Source: Hoeflea sp. (GTDB lineage: Bacteria; Pseudomonadota; Alphaproteobacteria; Rhizobiales; Rhizobiaceae). From it: a DNA stretch of 64,000 bases. The DNA lies in NCBI RefSeq assembly GCF_002733955.1, contig NZ_NVXQ01000001.1:1-64000 (forward strand), read 5' to 3'. Positions 1 through 64,000 of this stretch are shown piece after piece; the first letter of the stretch is position 1; every line of letters starts with the position of its first letter. Under the pieces are notes generated by a model. The model made no database searches and was not told the DNA's origin. It was given only the letters and a program-made list of their open reading frames with translations. Made by a program: the position numbers and the translations under genes.

Positions 1-1
1 C

Positions 2-586
2 AGCCCCGAATCCGATGCCTTCGTCGAAGCGGCTACCGAGGCTCTCGCCCCCGTCGGCGCCCAGACCATGCTGACCGACGGCATCGCCCAGGCCTACCGT
101 GCCGGCCGTGACCGGGTGGCCGGTGTGACCGGTGTGCAGGAGCTGCTGACCTCGACCTGCGACATGCGCAATGCCACACCCTATCTCTTCGCCACCACCG
201 GCAAGGAATGGCTCGACAATGAAGTGCTGGGCGAGGAAGTCTTTGGCCCGCTCGGACTGGTCGTGCGGGTTGCCGATTTCGACGAGATGACGAAGATCGC
301 CAAGAGCTTCGCCGGTCAGCTGACCTGCACCCTGCATCTCGACAAGGCCGACACCGAGCAGGGCCGTGCGCTGATGCCGATCCTCGAGCGCAAGGCCGGC
401 CGCGTTCTCGCCAACGGTTTCCCCACCGGTGTCGAAGTGGCCGACTCGATGGTGCACGGCGGCCCGTATCCGGCCTCGACCAATTTCGGCGCCACCTCGG
501 TCGGCACGCTGTCGATCCGCCGTTTCCTGCGCCCGGTCTGCTACCAGAACATGCCCGGCGACCTGCTGCCGGGCGATTTCGGCTGA
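2..586 (+). CDS. Aldehyde dehydrogenase, probable 2,5-dioxovalerate (2-oxoglutarate semialdehyde) dehydrogenase, C-terminal part
   Basis: The reading frame is open from the first bases of the window, so only the last 194 residues are visible and the catalytic Cys lies outside. The segment GEEVFGPLGLVVRV carries the EEVFGP motif of the aldehyde dehydrogenase superfamily. The C-terminus, with MVHGGPYPAST, NFGATSVGTLSIRRFLRPV and a proline/leucine-rich tail, is typical of the NAD(P)-dependent oxoglutarate-semialdehyde dehydrogenases. That enzyme oxidises 2-oxoglutarate semialdehyde to 2-oxoglutarate at the end of non-phosphorylating pentose and glucarate catabolism. The keto-deoxy-acid enzyme and IlvD/Edd dehydratase nearby fit this. 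Family is sure; the exact substrate is inferred. Confidence 0.85.
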   Translation, partial: SPESDAFVEAATEALAPVGAQTMLTDGIAQAYRAGRDRVAGVTGVQELLTSTCDMRNATPYLFATTGKEWLDNEVLGEEVFGPLGLVVRVADFDEMTKIAKSFAGQLTCTLHLDKADTEQGRALMPILERKAGRVLANGFPTGVEVADSMVHGGPYPASTNFGATSVGTLSIRRFLRPVCYQNMPGDLLPGDFG

Positions 587-612
587 AGCACCTCGCCGCG
601 AGTCGATCCTCA

Positions 613-664
613 GGCCGGCCCCGTTCTGCCACAGATGACAGGCCGGGGCCGGCTTTCCTTTTTG
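613..664 (+). terminator. Rho-independent terminator after the aldehyde dehydrogenase
   Basis: A 9-bp GC stem (614-622 pairs with 645-653, GCCGGCCCC with GGGGCCGGC) is followed by a T-rich run ending TTTCCTTTTTT. It sits 27 bases after the stop codon. The 145 bases between it and the next start hold no gene that I can see. Confidence 0.8.
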
Positions 665-809
665 CGGGTGCGAGGCTGTGGGTCAAAGCCTGCTGCACTC
701 CGGTTGGCAGGGAATGTCAGCTTGGCTTGCAAGGTCTCATGACCCTCTTAGGTGGCTCTACCGGCAACGGTGATTGCAGTTCCGGAGCGGGTGGTTTAGT
801 GCAAGCTCC

Positions 810-1508
810 ATGTTGAATTCCGTGCTGATCGTTGCCGCCGGGCGCGGCCACCGCCTGGGTGGCGAGATCCCGAAGCAGTTTCTTCCCATCGGCGGCGTCA
901 GTTCGCTGCGCCGGTCGGTGGAGGCATTTCTGGCGCTGGCGTCAATCGACCTGCTGCGCGTTGTCATTCACCCCGATGACCAGCTTCTCTGTGAGCAGGC
1001 CCTGGCCGGGATCGATGACCGGCGGCTGCTTGCGCCGGTGCATGGCGGCAGCACGCGGGCTCAATCGGTGCGGCTGGGGCTGGAATCCTTCGCGGAAACC
1101 GGCACCGGCAAGATCCTCATTCACGACGCAGCGCGGCCCTTCATTCCGGCCACGGTGATCGAGGCCGTGCTCGAAGCTCTGGCCGAAGCCGAGGGCGCCT
1201 TCGCTGCGCTGCCGTTGGTGGATGCGCTCTGGAGTGCGGAGGGCAACCAGGCCATCGCGCCGGTCTCCCGCGAAGGCCTCTGGCGGGCGCAGACGCCGCA
1301 GGGGTTTCATTTCGACCGTATTCTGGCAGCTCACCGCGACCACGCTGGCGAGGCTCACGATGATGTGGCGGTGGCGCGTACTGCAGGTATGGCCGTCAGA
1401 ATCGTCGAGGGCTCGGAAGCCAATTTCAAGATCACCACGGCAGCCGATCTCGAGCGGGCCCAGGCCGAGGTGAAACGGCTGGAGCAGGCGTCCGGCAAGC
1501 AGGCTTAG
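810..1508 (+). CDS. ispD: IspD-like CTP:phosphate cytidylyltransferase, stand-alone
   Basis: 232 residues. The nucleotide-binding start AAGRGHRLGGEIPKQF (residues 9-24), GGSTRAQSV (79-87), HDAARPF (105-111), WRAQTPQGF (158-166) and a late EANFKITT segment are the signature blocks of 2-C-methyl-D-erythritol 4-phosphate cytidylyltransferase. The ATG at 810 is chosen because the family core begins right after it. Rhizobial genomes usually carry a fused IspDF, but here the frame stops after the IspD domain and no IspF follows. The usual DTLK-type substrate segment reads DALW (138-141). It may be a true IspD or a paralogue that activates another polyol phosphate. Its neighbours give no isoprenoid context. 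Confidence 0.75.
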   Translation: MLNSVLIVAAGRGHRLGGEIPKQFLPIGGVSSLRRSVEAFLALASIDLLRVVIHPDDQLLCEQALAGIDDRRLLAPVHGGSTRAQSVRLGLESFAETGTGKILIHDAARPFIPATVIEAVLEALAEAEGAFAALPLVDALWSAEGNQAIAPVSREGLWRAQTPQGFHFDRILAAHRDHAGEAHDDVAVARTAGMAVRIVEGSEANFKITTAADLERAQAEVKRLEQASGKQA

Positions 1509-1549
1509 CGGCAACGCCAGCAAAAGCCCGAAGTCGGTTCGCCGACCAG

Positions 1550-2233
1550 TTATCCCATGTTGATGGCACGCCGCCGCGCAACCTCGATATGAGTCTGCAT
1601 GGCTTTGGCCGCGGCCTCGGGGTCGCGGGCTTCAAGCGCCTTGATGATGGTCATGTGGTCGCCGATCACCGAGGGGATCATCGGCACGTAGAGCCGGGTT
1701 TCGGCGAGCCGGATCAGCCGGATCTTGATCCAGTTGACGCGGTAGGCCTGGGCTATGATGTCGTTGCCGAGCCCGTCAATGATGGCTTCGTGCAGCTGCA
1801 GGTCGACAGCCTCCGCATCCTGCATCAAGCCTTCTTCGTCGCCGCGTTCGAACCGTTCGAGGATACCCTCGTGACTGGCTCGCAGGCTTGCAATCAGCTC
1901 GGGATCGGCGCTGGTCGCAAACAGCCGCACGGCCGCCACCTCGATGAACTCGCGAAACTGATAGGCGTTGCGCACCAGGTTGAGGTCCACCTGCGGAACC
2001 TGCATGCCTCTTTGCGGCGCGGTCCGGATCAGGCCTTCGGCTTCCAGCCGCGGCACCAGCTCGCGAATGGCGCCGAGCGGATAGCCGGTGATCTCCACCA
2101 GCTGCCGCTGGGTGATGAACTGGCCCGGCTTGATCTCCTGCGCGAGCAGGCTTCTGGTATAGCCCTCATAGGCCTGCTCGCGCAGTTTGAGCGGTTCACC
2201 ATCCTTGCTGTGCAGTGGGGGCAGCGAGCTCAT
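1550..2233 (-). CDS. GntR-family transcriptional regulator (FCD ligand domain)
   Basis: 227 residues with an N-terminal winged helix (about 15-80, including QRQLVEITGYPLGAIRELVPRLEAEGLI split over the recognition helix) and an all-helical FCD-type C-terminal domain carrying the metal/ligand-contact pattern D..LHEAI and a late H (QTHIEV). It is the last gene behind the keto-deoxy-acid enzyme, 9 bases downstream of its stop, so the two are probably co-transcribed. A perfect 14-bp palindrome upstream of that enzyme gene (3148-3161) is the likely operator. A local repressor sensing a sugar acid or its keto-deoxy product is a reasonable inference. Confidence 0.88.
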   Translation of the reverse strand: MSSLPPLHSKDGEPLKLREQAYEGYTRSLLAQEIKPGQFITQRQLVEITGYPLGAIRELVPRLEAEGLIRTAPQRGMQVPQVDLNLVRNAYQFREFIEVAAVRLFATSADPELIASLRASHEGILERFERGDEEGLMQDAEAVDLQLHEAIIDGLGNDIIAQAYRVNWIKIRLIRLAETRLYVPMIPSVIGDHMTIIKALEARDPEAAAKAMQTHIEVARRRAINMG

Positions 2234-2242
2234 GCTTGCTCC

Positions 2243-3124
2243 TCAGGCAGTGGCCATGATGGCGTCGAAGGCTTCGAGCAGATCCGATTTCTGCTCTGCG
2301 CTCAGTTCCGTCAAGGGCGGGCGCACGGCATCAAAACCGGCATCGCCCGCCAGATGTCCTGCAAGCACCTTGACCGCGGGAATGATCGGATTGGAGACGA
2401 CCAGATTGGTAAGCTCGATGAGCACGTGGCCATCGTCTTTCGAATGGATCACCGGCGCGAGCAGATCCGGCACGATATTGGCAAGTCCACAGATCGAACC
2501 TTCCGCCCCCTTGGCCATGGCGCGCGGCAAGAGCCGTTCATCGCCGACCAGCACCGAGATGTCGCCATGGCTGGCGAGAAAGCGTTCCGCGGTCGCCCAG
2601 TCGCCCGATGAATCCTTGATGCCGGTGATGATGCCGGGCCAGGCCTTGCGCAGCCGGGCGATCAGCTCGGGCGACAGCGCAACCGCGGTCTGGCCGGGAA
2701 TATGATACATGATGACGCCGCGGAGCTTGTCGCCGATGCGCGTGAACACCTGGTTGAACCAGTTGAAGAGACCATCATCATCCATCCCCTTCATGAAGAA
2801 GGGCGGCGCCATCAGGAGGCCCGCGGCACCGGCATCAAGTGCCGCGATTGACTGGCTGACCGCGTCGTCAATGGCAGGGGCCATGATGCCGACATGAATG
2901 CGGGTGCCTGCCGGCGCCGCCTTGGCTACCGCGTCATACATCGCCTTGCGCTCGTCAAGCGTGAGCCCGAACCCCTCTCCGGTGGTGCCGCACAAGGTGA
3001 CACCGTCGCAGCCGCGCGCCAGCACGCTGCCGGCATGGCTGGCAAGCCTGGGAAGGTCAACTTCGCCGGACGCCGTGTAGGGTGTCACCAGAGCTGCAGA
3101 AAGGCCGAAGATCGGTTTGGTCAT
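2243..3124 (-). CDS. DHDPS/NAL-family 2-keto-3-deoxy-sugar-acid dehydratase or aldolase
   Basis: 293 residues, the full length of the dihydrodipicolinate synthase family (TIM barrel, class I Schiff-base chemistry). Visible are GTTGEG (46-51), the catalytic Tyr140 in YHIPGQT and the Schiff-base Lys170 in GIKDSSGD. Members near IlvD/Edd dehydratases and oxoglutarate-semialdehyde dehydrogenase usually dehydrate 2-keto-3-deoxy-pentonate to 2-oxoglutarate semialdehyde, or cleave keto-deoxy acids to pyruvate plus an aldehyde. Both partner enzymes lie in this window, so the dehydratase role is favoured. The start is the ATG at 3124; no clear Shine-Dalgarno sequence precedes it. Confidence 0.82.
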   Translation of the reverse strand: MTKPIFGLSAALVTPYTASGEVDLPRLASHAGSVLARGCDGVTLCGTTGEGFGLTLDERKAMYDAVAKAAPAGTRIHVGIMAPAIDDAVSQSIAALDAGAAGLLMAPPFFMKGMDDDGLFNWFNQVFTRIGDKLRGVIMYHIPGQTAVALSPELIARLRKAWPGIITGIKDSSGDWATAERFLASHGDISVLVGDERLLPRAMAKGAEGSICGLANIVPDLLAPVIHSKDDGHVLIELTNLVVSNPIIPAVKVLAGHLAGDAGFDAVRPPLTELSAEQKSDLLEAFDAIMATA

Positions 3125-3147
3125 GAAGGATACGCCAGTTGGTTGTT

Positions 3148-3161
3148 GCTAACATGTTAGC
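3148..3161. promoter_or_regulatory. Perfect palindrome, candidate GntR operator
   Basis: GCTAACATGTTAGC is a perfect 14-bp inverted repeat 24 bases upstream of the keto-deoxy-acid enzyme start. A half-site TGTTAGC recurs at 5232-5238, in the gap upstream of the dehydratase gene. Position and symmetry fit a dimeric repressor such as the co-operonic GntR protein. Assignment to that regulator is inference. Confidence 0.55.
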
Positions 3162-3266
3162 GTGTGCACGTATAGGAGTTCCCCGACCCGGTAAAGCCCG
3201 GGACGGCATTTATTCGTGTGCAGAGCAACAAGATTGAAGGGACGCGGCGGGCTCATTTGGGCGCGT

Positions 3267-3294
3267 ATCCCGAGCGCGGTGCCTGCGCCCGGGA
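3267..3294 (-). other. Stem-loop downstream of the dehydratase gene
   Basis: ATCCCGAGCG (3267-3276) pairs with CGCCCGGGAT (3285-3294) with one mismatch. It lies about 30 bases past the dehydratase stop on the minus strand and lacks a T-run, so it may stabilise the mRNA 3' end or attenuate read-through rather than terminate fully. Confidence 0.35.
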
Positions 3295-3321
3295 TGCTGC
3301 AAGAACCGGCCGTCTGCCGTG

Positions 3322-5121
3322 TCAGTGGTTGTCGCGCGGACTCGATTTCTGCGCGACACGCTGGAACTCGTCAGCGCCGCGCATCACCATGCCTTCCGAG
3401 AACGGTTCTGCCAGTTCGCGGAAATATTTCTGCCACGGCGTCTGGCTCGCTGGCAGCTGATAGCCACCCGAGGCCGCCAATTCTTCTGCGCGCTTGTCCC
3501 ATTCGTCCTTGGGTACCAGCGCATCGACGCGGCTCTTGCCGAGGTCAATGCGGATCCGGTCGCCATTGCGCAACAGGGCCAGCCCGCCACCGGCAGCAGC
3601 TTCCGGCGAGGCATTGAGAATGGAGGGCGAGGCCGACGTGCCCGACTGCCGCCCGTCGCCGATGCAGGGCAAAGCGGAGATGCCCTTTTTCAGGAGATAG
3701 CTTGGCGGGCGCATGTTGACCACTTCGGCGCCACCGGGATAGCCCAGCGGTCCGGTGCCGCGCATGACCAGGATCGAGTTGTCGTCGATGCCGAGGCTCG
3801 GGTCATCGATCATCCTGTTGTAGTGTTCCGGCCCATCAAACACCACGGCCGTGCCCTCAAACGCTTCCATGTCATCGGGGTTGGACAGGTAGCGCTTGCG
3901 GAATTCGCCGGAGATCACCGAGGTCTTCATGATGGCGCTGTCAAACAGGTTGCCCTTGAGATTGAGAAAGCCTGCATCCTGCATCAGGGCCTTGGAGATC
4001 GGCCGGATCACGTCCGGGTTCTCGATCTCGCGATTGGCGCAGTTCTCGCCGATGCTGCGTCCGTTGACCGTCAGGGCGCCAGGATGAGGCAGAAGGTTGG
4101 CTCTCATCAGTTCGGCCACGACGGCTGGCACGCCGCCGGCCCGGTGAAAATCTTCCCCGAGATAGGTGCCCGCCGGCTGCAGATTGGTCAGCAGAGGCAC
4201 GTGGTGTCCCAGGGTCTGCCAGTCGTCGTTGTTGAGCTCGACGCCGATATGTTTGGCAACGGCAACCACGTGGATCGGCGCGTTGGTCGACCCGCCAAGT
4301 GCGGAGTTGGTGACGATGACATTCTCAAACGCTTCCCGGGTCATGATGTCGGAGGGTTTGAGGTCTTCCCGCACCATGTCGACAATGCGTTTTCCCGTGG
4401 CATAGGCCATCTGGCCGCGCTCGCGGTAGGGCGCTGGAATGGCGGCCGATCCCGGCAGCTGCATCCCGAGCGCTTCAGCAAGCGAGTTCATCGTCGAGGC
4501 CGTCCCCATGGTATTGCAATAGCCGACCGAAGGCGCCGACGAGGTCACCAGCTCGGCGAACTGCTCATCGTCGATCTTGCCTTCGGCATGCAACTCGCGG
4601 GCTTTCCAGACGATGGTGCCCGAACCGGTTCTCTCGCCGCGGAAATAGCCGTTCAGCATCGGGCCGACCGAAAACGCGATCGCCGGAATGTTGACGGTGG
4701 CTGCGGCCATCAAGAGGGCGGGGGTGGTCTTGTCGCAGCCGATGGTCAGCACGACACCGTCGAGCGGATAGCCGTACAGCGATTCCACGAGGCCGAGATA
4801 GGCAAGGTTCCTGTCGAGCATTGCCGTGGGGCGCTTGCCGGTTTCCTGGATCGGATGAACGGGCACTTCGAGCGGAACGCCGCCATTGGCGATGATACCG
4901 TCGCGGACCCGCTTGGCGAGCTCGATGTGATGGCGGTTGCACGGCGACAGGTCGGAGCCCGTCTGGGCTATGGCGATGATCGGCTTTCCCGACTGCAATT
5001 CGTCACGGGTGAGGCCGTAATTGACGTAGCGCTCGACATAGAGCGCCGTCATTTCCCGGTTTTCCGGGTTGTCAAACCACAGTTGCGAACGCAGTCGGGT
5101 GGGCTTGTCCTTGCTTGACAT
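3322..5121 (-). CDS. IlvD/Edd-family dehydratase, probable sugar-acid (pentonate) dehydratase
   Basis: 599 residues from the ATG at 5121, chosen over an in-frame ATG 12 bases upstream because GGAG sits 6 bases before it. The three Fe-S ligands expected in this family are present: Cys61 (SPCN), Cys129 (GCDKTTP) and Cys202 (GYCNTMGTA). The block [12 protein letters not shown] and the C-terminal swivelling domain are also clear. In this family the close relatives of this length act on L-arabonate, D-xylonate or similar aldonates, giving 2-keto-3-deoxy acids. An importer lies upstream and a keto-deoxy-acid enzyme downstream on the same strand. Branched-chain amino acid synthesis (true IlvD) is unlikely in this context. 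Confidence 0.85.
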
Positions 5122-5308
5122 GTTGGTCTCCAATGCCGTTTGGCGTGCACTTCAATTTGCCCGTAGTCCGTTGCCCGTTCTGGGAGCCCGGTCGATCAGG
5201 TGCTGACGGGCAGCAGCTTCGAGAGATGCTGTGTTAGCAGCCCTTTGTCCCGTTATAAATCGAATATATCCGTGGTGCTTGCACTCGGTGGTCTGGCTTC
5301 GTCCTGTC

Positions 5309-6274
5309 TCATGAATGCACCCTGTTGCCACGGCCGTAAACCAGAAGCATGCAGATGATCACGGACCCGTAGATCACTTGGCGTCCGGCTTCAGGCATTT
5401 GCATGATGGAAAGCACCGAATTCAGAAGCACGATCAGGATCACGCCGATCAGCGTTCCGATGTACCGGCCCTGACCACCCAGAATGCGCGTGCCGCCGAT
5501 CACCACCGCGGCGATTGCCGGAAGCAGGAAGGCGTTGCCCATCCCCTGATAGGCCCGGGCCGAATAGCCGGCCAGCATCACGCCCGCCATTGCGGCGCAG
5601 ATGCCGGAAACGATGAACGATCCCAGGATCACCCGGCGGGTGCGAATGCCTGACAGATAGGCCGCAACCTCACGGTTGCCTGTCACATAGATCTCGCGGC
5701 CAAAGGCTGTCCGCTTGAGCATGACGGCAATGATCACCGAAATCACCAGCCAGACGAAGATCGCATTGGGGATGCCGAGCGTCTTGCTCGCGGCAAGGGT
5801 CCGCATCAGGGGTGTCGCCGCGTCCTGCGGCGCAAAGCCGCCGGTGTGTGCGACCATAAGGCCGCGCAACACCGAATCCACCCCGAGCGTGAAGATCATC
5901 GACGGCACGCGCAGATAGGCGACGCCGAAACCGTTGACCAGGCCAACACTCGCACCAATCGCAATGCCGACGGGAATGGCCATCTCACCGCCCACGGTCG
6001 TCGCCATCATCGCCGCCGCCGTCATGGTCCATGCAACGCTCAGATCAATGTGGCCGAGCAGAATGACCACCATCATGCCGGCAGCGACAATCCCCAGAAA
6101 TGATCCGGTCTGCAGTTGCTGCAAAAGATAGCCCGGCGACAGAAGCGGAGCCGAGCCTTGCGTTGACAGCGTGTAGGCAGTGCCGACAGCCAGAATGACG
6201 AGAATGAATGCCGACGCGATGACGATCGGTTTGTCTTCCGTCTTCAGGTTCGGGATCGAAAACTTCATAGCCAT
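5309..6274 (-). CDS. Sugar ABC transporter permease (RbsC/YjfF type)
   Basis: 321 residues, about nine to ten hydrophobic segments, and the family signature block with GHIDLSVAWTM and a later VVIGGTRILGGQGR. It belongs to the BPD-transp-2 family of inner-membrane permeases that work with MglA/RbsA ATPases. It is the second of two adjacent permeases, 5 bases after the first. Two permease genes in one system recall the YtfT/YjfF arrangement and probably form a heterodimer. It is the last importer gene before the dehydratase, with a 187-base gap in which I see only the TGTTAGC half-site. Confidence 0.88.
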   Translation of the reverse strand: MAMKFSIPNLKTEDKPIVIASAFILVILAVGTAYTLSTQGSAPLLSPGYLLQQLQTGSFLGIVAAGMMVVILLGHIDLSVAWTMTAAAMMATTVGGEMAIPVGIAIGASVGLVNGFGVAYLRVPSMIFTLGVDSVLRGLMVAHTGGFAPQDAATPLMRTLAASKTLGIPNAIFVWLVISVIIAVMLKRTAFGREIYVTGNREVAAYLSGIRTRRVILGSFIVSGICAAMAGVMLAGYSARAYQGMGNAFLLPAIAAVVIGGTRILGGQGRYIGTLIGVILIVLLNSVLSIMQMPEAGRQVIYGSVIICMLLVYGRGNRVHS

Positions 6275-6279
6275 CGTTC

Positions 6280-7329
6280 CTATCGGAAAAGGTTGAGCCG
6301 GTTTTTGACTTGCAGGGTTCTGAATGCGCCAAGGCTGACGGCAGCAAGAAGAACCAGGCCTTCAATCAGCGGCTGTAGCAGCGGGTCTATCGAGACAATG
6401 CGGAAATAGAACGAGATCACACGCAGGATCAGCGCGCCGACCATCGAGCCGATGGCTCCGCCAACGCCGCCGAGCAGCGAGGTGCCGCCGACCACCACGG
6501 CTGCGATGGAATTGAGCGTGTAGGCGCCGGCCTGGGTGATGTCGGCATTGCCCGACGATGTCTGGATGGCGAGATACAGTCCGCCACAGGCTGCAAAAAA
6601 ACCCGCCAGAGTGAAGGCCGCAATCTTGGCGCGATTGAGCGGAAGGCCGGACATGAACGCAGCCCCTTCAGCCGAACCGACGGCGTAGATTGTGCGCCCG
6701 GTCACAGTGCGCTTGAAAGGCAGCCAGACGCCGAAGGCAATCACCACCACTATCAGCAGGGGCACGGGGATCCAGGCGATCGGTTTGAACCATGCCGCAT
6801 CGGCATCAAACAGGCCGTAGGTGGCGACAAACTCGTAAAGATCATTGGTCAGTGCCCAGCTGATGTCACCATCGACATTGCCGCCGGGCACCGGGCGGAT
6901 GAACAGTGCAAGCCCGATGGCAATCGCCCCGGTTGCCAGTGTCGCAATGATCGGCTGCAAACGGCCATAGACAACGATCAAGCCGTTCATGAAGCCGAAG
7001 GCGGTGCCGGTGGCCAGTGTGATGATCATGCCGAGCACGATCTGCCCTGGAGATCCGTTGACCACCACAGACGCCACGCAGTTCGCCAGCGTCATGATGG
7101 CGCCGACAGACAGATCCAGCCCGCCCAGGAGCACCGGGACCGTCTGCGCCATGGCCAAGAATATGATGGCGACGGATTCATTGGAATTCTGTATCAACAC
7201 CGCAGCGGAAAAGCCGCGCGGATGCATGAGGTTGTAGACAAGATACAGCGATGCGAGCATCGCAATGGCGATGTAGAAGGCAACATTCTGCCGCATGTTG
7301 GTCGCGAGGGCGGAACGGATATCAGCCAT
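6280..7329 (-). CDS. Sugar ABC transporter permease (RbsC/YtfT type)
   Basis: 349 residues with the hydrophobic profile and motifs of ribose/galactofuranose-type permeases (GGLDLSVGAIMTLAN, VVVGGTSLLGGVGG). The ATG at 7329 is preferred to an upstream GTG at 7338 because AGGTG lies 6 bases before it. The start overlaps the end of the ATPase gene by 8 bases, which suggests translational coupling. It pairs with the neighbouring permease gene. Confidence 0.88.
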   Translation of the reverse strand: MADIRSALATNMRQNVAFYIAIAMLASLYLVYNLMHPRGFSAAVLIQNSNESVAIIFLAMAQTVPVLLGGLDLSVGAIMTLANCVASVVVNGSPGQIVLGMIITLATGTAFGFMNGLIVVYGRLQPIIATLATGAIAIGLALFIRPVPGGNVDGDISWALTNDLYEFVATYGLFDADAAWFKPIAWIPVPLLIVVVIAFGVWLPFKRTVTGRTIYAVGSAEGAAFMSGLPLNRAKIAAFTLAGFFAACGGLYLAIQTSSGNADITQAGAYTLNSIAAVVVGGTSLLGGVGGAIGSMVGALILRVISFYFRIVSIDPLLQPLIEGLVLLAAVSLGAFRTLQVKNRLNLFR

Positions 7330-8866
7330 GATGCGCACCTGCCGCTGCAGTTGAGGCCTGCGTGCCCACGTTCAGCGAGGCCGCAACGATGGCTTCCTCG
7401 GTGATCGCGTCTCCGCTGAGCTTGGAGACAATTTCCCCGTCATACATCACCACCACGCGGTCGCAGCAGCCGATGAGTTCGGCATAATCGCTCGAGTACA
7501 ACAAGATGGTCTTGCCCCGGTCCGCTAACTGGCGAATGAGCTTGTAGATCTCCTGCTTGGTGCCGACATCGATGCCCCGCGTCGGATCATTGAGCAGGAT
7601 CACATCCGGATCGGTCATCAGCCATTTTGCAATCACCACCTTTTGCTGGTTTCCGCCCGACAGCGTCGAGACGATGTCATCGGGACTGGCGACCTTGATC
7701 TGCAGTTTTGCAATCCCCTCGGCCACAGCCTGCCGCGCCTTGTCCGGATTGATAAACGGCCCGTCCGAGATCCGGTCGTAGGATGCGGCCAGCAGATTGT
7801 CGGCAATCGACATCGCCAGCATCAGGCCTTCCGTCTTTCGGTCTTCCGGCACCAGCGCAATGCGCATGGCAGCGCTCTTGGCCTGGGCCGGGGAGGCTGG
7901 ATGGCAGGGCTGACCATTGATTGCTATGTCGCCATCCAGTCCCCTGAGCACACCGAAAAGGCCGAGCAGAAGCTCCTTCTGGCCTTGTCCGTCCAGCCCC
8001 CCAAGTCCGACGATTTCGCCCTTGCCGACGCACAGATCGATGCCCTTGAGCTGACCTTCCCAGGCGAGCCGGTCGATTTTCAGATATTCGGGCTTCTCCG
8101 CCGGCGCCGGCTTCGGCGGATAATGCGCTGTCACCTCGCGGCCGATCATCAGCTTGACGATCTCGCCTTCCGAATGCGCGCCCTTGGCAAACGTCTCGAT
8201 GTGCTGGCCGTTGCGGAACACCGACAGCGTGTCGCAGAGCTTTTCGATCTCCTGCATCCGGTGGGAAATGAACAGGCTGGCCACGTTCTGCGCCTTGAGA
8301 TCCGCAAGCAGCCCGTAGACCGTCTCCACGTCGCGGCTGGTCAGCGCAGAGGTGGCTTCGTCGAGAATGAGAACTTTCGGATCCTTGCCCAGCGCCTTGG
8401 CGATCTCGACCATCTGTCTTCGCGACAGGGAGAGCTCACGCACCAGCGAATTGGGGTCGACATCCTCGCATTTGATCTGCGCCAGCAGCTCTTCGGCGCG
8501 GCGGTGTTGCGCGCGCCTGTCGATCAGGCCGAATTTGCGCGGCGGGGCAGAGATGGAGATGTTGTCGGCCACCGACAGATCCGGGACCAGGGACAGTTCC
8601 TGAAAGATGCAGACGATGCCCGCAGCCGCGGCCTGGGTCGGATTGGAAAAGCGGACCGTTTCGCCGTTTACCTCAACGGTGCCCGCATCAGGCTGCAACA
8701 CGCCGGAGAGGATCTTGATCAGCGTCGATTTGCCAGCGCCGTTCTCGCCGAGGATGCCGTGGATGGTGCCGGTACGGCACAGAAAATCCACGCCCTCAAG
8801 CGCGCGCGTTCCCGAAAAATGCTTCGAGGCTCCGGTCAGTTTGACGATGGGGACGTCAATGGGCAT
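7322..8866 (-). CDS. Sugar ABC transporter ATPase (MglA/RbsA type, tandem domains)
   Basis: 514 residues with two ABC modules. The first has Walker A GENGAGKST (40-48), an LSLSRRQ signature and a Walker B ending LILDEATSA. The second has a degenerate Walker A and the signature LSGGNQQKV, as usual in this carbohydrate-uptake family. The ATG at 8866 has GAGGAG 10 bases upstream, and the longer frame would need a TTG. It sits between the binding-protein gene and the two permeases. It energises import at the inner membrane. Confidence 0.88.
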   Translation of the reverse strand: MPIDVPIVKLTGASKHFSGTRALEGVDFLCRTGTIHGILGENGAGKSTLIKILSGVLQPDAGTVEVNGETVRFSNPTQAAAAGIVCIFQELSLVPDLSVADNISISAPPRKFGLIDRRAQHRRAEELLAQIKCEDVDPNSLVRELSLSRRQMVEIAKALGKDPKVLILDEATSALTSRDVETVYGLLADLKAQNVASLFISHRMQEIEKLCDTLSVFRNGQHIETFAKGAHSEGEIVKLMIGREVTAHYPPKPAPAEKPEYLKIDRLAWEGQLKGIDLCVGKGEIVGLGGLDGQGQKELLLGLFGVLRGLDGDIAINGQPCHPASPAQAKSAAMRIALVPEDRKTEGLMLAMSIADNLLAASYDRISDGPFINPDKARQAVAEGIAKLQIKVASPDDIVSTLSGGNQQKVVIAKWLMTDPDVILLNDPTRGIDVGTKQEIYKLIRQLADRGKTILLYSSDYAELIGCCDRVVVMYDGEIVSKLSGDAITEEAIVAASLNVGTQASTAAAGAHHG

Positions 8867-8905
8867 TGCGCGGGCACTCCTCGCAGGCAATCAAAGGATA
8901 GACAG

Positions 8906-8939
8906 GAAAAAGGGGGCGCCGGTTCCGGCACGGCGCCCC
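8906..8939 (-). terminator. Stem-loop with T-run between binding-protein and ATPase genes
   Basis: On the minus strand GGGGCGCCG pairs with CGGCGCCCC (8931-8939 with 8913-8921), followed by CTTTTTCC. It lies just after the binding-protein stop. Such intercistronic partial terminators commonly keep binding protein in excess over ATPase and permease. Confidence 0.75.
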
Positions 8940-8954
8940 GAATGGTGTTGACGT

Positions 8955-10091
8955 TTACTTCACGTCAGCTTCGGACTGCGCCATGATCGACGGGCCCGAA
9001 ATGTTGACGCCGCAGGGCGGAAACTCGTTCACGGTGAAGAAGTTGTCCGGCAATTCACTCCAGAAGTTCTTGCCGTCTTCAAGCTGCGTGTAGTCCGCAA
9101 TCGGCAGCGGCACCGAGATCAGCTGCGGCATGACATTGCCCTCAAGCGCGGAGACGGCGGCTTTCATGGCGATGGCGACCAGACCGGGCGACTGGCCGAT
9201 CGAAATGCCCTTCAGGCCTTCGCCCGAATACTTGGCGACCAGCTTGCGGAAGCCATTCTCGGACTCGCCTGTGACCGGCACGAAGGGATGACCGGAATCG
9301 ATCATTGCCTGCACCACGCCGACGGTGCCGCCCTGGGCGATGATGGCGTCGAACTCGCCATGCACCGCAATGGCGTCGGCGACAACCTTTTGCGCTGTAC
9401 CGTCATCCCAGTTGCCGACGACCTGCGTCACTTTCCAGTCACCGGCATCGGCTTCGAGAACTTCATTGATGCCGATCGAGCGGTCACGGTCGACCGAGTT
9501 GCCGGCCAGGCCCCGGACCTCGAGTATGTCGCCGGAGGTGATGCCCTTGGCTGCCAGTTCCTTGAGCGCAAACTCGGCCCAGGTCCGGCCCATCAGGAGC
9601 TGGTCTTCATTGACCTGCATGACAGCGTCGGTGTCGAGCACATTGTCGAACGGAACCAGCACGACGTCATTCTTGTCGGCAAGCCGGATCACCCGGTCGA
9701 AGCCCTCCGGCGCAACCGCGATGGTCACGATCGCGTCGTAGCCCTGGTTGATGAAATCCTCGATCGCACCCAGCTGGGCCGGGGCGTCGGTGCCGGTCGA
9801 AACCACCTTGAATTCGGCGATCTTGTCCTTCATCGACGGGTCTTCGGCAAAGGCCTTGGCTGTCTTGATCATCTGGATGCGCCAGCCATTGCCGACGAAA
9901 CCGTTGACCACGGCAATCTTGTAGGGGCCTTCCTTGGCCGACCATTGCATGTATTTGGTGTCCGCATCCCATGGCGCGAAGCACTCAGGGTTCGCGCCCG
10001 GGCCGGACACGGTTTCAGGGCCGGCCAGCGTCAGGCTGGTGGACAGCATCAGGCCCATGATTGTTGTTGAGACTAGAGTTCCCAGTTTCAT
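8955..10091 (-). CDS. Periplasmic sugar-binding protein of ABC importer
   Basis: 378 residues. A short Lys-led hydrophobic signal peptide (about 1-23, ending near LTLA) is followed by a mature periplasmic-binding-protein fold of the ribose/galactose (PF13407-like) class, with blocks such as IAVVNGFVGNGW, DAIVTIAVAPEGF and EVRGLAGNSVDRDR. A strong GGAGGAGG precedes the ATG. Cysteines near both mature ends (PECFAPWD and PPCGVN) may form a disulfide. It is the first gene of the importer; ligand is unknown but probably a pentose, aldonate or their oligomer, given the pathway genes. Confidence 0.85.
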   Translation of the reverse strand: MKLGTLVSTTIMGLMLSTSLTLAGPETVSGPGANPECFAPWDADTKYMQWSAKEGPYKIAVVNGFVGNGWRIQMIKTAKAFAEDPSMKDKIAEFKVVSTGTDAPAQLGAIEDFINQGYDAIVTIAVAPEGFDRVIRLADKNDVVLVPFDNVLDTDAVMQVNEDQLLMGRTWAEFALKELAAKGITSGDILEVRGLAGNSVDRDRSIGINEVLEADAGDWKVTQVVGNWDDGTAQKVVADAIAVHGEFDAIIAQGGTVGVVQAMIDSGHPFVPVTGESENGFRKLVAKYSGEGLKGISIGQSPGLVAIAMKAAVSALEGNVMPQLISVPLPIADYTQLEDGKNFWSELPDNFFTVNEFPPCGVNISGPSIMAQSEADVK

Positions 10092-10192
10092 GTCAGTTCC
10101 TCCTCCTACGGTGCTTCATCGCACCCTCCCAGATGCCACGATGTGTGACGATCATTTCCTCCGCTGGTCGACGGTTATCCGTCGCGCCGGGC

Positions 10193-10942
10193 TTATTCTG
10201 CCGGTTTAGCCGTCTCGAAATGCCGGAAGCCGGCGTCGAGATGCGATTTCATCTTGTACTGGTAGGCAGTCCGGTCGCGCCGCTCGAGCGTCTCCAGGAT
10301 CTCGGCATGCTCCGAGTATGTGACGGTCGAGAAGGTCTGGACCGTCTTCGCCTTCAGCATGATTTTCATGATCACCGGCTTCATGATCTTGTAGACGTCG
10401 AGGATCGCCTTGTTCCCCATGACCGCGACCAGCCGAGTGTGAAAGCGGAAGTCGATCTCCGAGGCGTCAACAGCCGTCTTGGCGGCCAGGAATTCGCTGT
10501 TCACCTGATGCAGATCGGCGATGTCCTCCGGCGTGACATTGTCAAACAGCGTTTCGAATGAGGCGACTTCAAGCAGACTGCGAAATCCCTGAATGTCGAC
10601 AAATGTCTCCCGCGAGACCTCGAGTGTGTTGAAGGCGAACAGGTCGAAGGCGCGCGCCATGCGCTCGTCGATGAGGACGGCGCCGACTTTCGGGCGCACC
10701 TTGACGACACCGTAGGTCTTGAGGATGCGCATGGCTTCACGCACCGTGTTGCGGCCTGCATGAAAGCGTTCGCACAGCTCTTTCTCTGTCGGCAGGCTGT
10801 CGCCAACCTTCAGCCCGTCCTCCGAAATAAGTGTGCGGATATGGTCGACCAGCTCATCAACCGCCGAGGCTTTTGATTCCTGGCCGCCTGCCTCCCTGGC
10901 AGCGGAATGGGTCGCGGTGGCGCTGTCGGTCTCGTCATCCAT
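10193..10942 (-). CDS. GntR-family (FadR/FCD subfamily) transcriptional regulator
   Basis: About 249 residues from the ATG at 10942. The open frame extends further upstream but through the probable operator, so that part is not taken as protein; a GTG at 10963 is an alternative. The winged helix includes LPTEKELCERFHAGRNTVRE, followed by an FCD domain with D.RFH and late H residues for metal or ligand binding. It lies directly upstream of, and on the same strand as, the importer and catabolic genes, so it probably controls them and itself. Confidence 0.85.
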   Translation of the reverse strand: MDDETDSATATHSAAREAGGQESKASAVDELVDHIRTLISEDGLKVGDSLPTEKELCERFHAGRNTVREAMRILKTYGVVKVRPKVGAVLIDERMARAFDLFAFNTLEVSRETFVDIQGFRSLLEVASFETLFDNVTPEDIADLHQVNSEFLAAKTAVDASEIDFRFHTRLVAVMGNKAILDVYKIMKPVIMKIMLKAKTVQTFSTVTYSEHAEILETLERRDRTAYQYKMKSHLDAGFRHFETAKPAE

Positions 10943-10978
10943 CTTCGGCGGCAGGTCGGTCACAATGCTATCTTTCAA

Positions 10979-10989
10979 TTGTTGGACAA
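10979..10989. promoter_or_regulatory. FadR-type GntR operator
   Basis: TTGTTGGACAA fits the TNGTNNNACNA pattern typical of FadR-subfamily GntR sites. It lies 37 bases upstream of the chosen GntR start, suggesting autoregulation. I found no second copy directly before the binding-protein gene. Confidence 0.5.
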
Positions 10990-11127
10990 ATAAAAGATAG
11001 CGGCTGGTCCAAACCGAAGTCAATAGCCGCAAATGCCATAACGCGACGGAATCATCCGATAATCATCCCACAATTGAGGGTGAAACCCCTGAATTTCGTC
11101 CGGCGACCAGGAACTGCTTCCATAAAA

Positions 11128-11141
11128 ACCGTCCAGACGGT
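11128..11141. promoter_or_regulatory. TetR operator palindrome
   Basis: ACCGTCCAGACGGT is a perfect inverted repeat (ACCGTC, 2-base centre, GACGGT) ending 11 bases before the TetR start. This is the expected place for autorepression of the regulator and pump operon. Confidence 0.65.
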
Positions 11142-11152
11142 ATGTTTTGTGA

Positions 11153-11755
11153 ATGATGACCCGACCTCAACGCAAGAACAACCCGGCAGCCCTGCGGCTC
11201 AGGCTCCTCGACTGCGCGGCCACGCTGATCGTTGACCACGGGGTCCCGGCGCTGACGCTGGAAAACGTGGCCCGTGAGGCCGGGGTCAGCAAGGGCGGCC
11301 TGTTGCATCACTACAGTTCAAAAGACGCTCTCATTGGCGGGCTGTTCGACATGGTGGTCGAATGGTTTGGCAGCCAGGTGGACGCGGCCATCGAGCCGGA
11401 GGAAAACCGTCCGGCGCGGTTCTCGCGGGCCTATCTGCAGGTGATTGCCAACATCGACATGTCGGTACCGGCAGAAAAGCGCCTGGCGGTGCTCATCCTG
11501 ATGCTCAGTTCCGACCCGCACTATTGCGCCCGCTGGAACAGCTGGGTCGATGAGCGGCTGCGGGAGCACCACAGGACCGATACGTCACCGATGGCCCGCA
11601 CCCTGCGTCTGGCGGCTGATGGATTGTGGCTGTCAGATCTGGGCGGCGGGCCGGATTCGGTTTCTTCGAAACGCGGCGAAATCCTGCAGTTTCTGCAAAC
11701 TCTCGACCCCGGTCCCGCGACCTCGACACCACACGCCGACAAAGGAGGGCAATGA
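11153..11755 (+). CDS. TetR/AcrR-family transcriptional regulator
   Basis: 200 residues. The N-terminal helix-turn-helix reads VAREAGVSKGGLLHHYSSK at about residues 43-61, the classical TetR recognition region. The C-terminal helical part would bind a hydrophobic ligand. The following small multidrug-resistance gene starts one base after the stop, so the two form an operon. A palindrome before the gene marks likely autoregulation. Repression of the pump with release by a toxic cation or amphiphile is the expected role. Confidence 0.9.
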   Translation: MMTRPQRKNNPAALRLRLLDCAATLIVDHGVPALTLENVAREAGVSKGGLLHHYSSKDALIGGLFDMVVEWFGSQVDAAIEPEENRPARFSRAYLQVIANIDMSVPAEKRLAVLILMLSSDPHYCARWNSWVDERLREHHRTDTSPMARTLRLAADGLWLSDLGGGPDSVSSKRGEILQFLQTLDPGPATSTPHADKGGQ

Positions 11756-11756
11756 C

Positions 11757-12086
11757 ATGCCATGGCTGTTTCTTGGTATTGCAATCATCGGCGAAGTCAT
11801 CGCCACCACAGCGCTCAAGGCCTCCGAGGGCTTCACCAGATGGGGCTACGGCAGCATTTCCATCATCGGCTACGCCATCTCGCTCTACATACTGGCGATT
11901 GTTCTCAAGACCATTCCGGTCGGCATTGCCTATGCAGTCTGGTCCGGAGCAGGCGTGGCAATGGTCACGCTCATCGGCATCGTGCTGTTTGGTCAGAAGC
12001 TGGACCTGTACGCCTATCTCGGCATCGCTCTGATTGTCGCCGGCGTGCTTGTTCTCAACATGCTCTCGAACTCGGCCACGCATTAA
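11757..12086 (+). CDS. Small multidrug resistance (SMR) efflux protein, EmrE/QacE type
   Basis: 109 residues with four transmembrane segments. The conserved membrane Glu is at position 13 (AIIGEVIATTALK), and the YAVWSGAG segment and GQKLDLYAY loop match EmrE-type pumps that exchange quaternary cations for protons as a dimer. An AAAGGAGGG Shine-Dalgarno lies within the end of the TetR gene. The ATG at 11757 is the start; longer open frames upstream are overlaps. It could also be a guanidinium-type SMR, but the sequence looks closer to the EmrE side. Confidence 0.88.
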   Translation: MPWLFLGIAIIGEVIATTALKASEGFTRWGYGSISIIGYAISLYILAIVLKTIPVGIAYAVWSGAGVAMVTLIGIVLFGQKLDLYAYLGIALIVAGVLVLNMLSNSATH

Positions 12087-12121
12087 AAACGCCCGGAGCG
12101 CACTTCGCGTCCGGGCGTTTT
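12086..12121. terminator. Bidirectional terminator between convergent genes
   Basis: AACGCCCGGA (12088-12097) pairs with TCCGGGCGTT (12110-12119), flanked by A's on the left and T's on the right. It serves the SMR gene and the opposing oxidoreductase gene. Confidence 0.8.
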
Positions 12122-12151
12122 CGAGATCATCAAATGAGTGTTAGGGTCTGA

Positions 12152-13192
12152 TTACGAGACCTTGACCACCGTCTTGCCGAAATTCTTGCCGCCGAGCATG
12201 CGGATGAACGCGTCCGGCGCATTCTCAAGCCCCTCGGTGACATCTTCGCGATAGACGAGCTTGCCGTTGCCAACCAGTGGTCCGACCTCCGAGAGGAAAT
12301 CGGCGAAGCGGTCAAAATGGTCGGAAATGATGAAGCCGCCCACCGTCAGCCGGTTGACCAGGATCGTCCGCCAGGCCTTTGGCAGGCGGTCCGGACCGGC
12401 TGTTTCCCCGGCGCCAAGCGCGCCTGAATTGTACCAGGCGATCATCCCGCAGAGCGGAATCCGGCCGCCGACATTCATCATCGGCAGCACCGCCTCAAGC
12501 GTCATTCCGGCAATATTCTCGAAATAGATGTCGATCCCGTCGGGGCAGACCTCGGAAAGCTCCTTGCGCAGCGCTTTGACGTCGCTTGCGGCGCGGTGGT
12601 CGATACAGGCATCAAAACCGAGCTCTTCGACCGCATAGGCACATTTGTCTGCCCCGCCGGCAATACCGATGGCGCGCAGGCCCTTCTGCTTGGCCAGCTG
12701 GCCGACCATCGAGCCGACCGGACCTGTAGCCGCGCCAACGACCAGGGTTTCCCCGGCCTTCGGCTTGCCGATCTCGTTGAAGCCGTACCAGCCGGTAAAG
12801 CCCGGCATGCCCAGCACACCGAGCGAGGTGGAAACCGGCGCGACGCCGGCATCGATCTTTCTCAGCTCGTTGGCCGCAACCACGCCATGGCTGCCCCAGC
12901 CGAACATGCCCATGGCGATGTCGCCGGGTTTGAAACGCGAGGAACGGCTCTCGATGACTTCGCCGACCGCGCCGCCACCCATCTGTTCATCGATCGCCAC
13001 CGGTGTCGAGTAGGATTTGGCGTCATCCATCCGCCCGCGCATATAGGGATCGAGCGACATGTAGAGAACCCGCAACAGCACTTCGCCTTCGCCGGGCGAC
13101 GGCATCGCCACGGTCTCGAGACGAAAATTCTCCGGCGTTGGCTGGCCTTCGGGGCGCTTGGCCAGCACGATCCGCTGCATTTGGTCAGGCAT
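12152..13192 (-). CDS. Zinc-free MDR-family NADP-dependent oxidoreductase (CurA-like)
   Basis: 346 residues of the medium-chain reductase/leukotriene B4 dehydrogenase type. Landmarks are YMSLDPYMRGRM near the start, GMPGFTGWYG, the cofactor-binding AATGPVGSMVGQLAK and the late IISDHFDRFADF. No zinc-ligand cysteines are seen. Relatives reduce the double bond of enones (CurA, prostaglandin reductase). It is the last gene of the beta-oxidation operon, so reduction of an unsaturated pathway intermediate is possible, but the substrate is unknown. Confidence 0.82.
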   Translation of the reverse strand: MPDQMQRIVLAKRPEGQPTPENFRLETVAMPSPGEGEVLLRVLYMSLDPYMRGRMDDAKSYSTPVAIDEQMGGGAVGEVIESRSSRFKPGDIAMGMFGWGSHGVVAANELRKIDAGVAPVSTSLGVLGMPGFTGWYGFNEIGKPKAGETLVVGAATGPVGSMVGQLAKQKGLRAIGIAGGADKCAYAVEELGFDACIDHRAASDVKALRKELSEVCPDGIDIYFENIAGMTLEAVLPMMNVGGRIPLCGMIAWYNSGALGAGETAGPDRLPKAWRTILVNRLTVGGFIISDHFDRFADFLSEVGPLVGNGKLVYREDVTEGLENAPDAFIRMLGGKNFGKTVVKVS

Positions 13193-13215
13193 GATGTGTT
13201 CCTTTCAGGGGCGGC

Positions 13216-13986
13216 TCAGGCGATGGTAACGCCGCCATCGGCGACGATGACTTGTCCGGTGATGAAGCTGGCGGCTGGAGACGCAAGGAACGCGGCAACC
13301 GGGCCGATTTCCTCGGGCAGGCCGATACGCCTCAGCGGCGTGGTCCGGGTCCGCTTCTTCAGATTGTCCTCGTCTTCCCACAGCGCGCGGGCGAAATCGG
13401 TTTTCACCAGGCCCGGCGCGATGCAGTTGATGCGGACATTGTCGGGACCGTGTTCAACAGCCAGATTGCGCGCCAGGGCAAAATCGGCCGCTTTCGAGAT
13501 GCCGTAGCCGCCGATCACCGAATTGCCCTGGATGCCTGCGATCGAGGAGATGATGACGATGACACCGCCACCCTTCTGCTTCATCGCCGGGATCACCCGG
13601 TTGCAGAGCCAGAGGTTGCTCTTGACGTTCGAGCCCATGATCTTGTCGAAAGCTTCGTCCGACAGCTCCGCCAGCGGTCCATAGGCCGGATTGACGGCTG
13701 CATTGCAGACCAGGATATCCGGCGCGCCGTAGAGCTTTTCCGTGCTGGCGATCAGCCCTTCGACCTCGTTTTTCCGCGAGATGTTGCAGGCGACAACGGC
13801 CGCGTCGCCGCCTTCCGCACGGATCGCTTGCGCCACCGGTTCACAGGCTTCCGCCGTGCGGCTGGAGATGACGACCCTGGCCCCGAGCCGCGCCATGGTT
13901 TCCGCCGTCGCCCGGCCGATGCCGCGGCTTGACCCGGTGATGACGGCGACCTTGCCCTCAAGCGAGAATGGCATTGATGCGTCCAT
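13216..13986 (-). CDS. Short-chain dehydrogenase/reductase (SDR)
   Basis: 256 residues, classical SDR length. The cofactor motif TGSSRGIG, NAAVNP, the catalytic Ser in IISSIAG and the YGISK pair (Tyr-x-x-x-Lys) are all present, with a C-terminal ITGQVIVADGGVT. GGGAGG lies about 10 bases before the ATG; a second ATG four codons on is also possible. In the operon it follows the small acyl-CoA dehydrogenase. A 3-hydroxyacyl-CoA or related alcohol dehydrogenase role is likely, without evidence for the exact substrate. Confidence 0.85.
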   Translation of the reverse strand: MDASMPFSLEGKVAVITGSSRGIGRATAETMARLGARVVISSRTAEACEPVAQAIRAEGGDAAVVACNISRKNEVEGLIASTEKLYGAPDILVCNAAVNPAYGPLAELSDEAFDKIMGSNVKSNLWLCNRVIPAMKQKGGGVIVIISSIAGIQGNSVIGGYGISKAADFALARNLAVEHGPDNVRINCIAPGLVKTDFARALWEDEDNLKKRTRTTPLRRIGLPEEIGPVAAFLASPAASFITGQVIVADGGVTIA

Positions 13987-14022
13987 GGCGCGGTGTCCTC
14001 CCTGTTGCCGTGGCTCGATCTT

Positions 14023-15177
14023 TCAGCTGTCTTCGCGGATCAGGCCATCGAGTTGCGCAAGCCGTTTCAGGTGATGGTTGGCGTCTCCGAAAAGGATGTC
14101 GAGCATGGTGGTGCGCTTGAAGTAATGACCGATGGCATACTCCATTGTCATGCCGACGCCGCCATGCAGCTGCACCGCCTCGCGGCCGATGACCTTGGCC
14201 GATTCGCCGATCTGCGCCTTGGCAGCCGATACGGCCCTGGCCCGTTCCACCGCGTCGTCGCCGGTTGCCAGCATGCTGGCATACATCGTCATCGAGCGGG
14301 ACTGTTCGAGTTCGACGAACATGTCGACCGCGCGGTGCTGCAATGCCTGGAACGAGCCGATGGTGGTGCCGAACTGGCTGCGGGTCTTGAGATACTCGAG
14401 CGTCAGCTCGTGCATTTTCTCGAAGCAGCCGACAGCCTCGGCGCAGAGCGCGGCGATTGCTTCGTCGGCCACCCGCGAGATCACCGGCCAGGCTTCGCCC
14501 TCGCTGCCGATCAGCGCATCGGGCCCGACCTTGACTGACTGCAACGTGATTTCGGCGGCGCGCAGCCCGTCCTGTGTCGGGTAGCCGTTGCGTGTCACGC
14601 CCTCGGCATCCGCGTCGATGATGAAAAGCGAAATGCCATCTTCATCGCGCGCGTTTCCGGCTGTCCGGGCGGATACGATCAGCTTGTCTGCGCTGTCGCC
14701 GTGCAGCACCAGTGCCTTCTTGCCGTTGATCACCCAGCCGTCGCCGTCTTTCGTGGCGGTCGTCTCGACATCATACAGATCATAGCGGCCCTGCGGTTCG
14801 GCGCAGGCGAAAGCCATCTTGAGCGAACCTTCGGCCATTGCCGGGATGAGAGCGGCTTTCTGATCGGCATTTCCCGCATGGCGAAGCACACCGCCGGCAA
14901 GGATGATGCTGGCAAAGAACGGCTCCAGGATCAGCGCCCCGCCGAACGCCTCCATCACGATCATGGTCTCGGTGGCGCCGCCGCCGATGCCGCCGTCTTC
15001 CTCTGCAAAGGGCAGGGCCAGCAGACCGAGTTCGGCATACTGGTTCCACATCTTGTCGCTGTAACCGGCTTCGCCGGTGCCATGCTTGCTGCGTGCTTCG
15101 AAACCGTACTGGTCCTTGAGCAGCCGCTCCACGCTGTCCTTGAGCATGGTCTGTTCTTCGGAAAGGTCAAAATCCAT
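14023..15177 (-). CDS. Acyl-CoA dehydrogenase, small-subunit type (PimD-like)
   Basis: 384 residues of the FAD-dependent acyl-CoA dehydrogenase fold, with FACAEPQGRYD in the middle domain and QLHGGVGMTMEYAIGHYFKR near the C-terminus. It lies next to a second, larger acyl-CoA dehydrogenase gene, as in pimC/pimD (pimeloyl-CoA dehydrogenase) and in heteromeric steroid acyl-CoA dehydrogenases. A heteromer that introduces a 2,3-double bond into a bulky or dicarboxylic acyl-CoA is therefore likely. GGGAGA precedes the ATG. Confidence 0.83.
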   Translation of the reverse strand: MDFDLSEEQTMLKDSVERLLKDQYGFEARSKHGTGEAGYSDKMWNQYAELGLLALPFAEEDGGIGGGATETMIVMEAFGGALILEPFFASIILAGGVLRHAGNADQKAALIPAMAEGSLKMAFACAEPQGRYDLYDVETTATKDGDGWVINGKKALVLHGDSADKLIVSARTAGNARDEDGISLFIIDADAEGVTRNGYPTQDGLRAAEITLQSVKVGPDALIGSEGEAWPVISRVADEAIAALCAEAVGCFEKMHELTLEYLKTRSQFGTTIGSFQALQHRAVDMFVELEQSRSMTMYASMLATGDDAVERARAVSAAKAQIGESAKVIGREAVQLHGGVGMTMEYAIGHYFKRTTMLDILFGDANHHLKRLAQLDGLIREDS

Positions 15178-15254
15178 CTTGTGTTCTCCCGACTTGCCGG
15201 CGGCACCGGCGTCGAATTGAGGGCGTCGCTGCGGGCCCCGAATGCTGTTGTCTG

Positions 15255-16457
15255 CTAGAGGCCGAGAATGGCCTTGGCGATGATGTTCTTCTGGATCTCG
15301 TTGGACCCGCCATAGATCGAGACCTTGCGTGTGTTGAAATACGCCGGCGCGATCGTTGACGCCCAGTCGGGACCAATGTCCGGCTCGTTGCGGCCGTCGA
15401 TTGCCTCTTCGGACTGGTAGGGCATGGCGTAGGGACCAACGACGTCCATCAGCAGCTCGGTGGTTGCCTGCTGGATCTCCGAACCCTTGATCTTCAGGAT
15501 CGAACTGGCCGGGTCCTGCGTACCCTTTTCGCGCTTCGCCTCGCCGGCAAGAACGCGCAGCTGGGTCATCTCGAGCGCCTTCAGGCGAACCTCGACCGCG
15601 GCCACCTTCTCGCGGAATTCGGGCTGATCGATCATGCGCTCGCCGCCGACACGCTGCAGCGCCGCAAGTTCCTTGATCCGGCGGATACGCTCCTTCGAGA
15701 CGCCGACGCGGGCAATGTTGACGCGCTCGTTGCCGAGCAGGAACTTGGCATAGTTCCAGCCCTTGTTCTCTTCGCCGACCAGGTTTTCGACCGGAACCCG
15801 GACGTCGTCGAAGAACACCTCGTTGACCTCTTTGCCGCCGTCGATGGTCTGGATCGGACGCACGGTGATGCCGGGCGTTTTCATGTCGATCAGCAGGAAC
15901 GAGATGCCGGCCTGCTTGCGCGCGTCGGGATCGGTGCGCACCAGGCAGAAGATCCAGTCGGCATGCTGGGCCAGCGTGGTCCAGGTCTTCTGGCCATTGA
16001 CAACATAGTGGTCGCCGTCACGCACGGCGCGGGTTTTCAGCGACGCAAGGTCGGAGCCCGAGCCGGGCTCGGAGAAGCCCTGGCACCACCAGTCTTCCAG
16101 CGTCGCGATCCGGGGCAGGAAGCGGCTCTTCTGCGCCTCGTTGCCAAAAGTGTAGATCACCGGGCCGACCATGTTGACGCCGAAAGCCAGCGGCGCTGGC
16201 GCCGGGGCCTGGCTCATTTCCTCAAGGTAGATGTACTGCTTGACCGGGCTCCAGCCGGTGCCGCCATGTTCGACCGGCCAGTGCGGCACGGCCCATCCCT
16301 TGTCGTGCAGGATCCGGGTCCAGGTGACCAGTTCTTCCTTGCTGGTGTGGCGTCCGGCGACAATGTTATCGCGAATGCTTGCAGGAAGCGCCTGCCGGAA
16401 AAAGCTGCGGACCTCGTCGCGGAACGCCAGCTCGTCTTCTGTAAATCTCAAGTCCAT
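15255..16457 (-). CDS. Acyl-CoA dehydrogenase, large-subunit type (PimC-like)
   Basis: 400 residues from the ATG at 16457, which has GAGGAG 7 bases upstream; the open frame extends further but lacks a ribosome site. Landmarks are WCQGFSEPGSGSDL (FAD/substrate contact region), NGQKTWTT, and the late VSIYGGSNEIQKNIIAK typical of this class. It pairs with the small-subunit gene 77 bases downstream and follows the thiolase by 11 bases. First oxidation step of the encoded beta-oxidation route. Confidence 0.85.
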   Translation of the reverse strand: MDLRFTEDELAFRDEVRSFFRQALPASIRDNIVAGRHTSKEELVTWTRILHDKGWAVPHWPVEHGGTGWSPVKQYIYLEEMSQAPAPAPLAFGVNMVGPVIYTFGNEAQKSRFLPRIATLEDWWCQGFSEPGSGSDLASLKTRAVRDGDHYVVNGQKTWTTLAQHADWIFCLVRTDPDARKQAGISFLLIDMKTPGITVRPIQTIDGGKEVNEVFFDDVRVPVENLVGEENKGWNYAKFLLGNERVNIARVGVSKERIRRIKELAALQRVGGERMIDQPEFREKVAAVEVRLKALEMTQLRVLAGEAKREKGTQDPASSILKIKGSEIQQATTELLMDVVGPYAMPYQSEEAIDGRNEPDIGPDWASTIAPAYFNTRKVSIYGGSNEIQKNIIAKAILGL

Positions 16458-16468
16458 GGCTCGGCTCC

Positions 16469-17653
16469 TCAAAAAATCTCGAAAAGGCCGGCAGCACCCA
16501 TGCCGCCGCCAACACACATTGTCACGACGCCGTACTTAGCGCCGCGCCGCTTGCCTTCAATCAGCACATGGCCCGAGAGCCGTGCGCCGGTCATGCCATA
16601 GGGATGGCCTACCGAAATGCCGCCGCCATTGACGTTCAGCTTCTCCGGATCGATGCCCAGCTTGTCGCGGCAATAGATGACCTGCACCGCGAATGCCTCG
16701 TTGAGCTCCCACAGCCCGATGTCATCGATCTTCAGACCAGCACGCTCCAGCAGACGCGGAATGGCGAAAACCGGGCCGATACCCATCTCGTCGGGCTCTG
16801 TGCCTGCAACAACAAAGCCGCGCAGGGCGCCCATTGCCTCAAGGCCCTTCTGCTCGGCGAGCTTGGCATTCATCACCACGCAGGCCGACGCGCCATCGGA
16901 CAGCTGGCTGGCATTGCCGGCGGTGATCAGCGCGCCTTCGCCGCGCACCGGCGTCAGGCCGGCGAGGCCTTCCAGCGTGGTCTGCGGCCGCGGACCTTCG
17001 TCGGCCTTGATCGTCACTTCTTTGTAGGAGACCTCTTTTGTTGCCTTGTCCATCACCGCCATGGTTGTGGTGATCGGCACGATTTCTGCGTCGAAGCGGC
17101 CTGCTTCCATGGCCGCGGCGGTGCGCCGCTGGCTTTCCAGCGCGTAGAGATCCTGGGCTTCCCGGCTGATGCCGTAGCGCTTGCCGACGGTTTCGGCCGT
17201 GTCGATCATCGGCATGTAGATGTCAGGCTTGTGCTGCATCAGCCAGCGGTCCTGGCGGTGAAACGCATTCATGTGCTCGTTCTGCACCAGGCTGACCGAT
17301 TCAAGGCCGCCGCCGACGGCAACCGGCACGCCGTCGAGCTGGATCGAGCGTGAGGCAACGGCAATCGCCTGCAGGCCCGAGGAGCATTGCCGGTCAATGG
17401 TGGCGCCGGCGACGCTCACCGGCAGGCCTGCACGCACCAGAGCCTGGCGGGCGACGTTGCCTCCCGTCGTCCCCTGCTGCAAGGCGCAGCCCATGATCAC
17501 GTCTTCGACTTCGCCCGGTTCGATGCCCGCCCGCTCGACAGCGTGCTTGATCGCGTGGGCACCGAGTGTCGCGCCGTCGGTGTCGTTCAGCCCGCCCCGG
17601 AAGGCCTTGCCGATCGGAGTGCGTGCGGTTGAAACAATGACTGCATCCTGCAT
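16469..17653 (-). CDS. Acetyl-CoA acyltransferase (thiolase, PimB-like)
   Basis: 394 residues from the ATG at 17653, preferred because AAGGA lies 7 bases before it; another ATG is five codons upstream. The three thiolase active-site regions are present: the nucleophile Cys in [10 protein letters not shown] (about residue 88), [15 protein letters not shown] with the His, and CVGGGMG with the second Cys close to the C-terminus. It cleaves 3-ketoacyl-CoA with CoA. In the operon it sits between the CoA ligase and the dehydrogenases. Confidence 0.9.
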
Positions 17654-17686
17654 TGCATTATCCTTCATTCTGTCTGGTGTTGGCCG

Positions 17687-19353
17687 TCACTGGGCGGCTG
17701 CGGGTTTGCTTTTCTCCATGTCGCGCAGTTCCTTGCGCGACAGTTTGCCGACGGATGTCTTGGGAAGCTCGTCTCTGAACTCCAGCGCTGCGGGCAATTC
17801 GTGACGCCCGATACGGTCTTCCAGAAAGGCGACCAGCTCCTCGAGCGTGAACGGCTCCGCGCCGGATTTCAGCGTGACAAAGGCTTTCGCCGCTTCGCCC
17901 CGGTATTCGTCCGCAACCCCGAGCACGATGCACTCGGCGACCGCCGGATGCTCGTAGATCGCCTGCTCGATCATCTGCGGGTAGACGTTGAAGCCGCCGG
18001 ACAGGATCATGTCCTTCTTGCGGTCGACAATGTAGAAATAGCCGTCTTCGGCCATGTAGCCGACGTCGCCGGTGAGGAAGAACCCGTCGGCAAAGGCTGC
18101 CTCGTTTTCCTCCGGCTTGTTCCAGTACCCGGCCGTGACGTTCTTGCCGCGAATGCGCAATTCACCGACTTCCCCGGCGGGAAGCACTTTGTGCGGATCG
18201 TCCAGCGAAACGATCTGCAACTCGACGCCTGGCAGCGGCATGCCGATGGATCCGGGCTTGGGCTCGCCGAAGGGCAAAAGATTGGTTCCCGCAGGCGATG
18301 TTTCGGTCATGCCCCAGCCGCCCGCAAGGCGCTGGCCGGTCAGTCCCTCGAAGCGTTGTCCGACTTCGACGGGCAGGGGCGCGCCACCCGACGAGCAGCG
18401 CTTGAGCGACGAAAGGTCGGTGTTCATCAGCTCGGGATGGTTGGCAAGCGCGATCCACATTGTCGGTACGCCCGGGAATGTGGTGATCCGCTTCGACTGG
18501 ATGTCGCTTAGAACCTTTGTCGGGTCGAACCGCGTGTGCAGCACGATTTGGCCACGCCGCTTGATGCACAGCAACAGGATTGTCGTCAGCGCATAGATGT
18601 GAAACAGCGGCAGCACGCAGAGAACCTTTTCCCGCGAACCTGCGCTGCCGTAAAGCGCCTCGAACCAGACGTCATAACTCGCCACCGAGGCGGTCAGATT
18701 GGTGTGGGTCAGCATCGCGCCCTTGGCGGGGCCTGTGGTGCCGCCGGTATATTGCAACAGCGCGATATCGCCCTCGTGGATCTCGGGCCAGGCCGATGGA
18801 GCGGCTGCGCCGGCGCAAAATGCATCGAGCCTGATCACATCGTCCCGCTCGGGAATGGCTTCGCGCGTCGGAATGTCGCCACCGAAGCGAGAATCGTCGC
18901 CGACAATGACGCGATCGGCCAGACCGGCTTCCATCAGCTTGATGGCGCCCTCGAGCATTCCGGCGAGATTGGTGGTGACGATGGTGCGGGCGCCTGAATC
19001 GGTGAGCTTGTGCGCCAGTTCCCGCGGCGCATCGAGCGGCGACATGTGCGCAAGCCGTGCCCCGGCCTTCAAGGCGCCGAAAAACGCGATCGGGTGGTAG
19101 GGCGTGTTGGGCAGAAACAGGGCGACCGTCTGGTCCTTGGCGAGGCCCGCCGCCATCAGAGCCGCGGCGAAGAGTTCCGCCTCGTCCCGCAGCCCTGCAT
19201 AGCTGATCGACCAGTCACGGAATTCGAGCACAGTCTGATCCGGACAATCGGCAACGGCCTCGTCCAGCAGCGCCGGAAGAGTCCCCGTCATGATCGGGGA
19301 ATCCCATTTCATGTTGTCCGGGTAGGACTTCTCCCAGGCATGTCGGCCGGAAG

Positions 19354-19357
<4 letters not shown>
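17687..19357 (-). CDS. AMP-forming acyl-CoA ligase (PimA-like)
   Basis: 556 residues of the ANL superfamily. The P-loop-like motif YTGGTTGPAKGAM, the GWGMTETSP motif, the hinge DRKKDMILSGG and the catalytic Lys in PKTSVGKLSRKEL are present. It activates a carboxylic acid to its CoA thioester with ATP. The start codon overlaps the stop of the upstream fusion gene (ATGA). Its position suggests it charges the acid imported by the divergent LIV-type transporter. The acid is unknown; dicarboxylates are suggested by pim synteny. Confidence 0.88.
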
Positions 19358-21453
<2,096 letters not shown>

Positions 21454-21474
21454 GTTCTTCTCCCAGAAATAAGT

Positions 21475-22377
21475 TCACTTGTCCGCCCGTTCTGCGAACG
21501 AACGGAGACAATCGGTAAGGGCTGCGTTGAATGCATCCGCGGCTTCGTATTGAACCCAGTGCCCGGCATCTTCAATCAGCTTGAAGCAGGCGTCCGGGTC
21601 GCGTGCGGCGAGCCAGGCCCGCCGCTCGTCGAAATAGGGGACCGCGAGCTGGTCGCGCTCGCCCCAGATCGCTGCCAGCGGGATCCGGGTCGCATCGAGA
21701 TTCGCGGTCAGCGGTTTTGTCCGTGCCGTCGGGCGCGTATCATGACGCGAGCGCTCTGCATTGGATTGCTGGATCAGGATAGCCGTCTCATCGATCCGGC
21801 CCGGGTCGGCGATCATGATGGCCAGCAGGTTGTCGCGGTGCCGGGCGCGGCGTTGCTCGGTGTCGGAAATGCGCCGCCAGCTCGACAGGTTGACGTCGTT
21901 GCGTCGGGCTTCAAAGCCCACACCGCCGACGATGACGAAACCGTCGATCCGCGGCGCGAGCAGGCGCGCGAGAAAACTGCCGATTATCCCGCCATAGGAG
22001 AATCCCACCAAGTGAAACCGTTCGGTTTCGACCAGCCGGTCGATCCCCGCAGCCAGAATGCGCGCCATCCGGTGCGGCTCGGCATCGCGATTGCAGTCAG
22101 CCGAGTCGCCAAAGCCCGGAAGGTCTGGCACTATCACCCGGTAATTCTGTGCAAAGAAGCGAATCTGGCGGAAGAAGTGGCTCCATGAGCCGGCACCGCC
22201 ATGCAGCATCACCAGCGCCGGGCCCGTGCCCCACTCGCGCCAGACTGCAAAGCCTTCCTCGGTGGCCACCTCAGTCCGCCGGGCTTCGCGGTTCAGCTCC
22301 GCCACCGGGGCGAAAGCGGCATGGTTCGACCACTCCGGCGAGCTCCCGTGAGGGGCGCTGTCGAGCATTTCGTGCAC
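21475..22377 (-). CDS. Alpha/beta hydrolase (MhpC-like)
   Basis: About 300 residues from a GTG at 22377 with GGAGGAG 9 bases upstream; an ATG three codons later is the alternative. The oxyanion HGGAGSW, the nucleophile elbow GFSYGG and the late DAGHWVQYE with the catalytic His are visible. The family includes C-C hydrolases of meta-cleavage products and esterases. As first gene of the beta-oxidation operon it may open a ring or ester to release the acid that the ligase activates. That role is inferred. Confidence 0.78.
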   Translation of the reverse strand: MHEMLDSAPHGSSPEWSNHAAFAPVAELNREARRTEVATEEGFAVWREWGTGPALVMLHGGAGSWSHFFRQIRFFAQNYRVIVPDLPGFGDSADCNRDAEPHRMARILAAGIDRLVETERFHLVGFSYGGIIGSFLARLLAPRIDGFVIVGGVGFEARRNDVNLSSWRRISDTEQRRARHRDNLLAIMIADPGRIDETAILIQQSNAERSRHDTRPTARTKPLTANLDATRIPLAAIWGERDQLAVPYFDERRAWLAARDPDACFKLIEDAGHWVQYEAADAFNAALTDCLRSFAERADK

Positions 22378-22422
22378 GGAAGTGGTCTCCTCCAAAGTCC
22401 GCAAAAAACCTCCCAGTTCCGC

Positions 22423-22437
22423 ATTGCGAAATTCAAT
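22423..22437. promoter_or_regulatory. Imperfect inverted repeat in the divergent IclR/hydrolase promoter
   Basis: ATTGCGAAATTCAAT has matching outer arms (ATTG and CAAT) and a mismatched centre. It lies in the AT-rich 125-base gap between the two divergent operons, a plausible IclR site controlling both. Confidence 0.3.
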
Positions 22438-22502
22438 TTTATTATTTGACCTCTCTGCTAGAATGTGATGGATTGTTTGTCAATAAAGGGAGGAGCGGCT
22501 GC

Positions 22503-23411
22503 ATGACAGCCAATGCACGTGGCGACGTCTATGGCGTTGCTGCCGACAGATTGGGCTATGCTCATGATGGCGACCGCAAGTTTGTGACTGCGCTCGCGCG
22601 GGGACTTGAGGTTCTGCGCTGCTTCCATCCGCGTGACGGGTTTCTGAGCAATCAGGAGATCGCTGAACGCACCAACCTGCCCAAGCCGACGGTCACCCGC
22701 CTTACCTATACATTGTGCCAGCTTGGCTATCTCATGCAGATCCCCAGGCTTGGCAAATACCAGCTTGCGCCCGGCACCATCACGCTCGGCTATGCAGCGC
22801 TTGCCAATCTCGGCATCCGCCATGTCGCCCGCGAATTCATGGACCAGGCAGCCGAGGCGCTTGCGGCCCCGGTCGCGCTGGGAGTGCTCGATCGCAGCAA
22901 GGCGCTTTATGTCGGCATCTCGCGCGGCTCCGCGACATTCACGGTTCAGCTCGAAATCGGCTCCCGCATTCCATTGGTCGAAACCGCCATGGGCCAGGCC
23001 TTGCTCGTCAGTCTGCCCGAGGCCGAGCGCGAGGAACATCTGGCGCTCGCCGTCGACAAGCACCCTGAAAAAGGCATGCTGCTGCGCAAGACCATGGACA
23101 GGGCCGTTGCCGACTACGAGCAATATGGCTTCGTGGTCTCCACCGGTGAATGGCGGCCCGACATCTTTGCTGCCGGAGCTCCGCTTGTCGCAGCCGACGG
23201 ATCGGGAACCTACGCTTTCAATTGCGGCGCGCCGCCACACCACTTTCCGCCCGAGCGCCTTTACAACGAAGTCGGACCGGTGATGGCATCGCTCGTCCGT
23301 GTCGTCGATGACGCCTTGAACGGACGACGGCCACACAGGCCGGATGAGACCTGGATGTCCCCATCAAAAACCGGAGGGACATACAACAGACCGGAGCATG
23401 GAGGACCCTGA
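22503..23411 (+). CDS. IclR-family transcriptional regulator
   Basis: 302 residues from the ATG at 22503, with GGAGGAG just upstream. The N-terminal winged helix contains LSNQEIAERTNLPKPTVTRL (about residues 49-68), and the C-terminal IclR effector domain contains the GVLDRSKALYVG and ETAMGQALL blocks. It starts the importer operon and faces the beta-oxidation operon, so it most likely regulates both in response to the acid or a CoA intermediate. The last base of its stop overlaps the next ATG. Confidence 0.9.
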   Translation: MTANARGDVYGVAADRLGYAHDGDRKFVTALARGLEVLRCFHPRDGFLSNQEIAERTNLPKPTVTRLTYTLCQLGYLMQIPRLGKYQLAPGTITLGYAALANLGIRHVAREFMDQAAEALAAPVALGVLDRSKALYVGISRGSATFTVQLEIGSRIPLVETAMGQALLVSLPEAEREEHLALAVDKHPEKGMLLRKTMDRAVADYEQYGFVVSTGEWRPDIFAAGAPLVAADGSGTYAFNCGAPPHHFPPERLYNEVGPVMASLVRVVDDALNGRRPHRPDETWMSPSKTGGTYNRPEHGGP

Positions 23412-24202
23412 TGCAAGCGAACACCACCAGCGCACCACCCCAACTTGCCGTACACGACGTGATCGTGCGTTTTGGAGGCATCGTAGCGCTGGATGGCATA
23501 GCCTTCGAGTTGCACAAGGGTCAGATCCTGGGACTTATCGGTCCCAACGGGGCCGGCAAGACCACCCTCTTCAACTGTCTCAGCCGGCTTTACACGCCAG
23601 CGTCCGGCGACATCCTCTACGACGGGACTTCCGTTCTTTCCAAGCGCCCCCATGAAATGCCTGCAGTCGGCATCGGACGCTCCTTCCAGAATGTGGCGCT
23701 GTTCCAGCGCATGACGGTGCGCGACAACATCCGCGTCGGCGCCCACGCCGCCAGCCGCAGTGACTTTTTCTCCGATGCTCTTCATCTGCCTTGGGTCAGG
23801 CGTCAGGAAGCCGAGGTCGATGCGACCGTCAGCGAACTGATCGATTATCTCGACCTTGGCGATGTCGCAGATCTGCCGGTGGACGGGTTGCCCTTCGGCA
23901 CCCGCAAACGGGTCGAGATCGCCCGCGCCCTGGCGGCCAAGCCGGGAGTTCTGCTGCTTGACGAACCGGCAGGCGGTCTCAACCACGACGAGGTTGGTGA
24001 GCTCGGACGCCTGATCCGGAGCATCCGGGACGACCGCGGCGTCACCGTGCTTCTGGTGGAACACCACATGGGGCTGGTGATGTCGATCTCCGACAAGGTG
24101 GTGGTGCTCAGCTTCGGCCGCAAGATCGCCGAAGGCACCCCTGCCGAAGTCCAGCAAAATCCCGACGTGATCGCAGCTTATCTGGGAGGTCCAGCCGAAT
24201 GA
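23411..24202 (+). CDS. LIV-type ABC transporter ATPase (LivG-like)
   Basis: 263 residues with Walker A GPNGAGKTT, Q-loop, a signature region reading LPFGTRKRVEIARAL, Walker B LLLDEPAGGL and the H-loop EHHMGLVM. This pattern marks the LivG branch of the branched-chain amino acid/amide transporters, which in Rhizobiales also import aromatic and alicyclic acids. Start overlaps the IclR stop; end overlaps the LivF start by four bases. Confidence 0.9.
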   Translation: MQANTTSAPPQLAVHDVIVRFGGIVALDGIAFELHKGQILGLIGPNGAGKTTLFNCLSRLYTPASGDILYDGTSVLSKRPHEMPAVGIGRSFQNVALFQRMTVRDNIRVGAHAASRSDFFSDALHLPWVRRQEAEVDATVSELIDYLDLGDVADLPVDGLPFGTRKRVEIARALAAKPGVLLLDEPAGGLNHDEVGELGRLIRSIRDDRGVTVLLVEHHMGLVMSISDKVVVLSFGRKIAEGTPAEVQQNPDVIAAYLGGPAE

Positions 24203-24912
24203 GCATGCTACTTGAAGTTACCGGCCTGCACGCCTCCTATGGCGATTTCCGGGTCCTGCACGGTCTCGATTTCACGGTCGAGAAGGGCGGCATCTCCACG
24301 CTGCTCGGCGCCAATGGCGCAGGCAAGACCACGACGCTCAGAGCGCTGTGCGGGATGATCAAGCGCACCGGCACCATCCGCTTCGAAGGCAATGACATCA
24401 GCGGCAAGGCGACCGAGGACATTGTCCGTCTCGGCGTGGCGCATGTGCCGGAAGGGAGGGGGACATTCACCGGTCTGACGACGGAAGAAAACCTGCAATG
24501 CGGCGCCATGACGCGACGGTCGCGGGCAGAGATCGCGCGTGATCTCGAGCAGGCCTATCACTGGTTTCCACGGTTGCGCGAACGGCGCAACCAGCAGGCG
24601 GGCACCCTGTCGGGCGGCGAACAGCAGATGCTCGCCATCGCCCGCGCGCTGATGCTCAGACCACGGCTGATGCTGCTTGATGAACCGTCCTTTGGCCTGG
24701 CACCGCTGATCGTGCAGGAAATGTTTTCAATCCTGCGCAAGGTCAATCAGGAAGAGCAGGTCTCCATGCTGATCGTCGAGCAGAACGCCGGCGTGGTGCT
24801 CGAACTTGCCGACAATGCCTTTGTTCTCGAGACCGGGGACATCGTCATGTCCGGCACCGCTGCGGAAGTCCGCGACAACGAAACCATTCGCGCCGCCTAT
24901 CTCGGCTACTGA
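24199..24912 (+). CDS. LIV-type ABC transporter ATPase (LivF-like)
   Basis: 237 residues. Walker A GANGAGKTTT, HVPEGRGTFTGLT typical of LivF, signature LSGGEQQML and Walker B LLDEPSFGL are visible. It forms the ATPase pair with the preceding gene. An ATGA overlap couples it to that gene. Confidence 0.9.
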   Translation: MSMLLEVTGLHASYGDFRVLHGLDFTVEKGGISTLLGANGAGKTTTLRALCGMIKRTGTIRFEGNDISGKATEDIVRLGVAHVPEGRGTFTGLTTEENLQCGAMTRRSRAEIARDLEQAYHWFPRLRERRNQQAGTLSGGEQQMLAIARALMLRPRLMLLDEPSFGLAPLIVQEMFSILRKVNQEEQVSMLIVEQNAGVVLELADNAFVLETGDIVMSGTAAEVRDNETIRAAYLGY

Positions 24913-24922
24913 GGGAGACACG

Positions 24923-25798
24923 ATGGAGCTTCTGGCACAACAACTCATCACCGGCATTGCAACCGGCGGAATCTATGCCTGCATGGCACTCGCCGTTGTG
25001 ATGATCTATCAGGCAATTCATCACCTCAACTTCGCCCAGGGCGAGATGGCGATGTTCTCCACCTTCATAGCCTGGCAGATGCTGGCTTGGGGCGTTCCCT
25101 ACTGGCTGGTGATCCCGCTCACGGTCGCCCTGTCTTTCGTCGGCGGCGTCGCCATCGAACGTCTGGTGATCCGCCCGCTCGGCGATGCGCCGGTGCTCAG
25201 CCATATTGTCGTGTTCATCGGCCTGTTCGCCATCATCAACAGTCTGGCCGGCTTCATCTGGGATTTCACCATCAAGCCGTTTCCAAGTCCCTTTGGCGAG
25301 GGTTCGCAATTTGGTGGCCTGATCAGCAACCATCAGATCGGCATGATCGCGGTGACCATGGCGGTGCTGGTGATGCTGTTCCTTTTCTTCCAGTACACCC
25401 GCGTCGGTCTTGCGATGCGGGCTGCCGCGGAAAACCCGGCCTCGGCCCGTCTGGTCGGCATCCGGGTCGGCTGGATGATTGCGCTCGGCTGGGGCATGGC
25501 CTCGGCGATCGGCGCCATTGCCGGCATCCTGATCGCGCCGATTGTCTTCCTTGAGCCCAACATGATGCTGTCGATCCTGCTTTACGGCTTTGCCGGCGCG
25601 GTGCTTGGCGGCCTCACAAGCCCCACCGGCGCCGTTTTCGGCGGGTTCATGGTCGGCATCATCGAAAACCTGGCCGGAACCTACATTCCGGAGATCGGCG
25701 GCGAGCTCAAGCTGCCCATCGCGCTGTTCCTCATCGTCACCGTTCTGGTGTTCAAGCCCACCGGCCTGTTCGGCCGCACTGTCGTACAGAGGGTCTGA
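24923..25798 (+). CDS. LIV-type ABC transporter permease (LivH-like)
   Basis: 291 residues from the ATG at 24923 (GAGGGAG just upstream); a longer open frame overlaps the ATPase gene and is not used. It opens with QLITGIATGGIYACMALA, has eight or so hydrophobic segments, and carries the NPASARLVGI cytoplasmic loop expected for coupling to the ATPase. Confidence 0.9.
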   Translation: MELLAQQLITGIATGGIYACMALAVVMIYQAIHHLNFAQGEMAMFSTFIAWQMLAWGVPYWLVIPLTVALSFVGGVAIERLVIRPLGDAPVLSHIVVFIGLFAIINSLAGFIWDFTIKPFPSPFGEGSQFGGLISNHQIGMIAVTMAVLVMLFLFFQYTRVGLAMRAAAENPASARLVGIRVGWMIALGWGMASAIGAIAGILIAPIVFLEPNMMLSILLYGFAGAVLGGLTSPTGAVFGGFMVGIIENLAGTYIPEIGGELKLPIALFLIVTVLVFKPTGLFGRTVVQRV

Positions 25799-25801
25799 GA
25801 T

Positions 25802-26863
25802 ATGTCCGTAAACACCACGACCACCGACGGCAGCCAGGCCGCAACAGGCTCCGCTGGTTCAGTCAAGGCTGTCAGCCTGCCCAAACCCGCCGCGGCCAGC
25901 AGCAATGCAAAGATCATGCGAACTGCCGGCATCGTGCTGCTTATCATGGGGCTGGCGGCACCCTTCATGGCCGGCAATTTCCTGATCTTCCAGCTGACCA
26001 TGATGCTGATCTACGGCATTGCCATTCTCGGGCTCAACATCCTGACCGGGATCAACGGGCAATTCTCGCTCGGCCATGGCGCGTTCTACGCCGTGGGCGC
26101 CTACACGGCCGCCATCATGATGGACCAGTTCGGTGTCGGCTATCTGTGGACACTGCCTGTCGCCGGAATAATCTGTTTCATTGTCGGCTTTCTGTTCGGC
26201 CTTCCGGCGCTCCGGCTTGAAGGCGTCTACCTGGCGCTGGCAACCTTTGCGCTCGCCGTTGTCACGCCGCAGCTGTTCAAGCTGTCGCCATTCGAGCACT
26301 GGACCAGCGGTGTCATGGGGATTGTCATCTCCAAGCCGGAAGCCCCCTTCGGACTGCCGCTCAATCCTGATCAGTGGCTTTATTTCCTGACCCTTGCCAT
26401 CGGATTGCTGGCCTATGTCTGCGCCCGGAACCTGGTCGCGAGCCGGACCGGGCGTGCGCTGATGGCGATCCGTGACAATCCGATTGCGGCCGGATCGATG
26501 GGCGTCAACACGGCGCTTTTCAAATCGCTCGCCTTTGGCGTCAGCGCTCTCTACACCGGCGTGGCCGGCGCGCTCGGCGCCATTGTCGTTCAGTACATTT
26601 CCCCTGATTCCTTTACCTTTACACTTTCCGTGGCCCTCGTCGTCGGCCTGGTCGTCGGCGGCGTCGGCTGGCTGCCCGGCGCTCTGTTCGGCGGCGCCTT
26701 CATCATGTTTGTGCCAAACATTGCCGAGGAGCTGTCCAAGGGTCTGTCGGGAGCCGTCTATGGCGCGATCATGATCCTCATGATGTACGCCATACCAACA
26801 GGGCTGGGAGGCCTGTTGAAGGCAGCGCTGACAGCGTTGTCCAAGAGGAGTAAGACTAGGTAG
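25802..26863 (+). CDS. LIV-type ABC transporter permease (LivM-like)
   Basis: 353 residues. A hydrophilic Ser/Thr-rich N-terminus of about 35 residues precedes the membrane segments. The blocks LNILTGINGQFSLGHGAFY and ALMAIRDNPIAAGSMG (coupling loop) are diagnostic for LivM. Three bases separate it from the LivH stop. Confidence 0.9.
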   Translation: MSVNTTTTDGSQAATGSAGSVKAVSLPKPAAASSNAKIMRTAGIVLLIMGLAAPFMAGNFLIFQLTMMLIYGIAILGLNILTGINGQFSLGHGAFYAVGAYTAAIMMDQFGVGYLWTLPVAGIICFIVGFLFGLPALRLEGVYLALATFALAVVTPQLFKLSPFEHWTSGVMGIVISKPEAPFGLPLNPDQWLYFLTLAIGLLAYVCARNLVASRTGRALMAIRDNPIAAGSMGVNTALFKSLAFGVSALYTGVAGALGAIVVQYISPDSFTFTLSVALVVGLVVGGVGWLPGALFGGAFIMFVPNIAEELSKGLSGAVYGAIMILMMYAIPTGLGGLLKAALTALSKRSKTR

Positions 26864-26886
26864 TGCAACCTTAATGGGAGGAAACC

Positions 26887-28116
26887 ATGCACATGAGACG
26901 TAACATACTGAAATATGTAGGGGCGGGGCTTGTTGTAAGTTCCAGCCTGGCATTTGCTTCGATCAGTCAGGCAGCCGACATGCCCGGCGTCACCGATACC
27001 GAAATCAAGATTGGCAATATTGCGCCATACAGCGGACCGGCCTCGGCCTATTCGACCATCGCCAAGACGATTTCCGCTTACTTCGACAAGGTCAACGAAG
27101 AGGGTGGGATCAACGGCCGCAAGGTCAACTTCCTGTCCTATGATGACGGCTATTCGCCGCCCAAGGCCGTGGAACAGGCGCGCAAGCTGGTGGAGAGCGA
27201 TGAGGCGCTTCTGATCTTCCAGTCGCTCGGAACGCCGTCGAATTCGGCGATCGAGAAATACATGAACATGAAAAAGGTGCCGCAGCTTCTCGTTGCGACA
27301 GGAGCCACCAAGTTCGGTGATCCGGAAAACTTCCCCTGGACCATGGGCTGGCAGCCGAACTACCAGAGCGAAGGCATCATCTATGGCCGCTGGATCGCAG
27401 CCGAGATGCCCGATGCGAAGATTGCCGTCATGTATCAGAACGACGATTTCGGCAAGGATCTGCTCAATGGCCTGAAGACCGGTCTTGGTGACAAGGCCGA
27501 CATGGTCATTGCCGAAGCTTCCTACGAGGTTGCCGAGCCGGTGGTGGATTCGCAGGTCGTCAAGCTCAAGGCGTCCGGCGCCGATGTCTTCATCAGCTTC
27601 TCGACCCCGAAATTCGCCGCTCAGGGCATCAAGAAGGCCCACGAGATCGGCTGGGACGCGACCCAGATCGTCGCCAACGTCTCCAACTCGGTCGGCGCGG
27701 TTCTCACGCCTGCGGGTCTCGAAGCCTCGGAAGGTCTGATTTCGACCGCCTATCTCAAGGACATGCAGGATCCGCAGTGGGCGGATGACCAGGGCGTCAA
27801 GGACTGGAACGCCTTCATGGACAAGTACTATGCGGACGGCGACAAGCTTTCGAGCTTCACCACCTACGGCTATTCGGTAGCGCAGACCATGGTGCATATC
27901 CTCGAGCAGGCCGGTGATGATCTGACACGTGAAAACGTGCTCAAGCAGGCCGCCAGCATGAAGGACGTGACCCTTCCGCTGTTCCTGCCCGGCATGTCGA
28001 TGAACACGTCGGACACCGACTACTTCCCGATCGAACAGATGCAGCTGATGAAGTTCAACGGCGAGCGTTGGGAAAACTTCGGCGAGATCATCTCGGGTGA
28101 AGTCGGCGGCAACTGA
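26887..28116 (+). CDS. LIV-type periplasmic substrate-binding protein
   Basis: 409 residues. A signal peptide (about 1-29, ending SISQA-AD) leads into a type I periplasmic-binding fold with IKIGNIAPYSGPAS, SYDDGYSPPKAVEQ and VAVMYQND-type blocks. The fold is the same as LivK-like proteins that bind amino acids, amides or aromatic acids. GGGAGG precedes the ATG. Ligand is not readable from sequence, but the divergent CoA-ligase operon suggests an organic acid rather than an amino acid. Confidence 0.87.
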   Translation: MHMRRNILKYVGAGLVVSSSLAFASISQAADMPGVTDTEIKIGNIAPYSGPASAYSTIAKTISAYFDKVNEEGGINGRKVNFLSYDDGYSPPKAVEQARKLVESDEALLIFQSLGTPSNSAIEKYMNMKKVPQLLVATGATKFGDPENFPWTMGWQPNYQSEGIIYGRWIAAEMPDAKIAVMYQNDDFGKDLLNGLKTGLGDKADMVIAEASYEVAEPVVDSQVVKLKASGADVFISFSTPKFAAQGIKKAHEIGWDATQIVANVSNSVGAVLTPAGLEASEGLISTAYLKDMQDPQWADDQGVKDWNAFMDKYYADGDKLSSFTTYGYSVAQTMVHILEQAGDDLTRENVLKQAASMKDVTLPLFLPGMSMNTSDTDYFPIEQMQLMKFNGERWENFGEIISGEVGGN

Positions 28117-28140
28117 GGCCTGGCCGTACAATCAGAACCC

Positions 28141-28174
28141 AAGCGCCGGGCACCATGTGGTGTCCGGCGTTTTA
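28141..28174 (+). terminator. Rho-independent terminator of the LIV-type importer operon
   Basis: A 13-bp stem with two G-U pairs (28143-28155 with 28158-28170; the tip must open to form a loop) is followed by TTTT. It lies 26 bases after the stop. The rest of the gap up to 28316 shows nothing recognisable. Confidence 0.75.
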
Positions 28175-28316
28175 CGTTCGCCAACCAGTGGCGAAGCGGT
28201 CAAACAGCGACGCCACCTGGACACTGGGGTATCAGATATTGAGCCCGGTATTTGAGAACTTCTGACGATGCGAACTTTCCGAGTGCCAGAGTGCGTCTTT
28301 CTGACCACACGATGCT

Positions 28317-29768
28317 CTAGCTGCAGGCGCGCCTGATAGCCTCTCGCCATGTGTCGCGCAGCGCGGTCGCGGCTTTCGCGTCCATCCAGGGTTCATAACG
28401 GTTGCTGCGGGTGTCGGGGCGCCATTCCGCGCCGAGAGCACGGAACGCCATGGCAGCTGCGCCAAGGGCGCTGACTTCCTCGACCACGGCACTTTCGACC
28501 GGACGCTGCAGGAGATCCGATTGCAGCTGCATCAGGAATGCATTGGAGGAGGCGCCGCCATCGGTCCTGAGCCCGACCAAACGTTCGCCGACATCTGCCT
28601 GCATCGCCTCGAACACATCGGCAATCTGCATCGCGATGGCTTCGAATGTCGCCCGCGCCAGATGCGCCGGGGTGGTGCCGTGGGTCATTCCGGCAACGGT
28701 GCCGGTGGCGTGATCGTTCCAGTGCGGTGCGCCAAGCCCGGACAGGGCAGGGACGAAGGTGACGCCCTCGGCGCTGTCCACGGTTTGCGCCAGATCCGAC
28801 AGCTTGCCAGCATCACCGACCCCCAGAAGACCGGCAACAAAGGCGGCGGCTTGCGCCGAGACCAGGATATTGCCCTCAAGCGCATAAGCGGTGCCGGATT
28901 TGTCTGTCCAGGCAATGGTTCCCGACAGGCCGTGGCTGGAGGCCACGCGCTGCGGGGTCAATGTCATCAGCGAGGAACCGGTGCCGTAGGTTGCCTTCAC
29001 TGTGCCGGGGCGGCGGACGCCGTGGCCGTAAAGTGCCGCGTGGCTGTCGCCCAGCATCGCCATGATCGGGATGCCCGGGGGAAGGCTGGTCGCCCCGGCT
29101 GCGGTTTCGCCAAAGCGGCTGTCAGACGCAAGCGGGGTCGGCAGGCAGGCGGTGGGCGTTCCGAAAATCTCCGAAAGCTTGTCGCTCCACTGAAGTAGTT
29201 CGGTATCGAACAATTGTGTGCGCGATGCGTTGGAATGATCGGTGGCAAACGACGCGCCCGCCGTCAGCTTCCACAACAGCCAGCTGTCCACCGTGCCCGC
29301 CCGGAGCCGGCCCTGGTCAAGCAGCCTGATCGCCTCTGGCCGGTTTTTCAGGATCCAGCCGAGTTTCGACGCCGGGAACATCGGGTTGATCCCGAGCCCG
29401 GTTGCTGCCTCCACGGTATCGTTGTGTCCCGCTGCAATCAGGGCTGCGCATTCGGGCGCTGTACGCCGGCATTGCCACAGGATGGCGGGGCCCACCGGCT
29501 CGCCAGTCTCCGCGTCCCACGCCACGATGGTCTCGCGCTGGTTCGAGATGGCGATCGCGTCGATGCTGCGCCCGGGCAGCTGACCCGCAACGGCGTCGAT
29601 GACGGTGCGCGTGTCGTCCCAGATTCCGCTGGCTGACTGCTCGGCCCAGCCGGGATGCGGGTAGTCCGTGCTCGACGGGGCCGACGCGTGCGCATGGATC
29701 TGTCCGGTCTCGTCGACGATCAGCGCCTTGGTGTTTGTCGTTCCTTGGTCGATCGCCAGTACCAGCAT
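28317..29768 (-). CDS. FGGY-family sugar kinase, probable D-apulose kinase
   Basis: 483 residues; start ATG at 29768, three bases after the transketolase stop. The N-terminal phosphate loop LAIDQGTTNTKA, ISNQRET, the LGDSHAALYGHG region with the catalytic Asp, GTGSSLM and the late DGGASSNAFLMQLQSD define a GlpK/XylB-like kinase. It is the last gene of an operon with an isomerase and a split transketolase, the gene set known for D-apiose: apiose to apulose, apulose 4-phosphate, then transketolase. Glycerol or xylulose as substrate cannot be excluded from sequence alone. Confidence 0.75.
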   Translation of the reverse strand: MLVLAIDQGTTNTKALIVDETGQIHAHASAPSSTDYPHPGWAEQSASGIWDDTRTVIDAVAGQLPGRSIDAIAISNQRETIVAWDAETGEPVGPAILWQCRRTAPECAALIAAGHNDTVEAATGLGINPMFPASKLGWILKNRPEAIRLLDQGRLRAGTVDSWLLWKLTAGASFATDHSNASRTQLFDTELLQWSDKLSEIFGTPTACLPTPLASDSRFGETAAGATSLPPGIPIMAMLGDSHAALYGHGVRRPGTVKATYGTGSSLMTLTPQRVASSHGLSGTIAWTDKSGTAYALEGNILVSAQAAAFVAGLLGVGDAGKLSDLAQTVDSAEGVTFVPALSGLGAPHWNDHATGTVAGMTHGTTPAHLARATFEAIAMQIADVFEAMQADVGERLVGLRTDGGASSNAFLMQLQSDLLQRPVESAVVEEVSALGAAAMAFRALGAEWRPDTRSNRYEPWMDAKAATALRDTWREAIRRACS

Positions 29769-29771
29769 CAA

Positions 29772-30734
29772 TCAGGCCCCTTTTCGGCGCACGGCGATCC
29801 GCGCTGCGCTGACGATACCCTCGCGGCTGAGGCCGAACTCTTCGAACAGGCTGGCAATCGAACCGGTCGGCATGAAGCCGGGGAATCCGACCCGCTGCAC
29901 CGGCACTGGATAGGTCGCGGAAGTGCATTCCGCCACCGCGCCACCGAGCCCGCCGCGATCCAGCGCTTCCTCGACCGTGACGATTGCGCCGGTTTCGCGG
30001 GCGGCTGCGATCACTGCATTTGTGTCGAGCGGCGTGATCGTGTGCATGTTGAGCACGCGGGCCGACACGCTTTCCTCGGCCAGTGCTTCGGCCGCTTCCA
30101 TGGCGAGATGAACCGTGGTGCCGTTGGCGATGATGGTCACATCGCTGCCCGCGCGCTGCAGTTCCGCCTTGCCCGGTGTGAAAGCCCGGCCGGGCAGGTC
30201 GAGGGTCGGCACCTTCATCCGCGACAGACGCAGATAGACCGGGCCATCGTGCGCCGCGGCCCACTTGACCGCTTCGGCGGTTTCCCAGGCATCGCACGGC
30301 GCAATCAGCGTGATGGGGCCGAGCGCCCTGATCCAGGCAAAATCCTCGATCGAGTGATGCGTCGCGCCCAGTTCGCCATAGGCGATACCGGAGGATTGCC
30401 CGACCAGCTTGACGTTGAAGCCGGCATAGGCGACGTCCGCCTTGATCTGCTCCAGCGCCCGCGCGCTTAAAAAGCACGAGGCGGCAGACACGAACGGAAT
30501 ACGCCCGCCATTGGCAAGACCCGCGGCGACGCCAACCATGTTCTGTTCGGCAATACCGACATTGACCGTACGGTCCGGAAACTTTGTCTGGAACCCGCCG
30601 AGATTGGACGAGCCGACGGAATCATTGACCACGACGACGATCCGCTCGTCCGTCGCGGCGAGACCTTCCAGGGTTTCGGCCCAGGCCTTGCGGCAATCGA
30701 GACCGGGGGTGGGGGTGGGTTGAGCGACGGCCAT
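29772..30734 (-). CDS. aptB: Split transketolase, C-terminal (pyrimidine/C) subunit, probable apulose-4-phosphate transketolase
   Basis: 320 residues from the ATG at 30734, whose A is shared with the upstream stop. It holds the pyrimidine-binding domain with the proton-relay Glu63 in IAEQNMVG, followed by GATHHSIEDFA, PCDAWETAEAV and the C-terminal domain with LNMHTITPLD. It needs the N-terminal subunit encoded next door for ThDP binding. In the characterised apiose pathway AptA/AptB move a glycolaldehyde unit from apulose 4-phosphate to glyceraldehyde 3-phosphate, giving DHAP and xylulose 5-phosphate. The name rests on context and subunit length. Confidence 0.75.
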   Translation of the reverse strand: MAVAQPTPTPGLDCRKAWAETLEGLAATDERIVVVVNDSVGSSNLGGFQTKFPDRTVNVGIAEQNMVGVAAGLANGGRIPFVSAASCFLSARALEQIKADVAYAGFNVKLVGQSSGIAYGELGATHHSIEDFAWIRALGPITLIAPCDAWETAEAVKWAAAHDGPVYLRLSRMKVPTLDLPGRAFTPGKAELQRAGSDVTIIANGTTVHLAMEAAEALAEESVSARVLNMHTITPLDTNAVIAAARETGAIVTVEEALDRGGLGGAVAECTSATYPVPVQRVGFPGFMPTGSIASLFEEFGLSREGIVSAARIAVRRKGA

Positions 30735-31567
30735 CAGACCAGTTCCTTCATTGCTTGCGCGAATTGCTCCGCATTGGGCACGCCATGGTGCCATTTTGCC
30801 TGATCTTCCATGAACGACACGCCTTTGCCCTTCACCGTGTTGGCGATCACGCAGAGCGGCTTGTCGCGGGTGCCCAAAGGGGCGCCAAGCGTGTCGAGCA
30901 GCTGCGCGTAGTCATGGCCGTCAACCTCGACGACATCCCAGCCAAAGGCGCGGTATTTTTCATCCAGCGGATCGAGCCCGTTGGTCACTTCCGTCCGTGC
31001 ACCCTGTTGCAGCCGGTTGCGGTCGACGATCAGCGTCAGGTTTTTCAGCTTGCGGTGACCGGCCGTCATCGCCGCTTCCCAATTTGAGCCCTCTTGCTGT
31101 TCGCCGTCACCGGTCAGCACGTAAGTCCGGTAGTCCGCCCCGTTGATCTGGCCGGCGATGGCGATGCCGACAGCCACCGGGAAACCATGGCCGAGCGGCC
31201 CGGTATTGGTCTCGACGCCGGGCAGATACTGCCGGTTCGGGTGGCCGTTAAGCTTGGAATGATGCTCCATATAGGTGTCGAGCCAGTCCTGCGGGAAATA
31301 ACCTGCCGCGCACAAAGCCGTATAGAGCGCGCCGGTGGCATGGCCCTTGGACATCACGAAACGGTCCCGCTCGGCCCAGTCCGGCCGCGCCGGATCGTAG
31401 CGCAGCACGCCGAAATAGAGCGTCGCCAGCACGTCGATCGCGGAAAAATCGCCGCCCAGGTGACCAAGCTGCTTGGCATAGACCATCTTCATGGCCTGCT
31501 GCCGCATCCACAGCGCCTTGTCACGGATCAGGGCGTCAGAATTGTCGGTTTTCAGTGCGTGGGTCAT
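30734..31567 (-). CDS. aptA: Split transketolase, N-terminal (ThDP/PP) subunit, probable apulose-4-phosphate transketolase
   Basis: 277 residues. The ThDP-diphosphate motif runs from GDGEQQEG (153-160) to VDRNRLQ about 28 residues later. Standard transketolase residues are kept: LGHLGG, SKGHATGALY, NGHPNR and ETNTGPLGHG. It lies between the isomerase (9-base gap) and the C-subunit (1-base overlap). Compare the second split pair at 51-53 kb, in which several of these blocks are altered. Confidence 0.78.
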   Translation of the reverse strand: MTHALKTDNSDALIRDKALWMRQQAMKMVYAKQLGHLGGDFSAIDVLATLYFGVLRYDPARPDWAERDRFVMSKGHATGALYTALCAAGYFPQDWLDTYMEHHSKLNGHPNRQYLPGVETNTGPLGHGFPVAVGIAIAGQINGADYRTYVLTGDGEQQEGSNWEAAMTAGHRKLKNLTLIVDRNRLQQGARTEVTNGLDPLDEKYRAFGWDVVEVDGHDYAQLLDTLGAPLGTRDKPLCVIANTVKGKGVSFMEDQAKWHHGVPNAEQFAQAMKELV

Positions 31568-31576
31568 ACGCCTGTC

Positions 31577-33043
31577 TCACTTGCGGTTCGGGAAGAAAAG
31601 TTCCGGCTCGGGCGTGCCGTTATGGTGATAGGCAGGCCAGCCGAGATAGCGGGTGATGGCTTCGTTGATGACCTCGGCATAATGCCCCCGCACCATGGCG
31701 ACGTGGTGCTCAAAACCGTTCTGGGTGACGAAGCGCATCAATTCGCGCAGCCGTTTGACCCGGGTGACGGCGATGCCGCCGTCCATGCCGAAGGGATCAT
31801 CGGTAAATTCGCCTTCGCCGAGATAGGCCTTGAGCATGCCGTTCCGGTCGTCCGAGGAGAGCCGGAAATAGGTCATGTCACCGGCCTGCACCTTGCCCTT
31901 GACGGCGCCAAAACACTTCTCGCGGCCGATGACTTCGCCGAGCACATCGAGTTCGCCGATTTCCGGTGTGGTGCCGAGGAACGATTTGGGAAAATTGCCG
32001 CAATGGGTGCAGACGCATTTGTCGACATGATCGGCGTAATTGTTGTTCCAGTCGAGAATCGCGGCTGGTGCGCTGGACGCCAACGTCAACGCGTACATCG
32101 ACACCGCTCCCATCACGTCAACCTCGCAAGCCGATGGTGCAAGGTCCTCGCCCATCATCGACATGGTCAGGCAGGTGGCGCAGCCGAAATTGTCCTGCAA
32201 CGAGCGCCAGCACTGGATTGCCGAGGCATCGCATTCGTTCTCATCAATCCAGCGATTGACCGCCAGCGTCCATTTCGCTTGTTTGAGCACCTGCTCTTCG
32301 CGGATATGGGCCGGGATGCGGCCATAATTGCGAATCCGGTCGAGCCCCGCCACCAGATCCCTGTCCTGATCCTTGATGGCTTCCGCGGCTCCAATGAGTT
32401 CCGACAGATCGGCCGTTACCACCGTGATGCCAGACTTCTGCAACAGCTTTTCCGAAAACCGCATGGTCTGGAACGGCGAGGTTCTCGCGCCGATCGCGCC
32501 GACGCGCGCGTTCCTCAAACCGTGCACAGTTCGGCAGATTCGGGAGAACCGGTCGAGATCGCCAAGAAACTCATCGCTGTCGATATCGCAGGTGTGGTTG
32601 GTTGTTTCCGTGAACGCCACACCATATTGCCAGAAATTGTTGGCCACCGAGAGCTTGCCGCAAAACGCGTCGCGACGCGAACGCACATCCACCTTGTCGA
32701 GCTCGTCATTGGATGCCTGCAGCAGGATCGGCACATTGAGCTTGGTACGGTTGATCAGTTCCGCAATGGCAATCTCGTCGCCGAAATTGGGCAGGCAGAT
32801 CACCAGGCCGTCGATGCTATCGCGGTGCTTTTTGAAATGTTCGGCATAAAGCTTGGCGTCCGGGATCGATTGAACGGCGCCGTTGTCGGTGGCGTCAACC
32901 GGCAGGATGACGGCCTCGATGCCCAGCTTTTCCAGTTGCGCGAGAACCTGCGTGCGTGCATCAATACAGGGAGCCGGACTGAAGAAGGCCCGGCTTCCGA
33001 TTACGACGCCAAGCGAAATTTTGCGGTTTACAGTCCGTATCAT
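31577..33043 (-). CDS. L-fucose/L-arabinose isomerase-like protein, probable D-apiose isomerase
   Basis: 488 residues with a GGGAGG ribosome site. The fold features of the fucose/arabinose isomerase family are visible: DGLVICLPNFGDEIA, a middle metal-binding region with GCATCLTMSMMGE and ACEVDVMGAVSMYAL, and a late FEHHVAMVRGHY. Metal-dependent aldose-ketose isomerisation is expected. First gene of the operon with kinase and split transketolase, which is how D-apiose isomerase genes are placed in rhizobia. Cys residues around VCTHCGNF are notable and could bind metal. Confidence 0.75.
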   Translation of the reverse strand: MIRTVNRKISLGVVIGSRAFFSPAPCIDARTQVLAQLEKLGIEAVILPVDATDNGAVQSIPDAKLYAEHFKKHRDSIDGLVICLPNFGDEIAIAELINRTKLNVPILLQASNDELDKVDVRSRRDAFCGKLSVANNFWQYGVAFTETTNHTCDIDSDEFLGDLDRFSRICRTVHGLRNARVGAIGARTSPFQTMRFSEKLLQKSGITVVTADLSELIGAAEAIKDQDRDLVAGLDRIRNYGRIPAHIREEQVLKQAKWTLAVNRWIDENECDASAIQCWRSLQDNFGCATCLTMSMMGEDLAPSACEVDVMGAVSMYALTLASSAPAAILDWNNNYADHVDKCVCTHCGNFPKSFLGTTPEIGELDVLGEVIGREKCFGAVKGKVQAGDMTYFRLSSDDRNGMLKAYLGEGEFTDDPFGMDGGIAVTRVKRLRELMRFVTQNGFEHHVAMVRGHYAEVINEAITRYLGWPAYHHNGTPEPELFFPNRK

Positions 33044-34338
<1,295 letters not shown>

Positions 34339-34355
34339 CGGCGCTGCTTAGTCAG

Positions 34356-34381
34356 CCGGGGCGCGGGCATCCGCGCTCCGG
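34356..34381 (+). terminator. Stem-loop after the binding-protein gene
   Basis: CCGGGGCGCGG (34356-34366) pairs with CCGCGCTCCGG (34371-34381) with one G-U pair and a 4-base loop, then GTTTCGGTTT-like sequence. It is a weak terminator that would lower expression of the downstream membrane genes relative to the binding protein. Confidence 0.55.
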
Positions 34382-34484
34382 TTTCGGTTTATGCGCCGGC
34401 CGGCCGTTGGACCGGATGTGAAATGGCAGCGAGACGGCCAGCCGTGTCCGCTGCTGCATTTCAATTCACACGCCAGAGAGCATC

Positions 34485-35129
34485 ATGATCCGCAAGACAC
34501 TTCTGGCCCTATGTGCCATCGCCGCCTTCAATCTGTCCGGTTGCAAGCTGGTCAAGAACCTGCCCGAGGACGAAAAGGCGGTCTCTGCCGGGGCCAGCGG
34601 CGATGCTGTCCGCACCGAGCAGCGCATTGCCGATACCTTCGAAGCAAAGCTCTTGCCCTATGTGCGCGACAAGGCGCTCGGCTTTACGGCCTTCAGGACA
34701 GCCCTTGCCGGCGGCCTTGATGAAGCCGGAAACATTCACGGCAATCGCGGCTCGGGGCAAGGTGCTGCCTGGAATTTCGCCATTGCAGACGAGGGCGTGA
34801 TCGTCGCGGCCAAGCTCGACACCCGCGCCAGGGTTGCGGATCTGGATGTTGACGGCGACGGTGCTGCCGACATGACCATCCAGCTTGGTCCGGTGATCCG
34901 CGGCAACGCGCTGCGCGATATCGCGCCATTCTACAATTTCGACGATTTTCGCGATCAGATCGAATTTGCCAAGCTCGGCCGCGCCCTCAATGACCGGATT
35001 TCCGCGGAAGTCGTTCTGCCCGATGGCGATCTGATCGGCCGCACCATGAGGTTCACCGGAGTTGTGCCGCTGAAGAAGGCCGATGAGAAGCTTCTCGTCA
35101 CCCCGGTGAGCGTGGAAATCCTGCCATGA
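34485..35129 (+). CDS. DUF2291-family lipoprotein of a sugar ABC operon
   Basis: 214 residues. The N-terminus is a lipoprotein signal with lipobox LSGC (Cys20). The rest matches the DUF2291 pattern seen in sugar-importer operons of Rhizobiales: TFEAKLLPYV, a GRGSGQGAAWNF-like central block (here GNRGSGQGAAWNF) and VTPVSVEIL at the end. Function is not established; a periplasmic, membrane-anchored accessory of sugar uptake is the usual suggestion. The stop overlaps the ATPase start. Confidence 0.78.
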   Translation: MIRKTLLALCAIAAFNLSGCKLVKNLPEDEKAVSAGASGDAVRTEQRIADTFEAKLLPYVRDKALGFTAFRTALAGGLDEAGNIHGNRGSGQGAAWNFAIADEGVIVAAKLDTRARVADLDVDGDGAADMTIQLGPVIRGNALRDIAPFYNFDDFRDQIEFAKLGRALNDRISAEVVLPDGDLIGRTMRFTGVVPLKKADEKLLVTPVSVEILP

Positions 35130-36685
35130 CATTGCCGCAGCAAAACGGCGAAACCCATCCGGTCGGCCTGACCATCCGTGGCGCGACCAAGGTCTATCCC
35201 GGCACCGTGGCGCTCAAGGATGTCGACTTCGACATCCGCATGGGTGCGGTCAATGTGCTGGTCGGCGAAAATGGCGCCGGCAAGTCAACACTGATGAAGG
35301 TCATCGCCGGCGTCGAGACCCTGACCAGCGGCGAGATATGCATCAAAGGTCAGCCTGTCCATTTTCGCACCAAGGATGACGCCGTGGCCAACGGCATCGG
35401 CATCGTGTTTCAGGAACTCAACCTGTTCCCGGACATGAGTGTCAGCGAGAACGTCTTCATGGCCCGCGAACCGGCGCGGTTCGGCATCGACATCGACCAT
35501 GTCCTGGTCGAAGAGCGCACCCGCGAACTCATGCAGCGACTGGAACAGGACATCGATCCCAACACCACGCTCGGCCATCTCAGGATCGGGCAGCAACAGG
35601 TGGTCGAGATTGCCAAGGCGCTGGCGCAGGACGCCAGGATCCTGATCCTTGATGAGCCGACATCCGCGCTCTCCGCAGCAGAAGTGGAAGTTCTGTTTCG
35701 CATCATCGACGAGCTCAAGGCCCAGGGCGTCGGCATCGTCTATATCTCGCACCGGCTTGAAGAGCTGATCCGCGTCGGCGACTACATCACGGTTCTGCGC
35801 GATGGCGAGATCACCGGCTCGCGCTCGATGCAAGGTGTCGATATTCCCTGGATCGTCCAAGCCATGATCGGCGAAAAATCCAAGGACTTCTCGGAGTCTC
35901 TTGGCCATGAATTCGGCAAGGAAGTTTTCCGCGCCGAAGAGATCGCGTTGCCCAAAATGGGTGGTGGTTTCATGGTCGATCACGTGTCTCTGAGCGTCCG
36001 CGCCGGAGAGATTCTCGGCCTCTATGGCCTGATGGGAGCAGGGCGCTCCGAGTTCCTCGAATGCATCATGGCACAGCACCCGGAAGCCAGGGGCCGGTTC
36101 TTCGTCGATGACAGGGAAATGCGCGAGAAGCATGTCTCCGGCCGCATCGCCCGCGGCATCGCGCTGGTGCCCGAAGACCGCAAGCGCGATGGCCTGGTCC
36201 AGATCATGTCGGTGCGCGAGAACATCACCCTGTCATCGCTGTTTCAGTTCACCACGCTGTTTCATCTGAGCCTGCGCAAGGAGGCCGCCAGGGCGGCTGA
36301 ATTCATCAGGCGGATGACGGTGAAAGTGGCAAGCCCCGACAACCCGATTTCGTCGCTGTCGGGCGGCAATCAGCAGAAGGTCGTCATCGGCAAGGCGCTG
36401 ATGACCGGGCCGAAAGTCTTGCTGATGGACGAACCGTCGCGCGGCATCGACATTGGTGCGAAAGCAGAAATCTACCACAAGATGCGGGCGCTGGCCGCCG
36501 ACGGGATCGGGATAATATTCGTAACCTCCGATCTCGAGGAGGTCCTGGCGCTCTCGGATCGGATTATCGTGATGGCCAATGGCTGCATCAGCGGCGAGTT
36601 CGGCAGGGGCGCCAATGCGGCCGAGGTGATCGCCGCAGCCTCTCCGGCCAGTGCGAAAAGCAAGAACAAGGACATGGTATCATGA
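35126..36685 (+). CDS. Sugar ABC transporter ATPase (RbsA-like)
   Basis: 519 residues, tandem ABC modules. First module: Walker A GENGAGKST, signature-region LRIGQQQVVEIAKAL, Walker B LILDEPTSAL. Second module: degenerate Walker A (GLMGAGRSE), LSGGNQQKVVIGKAL and LLMDEPSRGI. Its start and stop both overlap neighbours by four bases, so lipoprotein, ATPase and permease are coupled. Confidence 0.9.
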   Translation: MTLPQQNGETHPVGLTIRGATKVYPGTVALKDVDFDIRMGAVNVLVGENGAGKSTLMKVIAGVETLTSGEICIKGQPVHFRTKDDAVANGIGIVFQELNLFPDMSVSENVFMAREPARFGIDIDHVLVEERTRELMQRLEQDIDPNTTLGHLRIGQQQVVEIAKALAQDARILILDEPTSALSAAEVEVLFRIIDELKAQGVGIVYISHRLEELIRVGDYITVLRDGEITGSRSMQGVDIPWIVQAMIGEKSKDFSESLGHEFGKEVFRAEEIALPKMGGGFMVDHVSLSVRAGEILGLYGLMGAGRSEFLECIMAQHPEARGRFFVDDREMREKHVSGRIARGIALVPEDRKRDGLVQIMSVRENITLSSLFQFTTLFHLSLRKEAARAAEFIRRMTVKVASPDNPISSLSGGNQQKVVIGKALMTGPKVLLMDEPSRGIDIGAKAEIYHKMRALAADGIGIIFVTSDLEEVLALSDRIIVMANGCISGEFGRGANAAEVIAAASPASAKSKNKDMVS

Positions 36686-37749
36686 CGTCGACGAGTGACA
36701 GCGCCCCGGCGAAACCCGGCTCCAACACAAACTGGCTCCTGCTGTTGCTCAAGGCCCGCACCTTCGTGGCGCTGCTGCTGGTGCTGGCCTTCTTTTCGGT
36801 CATGGCGCCGAATTTTCTGAGCACCGCCAACGCCATTCTCGTTTCCAAGCATGTGGCGATCAACGCCTTCCTGGCCATCGGCATGACCTTCGTCATCATC
36901 ACCGGCGGCATCGACCTGTCGGTCGGCTCGGTGGTCGGGCTGACCAGCATGATCGCCGGCTGGCTGGTGCTTAACGGCATCGATGTGGGGATGGGCTGGA
37001 CGCTCTATTTCAACACCTTCGAGATCGCGGCAATTGTCTGCCTGGCAGGGATAACCGTTGGCTGGATCAACGGCATATTGATAACCAGGCTCAATGTGGC
37101 GCCGTTCATAGCGACGCTCGGCATGCTCTATGTCGCGCGCGGCGCCGCACTGCTGTTTTCCGGCGGGCGCACCTTCCCCAACCTCAACGGCAATCCGGAA
37201 TATGGCTCCGACACATTCCCGCTGATCGGCACCGGGACCTTTCTCGGCCTGCCGGTGATGATCTGGATGCTGATCGTGGTGGCGCTCGGCGCGGCCTATA
37301 TCGCCAGCAGAACCCCGCTCGGACGCCACATCTACGCCACCGGCGGCAACGAGCGCGGCGCAGCACTTTCGGGTGTCCGGGTCCGCCGGGTGAAGATGTT
37401 TGTCTACATGTTCGCCGGCTTGATGGCCGCCATCGTCGGTCTCATCATTGCCTCGCAGCTTCGTGCCGCGCATCCGGCAACCGGCGAATTCTTCGAGCTC
37501 AACGCCATCGCCGCGGCGGTGCTGGGCGGAACCTCGATGTCGGGTGGCCGTGGCCGCATTGCCGGCACTATCATCGGCGCCTTCGTCATCGGCATCCTGT
37601 CTGACGGGCTGATCATGATGGGCGTCTCGTCCTTCTGGCAGATGGTGGTCAAGGGCCTGGTCATTATTGCCGCCGTGGTCATCGACCAGGCGCAGAGCCG
37701 GCTGCAGGCGAAGGTGGCGCTGGCCCAGGAGGTTGCCCTGAACAAGTGA
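36682..37749 (+). CDS. Sugar ABC transporter permease (RbsC-like)
   Basis: 355 residues. A polar N-terminus of about 30 residues precedes roughly ten hydrophobic segments, with GGIDLSVGSVVGLTSM, VAPFIATLGMLYVARG and LGGTSMSGGRGRIAG as ribose-permease landmarks. It is the last gene of the importer operon. After it, 113 bases lead to the DeoR gene. Confidence 0.9.
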   Translation: MTSTSDSAPAKPGSNTNWLLLLLKARTFVALLLVLAFFSVMAPNFLSTANAILVSKHVAINAFLAIGMTFVIITGGIDLSVGSVVGLTSMIAGWLVLNGIDVGMGWTLYFNTFEIAAIVCLAGITVGWINGILITRLNVAPFIATLGMLYVARGAALLFSGGRTFPNLNGNPEYGSDTFPLIGTGTFLGLPVMIWMLIVVALGAAYIASRTPLGRHIYATGGNERGAALSGVRVRRVKMFVYMFAGLMAAIVGLIIASQLRAAHPATGEFFELNAIAAAVLGGTSMSGGRGRIAGTIIGAFVIGILSDGLIMMGVSSFWQMVVKGLVIIAAVVIDQAQSRLQAKVALAQEVALNK

Positions 37750-37862
37750 GGCGCAGCCTGTGCGTAGTTTGGCCCGGGTTGTTGCTCTTGCTGGTGTTTG
37801 AAACTAAGTGAGATAGGCATGCGGCCTTTTGCGACAAACGGCCGATATCAAGGAGTGGCGGC

Positions 37863-38672
37863 TTGCAGGAACAACCGGATACCGAACGCAACGGAAGCAT
37901 GGCCGGTTTGCTGTCCGAGCCCCGCCGCCGCCGTATCCTCGAATGGATCGAGGAGGAGGGCTCTGCCCGCGTCCGCGATCTGTCTGCTGCCTTCCAGGTT
38001 TCCGAAGCCACCATCCGTCAGGATCTCGAACGGCTGGAGAAGGAAGGCCACATCACCCGCGAACATGGCGGCGCCTTCCTGAATGCCATGCGCGGCCAGG
38101 TGCAGGGCTTTGTCCTGCATCACCAGGTCAACATGGACAGGAAACGCAAGATCGGTGCTTACGGCGCCAGTCTTGTCGAGGATGGCGAAACGCTCATTCT
38201 CGATGCCGGAACCACGACCACCGAGATCGCGACCCGTCTGACGGCCCGCAAGAACCTGACCGTCATCACCAATGCGCTCAACATCGCCGTGACCCTCGGC
38301 ACCGTGCCGGGCTTTGCGATCCACATGCCCGGCGGTCAGTTCAAGGCGCCGACCCTGTCCCTGTCGGGCGACAAGTCGGTCGACTATTTCCGCAGCATCT
38401 TTGCCGGAAAGTTGTTTCTGGCCACCGCCGGCGTGGCGCTGGATGCGGGCCTGACCTATCCGAGTTTCGCCGACCTGCAACTCAAGGAAGCCATGATCAA
38501 GGCGGCGAGCCATGTCTATCTCGTGGCGGATTCGACCAAGATCAACCGCACCTCCTTCACCCGTCTGGGTGCGCTCGACCTGGTGCATTCCTTCATCACC
38601 GATGACGGCATTTCCGACGCCGACGCCAAGGAATTCGAACGCCGTGGTGTTAAGGTGCTGATCGCCGAGTAA
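37863..38672 (+). CDS. DeoR/GlpR-family transcriptional regulator
   Basis: 269 residues from a TTG at 37863, chosen because AAGGAG lies 7 bases upstream; an ATG 12 codons later is the alternative. The winged helix RRRRILEWIEEEGSARVRDL and VSEATIRQDLERLEKEG is followed by the DeoR sensor domain with DAGTTTTEIA and ATAGV, which binds a phosphorylated sugar. It most likely represses the apiose-type operons and responds to apulose phosphate or a similar intermediate. The direct GCGAAT repeats at 33.1-33.3 kb are candidate targets. Confidence 0.87.
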   Translation: MQEQPDTERNGSMAGLLSEPRRRRILEWIEEEGSARVRDLSAAFQVSEATIRQDLERLEKEGHITREHGGAFLNAMRGQVQGFVLHHQVNMDRKRKIGAYGASLVEDGETLILDAGTTTTEIATRLTARKNLTVITNALNIAVTLGTVPGFAIHMPGGQFKAPTLSLSGDKSVDYFRSIFAGKLFLATAGVALDAGLTYPSFADLQLKEAMIKAASHVYLVADSTKINRTSFTRLGALDLVHSFITDDGISDADAKEFERRGVKVLIAE

Positions 38673-38746
38673 GGCCCGTACCGCAGTCTGTGAGAGGCTG
38701 CGGTGGTGCCTTGATCCAGGGTGCGCTCACCGAAGACGACGGCAGG

Positions 38747-40090
38747 CTAAAGCCCCGTCTTGGCTTTGATGAAAAACTCCCGGCTTCCCATCTGTCCGCC
38801 CTTGAGTGTTACCTCCAGCCCGTCAATGGCTTCGTTTTGCGAATGCACCTGGCACAGCGGTGCTCCCGGCGCAAGCGGGGCGAGCGCTGACAGGGCCGTG
38901 ACACCCAGTGCCGTCATCGCATGCCCCGACGTATCGCCGCCCGCGATCACCGCGCGCGGCAACCCGGTCCTTGAGCGGATATCGGCAACCAGCCTGCCAA
39001 GACCTGCGCCGATCCTGTCATTGACCTCGGCCGCGGAACTTCCGGAGCGGCTGATCGCCTGCTTGAGGGGGCTGGTTGAAGCGTCGGGTTCGCGCGCGGT
39101 GGCGACAAGGACATCGCGCCTGGCGGAAAGTGCCTGAAGCGACGCCTGCAGCGCCTGCTCCACCGCCTTGTCCCATTCTGCCACGTCAACGGCGCAGGTT
39201 GCGTCAAGATCGATGATCTCGAACCCGTGCGCTTCTGCGGCTGTAATCTGCGCGCTGTTGATCGGAGAGCAGGATCCGGAGACGCAGAAAATCTGATCGA
39301 CCGCGGCAAGCTTCGGTGGCTCGAACGTGGCGGGCAAGTCCCCAAGCGCGCGCAAATGCGCCACCAACGCATATTCCACCCCCTGCGAGCCGATCGCGAA
39401 GACCGGGCCGCGCCCCTCGTTCCACAGCAACCGTCCGGCATCAGCCAGTGTCTCGTCATCGACAACGTCAATCGGGATGATCTCAGCCCCGTCTTCGATC
39501 TGGTTTGCGAGCATCCTGTCCGTTTGTCCGGTCTTGAGGCTTGCAAGATCGACCAGACCGATCCGCCGGTCCGTCTGGCGCGACAGGTGCAGCCGAAGAT
39601 CGGCTTCATCCATCGGTGTCGCGGGATGCCGGCTCATCACCGGATGCCGGTCGAGCCTGTAGACGCCGTCATCCGTGCCGGCAAACAGGTTGCCGAAGGC
39701 CTGGTAGCGGCGGATGGCCGGAGCGCCGATGATCAGCGGGTGCCAGGCGCCACCCAAAATCGGTGCGCCGATGTCGATGGCCTTGCCGATCGAGCCGCAG
39801 CTGGGTGACGAATCGAAAGTCGAGCAGACCTTGTAGTGCACGATCGGCGCGCCGAACTCAGCCAGGGCGGCAAAGGCTTGCGGCAGGTTGTCTTCCATCC
39901 AGCCCGGATCGCGCGACCGTGCCACACCGGCGATCCCCATCGCCGCAAGGCCCGGAAACGCCGCCAGCTCCTCGGCACTCGGCGGCTTGAGGAACATCAC
40001 GGTGGGAATGCCGGCGAAGGACAAAACCTCCATCACCGCGGAGGAACCGGTAAAATCATCGCCGTAAAAGGCCAGGAGAGGATCTGCCAT
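38747..40090 (-). CDS. oiaK: DUF1537 (four-carbon acid sugar kinase) family, probable 3-oxo-isoapionate kinase
   Basis: 447 residues from the ATG at 40090 (AGGAAGGGG upstream). The N-terminal YGDDFTGSSAVMEVL and the C-terminal nucleotide-binding VIAGGDTSGHA...KGGQMG block define the DUF1537 acid-sugar kinase family. Members phosphorylate threonate, erythronate or 3-oxo-isoapionate with ATP. Next to a RuBisCO-like protein and an apionate lactonase, and with an apionate oxidoisomerase 9 kb away, the 3-oxo-isoapionate role is best supported. The start lies 10 bases after the RLP stop. Confidence 0.78.
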   Translation of the reverse strand: MADPLLAFYGDDFTGSSAVMEVLSFAGIPTVMFLKPPSAEELAAFPGLAAMGIAGVARSRDPGWMEDNLPQAFAALAEFGAPIVHYKVCSTFDSSPSCGSIGKAIDIGAPILGGAWHPLIIGAPAIRRYQAFGNLFAGTDDGVYRLDRHPVMSRHPATPMDEADLRLHLSRQTDRRIGLVDLASLKTGQTDRMLANQIEDGAEIIPIDVVDDETLADAGRLLWNEGRGPVFAIGSQGVEYALVAHLRALGDLPATFEPPKLAAVDQIFCVSGSCSPINSAQITAAEAHGFEIIDLDATCAVDVAEWDKAVEQALQASLQALSARRDVLVATAREPDASTSPLKQAISRSGSSAAEVNDRIGAGLGRLVADIRSRTGLPRAVIAGGDTSGHAMTALGVTALSALAPLAPGAPLCQVHSQNEAIDGLEVTLKGGQMGSREFFIKAKTGL

Positions 40091-40100
40091 CGACCCCTTC

Positions 40101-41366
40101 CTACGCCGGATAGGCATCAAGTGCTGCCGCAAGCGCCGGGCTGCTCTCGGCCCGGGTTTCGATTGCAACGTCTGACATGGCTGCCTCCCAGGCTTCGATC
40201 AGGGCTTCGACGCCTGCCGCAACTCCCATCGGGTGCGCCACCACGCCGCCGCCGGCGGTGAAGATCAGGTCGGGCGATTTCAGTGCTGCCCAGGTGCCGG
40301 CAGCCTGGCGGATGGTCTGGCCCGACGAGAACACCGGCACTGCAACCATCGGCGCTGTTTCAAACAGCGGATCGCGCAGCGATCGGGCAGAAGCGATGAC
40401 GCTCTCGTCGGCTTCCGAGAACTTGTTGGCAAGTCCGTTGACATGCAAATGATCGCAGCCGGCGAGCCGCCAGAGCTTTGACCAGGCCGCAAACGACCAT
40501 CCCAGGCTCGGCGCGCGGGTGAGGGCGCCCCAGCCATTGCGGTGCGCATGCAGCGGCAATTCGGTGTGGCGCGCCAATTCGACAATGCCGGCATAGCCGA
40601 CAGAGATCAGGCTGGCCATCACGCAGGTCCCGCCCTTGGCAAGGACGAAATCATGCCGGCGCTTCATCTCGTCGATTTCCCCGGTGAGGTTGAAGGCCAC
40701 CATGGTCTTCTTGCCGGTCTTGTCCGCCGCCCGGTTCACGGCCTTCATCACAGCCGAAACCCTGTCCTCGAACGGGCACGCCGGTCCGTCTGCCTGCAGC
40801 TCGTCATCCTTGATAAAATCGATCCTGGCGTCGGCGAGCACGCCGACCAGATCGCCAGTGGCCTCGGCTGTCAGCCCGACGCTCGGCTTGATGATGGTCC
40901 CGATCAGCGGGCGCCCGTGGACGCCTGAGAGCTTCCGGGTGCCTGCCATCCCGAATTTCGGCCCGCCATATTTATCGGCAAATGCGGATGGCAGCCTGAC
41001 GTCCAGAATCCGCAGGCCGGAAAAGGCCTTGAGCTCGAACAGGTTGCCGGCAATTGTCGCCACCAGGTTGGGCAGCGACGGGCCGATGTTTTCGAGCGGC
41101 CAGGACAGGGTGACAAACGCCCGCCGGTAGGCCGGCGCTGATCCGGATGGAACGCCTGCGCGGGGCAACGAAGGGCCAGGGACTTCATCAATGATCCGCA
41201 CCGTCTCGACCCGGGCGGCTGATCGGGCCTTCAGTTCCGGCGTTTCGCCCGGCACCGCGACGAAGGTGCCCGACGATTGCTCGCCCGCCATCACCGCGGC
41301 GGCCTCGGCCGGATCGAAGGCGGTTTCAATCAGGTAATCGGCTTCAATGCGAACGGGGTCAGGCAT
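40101..41366 (-). CDS. RuBisCO-like protein, probable 3-oxo-isoapionate-4-phosphate decarboxylase or transcarboxylase/hydrolase
   Basis: 421 residues. The large-subunit active-site set is well kept: Lys160 in IIKPSVGLT, Lys186, Asp188 and Glu189 in FIKDDEL (carbamylation and Mg site), His273/His275 in LHAHRNGWG, His308 in LHVNGLANKF, and AGGGVVAHP near the end. The loop-6 lysine and other RuBisCO features are not evident, so it should not fix CO2. In apionate pathways, RLPs of this kind either decarboxylate 3-oxo-isoapionate 4-phosphate (OiaX) or split it to 3-phosphoglycerate and glycolate (OiaT). Sequence alone does not separate the two. The ATG at 41366 is 6 bases after the ApnL stop. Confidence 0.82.
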   Translation of the reverse strand: MPDPVRIEADYLIETAFDPAEAAAVMAGEQSSGTFVAVPGETPELKARSAARVETVRIIDEVPGPSLPRAGVPSGSAPAYRRAFVTLSWPLENIGPSLPNLVATIAGNLFELKAFSGLRILDVRLPSAFADKYGGPKFGMAGTRKLSGVHGRPLIGTIIKPSVGLTAEATGDLVGVLADARIDFIKDDELQADGPACPFEDRVSAVMKAVNRAADKTGKKTMVAFNLTGEIDEMKRRHDFVLAKGGTCVMASLISVGYAGIVELARHTELPLHAHRNGWGALTRAPSLGWSFAAWSKLWRLAGCDHLHVNGLANKFSEADESVIASARSLRDPLFETAPMVAVPVFSSGQTIRQAAGTWAALKSPDLIFTAGGGVVAHPMGVAAGVEALIEAWEAAMSDVAIETRAESSPALAAALDAYPA

Positions 41367-41372
41367 AAGCAC

Positions 41373-43292
41373 TCACTTTGCTTGCTCGACGAACAGGATA
41401 GCCCATGGGTCGAGATCCAGGGATTTGGACCGCAGCGGCTTGCAGGAATGATCGAACCACTCGGGATCGGTCACGGCCGCTTCAAAGCTACTGGTATCAA
41501 GGATTGCCGCCTGGCCGCTTTCACCAAGACGGATCTGCTGCGGTTCCGGGGTCACGTTGGCGATCACCAGCCGGGTAGCGGTGGCGGTCACAAATGCCAC
41601 AACGCTGAGCTCGGGAGGCGCGCCGACGACCCGACACCGTTGGCGGCCCCCGGCAACAAATCTCAAGGCATGAAAGATCGGGTAGACCAATGCTTCCGGA
41701 TGATCGTCATACCAGGGACGGGCTACCTCTCCGAAGCGCGAGAGCACGCCGAAGGGCCCTGCAGGTGCTGCCAGCGCAATGGCCTCGATGCCAAAGCCTT
41801 CGGTCTTTGCCAAAGCCCCGATCGCCCAGGCCGCACCGAACAGGGCGCGGGCACGCGGGTCCCAGGTGGCCATCGTCATTCGTTTCTGATCCGGGTTCAG
41901 CGAAACCGCAGAGCCATAAGGGTTGGTGCGCATGCCGATGGCGGTGAGCCCGAGCCGGTAGCCGCGGTCTCCAGCAATGCCGCGTGCACTGGCGAAAATG
42001 TCCGGAAGCGTCTCGAGTGTCTGCGCCACGCTCCAGTCATCCGCGGCGTGAACGGTTGCCGCGTTCCCGTGGGTGATGAAATGAGCCTCATCGTCCTTGG
42101 GGCGGCAGCGATTGAACTCGGTGAAATTGGTCAGCATGCCGCAGCCGATCCGGGCGTCCGGAAAGGCATCGCGCGTGGCCTGGCTCGCTTCAAGTAGCGT
42201 AAGCCCGCCCGGCCAGCGGCCTGTGGGCTGGTAGCTGGCGAGATAGGCCGAGGGCAGGGCGATGACGTGCTGCGGCTGAACAGTATGGCTCCGGCAGGCT
42301 GACGCCACGCGGTGCAGCTGGCCTCCGGCAGGCTTGTCGCCATCCAGCACGATCTCCAGATCTAGCGATCCACCGGTGTTGGCCAGCAGCCGAGCGGCTG
42401 TTTCAATATCACCGGTGGCAGACGAAGGGGTGGTGCGCAGCAGCAGCCGGTCCAGCCGGGCAGCCGCCAGAATTGCTGTCTCACGTTCAGTCGGCAGCCA
42501 GTCGTTTTCCACTGCCAGCAGCATGTCGGGAAGCCGTTCCGTAAGCGGCGGCCCGACCCTGATCGCAGACGGTGCGGCAGCTGCTTCTGCATCTACAGTT
42601 CCGGAAACCGCAAGCCGGATTTGCTGCCGCACACACGTGCCGGCGCTAATTTCATAGGCGAACGGCTCGACCAGCGGCCGGGAATAGGTCTTGTAGGACG
42701 CGTCGGACCAGTTGCGCTGGTCCTCCATCTCGAACACGTCACCCTTGAAGCCGATCTCGAGCGCCACACCGTGAATGTCAAATTTCAGCCCGGCAATGTT
42801 CTTGATCGGCTGAGCCGGCGAAATGGCCTCCGGCATTGTCTCATTGAGGCGCTCACCATCCGGCGTTGTCACCGTCACCGGAAAGCCTGCAACGCCGTAG
42901 ATCGGGTGCAGCAGGGTGAAACCGGTCCGGTTTGTGACAAAGTCGCGCGCCGCTTCCGCCTCGCCGGTAGCAAGCACGGTGCCGTCTTCATGCGCCTCGA
43001 AGACGACGCGGCAGCTGAGCGCCCCATCAGCGACTTCGAAGCGACGCTCGTAGCGAAAACCGTCAGACGCCTTCTCCAGGTTCTCGGAGATGACGCGTGG
43101 CGGCAGCGTGGCCCAGTTTTCGTCCCGCACCGGAAAATCGATCTGGCGCATCACCTCGACCGGACCGAACGCAATCCGCCGCAGCGCGCCGTTGTCGATG
43201 ACAGCCGACAATTTGCCGGCCGTCACCGTATGGGGCGCGGCAGGGCTTTCAGTCGTTCCTGTCTCAAAGATCTGGCGGGTTTCCGCATCCAA
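41373..43292 (-). CDS. apnL: D-apionate lactonase
   Basis: 639 residues, the length of the D-apionate lactonase family, which hydrolyses D-apionolactone to D-apionate. Recognisable parts are FEVADGALSC-like N-terminal beta domain, QRNWSDASYKTYSRPL, a TIM-barrel part with LTNFTEFNRCRP and a C-terminal beta domain. The first codon must be TTG: the frame upstream runs to a stop 48 bases before without any ATG, and GAGGG lies 10 bases ahead of the TTG. It is flanked by the SMP-30 gene and the RLP gene in one operon. Confidence 0.82.
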   Translation of the reverse strand: MDAETRQIFETGTTESPAAPHTVTAGKLSAVIDNGALRRIAFGPVEVMRQIDFPVRDENWATLPPRVISENLEKASDGFRYERRFEVADGALSCRVVFEAHEDGTVLATGEAEAARDFVTNRTGFTLLHPIYGVAGFPVTVTTPDGERLNETMPEAISPAQPIKNIAGLKFDIHGVALEIGFKGDVFEMEDQRNWSDASYKTYSRPLVEPFAYEISAGTCVRQQIRLAVSGTVDAEAAAAPSAIRVGPPLTERLPDMLLAVENDWLPTERETAILAAARLDRLLLRTTPSSATGDIETAARLLANTGGSLDLEIVLDGDKPAGGQLHRVASACRSHTVQPQHVIALPSAYLASYQPTGRWPGGLTLLEASQATRDAFPDARIGCGMLTNFTEFNRCRPKDDEAHFITHGNAATVHAADDWSVAQTLETLPDIFASARGIAGDRGYRLGLTAIGMRTNPYGSAVSLNPDQKRMTMATWDPRARALFGAAWAIGALAKTEGFGIEAIALAAPAGPFGVLSRFGEVARPWYDDHPEALVYPIFHALRFVAGGRQRCRVVGAPPELSVVAFVTATATRLVIANVTPEPQQIRLGESGQAAILDTSSFEAAVTDPEWFDHSCKPLRSKSLDLDPWAILFVEQAK

Positions 43293-43340
43293 GCTTGATG
43301 ATCCCTCGTTTTGCTCACTGTCGATGATGGCCGGATTGCC

Positions 43341-44267
43341 TCAGCCCATGGTGACGCCGTTGGTGAACACATAGACCGCGTAGAGCGAGGTCGTGCCGCA
43401 GATGAACAGCCGGTTGCGCTTGGTGCCGCCGAAGGTCAGATTGGCAACGATCTCGGGAATCCGGATCCGGCCGATCAGCGTTCCGTCGGGATCGTAGCAA
43501 TGCACGCCGTCAAAGGCGCTGGTCCAGATGCGGCCCTCTCGGTCGAGGCGGAAACCATCGAAAAGCCCGGAGGTGCAGGTGGCAAACACTTCCCCGCCGC
43601 TCAGACATCCATCGTCGCCGACATCGAACCGGCGGATATGGGCCGGGCCGTCTTGCATGTGGGTGGCGCCGGTGTCGGCGATATACAGCTGCTTCTCATC
43701 CGGCGAGAACGCCAGCCCGTTGGGCTTGACGAAATCATCCGTCATCTTGCGCACCGCGCCGTCGGCCGGGTCGATCCGGTAGACATGATTGCCGTCCTGC
43801 TCGGGCGCGCTGATGTCGCCCTCGTAATCCGTGAGAATGCCGTAGGTCGGGTCCGAGAACCAGATCGATCCGTCTGAATGCACAACCACATCATTGGGGG
43901 AATTGAGCCGCTTGCCGTTGTAGCTATCGGCAAGAACCGTGATCGAGCCATCATGTTCGGTACGGGTGACGCGCCGGGTCAGGTGCTCACAGCTGACCAG
44001 CCGGCCCTGCCTGTCGACGGTGTTGCCGTTCGAATTGTTCGATGGCGCGCGGAAGACCGATGTCGAGCCGTCGGTCTCGTCCCATCGCATCATCCGGTTG
44101 TTCGGAATATCCGACCAGACAAGATAGCGCCCGGCGGCAAACCACGCCGGTCCTTCGCACCATCGGGCGCCGGACCACAGCCGTTCGACATGAATATGGG
44201 GAGCGAAGAGGGCGGAAAAGCGCGGGTCAATCAGGTCAAAGCCTGCCCCGTCCAGATGTGCATGCAA
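43341..44267 (-). CDS. SMP-30/gluconolactonase-family lactonase
   Basis: About 308 residues from a TTG at 44267 with GAGGGGAGAG just upstream; this fits the family length better than the longer frame, which would run into the divergent promoter (ATG at 44333 is the alternative). Beta-propeller landmarks are GARWCEGPAWF (metal Glu), SDIPNNRMMRWD, NSPNDVV (metal Asn), SDPTYG and PNGLAFSPD. It probably hydrolyses a sugar lactone such as apionolactone or an aldonolactone, beside or before ApnL. Two lactonases in a row may reflect two lactones or two ring sizes. Confidence 0.82.
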   Translation of the reverse strand: MHAHLDGAGFDLIDPRFSALFAPHIHVERLWSGARWCEGPAWFAAGRYLVWSDIPNNRMMRWDETDGSTSVFRAPSNNSNGNTVDRQGRLVSCEHLTRRVTRTEHDGSITVLADSYNGKRLNSPNDVVVHSDGSIWFSDPTYGILTDYEGDISAPEQDGNHVYRIDPADGAVRKMTDDFVKPNGLAFSPDEKQLYIADTGATHMQDGPAHIRRFDVGDDGCLSGGEVFATCTSGLFDGFRLDREGRIWTSAFDGVHCYDPDGTLIGRIRIPEIVANLTFGGTKRNRLFICGTTSLYAVYVFTNGVTMG

Positions 44268-44343
44268 AATGTGTCTCTCCCCTCGCGCCGGAAAGGCAGG
44301 CCGCAAATCGAGTTCGCGGACGCGCCCTTGCATCCGGATGAAA

Positions 44344-44351
44344 CTGGTATA
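44344..44351. promoter_or_regulatory. CTGGTATA site in the apionate-importer promoter
   Basis: CTGGTATA is followed by ACATGTT. The same 8-mer occurs on the other strand upstream of the NanR-like GntR gene (50894-50901). NanR of E. coli binds GGTATA repeats, so this is a candidate operator. Only one copy is seen at each place. Confidence 0.45.
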
Positions 44352-44417
44352 ACATGTTGATGAGATGACGTCCATCGGGGGATGGAGCGGTCACTCAACA
44401 TTCTGGGAGGAAGAAAC

Positions 44418-45476
44418 TTGAAAAATCTATTCGCTGCAACTCTGGTTGCTGCAGCCACTGCCACGTCGGCCCTTGTGGCTGGCCCCGCGATGGCCGCAGA
44501 CAAGCCCACCGTTGCCTTGAGCAATGCATTTTTGGGCAATGCCTGGCGCCGTTCGATGATCACCGCATTCGAAGAGGCTGCGACCAAGGCGGAAGCCGAT
44601 GGCTTGATCGCCTCGTTCCAGGTTTCCAACGCGCCGGGTGAAAACTCGGCCACCGAACAGATCGCGCAGCTCAAGGCGCTTCTGCTCGACGAGCCCGATA
44701 TCCTGCTGGTCAATCCGGCGTCGCCGACGGCGCTGAATCCGACGCTGCAACAGGCCTGCAACATGGGGATCGTCGTTGCCGTCTTTGACAGCTCGACGGA
44801 CCTTGAATGCGTACACATCGTCACCAACAGCTTCGGCGACTGGGCGCGGCTGTCGACCCAGGCGGTCATCGACGGCATCGGCGGCAAGGGCAACGTCATC
44901 ATTGCGCGCGGCGTCCAGGGCTCGCCGCCCGAAATCGAGATGTACGAGGTTCAGACCGAGTTGCTGAAAGCAAATCCGGACGTCAAGGTTGTCGGCGAGT
45001 TCTTCACCTTCTGTGACAGCGCCAAGGCGCAGGAGGCACTGCTTGGCACCATCGCCAGCCTGCCGGAAGTTGACGGCGTGATCGGTTGCGGCGAAGGGCT
45101 CGGCGCTGTCCAGGCCTTCCAGACGGCAGGACGGGATATTCCGGTGGTTGCCTTCGCACCGAGCGGACGGGCGCTCAAGTTCTGGGGCGAGGGCAATGGT
45201 GCACCCGGTTCGGTCGCGGTCATGTCCGACCCCGGCCAGGGCGTCGCAGCCCTGTTCACCGCCATCAATATCTACAATGGCCAGGAGGTACCCCGCACCA
45301 CGATCTTCCCGCCGGTGGTGGTCAGTGATGAGGAACGCGACCAGTGGATTGCCGCTGTCGGGGATGACGAGATTGCATCCTGGCAGTGGACCCAGGAGCT
45401 TGTCGACGCGCAACTGAAAGCCAACATCGACGGAATGGTCGCTGAGGCGGCGCTGCCTCCGGTTCCGGTCAGGTAA
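44418..45476 (+). CDS. Periplasmic binding protein of the apionate-linked importer
   Basis: 352 residues from a TTG at 44418 with GGGAGG 9 bases upstream. This start gives a clean signal peptide (LKNLFAATLVAAATATSALV, cleavage near GPAMA-ADKP). The mature part is a sugar-type periplasmic-binding fold with VALSNAFLGNAWRRSM, DILLVNPASPTAL and GVIGCGEGLGAVQAF. Two Cys (NMGIV region QQACNMG and DLECVHI) and a third in FTFCDSAKA are unusual. It is divergent from the lactonase-RLP operon, so apionate, apionolactone or a glycoside is the probable ligand. Confidence 0.83.
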   Translation: MKNLFAATLVAAATATSALVAGPAMAADKPTVALSNAFLGNAWRRSMITAFEEAATKAEADGLIASFQVSNAPGENSATEQIAQLKALLLDEPDILLVNPASPTALNPTLQQACNMGIVVAVFDSSTDLECVHIVTNSFGDWARLSTQAVIDGIGGKGNVIIARGVQGSPPEIEMYEVQTELLKANPDVKVVGEFFTFCDSAKAQEALLGTIASLPEVDGVIGCGEGLGAVQAFQTAGRDIPVVAFAPSGRALKFWGEGNGAPGSVAVMSDPGQGVAALFTAINIYNGQEVPRTTIFPPVVVSDEERDQWIAAVGDDEIASWQWTQELVDAQLKANIDGMVAEAALPPVPVR

Positions 45477-45491
45477 TCAAGTCCATGCCCC

Positions 45492-45524
45492 GGGTCCGCG
45501 CCCGCCAGAGGGCGCGGACCCTTT
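45492..45524 (+). terminator. Strong stem-loop between binding-protein and ATPase genes
   Basis: GGGTCCGCGCCC (45492-45503) pairs perfectly with GGGCGCGGACCC (45510-45521) around a 6-base loop, then CTTTC. It starts 16 bases after the binding-protein stop and acts as a partial terminator or mRNA stabiliser. Confidence 0.65.
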
Positions 45525-45550
45525 CACTCCAAAATGGTGCCATACCTGCC

Positions 45551-47041
45551 GTGCTGACACATGCAACGACATTACGAGATCTCCACACTGCCGACCGCGA
45601 GCCTCTGGTTCAGGTCCGGGACGCGGTCAAGACATACGGACCCACAAAAGCCCTCTCCGGCGTCACGCTGGATGTACATTCGGGCGAAGTCTTTGGTGTG
45701 GTTGGCCACAATGGCGCCGGCAAGAGCACGCTGATGCGGGTGTTGAGCGGGCTTGACGCAATCGACTCCGGATCGGTGCAGATCAATGGGGTCACCAGGC
45801 CGTTCGGGAACGGGTTCCCCGGCGTCCGCATGGCCTACCAGGAAGGCTCGCTTGCGCTCGAGCTGACCGTTTGCGAGAACATCTATCTCTCCAGCCACAG
45901 CTGGATTCCGGATCGTCGGTGGCACGGACCCGCGGCCCGGCGCGCAGCCCGGCGGCTCGATGAGATCTTTCCCGGCCACGGCATCAGTCCGGCCGATTAC
46001 GTCGATGATCTCCCGCTTGCGGATCGCCAGATGGTCGAGATCTCGCGTGCGACAATCGCGGATGATCTGAGCCTGCTGATCCTCGATGAGCCCACTGAAT
46101 CCCTGAGCGGCAGCGCCGTCGATCATCTCTATGACTATGTGCGCAGATTGCGGGCCAAGGGCCATGCCATCATTCTGGTGTCCCACCGGCTGAGGGAAAT
46201 CCTCTCGGTCTGCGACCGGGTCGCGGTGATGAAGGATGGCGCCGTCGTCTCCACTCATGCCGCCGGCAGCGTGACCGAGCAGGATCTGTTTCTGGCCATG
46301 GGCGGTGAGGTGGTCAGCGATAAGGAGGGCGTCGGCGCCAGGCCAACGGCCACCGACACCGCCCGACCGGTGTCGGTCAAGGTGCCGATGGCCACGGTCG
46401 AGGGAGCCGCAACGCAGATTGTCGCCCGCAAGGGCGAAGTGATCGGGCTGGCAGGCATTGCCGGCCAGGGGCAGCAACGGGTGCTGGACCGGCTCTGGTG
46501 CCGCAACCCCGATGTTGAGGTCAGCCAGGCGCTCGCCTATGTGCCCGGCGACCGGCAGCGTTCCGGCATCCTGCCGATCTGGGACGTCGCCCGCAACCTG
46601 ACGATCACCACACTGCCCAAACTGGGCAAGAACGGAATTCGGGACGCCGACAAGGAAGCGTCCCTGGTCGCCGAATGGGTGGACCGTTTGAAGATCAGCG
46701 GCGGTGCCAATGCCGCCATCACCGGCCTCTCGGGCGGGAACCAGCAGAAGGTCATCGTGGCGCGGGCGTTTGCATCCGACGCCGACACCATCCTGCTCGA
46801 TGATCCCTTCCGCGGCGTCGATGTCCATACCAAGGCCGAGCTCTACCAGCTGATCAAGTCGGAAGCCCGCAAGGGGCGGACGATCGTCTGGTACTCGAGC
46901 GAGAACTCCGAGATGCAGCATTGCGACCGTGCCTATGTCCTGCGCGCCGATCGCATCGCCGGCGAACTGCACGGCCCCCAGATCACCGATGAGCGGATCA
47001 TTTCGCTGTCCTTTGCAGAAGCCAGGGAGGCCCGCGCGTGA
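45551..47041 (+). CDS. Sugar ABC transporter ATPase (apionate-linked)
   Basis: About 496 residues from a GTG at 45551. An ATG at 45485 in the same frame is possible, but its first codons encode an Arg-rich stretch made entirely of the stem-loop. Walker A GHNGAGKST, LPLADRQMVEISRA, Walker B LLILDEPTESL, and in the second module GIAGQGQQR (degenerate), LSGGNQQKVIVARA and LLDDPFRGVD. The region between modules is short. It follows the binding protein and overlaps the first permease by four bases. Confidence 0.85.
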   Translation: MLTHATTLRDLHTADREPLVQVRDAVKTYGPTKALSGVTLDVHSGEVFGVVGHNGAGKSTLMRVLSGLDAIDSGSVQINGVTRPFGNGFPGVRMAYQEGSLALELTVCENIYLSSHSWIPDRRWHGPAARRAARRLDEIFPGHGISPADYVDDLPLADRQMVEISRATIADDLSLLILDEPTESLSGSAVDHLYDYVRRLRAKGHAIILVSHRLREILSVCDRVAVMKDGAVVSTHAAGSVTEQDLFLAMGGEVVSDKEGVGARPTATDTARPVSVKVPMATVEGAATQIVARKGEVIGLAGIAGQGQQRVLDRLWCRNPDVEVSQALAYVPGDRQRSGILPIWDVARNLTITTLPKLGKNGIRDADKEASLVAEWVDRLKISGGANAAITGLSGGNQQKVIVARAFASDADTILLDDPFRGVDVHTKAELYQLIKSEARKGRTIVWYSSENSEMQHCDRAYVLRADRIAGELHGPQITDERIISLSFAEAREARA

Positions 47042-48009
47042 ACACTGCAATCCTTCAACAGGCGCAGCTTACCTGGCCCCGGGGTCTCGGCCGCCGCGTC
47101 CTGCCCGGTTGTCTCACCCTTGTAGCCATGGTGCTGATCCTGATTGTCTGCGGAATGATCCAGCCGCGCATCTGGTCGCAGAACGGGCTCACTCTCATCA
47201 TGTCGCCCATTGTCGCGCTCGCCATCGCCTCGATGGCGCAGATGGTGATGATGAGCATTGGCGACATCGATCTCGGCATCGGCTTCTTTGTCGGAATGGT
47301 CACCACCATCGTCGCCACCTTGCTCAGGGATACTCCGGTGCTCGGGGTGTTGGCCCTGGCCGGCGCAGTGCTGGCCTATGCGCTGCTGGGTGCCCTGGTT
47401 CAGCTCCGCGCGGTGCCCTCTCTCATTGCAACGCTCGGCGCTTCCTTCGTCTGGCTGGGGCTGGGCCTGTTTGTCCTGCCGGTGCCCGGAGGCATGGCGC
47501 CGGACTGGCTGTTTGCCTATGCGTTCTGGAAGCCGCCGCTGTCGATCCCGGCGCCGCTTGTCACCATGGTCGCGGCCACGGCCCTGACCTGGTTCGTGAC
47601 CCGCCGCACCGGGCTTGGTGTCCGCTTTCGCAGCCTGGGCAGCAACCCCGTCGCCCTGACGCGCTCCGGAAGCTCGCTCGTCGTCACCCGCATGCTTGCC
47701 TATGCGATGGTCGGCGTTCTCGGCGTGCTGGCGGGGATCACCCTGACGGCCGAAATCGGAGGTGGCGATGTCAACGCCGTGCCGGGGTACACGCTGACCA
47801 CGGTGGCCGCCGTCATTCTGGGTGGCGGCATGTTCACCGGTGGCCGCGCGGTGGCCTGGGGCACCCTGGCCGGCGCGATCACGCTTGGCCTTCTCACCGT
47901 GTTGCTCACGCTGCTCAGCCTGTCGTCGAACCTGCAGCCCGCGGTCCAGGGCTTTATCGTGATCGCCGTTCTGGCCGGGCGGCTTGTCGTGGAGCGGATG
48001 AGCCGATGA
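47038..48009 (+). CDS. Sugar ABC transporter permease 1 (apionate-linked)
   Basis: 323 residues from a GTG that overlaps the ATPase stop (GTGA). Ribose-type permease with MMSIGDIDLGIGFFVGMV, RAVPSLIATLGASF and a late LGGGMFTGGRA. About nine hydrophobic segments. It probably pairs with the next permease to form the membrane channel. Confidence 0.86.
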   Translation: MNTAILQQAQLTWPRGLGRRVLPGCLTLVAMVLILIVCGMIQPRIWSQNGLTLIMSPIVALAIASMAQMVMMSIGDIDLGIGFFVGMVTTIVATLLRDTPVLGVLALAGAVLAYALLGALVQLRAVPSLIATLGASFVWLGLGLFVLPVPGGMAPDWLFAYAFWKPPLSIPAPLVTMVAATALTWFVTRRTGLGVRFRSLGSNPVALTRSGSSLVVTRMLAYAMVGVLGVLAGITLTAEIGGGDVNAVPGYTLTTVAAVILGGGMFTGGRAVAWGTLAGAITLGLLTVLLTLLSLSSNLQPAVQGFIVIAVLAGRLVVERMSR

Positions 48010-49019
48010 TCAAGCTGGAAAGACGCGCAATCCCGCCCTGGACCTGGTCATTCCTGGCCGCAATCATTGTTCTCGTGCTGACCTACATCGTCTCGGGCCG
48101 CGGCGGCTCGCAGACCATCACGCTGGCTTTCACCATCGCGCCCTATCTCGTCCTGGTCGGGTTGGGCCAGATGCTGGTGATGAGCGCCGGGCCCGGCAAC
48201 ATCGATGTCTCGGTCGCCAAGGTGTTCTCCCTGGGCGGCCTGATCGCGATTGCCGTGGGTGACGTCACCGGATCCTGGGTTCTGGGCCTTGCTGCTGCCG
48301 TCGCGGCCGGTTTTGCCATGGCCTCGATCAGCGTCATTGCCATTCTCCTTGTGCGTATTCCGCCCATTGTCGCAACCCTCGCCACCAGCCTGATTGCATC
48401 TGCGATCTCGCTCACCCTGGCCAAGGGGTTTCAGGGCTCCCCCGATCCTATGCTCAAAGGGTTTTTGAGCTGGGCCCCTTTCGGCATTCCGGCCTTCGCC
48501 GTCGTCGTGCTGATCTTTACGGTGCTTGTCTCGCTGTTTCTCAAACGGACCATCTGGGGCGCGCAGATGCTGGCTGTCGGGCAGGCAAGGCGCGCCGCGG
48601 AGTACGCAGGCGTGAATGCCAGCAAGGTCATGGTCTTCGTCTATCTGACATCGGGCGTGCTGGCTGCACTCGCGGGCGCTCTGCGGGCGTCCTTCTCGGC
48701 CCCGAACGTGGAGCTGGGCAATGACTACCTGCTCGATTCCATCGCCGTCGTGGTGATCGGCGGCACGCTGATGACCGGTGGCCGCGCGGTGCCGGCAGGT
48801 GTCTGGGGCGGTGCGCTGTTCTTCATCCTGCTCGACGGTTTGCTCAACCTGATCGGCTGGAGCTACGCCGGCCAGAACGTGCTCAAGGGCTTCCTTGTTC
48901 TCGCCGTCCTCTTCCTCGCCAGCGGTGCCCCGATTCTGGGCCGGGGCGCCTCGTCGTCAAAGCCGGACCACACGATAGCAGACGATCATACCGAGCCGGA
49001 GATCAAGCCCTTGAGCTGA
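48006..49019 (+). CDS. Sugar ABC transporter permease 2 (apionate-linked)
   Basis: 337 residues from the ATG at 48006, overlapping the previous stop by four bases. A very long open frame continues upstream of this ATG but antiparallels nothing known and overlaps permease 1, so it is ignored. Landmarks are MSAGPGNIDVSVAKVFSLGG, RIPPIVATLATSL and VVIGGTLMTGGRAVPAG. The C-terminal 25 residues are polar and acidic. Confidence 0.86.
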   Translation: MIKLERRAIPPWTWSFLAAIIVLVLTYIVSGRGGSQTITLAFTIAPYLVLVGLGQMLVMSAGPGNIDVSVAKVFSLGGLIAIAVGDVTGSWVLGLAAAVAAGFAMASISVIAILLVRIPPIVATLATSLIASAISLTLAKGFQGSPDPMLKGFLSWAPFGIPAFAVVVLIFTVLVSLFLKRTIWGAQMLAVGQARRAAEYAGVNASKVMVFVYLTSGVLAALAGALRASFSAPNVELGNDYLLDSIAVVVIGGTLMTGGRAVPAGVWGGALFFILLDGLLNLIGWSYAGQNVLKGFLVLAVLFLASGAPILGRGASSSKPDHTIADDHTEPEIKPLS

Positions 49020-49144
49020 ACCGGCGGCCGCACAAGACCGGCCATCGGCGGCAATGAAACCGCCTGGAAGAGCCATCAGAATACAAGCCAGCGCTTCTCG
49101 ACCCGGAGTGGCAAAGGCAAACACCAAAGCAGGAGTAAACCGAG

Positions 49145-49972
49145 ATGACAAAAATTGCGCTGTTTGGAGCCGGGGGCAAGATGGGCTACCGCCTGTCGAC
49201 CAACTTTCGCGGATCGCGCTACACGATCGCCCATGTTGAGGTCAGCCCGGCCGGCTGCGAGCGTCTCAAGACCGGGCTCGACATCGACACGGTGTCGCCC
49301 GATGAAGCGCTTAAAGGGGCGGAAGCTGTCATCCTTGCGGTGCCCGACACCCATATCGGCAAGGTGATGGCCGGCATCGAAAGCAAGCTCAAGCCCGGCA
49401 CAATGGTTATCGCGCTCGATGCGGCGGCGCCTTTTGCCGGTCACTTGTCAGACCGGCCGGACCTCACCTATTTCATCACTCACCCGTGTCACCCGCCGAT
49501 CTTCAACGATGAAACCGACATGGAGGCCAAGCGGGATCACTTCGGCGGCGTAAAGGCAAAGCAGCACATTGTCAGCGCCCTGATGCAGGGGCCTGAAGCC
49601 GATTATGCCAGGGGCGAGGAGATCGCGCAGGTGATCTGGGCGCCGGTGATGCGGTCGCATCGGGTGACTGTCGAGCAGATGGCGCTTCTCGAACCCGGAT
49701 TGTCTGAAACCGTGTGCGCGTCGCTTCTCATGGTGATGAAGGAAGCCATTGATGAAGTGGTCGACCGCGGGGTCGACCGGCAGACGGCAACCGACTTCCT
49801 GCTCGGCCATATGAATGTGCTCGGCGCGGTGATCTTCGGGGAAACCGAAGGCGTGTTTTCCGATGCCTGCAACAAGGCCATCGAGTTCGGAAAGCCTGCG
49901 CTGATGCGCGATGACTGGAAGCGGGTCTTCGAGCCTGACGAAATTGCCGCCAGCATCCAGCGCATCACATAG
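49145..49972 (+). CDS. apnO: D-apionate oxidoisomerase
   Basis: 275 residues. The NAD-binding loop ALFGAGGKMGYRL (5-17), AVILAVPDTHIGKV, and the block ITHPCHPPIFNDE (111-123) with a C-terminal all-helical dehydrogenase domain fit the family known to oxidise and rearrange D-apionate to 3-oxo-isoapionate. Other members are annotated as phosphogluconate-dehydrogenase-like. GGAG lies 9 bases before the ATG. It follows the importer genes by 125 bases and is probably on the same mRNA. With ApnL, the DUF1537 kinase and RLP it completes the apionate route. Confidence 0.8.
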   Translation: MTKIALFGAGGKMGYRLSTNFRGSRYTIAHVEVSPAGCERLKTGLDIDTVSPDEALKGAEAVILAVPDTHIGKVMAGIESKLKPGTMVIALDAAAPFAGHLSDRPDLTYFITHPCHPPIFNDETDMEAKRDHFGGVKAKQHIVSALMQGPEADYARGEEIAQVIWAPVMRSHRVTVEQMALLEPGLSETVCASLLMVMKEAIDEVVDRGVDRQTATDFLLGHMNVLGAVIFGETEGVFSDACNKAIEFGKPALMRDDWKRVFEPDEIAASIQRIT

Positions 49973-50051
49973 GCCTGTCGCGGGGGAGGGCTGATCGATG
50001 AAATGTCCCGGGAAACGGCTTGTTTGGCCCAGGGCATTTCGATAGCGCAAA

Positions 50052-50077
50052 GACCGCTGGTCAGGCCGTCAGCGGTC
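50052..50077 (-). other. Stem-loop at the end of the GntR gene
   Basis: GACCGCTG (50052-50059) pairs with CAGCGGTC (50070-50077). On the minus strand it is followed by TTTGCG, a short T-run. It may terminate the GntR transcript and, from the other side, apnO. Confidence 0.45.
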
Positions 50078-50786
50078 AGGATGCTTCATTCTGCACATAG
50101 AGCGCGCGTGACCGCTCGAGATGCTTGATCATGGCATTCTCGGCGGCGTCGGTGTCATGTCGGGCGATGCAGTCTATGATTTCTTCATGTTCGGCCAGCG
50201 TGGTGTTTTCCTTGCCGGTCCAGATCAGCATCTCGGTATGGTATTCCTTCAGCCAGCTCAGCATCGCTTCACTGAAGGCGATGTAGATCGGGTTGCCGGA
50301 AATTACCGCTATCTGGGTGTGCAAGAGCATGTCGGCTGAAATGAAAGCCTCGGCATCGCCAAGCGCCGCGCGCTGTGTCTCCACCATTTCCCGCAGCCGG
50401 GCTACGTCTTCCGGCGATGCCTTTTCCGCCGCTTCGCGCACCATGCCGCGCTCGAAGAAGATCCGGGCGTTCTTGAGATACTCAAGCGAGTCCTTCGAGG
50501 ACGCCAGCATCATCTTGGCGGTGGCGTCGACCTGGTTGATGATCGACCTGGCCGAAAGCTTGAGGACCTTCGCCCGCTCGCCATGGGAGATTGCCACCAG
50601 TCCCATGCTTGCAAGCGCTTGCATCGCTTCCCGGATCGCCGGCCGCCCGACCCCGAAACGGGCCATCAACTCGCGCTCCGACGGCATTTCGTCACCCGGT
50701 TGCAGTTCCCCGCCGGTGATCAGGCCCTTGAGCCGGTCCAGCACTTCGTCGGACAGTTTGCGTCGGATGATCGGACCGCTATGGTT
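50076..50786 (-). CDS. GntR-family regulator, NanR-like
   Basis: 236 residues from the ATG at 50786, with AGGAG 12 bases upstream. The N-terminal winged helix RKLSDEVLDRLKGLI and MPSERELMARFGVGRPAIRE closely follows NanR, including GERAKVLKLSARSII after it. The FCD domain keeps D.LLHTQIAV and the late H residues. It lies between the apionate module and the second transketolase-RLP operon. CTGGTATA sites upstream of itself and of the apionate importer suggest it controls those; sialate genes are absent here. Confidence 0.86.
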   Translation of the reverse strand, partial: NHSGPIIRRKLSDEVLDRLKGLITGGELQPGDEMPSERELMARFGVGRPAIREAMQALASMGLVAISHGERAKVLKLSARSIINQVDATAKMMLASSKDSLEYLKNARIFFERGMVREAAEKASPEDVARLREMVETQRAALGDAEAFISADMLLHTQIAVISGNPIYIAFSEAMLSWLKEYHTEMLIWTGKENTTLAEHEEIIDCIARHDTDAAENAMIKHLERSRALYVQNEAS

Positions 50787-51097
50787 CATTGCGAAAACAT
50801 TCTCCTGTCGAGCCGTGAAGGCTGGCGGGCGCGCCGGGCAAGAAGCGGCAGCCAGCAGCATCATCTTCTATCCATTCAGAATTGGTGATGAGTATACCAG
50901 AGGGCAGGGGAGATGGAAGTGCTCAGGAGCTTTTGAACAAGCTTCCGGTGCCGTCGCCTGCAGATCGGGCACATCGATGATTGTTCCCTCGGTGGCCCCC
51001 AAATCCTTTTGCCGCGAAACGAATTTTGTACATTTGCCACGAGCGTTGACATTTGTCGATTATAGAGACATTGTTGAGCCGAAACAGGGAGGCATCC
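50787..51097. promoter_or_regulatory. Divergent promoter region between NanR-like gene and transketolase-RLP operon
   Basis: 311 bases without a gene. It contains TATACCAG at 50894-50901 (CTGGTATA on the GntR strand), and close to the transketolase gene a TTGACA at 51046-51051 that overlaps the TGACATTTGTC element. A GGGAGG ribosome site ends it. Confidence 0.5.
51046..51057. promoter_or_regulatory. Candidate SorC operator overlapping a -35 box
   Basis: TTGACATTTGTC. The inner 11-mer TGACATTTGTC differs by one base from TGACTTTTGTC, which occurs (in one orientation or the other) upstream of mtnK and between the sorC-type gene and the aldolase gene. It starts 52 bases upstream of the GTG. Confidence 0.5.
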
Positions 51098-52027
51098 GTG
51101 CGCAACGAACGTTCAACAGAAGACATCGCGATGGGGATTCGCAGACGGGTGTTCGAACACTCGATGCGCAACAATGGCGGCTATCTCAGTCAGGCCTGTT
51201 CGGCGGCCGAGCAATTGGCATTTCTGTACAATGAGGGCCTCAATCTCGGCGAGCCCGTCTTGCCCGCCGTTCCCAAACCCTTTGCCGGTGTGCCCTCAGC
51301 GGACAACCCGGACTATGTCACCGGTGCGGGCTACAACGGTCCGTTCGAGCCGCAATATGACCGCCTCTTCATCGCGCCCGCGCACTACGCGCTGGTCGCC
51401 TATGCGACGCTGATCGAAACCGGCCGCATGGATGCCGAAGGTCTCGAAATGTTCAACAAGGACGGCTCGTCGGTCGAGATGATCGGTGCGGAACATTCGC
51501 CCGGCATGGAAGTGCACAACGGAACGCTGGGCATAGGCCTGTCGACCGGCGCCGGCCTCGCCTGGGGCCGCAAGCGCCGCGGCGAAAAAGGCCAGACCTG
51601 CGTGTTCATGTCCGATGGCGAAGTCCAGGAAGGCCAGACCTGGGAAGCGGTCCAGGCAGCCGCCCATCACGGCATCGACAATCTCTGGGCGCTGATGGAT
51701 GTCAATGATCAGCAGTGTGACGGCGCGATGGATTCGGTCATGGAAGTCCGCGACATCGCCGCCAAGTTCCGCGCCTTTGGCGCGGTCTGCGTCGAGATCG
51801 ACGCCCATGACCTCGACGCCATGCGCCAGGCCAAGGCCGAGCCGCATGAAGGCCAGCCGCTGATCATTTTGGCGCGGTCATCTCCGACGCAAGGCATGAG
51901 CTTCCTGCAGAAACGCTTCCCCCGCCTGCATTATGTGCGCTTCAAATCCGAAGAGGAGCGGGCAGAGATGAACATTTCGATTGCCGCGGAACTCGGCATC
52001 GACCCAATCGAACTGGAGACGCACTGA
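51098..52027 (+). CDS. Second split transketolase, N-terminal (ThDP) subunit, divergent
   Basis: 309 residues from a GTG at 51098 with GGGAGG just upstream; a TTG 15 codons earlier has no ribosome site. ThDP motif SDGEVQEG (172-179) to MDVNDQQ about 30 residues on. Family regions are present but altered: GGYLSQACSAAEQLAFLY for the usual GHPGG/LS..AEIL block, IAPAHYALVAY for SKGHAS..LY, and GAEHSPGMEVHNGTLGIGL for the NGHP..PG.E..TGPLG block. So it binds ThDP but probably a donor other than a normal ketose phosphate. Operon with the C-subunit (1-base overlap) and an RLP. Confidence 0.82.
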   Translation: MRNERSTEDIAMGIRRRVFEHSMRNNGGYLSQACSAAEQLAFLYNEGLNLGEPVLPAVPKPFAGVPSADNPDYVTGAGYNGPFEPQYDRLFIAPAHYALVAYATLIETGRMDAEGLEMFNKDGSSVEMIGAEHSPGMEVHNGTLGIGLSTGAGLAWGRKRRGEKGQTCVFMSDGEVQEGQTWEAVQAAAHHGIDNLWALMDVNDQQCDGAMDSVMEVRDIAAKFRAFGAVCVEIDAHDLDAMRQAKAEPHEGQPLIILARSSPTQGMSFLQKRFPRLHYVRFKSEEERAEMNISIAAELGIDPIELETH

Positions 52028-53031
52028 TGGTTGAGATGGTCAGTCGCCCTTATGCCTCCGCATTCGAGGCCTTTGCGGTCAAGAATCCCGACGTCCTGTG
52101 CCTGTCAGCCGATCTGACCTCGTCCTGCGAGATCGACGGCTTCCGTGACCGGCACCCGGACCAGTTCCTCTCGCTCGGCATGGCCGAGCAGAACATGATG
52201 AGCTTTGCCGGCGGCCTCGGCCTTGCCGGTTACCGGCCGTTCCTGCATTCCTTCGGCGTGTTTCTCTATCGCCGTCCCTATGACCAGTTGATGGCTTCGG
52301 TCGCCTATCCGCGCCGCAAGGTTCGGCTCATGGGCTTTCTGCCCGGCATCACCACGCCCGGCGGCATGACCCACCAGGCAATCGAGGACATCGCGGTGAT
52401 GCGCTCGATCCCCAACATGTCGATCCTTGAGACCGGCGACGCCACAGAAGTCGAAAGCATCTGCGAGGCTGCCGATTCCATCGACGGTCCGGTCTATTGC
52501 CGGGTGCTGCGCGGCTCTGTGCCGCGGTTGTTCGATACCCCGATCAAGGTTGGCGAAATGCGCGAACTGGCCGGCGGCGACGATGTGCTGGTTGTCACCA
52601 CTGGTATTGCCACCGAAGAAGCGCTCCGCGCCCGCGACGCGCTCTCCAATGCCGGGGTTTCGATCCGCCATCTGCACATTCACACCATCAAGCCCTTCAA
52701 CGAACAGGCGCTGCTCGACCATATCGGCTCGGTGAACAAGGGCGTCGTGGTACTCGAAAACCATGTCATCGCCGGTGGCGTCGGCTCGCTGGTCGCCGAG
52801 ATCATGGCCGACAACGGGGTCGGCAAGCCGCTGGTGCGGCTCGGCCTCAAGGACACCTACGCCCATGGCGGCTCGCGCGGCTACCTGATGAAGCATTATG
52901 GGCTCGACGCCGGCGCTTTGGTGCGCGGTATCGAACGTGTCATGGGTATCGAGACCGGCATCGACGAGGAAGCTCTCGCCACTGCGCGCGTGGATGCGGT
53001 GCACTCCGCGGTCAAGGCCGAGGCTCTGTAG
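52027..53031 (+). CDS. Second split transketolase, C-terminal subunit
   Basis: 334 residues. Proton-relay Glu54 in MAEQNMMSFAGG, then HSFGVFLYRRPYDQL, GMTHQAIEDIAVM and the C-terminal domain with LHIHTIKPFN. GFLPGITTPGGM replaces the usual active-site GI..GE.G loop. It completes the ThDP active site with the preceding subunit. The RLP gene starts two bases after its stop, so a common transcript and common substrate pathway are strongly suggested. Confidence 0.83.
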   Translation: MVEMVSRPYASAFEAFAVKNPDVLCLSADLTSSCEIDGFRDRHPDQFLSLGMAEQNMMSFAGGLGLAGYRPFLHSFGVFLYRRPYDQLMASVAYPRRKVRLMGFLPGITTPGGMTHQAIEDIAVMRSIPNMSILETGDATEVESICEAADSIDGPVYCRVLRGSVPRLFDTPIKVGEMRELAGGDDVLVVTTGIATEEALRARDALSNAGVSIRHLHIHTIKPFNEQALLDHIGSVNKGVVVLENHVIAGGVGSLVAEIMADNGVGKPLVRLGLKDTYAHGGSRGYLMKHYGLDAGALVRGIERVMGIETGIDEEALATARVDAVHSAVKAEAL

Positions 53032-53033
53032 GG

Positions 53034-54167
53034 ATGGCGGAAGATACCAGGTTTCGCGTCCGCTACCGGCTGCTTGCCGACAATCCGCAGGACGCCGATC
53101 AGCGGGCCCTTGGCATTGCGCTTGAACAGACGGTCGAGATCCCCGGTGACATCGTGCCTGTGGGCTACATCGCCGATGAGATCGTCGGCCAGATCGAAAG
53201 CGTCAGCCAAGTCTCCGGCAATGCCTATGAGACGGTGATTTACTACAGTCCCGACAGTGCCGGTGACGAGGTCATCCAGCTGATCAACGTGATCTTTGGC
53301 AATTCCTCGATCCAGCAGAACATCCGGGTCGTGGGTTTTGAACCGGGAGCTGTGATCCGTGAGCGCTTTGCCGGACCACGCTTCGGCATCGAAGGCGTGC
53401 GCGCCCGTTCGGGGCGGGCAAGGGGCGGATTGATTTCGCCGGTGATCAAGCCGCAGGGATCGAGCGTCAAGCAGCTGGCTGAAATTGCTCATCGCTGTAC
53501 GCTCGGCGGCGCCGACATCATCAAGGATGACCACGGTCTGGCCAATCAGAAGATGGCGCCGTTCGCAGACCGGGTGAAGGCGGTCAGCGAAGCGGTGGCC
53601 GACGCCAATGCGAAGTCCGGCAACACCGCGCTCTACTTCGTCAACGTGACCGGTCACACAGGTTCGCCGGTGGACGAGGCCTTCAAGGCCAAGGAAGCCG
53701 GCGCCGGTGGCGTGTTGCTGATGCCCGGCCTGATGGGCTTCGGTGTGGTGCAGGCGCTGTCACGCGATCCCTCCTTCGATCTGCCGATCATGACCCATCC
53801 GAGCTTCACCGGTCCCTATGTGCTCACACCCGAGACCGGCGTGTCCCACGCGCTGATGTATGGTGTGTTCCAGCGTCTGGCCGGTTCCGACATTTCGGTG
53901 TTTCCCAATGTCGGTGGCCGGTTCGGTTTCAGCGTTGAGGAGTGCCTCTCCATCGCAGCCGCCTGCCGCGATCCCGATGGAATCGGACGCGCGATGATGC
54001 CGAGCCCTGGCGGCGGCATGAGTGTCGAACGAGCCGGCGACATGGTCTCGATGTATGGCGAAGACGTGGTCTTCCTGCTCGGAGGCAGCCTGTTGCGTGC
54101 GGGCGATGGCATTGGCGATGCAGTCCGCGCCATGCGCGACGCCGTCGACACGGCAACGGCCGATTGA
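53034..54167 (+). CDS. RuBisCO-like protein, probable 5-methylthioribulose-1-phosphate isomerase type
   Basis: 377 residues from the ATG at 53034. Active-site equivalents are Lys139 (VIKPQG), Lys164 and Asp166 in IIKDDHGLAN, His255 in MTHPSFTG, GGGM (326-329) and GG (350-351). The RuBisCO Glu of the KDDE motif is His167, which to my knowledge marks the RLP branch that isomerises 5-methylthioribulose 1-phosphate to 1-methylthio-xylulose 5-phosphate (Rhodospirillum rubrum type). mtnK and mtnA, which make exactly that substrate, lie 4 kb away. It is clearly different from the first RLP at 40-41 kb (KDDEL). Not a CO2-fixing enzyme. Confidence 0.82.
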   Translation: MAEDTRFRVRYRLLADNPQDADQRALGIALEQTVEIPGDIVPVGYIADEIVGQIESVSQVSGNAYETVIYYSPDSAGDEVIQLINVIFGNSSIQQNIRVVGFEPGAVIRERFAGPRFGIEGVRARSGRARGGLISPVIKPQGSSVKQLAEIAHRCTLGGADIIKDDHGLANQKMAPFADRVKAVSEAVADANAKSGNTALYFVNVTGHTGSPVDEAFKAKEAGAGGVLLMPGLMGFGVVQALSRDPSFDLPIMTHPSFTGPYVLTPETGVSHALMYGVFQRLAGSDISVFPNVGGRFGFSVEECLSIAAACRDPDGIGRAMMPSPGGGMSVERAGDMVSMYGEDVVFLLGGSLLRAGDGIGDAVRAMRDAVDTATAD

Positions 54168-54170
54168 TTT

Positions 54171-54240
54171 AAGCGTGTTCCGAAAAGTGGGAACCGGTTT
54201 TTCCCAGAAAACACGTAGCAAAACGAAAAATCTAAAGCTC
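54171..54240. repeat. Rhizobial intergenic palindromic repeat element
   Basis: The stretch GCGTGTTCCGAAAAGTGGGA, then an ACCGG centre, TTTTTCCC and AAAACAC, resembles the widespread intergenic mosaic element of Rhizobiaceae and Phyllobacteriaceae. Arms GTGTT/AACAC and GGGAA/TTCCC can fold. It lies between convergent transcripts, the usual location. It is the best taxonomic clue in non-coding DNA here. Confidence 0.6.
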
Positions 54241-54258
54241 TGTCCCTGGAGACCTTGG

Positions 54259-54286
54259 GGCCGGTCGAAAGACCGGCCTCTTTTTT
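54259..54286 (+). terminator. Rho-independent terminator of the transketolase-RLP operon
   Basis: GGCCGGTC (54259-54266) and GACCGGCC (54271-54278) form a perfect stem with a GAAA loop, followed by TCTTTTTT. Confidence 0.88.
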
Positions 54287-54321
54287 CATGTGTCTGCTTT
54301 GGCGGGGCGGCAATGCCGCCA

Positions 54322-54352
54322 ATAAAAAAGGCCGCATCCGAAGATGCGGCCT
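54322..54352 (-). terminator. Rho-independent terminator of the third sugar importer operon
   Basis: AGGCCGCATC (54329-54338) pairs with GATGCGGCCT (54343-54352). On the minus strand it is followed by TTTTTTATT. It lies 27 bases after the binding-protein stop. Confidence 0.88.
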
Positions 54353-54379
54353 ATAATTACCCCGGGAGGGATGTTGGGT

Positions 54380-55435
54380 TCAGCGTGCCGGCAGCGGCAT
54401 CCAGTCTGCCATGGCGACGTCGGCATGGGCGAACTGGGGCATGTTGGCCGACAGCTCGTCCATGTTCTTGATGTCGTTTTCAACCAGGAAGTCCTGCGTG
54501 ATCAGGGTCGGCGGCACCACCACCTGAGCGTCGACCTCGGCACCGGTCAGCATCAGAGCCAGAGCGCGAACGGAAACTTCACCGACCACGGCCGGGTTGG
54601 TGGCAACCGTTGCGGCCCAGGCGCTGCCAGGCTCGCGCATGGCCGAGATGTCGGCGGTCGAGACGTCAGCCGAATAGATCTTCACGTCCTGTGACAGGCC
54701 GGCCTCGTCAACGGCAATCTTCACGCCCTTGGCGAATTCGTCGAAGGGAGCAAAGAACACCGAGATGTCCGGGTTTGCCTGCAGGACGGAACGGGCCTGG
54801 TTGGCATTGGAGTTGGCGATCGGGTTGTCGAGCGTGCCCATCTGCGCGGCTTCGATGATTCCCGGATTGGCTTCCTTGACCTCTTCCCAGGCGACATGGC
54901 GACGGTCGAGCGGCGCAATGCCGGGCACGTAAACGTAGCCGGCCTTCCACTCGGTGCCATTGTCCTTGATCGCCTGTTCCAGGGCGAGCTTGCCGAGCAG
55001 GTAGTCCGACTGTTCAATCTGCGGGATCGCGTCGTTCTTGACGTCGACATCAAAGGCAACGACCTTGATGCCCGCATCGATGGCGCGCTGTGCGGCTTCC
55101 TGCATGGATTCGGTCAGGCCGTGCTGGATGATGATGCCGTCGACACCAAGTGCAATCGCCTGATCGACCATGTCGGCCTGCAGCGCTGCATCCTGGCGGC
55201 TGTCGAGAACCCGAAGGTCGACGCCGAGCGCTTCCGCCTGCTTTTCAACGCCCGACAGATAGGCCTGGAAGAAGTCGCCGGTGGAGAGATAGCGCACCAG
55301 CGCGATTTTCACGTCGCCGGGATTGTCGAGCGGCGCGGGCATGTCTGCGGCCTGCGCCAAGCCTGCGGGAAGGGTGACGGCTGCGGCCGCCAGGCCCGCG
55401 AACAGGGCAAGTGCTTTTCTGCGTAAGATTTTCAT
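54380..55435 (-). CDS. Periplasmic sugar-binding protein (third importer)
   Basis: 351 residues. Signal peptide of about 29 residues ending LAQA-ADMP, then a ribose-type binding fold with IALVRYLSTGDFFQAYLSGVE, GVDGIIIQHGLTESM, VVAFDVDVKND and VFFAPFDEFAKG. GGAGG precedes the ATG. Unlike the other importers here, the binding-protein gene is last, after ATPase and permease. Divergence from mtnK suggests methylthioribose, 5-deoxyribose or a related nucleoside sugar as ligand. Confidence 0.85.
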   Translation of the reverse strand: MKILRRKALALFAGLAAAAVTLPAGLAQAADMPAPLDNPGDVKIALVRYLSTGDFFQAYLSGVEKQAEALGVDLRVLDSRQDAALQADMVDQAIALGVDGIIIQHGLTESMQEAAQRAIDAGIKVVAFDVDVKNDAIPQIEQSDYLLGKLALEQAIKDNGTEWKAGYVYVPGIAPLDRRHVAWEEVKEANPGIIEAAQMGTLDNPIANSNANQARSVLQANPDISVFFAPFDEFAKGVKIAVDEAGLSQDVKIYSADVSTADISAMREPGSAWAATVATNPAVVGEVSVRALALMLTGAEVDAQVVVPPTLITQDFLVENDIKNMDELSANMPQFAHADVAMADWMPLPAR

Positions 55436-55467
55436 GCTGTTTTCCTCCGTTAAATGTTTCGTCTTGC

Positions 55468-56544
55468 TTAGTGGCCGCCGGCTTTCCGGGCCGACAGCGA
55501 GAAGGTGAAGACAAGGGCGATGACCAGCACCAGGCCCTTGATGAAATCCTGGGTGTAGTAGGGCGCGTTCATCATCGTCAGGCCCTGCAGCAGGATGCCG
55601 ACGAACAGAGCGCCCATCGAGGTGCCAAAGGCATTCGGCTTGGCGGCTCCCAGGACGGCGAAACCGATCAGTGAGGCGGCAACCGCATCCAGCAGCAGGT
55701 TGGTGCCCGAGGCGATGTCGCCGCGGCCCAGCCGGGCAGCCAGCAGCATGCCGCCGATCGAGGCCAGCACACCGGAAATCACGTAGGCCATGATCTTGTA
55801 CTGGTTGACATTGGTGCCGGTCAGGCTGGCGGCGCGCTCGTTCGAGCCGATGGCATACATCAGCCGGCCGTGACGGGTCAGCTCAAGAAACACCCAGACC
55901 AGGAAACCGATCACGACGAGGAAGATCACCGGCGCCGGCAACAGGTTTTCGAGCATGAAATCGAAGCGGTGACGCCCAAGCTGCAGGAACAGCGGCGAGA
56001 ACGTGCCTTCGGCGGTCGAGCCGTCGGGCAGCGTCATGCCCATGGCGATCGAGCGGCCCTCGGTGGGAATGCGCTGCAGCCCGACAAGCAGGAACATCAT
56101 GCCAAGCGTCGCCAGCAGGTCGGGAACCTTGGTCTTGACGATCAGCAACCCGTTGATCAGGCCGATGAACGCACCCATGGCCAGGCAGGCGATGATGGCG
56201 ACGAAGGCCGGCTGCTCCAGCACAACCATCATGTAGGCGGCCAGCATCATCGACGAGGTGGCCACCGAGCCGATCGAAAGGTCGAAACCGCCCACCACCA
56301 GCGTACAGGTAACACCCAGCGCCAAAATGCCCGTGATCGCCACCGACTGGAAGATGAACACCGCGCTGCGCGGACCGGCAAAACCGTTGGCAAAGACCGA
56401 GAAGAAGATCACCAGCCCGACCAGAAGCGCCAGAAAACCATAGCGGATGGCGATGTCGATCAGGCCGGATGAAGCCGGTTGTGGTTTGCGTGCGCCAGGT
56501 GTGGTGCTGCCGGATGGGTCTGTCTGGTCCAGGTTCATGCTCAT
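55468..56544 (-). CDS. Sugar ABC transporter permease (third importer)
   Basis: 358 residues from the ATG at 56544, which overlaps the ATPase stop by three bases; the open frame upstream lies in the ATPase gene and is not used. The family block VVGGFDLSIGSVATSSMM, TKVPDLLATLGMMF and about nine membrane segments are visible. A polar, Ser/Pro-rich N-terminus of about 25 residues precedes them. Confidence 0.88.
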   Translation of the reverse strand: MSMNLDQTDPSGSTTPGARKPQPASSGLIDIAIRYGFLALLVGLVIFFSVFANGFAGPRSAVFIFQSVAITGILALGVTCTLVVGGFDLSIGSVATSSMMLAAYMMVVLEQPAFVAIIACLAMGAFIGLINGLLIVKTKVPDLLATLGMMFLLVGLQRIPTEGRSIAMGMTLPDGSTAEGTFSPLFLQLGRHRFDFMLENLLPAPVIFLVVIGFLVWVFLELTRHGRLMYAIGSNERAASLTGTNVNQYKIMAYVISGVLASIGGMLLAARLGRGDIASGTNLLLDAVAASLIGFAVLGAAKPNAFGTSMGALFVGILLQGLTMMNAPYYTQDFIKGLVLVIALVFTFSLSARKAGGH

Positions 56545-58073
56545 GCGTGTGCTGTCCTTGCGGCGCTGCCGTTGTCTGTCGGCACAGCCCCGGTTACTGC
56601 GGTCAGGATCTCGTTGAGATCCACGTTCTCGTTGCGGAATTCGGCCGAGACGGAATGCTCGGTCATGACGATGATGCGGTCGGCCACTTCCAGTGCCTCG
56701 TCGAGCTCGGAGACGAACACCAGCGTCGCGCGGTTTGTCGCTGTCTCGCGGATCTTGCGGCCAATGTCGCGGCGGGCGCGGATATCGACGCCCTGGAAGG
56801 GCTCGTCGAGCAGCAGCAGCCGGCATTCCTCGGCCAGCCAGCGCGCCAGCATCACCTTCTGCTGGTTGCCGCCTGAAAGCGTGCCGATGGAATCGGCGTT
56901 GCCCTGGCAGACGATCGACAGCGCCCCGATCATCTCGTCAGCGGTTTTGCGCTCGTCGGAGCGGCGGACGAAGGAAAGGTTCGAATAGCGCGCCAGGAAG
57001 GGCAGGGTGATGTTGCGGGTGATGTCGAAATCGGCAACCACCGCATTGTTCGCGCGATCCTTGGCCGACATGAACACGCCGCGCCTGATGGCTGCTTGAG
57101 GGCTGGCGGGCGCATAATCTTGGCCATCGATCCGGATCTGCCCGCTTGCTGGCCTGCCAAGACCGAACAGGCTCTGGGCGAATGCGCTCTTGCCGCTGCC
57201 GAGCAGCCCGGTCACGGCGACAACCTCGTTTTCGCACAGATCGAGGTCGAAGGGCGCGCTGCCGGGCAGCAGCCGCAGGTCCTTGATCTCGAGCACGCGC
57301 TTGCCCGGCGCGGCAATGGTAATGTCCGCATCGGTCATCCGGTGCCCGAGCATGGCGTTGACAGCACCTTCATAGTCGAGGCTTTCACCTTCAAAGACGC
57401 CGGAGATTTCACCGTCGCGCATCGAAACGATCCGGTCGGCGATGCGGCGGATATCGGACATGCGGTGCGAGATGTAGAGAACGGCGACACCCTTGGCCGA
57501 CAGGCGCTCGATCAGCAGGAACAACCGTTCCGCCTCCGACGCCGACAGCGACGAGGTCGGCTCGTCGAGAATGAGCAATTGCGGGTCATGCGCCATCGCA
57601 CGGGCAATCGCGATCAGCTGACGGTCGGCGACGCCAAGTTCTGCGACCGATTGCCGGACATTGAGCGATAATCCCATCTGGCTGGCGATGCGCTCCGCCT
57701 CGGCATAGTTCTTCTGCCGCTTGAGAAAGAAGCCGTAACCCGGTTCGGCCAGCCGGTCGATCAGCAGGTTGGAGGCGACATCAAGGTCCGGGATGACGCC
57801 GTCATTGATGTTCTGGTGCACGGTCACCACACCGGCGCGAATGGCTTCGGACGGGGATGACGGCCGGAAATCCTTGCCGAGCAGGCTGATGGAACCGGCG
57901 TCGAGGTGGTGCACGCCGCTCAGGATCTTCACGAGTGTGGATTTGCCCGCGCCATTGGCGCCCATCAGCACGGTGACGGATCCGGCAGGCAGCGACAGGT
58001 TCAGCTGTTTGAGGACACGATTGTCCCCGAACGACTTGTTGACGCCGCGCAGATCGCAAAGAGTTCCGTTCAT
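56541..58073 (-). CDS. Sugar ABC transporter ATPase (third importer)
   Basis: 510 residues, tandem modules. Walker A GANGAGKST near residue 37, LGVADRQLIAIARAM, Walker B LLILDEPTSSL; second module GLLGSGKSA (this Walker A is less degenerate than usual), LSGGNQQKVMLARWL and LLLDEPFQGVD. GGGAGG precedes the ATG. The gene is divergent from mtnK across a 123-base gap that holds the SorC-type sites. Confidence 0.9.
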   Translation of the reverse strand: MNGTLCDLRGVNKSFGDNRVLKQLNLSLPAGSVTVLMGANGAGKSTLVKILSGVHHLDAGSISLLGKDFRPSSPSEAIRAGVVTVHQNINDGVIPDLDVASNLLIDRLAEPGYGFFLKRQKNYAEAERIASQMGLSLNVRQSVAELGVADRQLIAIARAMAHDPQLLILDEPTSSLSASEAERLFLLIERLSAKGVAVLYISHRMSDIRRIADRIVSMRDGEISGVFEGESLDYEGAVNAMLGHRMTDADITIAAPGKRVLEIKDLRLLPGSAPFDLDLCENEVVAVTGLLGSGKSAFAQSLFGLGRPASGQIRIDGQDYAPASPQAAIRRGVFMSAKDRANNAVVADFDITRNITLPFLARYSNLSFVRRSDERKTADEMIGALSIVCQGNADSIGTLSGGNQQKVMLARWLAEECRLLLLDEPFQGVDIRARRDIGRKIRETATNRATLVFVSELDEALEVADRIIVMTEHSVSAEFRNENVDLNEILTAVTGAVPTDNGSAARTAHA

Positions 58074-58106
58074 GCTGTCCTCCCGCTATGATGAAAACAG
58101 CAGCAA

Positions 58107-58135
58107 TGACAAAAGTCAATACGTATTGACAAATG
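58107..58135. promoter_or_regulatory. Candidate SorC operator region of the importer/mtnK divergent promoter
   Basis: TGACAAAAGTCA (58107-58118) is followed by the overlapping perfect 16-bp palindrome GTCAATACGTATTGAC (58115-58130) and TTGACAAATG (58126-58135). TGACAAAAGTCA reads TGACTTTTGTCA on the other strand, identical to 61604-61615 in the sorC/aldolase promoter. TTGACA here is also a plausible -35 box for mtnK, so binding could block transcription. Confidence 0.65.
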
Positions 58136-58196
58136 ATTGATACCGACACTAGGCTTGGCCGACAAATAGCCTCGACTGTCAATTGGGAGGATAGTT

Positions 58197-59459
58197 TTGA
58201 GCAACAACTACAAACCTTTATCGCCGGAGAGCCTGGGCCAGCGGCTGGGTGAACTCGACGTCATGAAAAAGGCCGTCGGCGGCAATGTCGACGCCTGGAC
58301 GGTGCGGGAAGTCGGCGACGGCAACCTCAACCTCGTCTTTATTGTGGAAGGCGATGCCGGCAGCGTGATTGTCAAGCAGGCGCTTCCTTACGTGCGCCTG
58401 GTCGGTGACAGCTGGCCTTTGCCGCTCAAGCGGGCCTTCTTCGAATATCATGCCTTGATCCGTCAGGAAGCGCGGGATCCGGGCAGCGTGCCCGAAGTCC
58501 TGCATTTTGATGAGGAGCAGGCGCTGATCATCATGGAACGCCTGCAGCCGCATATTATTTTGCGCCAGCAGACCATGGAAGGGCGCAAGGTTGCGGGACT
58601 GGGCAAGACCTTGGGATTGTTTGCTGCGCGCACGGCGTTTCGTGGGTCGGATTTGTCAATGGCGGCCAGGGACAAGAAGGCCGATGTGGCTTTGTTCGCC
58701 GACAATGTAGAGCTGTGCGACATCACCGAATCGCTCGTCTTCACGGACCCCTATTACGATGCGGAGATGAACCGGCACACCACGCCGCAGCTTGACGGCA
58801 TTGTTGCCGAGCTGCGCAATGACATCGCGCTCAAGGTTGAAGTTCAGCACATGAAGCGTGCCTTCACCTCGCGTGGTGAAACCATGTGCCACGGCGATCT
58901 GCATGCCGGCTCGATCATGGTCACCGACGATGAGGCACGGATCATCGATCCGGAGTTTGCCTATTACGGACCTTTCGGCTTCGACATCGGCATGCTGATA
59001 GGCAACTATCTGATGGCCTACCACGCCATGCCGGCCCACATCGCCGATGCCGACAAGTGCAGCGAGTTTCAGGACTGGATTCTTTCCGTGATCGAGGAAA
59101 CCTGGTCGGTCTTCCGGGAAGAGTTCCTGCGGCTGTGGCGCACCGAGCGCAGCGGCATCCTGTATCCCAAGGCGCTTTACGAGGATCAGGGGCATGATTT
59201 TGCCTCCGAAAGTGCCGCCGAACAGCTGCTGGCAGAGATCTTCCGCGATCTCGTCGGCTTCGCCGGCATTGAAATGCATCGCCGCATTCTCGGGCTGGCG
59301 CATGTCGCCGAGCTCGATACCATCGAGGATGAAGACCTCAAGGCACGCTGCGAAGCCAGGTGCCTGAAGCTGGGGCAGTTCCTTGTCATCAACAGAAATC
59401 GCCTGACGGGCATGGATGCCGTACTGGCAGCAGCGCGGCGCGCTGAAACGGGAGCATAG
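58197..59459 (+). CDS. mtnK: S-methyl-5-thioribose kinase
   Basis: 420 residues from a TTG at 58197 with GGGAGG 6 bases upstream. The fold is protein-kinase-like: [13 protein letters not shown] (nucleotide loop, 40-52), catalytic [12 protein letters not shown] (HGDLH 232-236), metal Asp251 in [17 protein letters not shown]. It phosphorylates 5-methylthioribose, and in many bacteria 5-deoxyribose, at C1 with ATP. Two bases separate it from mtnA. No methylthioadenosine nucleosidase or phosphorylase is present in the window, so the free sugar probably enters from outside through the neighbouring importer. Confidence 0.92.
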
Positions 59460-59461
59460 GA

Positions 59462-60565
59462 ATGAAGGTTGGCGATACGCACTACCGGTCGATCTGGTTT
59501 GATGGTGAAAAGTCCAGGGTCATGATCATTGACCAGCGCTGGCTGCCGCACGAATTCCGGGTGGTCGAACTCGACACGCTGGATGAATTTGCCACGGCGA
59601 TCCGTGACATGTGGGTGCGGGGTGCGCCGCTGATTGGCGCCACTGCCGCCTATGGCGTCGCCATCGAGATGCAGCGCAATGCTTCCGATGCCTCGCTCGA
59701 CAATGCCTGGGAACGGCTACACGAAACACGTCCGACCGCGGTCAACCTGCGCTGGGCGCTGGATGAGATGCGCCAGGCGTTGTCCGGTCTCCCTGAAGGC
59801 GAGCGGGCTGCCGCCGCCTTCCGCAAGGCCGAAGAGATCTGCGATGCCGATGTAGAGACCAACCGGATGATCGGCGTCCACGGTCTCGAGATCATCAAGA
59901 AGATCGCCGCCACCAAGAAGCCGGGTGAAGCGGTCAACATTCTCACCCATTGCAATGCCGGCTGGCTGGCGACGGTGGATTGGGGCACGGCCACCTCGCC
60001 GATGTATCATGCCGCGACGGCAGGGATCCCGATCCATGTCTGGGTCGACGAAACCCGCCCGCGCAACCAGGGTGCCCAGCTCACCAGTTGGGAAATGAAC
60101 AGCCACGGCATCCCGCACCATCTCATCGTCGACAATGCAGGTGGTCATCTGATGCAGCACGGCGAAGTCGATCTGGTCATTGTCGGTACCGACCGGACCA
60201 CTGCTTCGGGCGATGTCTGCAACAAGATCGGCACCTATCTCAAGGCGCTGGCCGCCCACGACAACAATGTGCCGTTCTATGTGGCCCTGCCGTCGAGCAC
60301 GATCGACTGGACCGTCGATGACGGTGTCCGCGAGATCCCGATCGAGGAGCGTGACGACCGCGAGGTCACCCATGTCTTCGGACGGCTTGAAGACGGCAGC
60401 GTGACCTCGGTTCAGATCTCGCCCGACGGCACCCCGGGCGGCAACCCGGCCTTTGACGTTACCCCGGCGCGGCTGGTTACCGGCCTGATCACCGAGCGCG
60501 GTGTTGCCGAAGCCACCCGCGAAGGCTTGTTGGGACTGTTTCCGGAGCGCCGCGACGCAGCCTGA
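59462..60565 (+). CDS. mtnA: S-methyl-5-thioribose-1-phosphate isomerase
   Basis: 367 residues. [15 protein letters not shown] (53-67), the catalytic Cys164 in [29 protein letters not shown] and Asp244 in [18 protein letters not shown] are the family hallmarks. It converts methylthioribose 1-phosphate (or 5-deoxyribose 1-phosphate) to the ribulose 1-phosphate form. That product is the substrate of both the second RLP and, by analogy, the class II aldolase nearby. Downstream mtnB, mtnC, mtnD genes of the methionine salvage pathway are not in the window. Confidence 0.92.
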
Positions 60566-60592
60566 TGATCACTCGCCTGGGGCGCAAATGTC

Positions 60593-61564
60593 TCAGGCGA
60601 GCGCCATCATTGCTGCGGCACAACTCTGGTTGGTGACCAGATGGGTGGCATATCCGCCCTTGATCGCAGCAATGGCAGCCGGCACGCGTTCTTCGCCCAC
60701 CGAGACCAGGATGCCCATGTCGCGGTGGCGCAATTCTTCCAGCTCGATGCCCATCATCCGGTCATCCAGCGGGCCGCTGACAGGGTCGCCCTTGGCATCG
60801 ATGAAGCGTCCGCACATCACCCCGACCGCGCCGTTGGCAATATAGTCTTCCAGCTCCTGCTGTGTCGCAACGCCACTCGAAGCGACGTGGCTGTCGGGAT
60901 TGCAGGACCCGACGGCGAACAGCGTCTTGTTGCAGTCGCTGATGGCATCGAGCTGCCTGGCGATCAGCGATTCCGCGCGCAGCGTGGCCGCGATCTCGGC
61001 GGTGCTCAAAATGGCCGGCACATGCAGGTTGATGCACTTGGCGGAGAATTTGCGCGCCACATTGGAGGAACAGACATCGGCCGAAAATCCGTAGGGCGTG
61101 GCCATCGAACCAACCAGCTGCAACACGGTGAGGTCGGGTATGTTGGTCTGTTCAAGCCGCTCGGCAACATCATAGATGGTCTTGCCCCAAGCCACGCCGA
61201 GCCTGTCGCCGGGCTCGAGAAGGCTTGGCAGCCAGTCGGCGGCCCCGCGAATGATGCGGCTTGCGTGGTCGTCCTGACCGCCGGTCCCGTCGGGGAGCAC
61301 ATAGGCCGCCTTGAGTCCGAACCGTTCGCGCAGGTCCAGCGCCGCACGGTGGGTGTTGAAGGCTTCTGGTGACAATTTGGTGTGGATGTAGCCGCGTTCG
61401 CGGGCTTCCTGCAGATAATTGACCACCGTCGCTCGCGACACCAGCAGCTTGTTGGCGATCTCGCTCTGATTGAGACCGTCGTGGTAATAAAGCCACGCGG
61501 TTTCGACGACGATATCCTCGCCGCTGATCTGCTTGGTAGAGCGCCTGGTCGAGTTCTGAGGCAT
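60593..61564 (-). CDS. SorC-family sugar-binding transcriptional regulator
   Basis: 323 residues. N-terminal helix-turn-helix in AWLYYHDGLNQSEIANKLLV and SRATVVNYLQEARERG, followed by the SorC sugar-phosphate-binding domain with LGVAWGKTIYDVAERL, QLVGSMA and GRFIDAKGDPV. It is divergent from the aldolase gene and convergent with mtnA. Matching operator-like sites in its own promoter, upstream of mtnK/importer and upstream of the transketolase-RLP operon make it the likely local regulator, with a ketose or aldose phosphate as signal. Confidence 0.88.
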   Translation of the reverse strand: MPQNSTRRSTKQISGEDIVVETAWLYYHDGLNQSEIANKLLVSRATVVNYLQEARERGYIHTKLSPEAFNTHRAALDLRERFGLKAAYVLPDGTGGQDDHASRIIRGAADWLPSLLEPGDRLGVAWGKTIYDVAERLEQTNIPDLTVLQLVGSMATPYGFSADVCSSNVARKFSAKCINLHVPAILSTAEIAATLRAESLIARQLDAISDCNKTLFAVGSCNPDSHVASSGVATQQELEDYIANGAVGVMCGRFIDAKGDPVSGPLDDRMMGIELEELRHRDMGILVSVGEERVPAAIAAIKGGYATHLVTNQSCAAAMMALA

Positions 61565-61586
61565 TTCAATCCATCATCAATATATA

Positions 61587-61619
61587 CATTTGACAATAGA
61601 CGATGACTTTTGTCAAATG
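61587..61619. promoter_or_regulatory. Long inverted repeat, SorC operator between sorC-type and aldolase genes
   Basis: CATTTGACAA (61587-61596) and TTGTCAAATG (61610-61619) are a perfect 10-bp inverted repeat; TGACTTTTGTCA (61604-61615) lies within it. TTGACA elements on both strands fall in the repeat, so one bound regulator could shut both promoters. Confidence 0.7.
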
Positions 61620-61648
61620 CAGCGAATTCACATGGGCAGGAGAAGGTA

Positions 61649-63721
61649 ATGCGGCAAAACAGGTGGAATGACAAGGAAGCCCAGGCGCGGGTGGACGCAG
61701 CAGGCTCGGATCCCGCCGATCAGACACTGGCGCTCAGGGTCTATTCGTCCCGCATCATCGGCGCGGATCCCGACCTTGTCATGCATGGCGGCGGCAACAC
61801 CTCGGTCAAGACCGAGCGCAAGGACCTGTTCGGCAACCTCCAGAAGGTGCTGCACGTCAAGGGCAGCGGGTGGGACCTCGACACGCTTGAAGCGCCCGGT
61901 CTGCCCGGTGTCCGGCTGGCGCCGCTGCTCGAGATGCGCAAGCTCGACGCCTTGTCTGACGAAGACATGGTCAACATGCAGCGCTCCAACCTGCTTGATT
62001 CGAGCGCCCCCAACCCGTCGGTCGAAACCCTGCTGCACGCCTTCCTGCCGCACAATTTTGTCGACCACACCCACGCTACGGCGTTTCTGGCGCTGGCAAA
62101 CCTGCCTGATGCCGAAGCTGCGATCCATGAGATCTTCGGTGACCGGCTGGCTGTTGTGCCCTACATCATGCCCGGTTTCGCGCTGGCCAAAAAGGCGGCC
62201 GAAGTGTTTGACGCCAATCCCGACTGCGAAGGCCTGATCCTGCTCAAGCATGGCCATTTCACCTTCGGCGCAACGGCGCGCGAAAGTTATGACAAGGTCA
62301 TCGAGCACACCAACATGGTCGAGGAATGGCTGGCCGCCCGTGCCAACGGCCGCAGCTTTGATCTCACCGTCCAGCGCGACCGCTCCATACCGGATGCGGA
62401 CCTGGCCGCACCGGTCCTTCCGCTCTTGCGCGGCGCGATCGGTCGTCTGCGAGGCGCGCATCACGCAAGCGCCCCGCGGCCGGTGGTGATGGACGTCAGA
62501 AGCGGCGAGGCGATCGACGCTTTCCTGCATCGCGGTGATCTCGAACAGCTGGCCCAACGCGGGGTCGCATCGCCCGATCATGTCATTCGCACCAAGGGCC
62601 GCATGCTGGTTCTCGGCAAGCAGGATCTGGCCAGCGGACGCGAGGGCATTCAGGCGCGAGTGGATGAGTTCGCCAAGGCTTACCATGCGATGTTCGACGC
62701 CCAGAACCAGCGGGTCGGCGGCGGCAAGGTGATGCTGGAGCCGCACCCCTGCGTCGCTTGGGTCGAAGGGCTCGGCATTATCGGCATCGGCAAGGATGCA
62801 TCGGCCGCTGCTGCCGCCGCTGATATTGCCGAACAGACCGTCGAAGTCATGACGCTCGGCGAAGCGGCCGGCGGGTTCCGCCCCATTGGTCCGGATGATC
62901 TGTTCGACATGGAGTACTGGTCGCTCGAGCAGGCCAAGCTGGCAAAGGCTGCCGCCAAGCCCTTCACCGGGCAGGTGGTGGCCGTCACCGGCGGCGCCGG
63001 CGCCATCGGGCTTGCGACGGCCAAGGCCTTTGCGCGTGAGGGCGCAGCGATCGCCCTGATCGATTTCAACGCCGAGGCCTGCAAGGCCGCCGCCGCCGCG
63101 ATCGGACCGAATTGCCTTGCCGTGGTCGCCGATCTGACCGCAAAGGGTGCAGCAGACAAGGCCGTGGCCGAGATCGTTGAACGCTTCGGTGGCCTCGATG
63201 TGCTGGTGTCCAACGCCGGCGCCGCCATTCAGGGCATGCTGCTCGATTTCGACGAGGACACGCTGCGCTCGAGCTTCGAGCTCAATTTCTTTTCCCATCT
63301 CGCCATGGCGCGCGCTGCGGCACGGGTGTTCGCGGCGCAGGAGCATGGCGGCCAGATGCTGTTCAACGTCTCCAAGCAGGCGGTCAACCCGGGCAAGGGC
63401 TTTGGCGCCTACGGGCTTCCCAAGGCCGCAACCTTCTTCCTGGTCCGGCAACTGGCGCTTGAACTCGGCGGCTCCGGCGTCAGGGTCAACGGCGTCAATG
63501 CCGACCGCATCCGCTCCGGCCTGCTGACCGACGACTTCATCAAGTCCCGCGCCGAGGCGAGAGGTGTGTCCGCGTCCGATTACATGGCCGGCAACCTGCT
63601 CAAGGCAGAGGTCGAAGCGCATCATGTCGCCGATGCTTTCATGGCGCTGGCGAAGTCAGAGCGGACCACGGCCCATGTCATCACCGTCGATGGCGGCAAC
63701 ATCGAGGCCGCATTACGTTAG
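61649..63721 (+). CDS. Class II aldolase/short-chain dehydrogenase fusion (RhaD-like)
   Basis: 690 residues from the ATG at 61649 (GGAGAAGG upstream). The N-terminal class II aldolase domain has HGGGNTSVK (46-54), zinc ligands His140 and His142 in VDHTHATAF and a His in LLKHGHFTFG (201/203). The C-terminal SDR domain begins near 444 with TGGAGAIG and has NVSKQAV, the YGLPK pair near 588 and a final VDGGNIEAALR. In rhizobia such fusions split rhamnulose 1-phosphate to DHAP and lactaldehyde and oxidise the aldehyde. Beside mtnK and mtnA, cleavage of (methylthio/deoxy)ribulose 1-phosphate is more likely. No rhamnose genes are seen. Confidence 0.85.
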   Translation: MRQNRWNDKEAQARVDAAGSDPADQTLALRVYSSRIIGADPDLVMHGGGNTSVKTERKDLFGNLQKVLHVKGSGWDLDTLEAPGLPGVRLAPLLEMRKLDALSDEDMVNMQRSNLLDSSAPNPSVETLLHAFLPHNFVDHTHATAFLALANLPDAEAAIHEIFGDRLAVVPYIMPGFALAKKAAEVFDANPDCEGLILLKHGHFTFGATARESYDKVIEHTNMVEEWLAARANGRSFDLTVQRDRSIPDADLAAPVLPLLRGAIGRLRGAHHASAPRPVVMDVRSGEAIDAFLHRGDLEQLAQRGVASPDHVIRTKGRMLVLGKQDLASGREGIQARVDEFAKAYHAMFDAQNQRVGGGKVMLEPHPCVAWVEGLGIIGIGKDASAAAAAADIAEQTVEVMTLGEAAGGFRPIGPDDLFDMEYWSLEQAKLAKAAAKPFTGQVVAVTGGAGAIGLATAKAFAREGAAIALIDFNAEACKAAAAAIGPNCLAVVADLTAKGAADKAVAEIVERFGGLDVLVSNAGAAIQGMLLDFDEDTLRSSFELNFFSHLAMARAAARVFAAQEHGGQMLFNVSKQAVNPGKGFGAYGLPKAATFFLVRQLALELGGSGVRVNGVNADRIRSGLLTDDFIKSRAEARGVSASDYMAGNLLKAEVEAHHVADAFMALAKSERTTAHVITVDGGNIEAALR

Positions 63722-63931
63722 GCGGTCAGGCGCATCGGCACCGCGCCGCTGCGCCTGCGACGCTTTGTCCCTCATCTTCCGGTCGGCGGTTTGATGGTGC
63801 TCAGATATCCACAATTGCAAGCCACAACGGCGAAATCTCTTGCGATTTGCGGGTCCGGCGCTGCCTGACCGAAAGTCTTCGTTTACCAATGGGGCAAACG
63901 GGGGCGCGGCCAATGCCCGGTTTCTCTCATC

Positions 63932-63948
63932 ATATTGCAAAGCAATAT
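63932..63948. promoter_or_regulatory. Inverted repeat in the promoter of a gene beyond the window
   Basis: ATATTGC and GCAATAT flank an AAA centre. The last bases (AAGGGAGA) look like a ribosome site, so a plus-strand gene probably starts just past position 64000. Otherwise the 279 bases after the aldolase gene hold nothing I recognise. Confidence 0.35.
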
Positions 63949-64000
63949 CGATTTGGATTGCTTTAGGTCAGGAAAGATGATCTTTTTGCATAAGGGAGAA

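Follow-up and report, generated by a model that had tools for sequence, protein, structure and literature searches.

Gene organization of the TK2–RLP2 locus

The window, by which we mean the whole stretch of 64,000 nucleotides from Hoeflea sp. that was analysed, contains at 51031-63721 a gene set in which a single operon (51098-54167) encodes a split transketolase, TK2a and TK2b, together with a KDDH-type Rubisco-like protein (RLP), RLP2. This operon is adjoined by a sugar importer, mtnK, mtnA, a SorC-type regulator and a fused aldolase/short-chain dehydrogenase (SDR):

51031..51055, + strand: operator-like site 5' of TK2a (CATTTGCCA-N7-TGACATTTG), pattern match
51098..52027, + strand: TK2a, N-terminal half of the split transketolase; 6yak, a solved split transketolase chain, E 2e-32
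52027..53031, + strand: TK2b, C-terminal half of the split transketolase; 6yaj, E 1e-54
53034..54167, + strand: RLP2, Rubisco-like protein, proposed 5-methylthioribulose-1-phosphate 1,3-isomerase; 3qfw, E 9e-71, and active-site residues
54380..55435, − strand: SBP3, substrate-binding protein of the sugar ABC importer; 4ry8, E 8.4e-66, residues 30-346
55468..56541, − strand: importer permease, start placed by orthologue length
56541..58073, − strand: importer ATPase (importer genes together 54380-58073)
58110..58135, − strand: operator-like site in the divergent importer/mtnK promoter, pattern match, kept in relatives
58197..59459, + strand: MtnK, 5-methylthioribose kinase; TIGR01767, 487 bits (cut-off 275); 2olc, a methylthioribose kinase of solved structure, E 4e-71
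59462..60565, + strand: MtnA, methylthioribose-1-phosphate isomerase; TIGR00512, 434 bits (cut-off 279)
60593..61564, − strand: SorC/DeoR-type regulator, proposed for the gene set; NF053881, 207 bits, below the cut-off of 420
61587..61612, + strand: operator-like site in the divergent regulator/aldolase promoter (the regulator's own promoter), pattern match
61610..63721 (first ATG 61652), + strand: bifunctional class II aldolase/SDR; NF006192, 889 bits (cut-off 639)

A first-pass annotation of the sequence had described the operon and this neighbourhood, and all of the genes were found where it placed them, with profile scores above cut-off for mtnK, mtnA and the aldolase/SDR fusion. Its thiamine diphosphate (ThDP) enzyme two bases from the RLP was also confirmed, as the gap from the TK2b stop to the RLP2 start. 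TK2a, TK2b and RLP2 score above no NCBIfam cut-off and were placed through solved relatives. The mechanical open reading frame of TK2a spans 51053-52027; we set its start at the GTG at 51098, after AGGGAGG, because the orthologues L149 and L151 begin M-R-N-E-K. The closest solved relative of SBP3, 4ry8, carries the entry title '5-methylthioribose transporter solute binding protein TLET_1677'; the sequence match supports this relationship, and only the entry title comes from a search with the SBP3 AlphaFold model, which is poor (pLDDT 42.6).

Classification of RLP2

RLP2 carries the motif IIKDDHGL, and its KDDH and other active-site residues are common to RLPs that are partnered by a cupin. RLP2-type proteins form a sister group to these cupin-partnered RLPs, with catalytic residues common to both. 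By sequence, RLP2 falls in the DeepYkr isomerase class, a placement that these comparisons support, and its activity is putative. Its closest solved chain, 3qfw, is titled Rubisco-like protein from R. palustris (the AlphaFold model of RLP2, with a middling pLDDT of 67.7, was used for the fold match and the entry title). We infer that 3qfw is R. palustris RLP1, because the RLP2 of R. palustris is entry 2qyg. R. palustris RLP1 is described in an excerpt of PMC5893883 as producing 1-methylthioxylulose 5-phosphate (MTXu-5P). One member, from Vibrio, has an RLP motif altered to KEDD and lacks mtnK and mtnA nearby.

Distribution of TK2 and the cupin

Across 397 genomes of the order, RLP2-type proteins occur in 23 and TK2b in 26, and all 23 RLP2 genomes have TK2b. 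Among 64 RLPs, TK2b adjoins 34 and a cupin 26, whereas four have neither and none has both; the last figure comes from a separate count, as the initial locus labels could not show both. The TK2b-adjoined and cupin-adjoined RLPs fall in separate parts of the tree, and no cupin was found in 42 wide TK-type loci. A protein query search of the window's genome, which had no positive control of its own, returned no match to a cupin of the RLP–cupin kind, so we rejected the possibility that one is encoded elsewhere in that genome; the same query finds cupins beside 26 other RLPs. The first-pass annotation had seen no cupin here and had raised the question of whether the RLP–transketolase pair is conserved where the cupin is absent, and these counts bear out both points.

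The pair also belongs with mtnK and mtnA, as initially suggested: mtnA is present in 24 and mtnK in 22 of the 34 TK2–RLP loci, and the pair is not found mostly outside such clusters. Ten of these loci lack mtnA; nine are in genomes that were searched, and MtnA is encoded elsewhere in all nine. MtnA occurs in 23/23 RLP2 genomes versus 250/397 overall, and one genome encodes an MtnA::TK2a fusion followed by TK2b and then the RLP. A chance neighbourhood was rejected on the basis of this co-occurrence, together with gene order and identity kept across many families. The gene set and its pairing are thus supported, and these sequence comparisons, together with the operator described below and the closest solved relative of the importer, make it very probable that TK2–RLP2 is linked to a pathway for 5-methylthioribose (MTR). 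Since 6 of 40 TK2 loci have no RLP inside the stretch examined, TK2 can serve another route; at L153, where TK2 has no adjoining RLP, an RLP lies about 20 kb off in the same genome. We found no account of an RLP–transketolase pair in open-licence papers, subscription literature being outside that search.

The MTA-isoprenoid shunt of R. rubrum and R. palustris comprises MtnA, a DeepYkr RLP and a cupin methylsulfurylase. As in that shunt, MtnA would feed an RLP, here one of a neighbouring clade that has these active-site residues in common, and the RLP gene adjoins a gene proposed to use its product. Unlike in that shunt, a split transketolase occupies the cupin's place in TK2 loci, and entry would be through import and MtnK (at L075, through a purine nucleoside phosphorylase). 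The window's genome also differs from canonical methionine salvage: acireductone dioxygenase (PF03079) had no matches in it, compared with 5 of 14 control genomes. MTA phosphorylase gave none above the family cut-off in the window's genome. The phosphotransacetylase family is present there, but likewise in 10 of 14 control genomes.

A candidate operator and a proposed regulator

A candidate operator is common to the TK2a, mtnK/importer and regulator/aldolase promoters. Its gapped pattern, which was read off the window's promoters and is hence post hoc for the window, has only three matches in the 64 kb and none in 100 shuffles. An ungapped 20-mer comparison of the three promoters gave 13, 14 and 14 matches, at or barely above the shuffles (12-15, 12-13 and 12-14, respectively). 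A matrix trained on non-TK2a promoters only, a more independent test although the loci are related, found the site in the TK2a promoters of 16 of 34 loci. Overall, 53 of 54 operator sites lie 5' of genes belonging to the set, 16 of them 5' of TK2a, and the site is absent altogether in 8 of the 34 loci scanned. These observations support a shared operator. Its half-sites, ATTTG, match the palindrome suspected for E. coli MtnR in an excerpt of PMC12632272, with different spacing.

The window also contains the enzyme set of the DHAP shunt for MTA and 5'-deoxyadenosine, namely MtnK and MtnA plus a class II aldolase; in E. coli, the regulator of this shunt is MtnR. The window's regulator is likewise broadly of the DeoR/SorC kind. 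The TK2–RLP2 gene set differs in that an RLP and a transketolase are added and in that its aldolase is a dehydrogenase fusion, absent from some loci. This fusion is likely a DHAP-shunt-like side branch. It could process the same phosphate without RLP2 or TK2, an observation that counts against the pathway proposed below. So do the TK2 loci without an RLP, the Vibrio member, the 8 loci without an operator site and the lack of an MTA phosphorylase match above cut-off.

Active-site residues of TK2

Alignment with solved relatives revealed both transketolase domains and the ThDP catalytic Glu in TK2a/TK2b. Glu411, His473 and Arg520 are retained in all 41 distinct TK2b sequences, and Asp469→Gly and His461→Phe are found in 41/41. 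In TK2a, His26 and His100 (EcTK numbering) are both replaced; among 41 distinct sequences covering the His100 position (42 rows were aligned, one without coverage), 40 have Met and one (L105) has Leu. An excerpt of PMC7661550 lists EcTK His100 as a donor-sugar-binding residue, with Phe at this position in DXP synthases; the DXP synthase comparison rests on that source, our own DXS alignment around His100 being unreliable. Loss of this donor-binding histidine is thus supported, and the window's genome encodes its own TktA and DXS elsewhere. TK2 resembles the Carboxydothermus split transketolase (6yaj/6yak) in its two genes and retained ThDP residues. Apulose-4-phosphate and sulfofructose transketolases are also two-gene enzymes that keep the ThDP residues. 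TK2 differs from these split transketolases in the replacements of His26 and His100 in TK2a and of Asp469 and His461 in TK2b.

Discussion

We propose that the gene set forms a regulon for the catabolism or salvage of MTR, a sugar that arises as metabolic waste. The importer would bring in MTR, which MtnK and then MtnA would convert to 5-methylthioribulose 1-phosphate, and RLP2 would shift the carbonyl along the chain to yield MTXu-5P, like a characterised cupin-partnered relative. TK2, replacing the cupin, would bind MTXu-5P on ThDP and cut C2–C3 to give glyceraldehyde 3-phosphate. Because the methylthio group sits on the carbon next to the bound two-carbon carbanion, methanethiol would most likely be expelled, and what remains would be an acetyl unit in the form of acetyl phosphate, acetate or acetyl-CoA. 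We assign the pathway as a whole, in which RLP2 forms MTXu-5P and TK2 forms glyceraldehyde 3-phosphate and a two-carbon unit, a probability of about 0.65.

Within this pathway, TK2 probably acts on the RLP2 product. Methanethiol elimination, which is suggested by analogy, is a tentative step. In sulfoacetaldehyde acetyltransferase the group expelled is sulfite, and in phosphoketolase it is water; TK2 would resemble them in chemistry only, through a leaving group lost beside a thiamine-bound carbanion, and we claim no sequence membership. Elimination to an acetyl unit would account better for the RLP step than transfer or aldehyde release, both of which would add little because an aldolase sits in the same cluster. 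Somewhat more tentatively still, TK2 might be a new ThDP enzyme, a methanethiol-releasing ketolase that converts MTXu-5P and phosphate (or water or CoA) to glyceraldehyde 3-phosphate, methanethiol and an acetyl unit, with the RLP placing the carbonyl beside the methylthio carbon and so setting up the TK2 substrate. If this is true, the whole SAM-waste pentose would be used as C3 + C2, and sulphur would be freed without oxygen or glutathione.

The first-pass annotation instead took TK2 to be an ordinary transketolase acting on the RLP product, which would form glyceraldehyde 3-phosphate and hand a methylthio two-carbon unit to an acceptor. Such an acceptor would be an aldose; in a variant of this reading, the unit would leave as 2-(methylthio)acetaldehyde. 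TK2 is indeed a split transketolase by sequence, and a transketolase performs a one-substrate reaction without an aldose, as reported in an excerpt of PMC7403953. However, aldehyde release would have the same outcome as a single aldolase step, and transfer would yield a methylthio-ketose phosphate for which the small clusters L075 and L105 appear to hold no recognisable further enzyme. We consider this reading unlikely. We are more doubtful that the main substrate is 5-deoxyribose, from which RLP2 would form 1-deoxyxylulose 5-phosphate and TK2 glyceraldehyde 3-phosphate and an acetaldehyde-level unit. Loss of His100 in TK2a suits a DXP-synthase-like donor, and MtnK and MtnA of the E. coli DHAP shunt accept both MTR and 5-deoxyribose (PMC10986504, in excerpt), but the closest solved relative of the importer is named for MTR, and S/N-oxide reductases of the BisC family near TK2 in 12/40 loci are a hint of sulphur. 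It is more improbable again that MtnK and MtnA have been recruited for another 5-substituted ribose (MTR sulfoxide or an arsenosugar-type ribose): the BisC-family reductases, variant loci with an FGGY kinase, a Zn-dehydrogenase and an aldolase, and the marine origin of two hosts, Ponticoccus and Mariluticola, would fit such a substrate, whereas the window cluster itself has no BisC-family reductase and the importer relative is an MTR protein.

The window also holds, at 28-44 kb, a D-apiose/apionate-like island that the first-pass annotation overlooked, with OiaK-like and ApnL-like genes and the following:

29772-31567: second split transketolase
40101-41372: second RLP, OiaX-like, with a KDDE motif

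This island is separate from the TK2–RLP2 set. Although its OiaK-like, OiaX-like and ApnL-like genes and second transketolase might suggest that TK2 and RLP2 are part of it, we rejected this as extremely improbable on RLP class (KDDH versus KDDE; RLP2 scores 70.6 bits against the OiaX profile NF042437, cut-off 700, and is not of the OiaX type), distribution (ApnL-like genes near 2/40 and OiaK-like near 1/40 TK2 loci, with the window counted in both) and operator placement (sites at TK2a, mtnK and the regulator, none marking the island).

The proposed MTR pathway, if true, would give 5-methylthioribulose 1-phosphate one more fate in addition to the canonical pathway, the RLP–cupin shunt and the aldolase (DHAP) shunt, and the shared operator defines a putative regulon that is open to direct test. 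It would also provide a new metabolic partner for the Rubisco-like family and a thiamine enzyme for a methylthio sugar and, if methanethiol is released, would predict one more biological source of this sulphur gas.

Gene organization and distribution

The window is part of contig C35 in a host genome of 4.86 Mb, and among the relatives found here the nearest named ones of its Rubisco-like protein RLP2 are from Hoeflea. The genes named in the first-pass annotation, the set at 51046-63721, were all confirmed at their positions, although that annotation had overlooked an island upstream at 28-44 kb. The split transketolase genes TK2a and TK2b form one tight operon with RLP2, followed by three further units: minus-strand importer genes, mtnK-mtnA, and a regulator divergent from an aldolase/SDR gene.

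28317-44375: D-apiose/apionate-like island (FGGY kinase, second split transketolase, isomerase-like gene, OiaK-like kinase, OiaX-like RLP, ApnL-like lactonase)
51098-53031: TK2a and TK2b, N- and C-terminal halves of a split transketolase
53034-54167: RLP2

We call the island D-apiose/apionate-'like' because the OiaK, OiaX and ApnL models matched below their cut-offs (531/700, 424/700 and 443/750 bits, respectively). Its isomerase-like gene resembles FucI by eye, and further genes there would be named AptA/B and ApnO. The RLP and the split transketolase of the island are thus each the second of their kind in the window and apparently belong to a different pathway from TK2-RLP2. A single system comprising TK2-RLP2 and the island was rejected on locus distribution and on the RLP catalytic residue: ApnL-like genes occurred in 2 of the 40 TK2b-bearing loci compared, the window counted in (the window and L060), and an OiaK-like gene in the window only; the catalytic motif is KDDH in RLP2 versus KDDE in the OiaX-like RLP. 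By contrast, mtnA was present in 24 and mtnK in 22 of these loci, and the link to mtnK/mtnA that had been claimed for the RLP-transketolase pair was right and can be called strong.

RLP2-type proteins were found in 23 of 397 genomes sampled from the order (22 at E < 1e-100 and one 54% match truncated where its contig stops), and TK2b, at E 1e-90 or better, in 26. All 23 fell within the 26, the remaining three being G273, G330 and G367 (Fisher p 2e-34, uncorrected for relatedness). At laxer cut-offs, and with some genomes repeated between samples, RLP matches of either kind occurred in 16 of 385 genomes of the class and 5 of 398 of the phylum, excluding the window's own.

TK2 and a cupin as alternative RLP partners

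We labelled 64 distinct RLPs (at least 130 bits to RLP2) by neighbouring gene: 34 lay beside TK2b, 26 beside a cupin, four beside neither and none beside both. The other partner was also absent from every wide locus checked (42 TK-type and 27 cupin-side). TK2 and the cupin exclude each other as RLP partners. Among the four RLPs with neither, L026 has TK2 about 20 kb off on the same contig, L093 ends 81 bases before the contig does, and two (L070 and L072) represent variants of different kinds. The cupin query, taken from beside the Terrarubrum RLP, matched no NCBIfam family; from their location, we infer that the RLP-side cupins are methylsulfurylases.

An RLP tree split into two sides: L026 and the long-branched L070 grouped with all 34 TK-RLPs, whereas L072 and L093 grouped with 25 of the 26 cupin-RLPs. 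The last cupin-RLP, L122 (45% identical), took a basal position next to the long outgroup, where its placement is unsure. Where rows had family codes, 13 of these were linked to the TK label, 11 to the cupin label and none to both. Conservation of K139, K164, D166, H167, H255, R296 and the glycine loops was 97% or higher in each group. According to PMC5893883, RLP1 of R. palustris, a cupin-partnered protein, converts 5-methylthioribulose 1-phosphate to 1-methylthioxylulose 5-phosphate and its ribulose isomer (3:1), after which the cupin gives DXP and a glutathione adduct.

L072 (6753-11655) encodes consecutively an MtnK-like protein, a 445-aa protein, an RLP (34%) and, by eye, a PfkB-type kinase; cupin and transketolase are both absent, and the locus may represent a third RLP variant. 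The RLP relative in L070 (9398-10510, minus strand) has lost catalytic lysines (GPQ, IEQPT), and its genome also holds a TK-type RLP.

A shared operator-like site

Operator-like sites precede TK2a, mtnK/importer and regulator/aldolase. The pattern CATTTGNCA-N5..9-TGACWTTTG, formulated post hoc from these same promoters, matched three times in the window and never in 100 shuffles. A weight matrix built from 19 sites outside TK2a promoters found 54 sites at ≥17 bits in 34 loci (759,602 bases), versus a mean of 3.0 in letter-shuffled loci (two shuffles). All but one (53/54) lay between 60 bases inside and 330 bases before the starts of set genes, 16 of them before TK2a; eight of the 34 loci had no site (L047, L049, L053, L059, L078, L079, L151 and L152). 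Where TK2a lies within a longer operon, the site preceded the first gene in L060, L075, L076, L077 and L082, but not in L059. The half-sites agree with those of the palindrome suspected for E. coli MtnR, CAAAT-N9-ATTTG (PMC12632272), but the spacing differs.

Links to mtnA, mtnK and the substrate

The order mtnK-mtnA-TK2a-TK2b-RLP recurs in L058/L076 (one genome), L059, L060, L077 and L082. In L105 (7149-9119, minus strand), a single contig from one genome, MtnA and TK2a share a single 656-codon frame that has no start codon (ATG, GTG or TTG) where the two join; TK2b and RLP come next. The Ponticoccus locus L075 encodes a nucleoside-type importer (BMP family), purine nucleoside phosphorylase, amidohydrolase, mtnA, an S/N-oxide reductase, TK2a, TK2b and RLP, so ribose 1-phosphate would there derive from a nucleoside.

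In 10 of the 34 TK2-RLP loci, the stretch contained no mtnA. The search covered the hosts of nine of these, all but the Vibrio, and found MtnA elsewhere in every one, as well as in G071. Across the order, MtnA occurred in 250 of 397 genomes versus 23 of 23 with RLP2 (p 1.6e-5, uncorrected).

The closest solved relative of the importer's binding protein, SBP3, is 4ry8 (E 8.4e-66), titled a 5-methylthioribose transporter solute binding protein, and MtnK matched a solved methylthioribose kinase. Twelve of the 40 loci (L047, L049, L050, L051, L053, L075, L079, L080, L149, L150, L152 and L153) have a BisC-family S/N-oxide reductase close to TK2; two such reductases scored 901 and 845 bits against TIGR00509, below its cut-off of 1018. 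These reductases hint that the substrate bears sulphur. Some of the 12 loci lack the RLP, and in several TK2 is also accompanied by a class II aldolase, a Zn-dehydrogenase and an FGGY kinase. In L149 (10174-14060), three genes adjoining TK2 resemble a DmsABC-type reductase by eye from their translations.

Exceptions

Counting against the pairing, TK2 lacked an RLP in the stretch in six of 40 loci (L079, L080, L149, L150, L151 and L153); several of them hold a class II aldolase together with an FGGY kinase and a Zn-dehydrogenase. In the L153 genome an RLP lies some 20 kb from the locus, and the RLP search for L079 and L080 covered the plasmid only. MtnA was present in 11 of 13 genomes searched; its complete absence from the TK2b-bearing G273 and G330 also counts against the scheme. 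Direct phosphorylation of a 1-substituted xylulose would, hypothetically, reconcile the RLP-less and MtnA-less cases. A further counter-example is a Vibrio nigripulchritudo plasmid (L078, 10928-16563), in which TK2a-TK2b-RLP precedes an FGGY kinase, mtnK/mtnA are not nearby and the RLP is divergent (KEDD). An annotated cupin gene 11 kb further on did not match the RLP-partner cupin.

Transketolase residues and the proposed step

All 41 distinct TK2b proteins keep Glu411, His473 and Arg520 (EcTK numbering), with Asp469 replaced by Gly and His461 by Phe. Among 42 distinct TK2a proteins, Tyr replaces His26 in 39 (the other three rows are truncated or unreadable at this position), 41 retain His66, and Met replaces His100 in 40, with Leu in L105 (one row is truncated here). 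Because His100, which contacts the donor's C1 hydroxyl, is lost, TK2 should take donors without this hydroxyl, such as 1-methylthioxylulose 5-phosphate or DXP. PMC7661550 lists His66, His100, Gly114 and His473 as donor-binding residues, with Phe replacing His100 in DXP synthases, and reports that changing His100 to Phe or Leu raised the activity of another transketolase towards pyruvate. Separate TktA and DXS enzymes are encoded in the host genome as well.

5-Methylthioribulose 1-phosphate can be split by an aldolase alone. Inserting an RLP step ahead of C2-C3 cleavage would nevertheless be sensible if this placed the methylthio group beside the thiamine-bound carbanion, from where it could leave. 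The step proposed for TK2 makes a good hypothesis. The open papers searched yielded no RLP-based methylthioribose route with a transketolase, and the TK2-RLP2 set is a new version of RLP-based methylthioribose metabolism.
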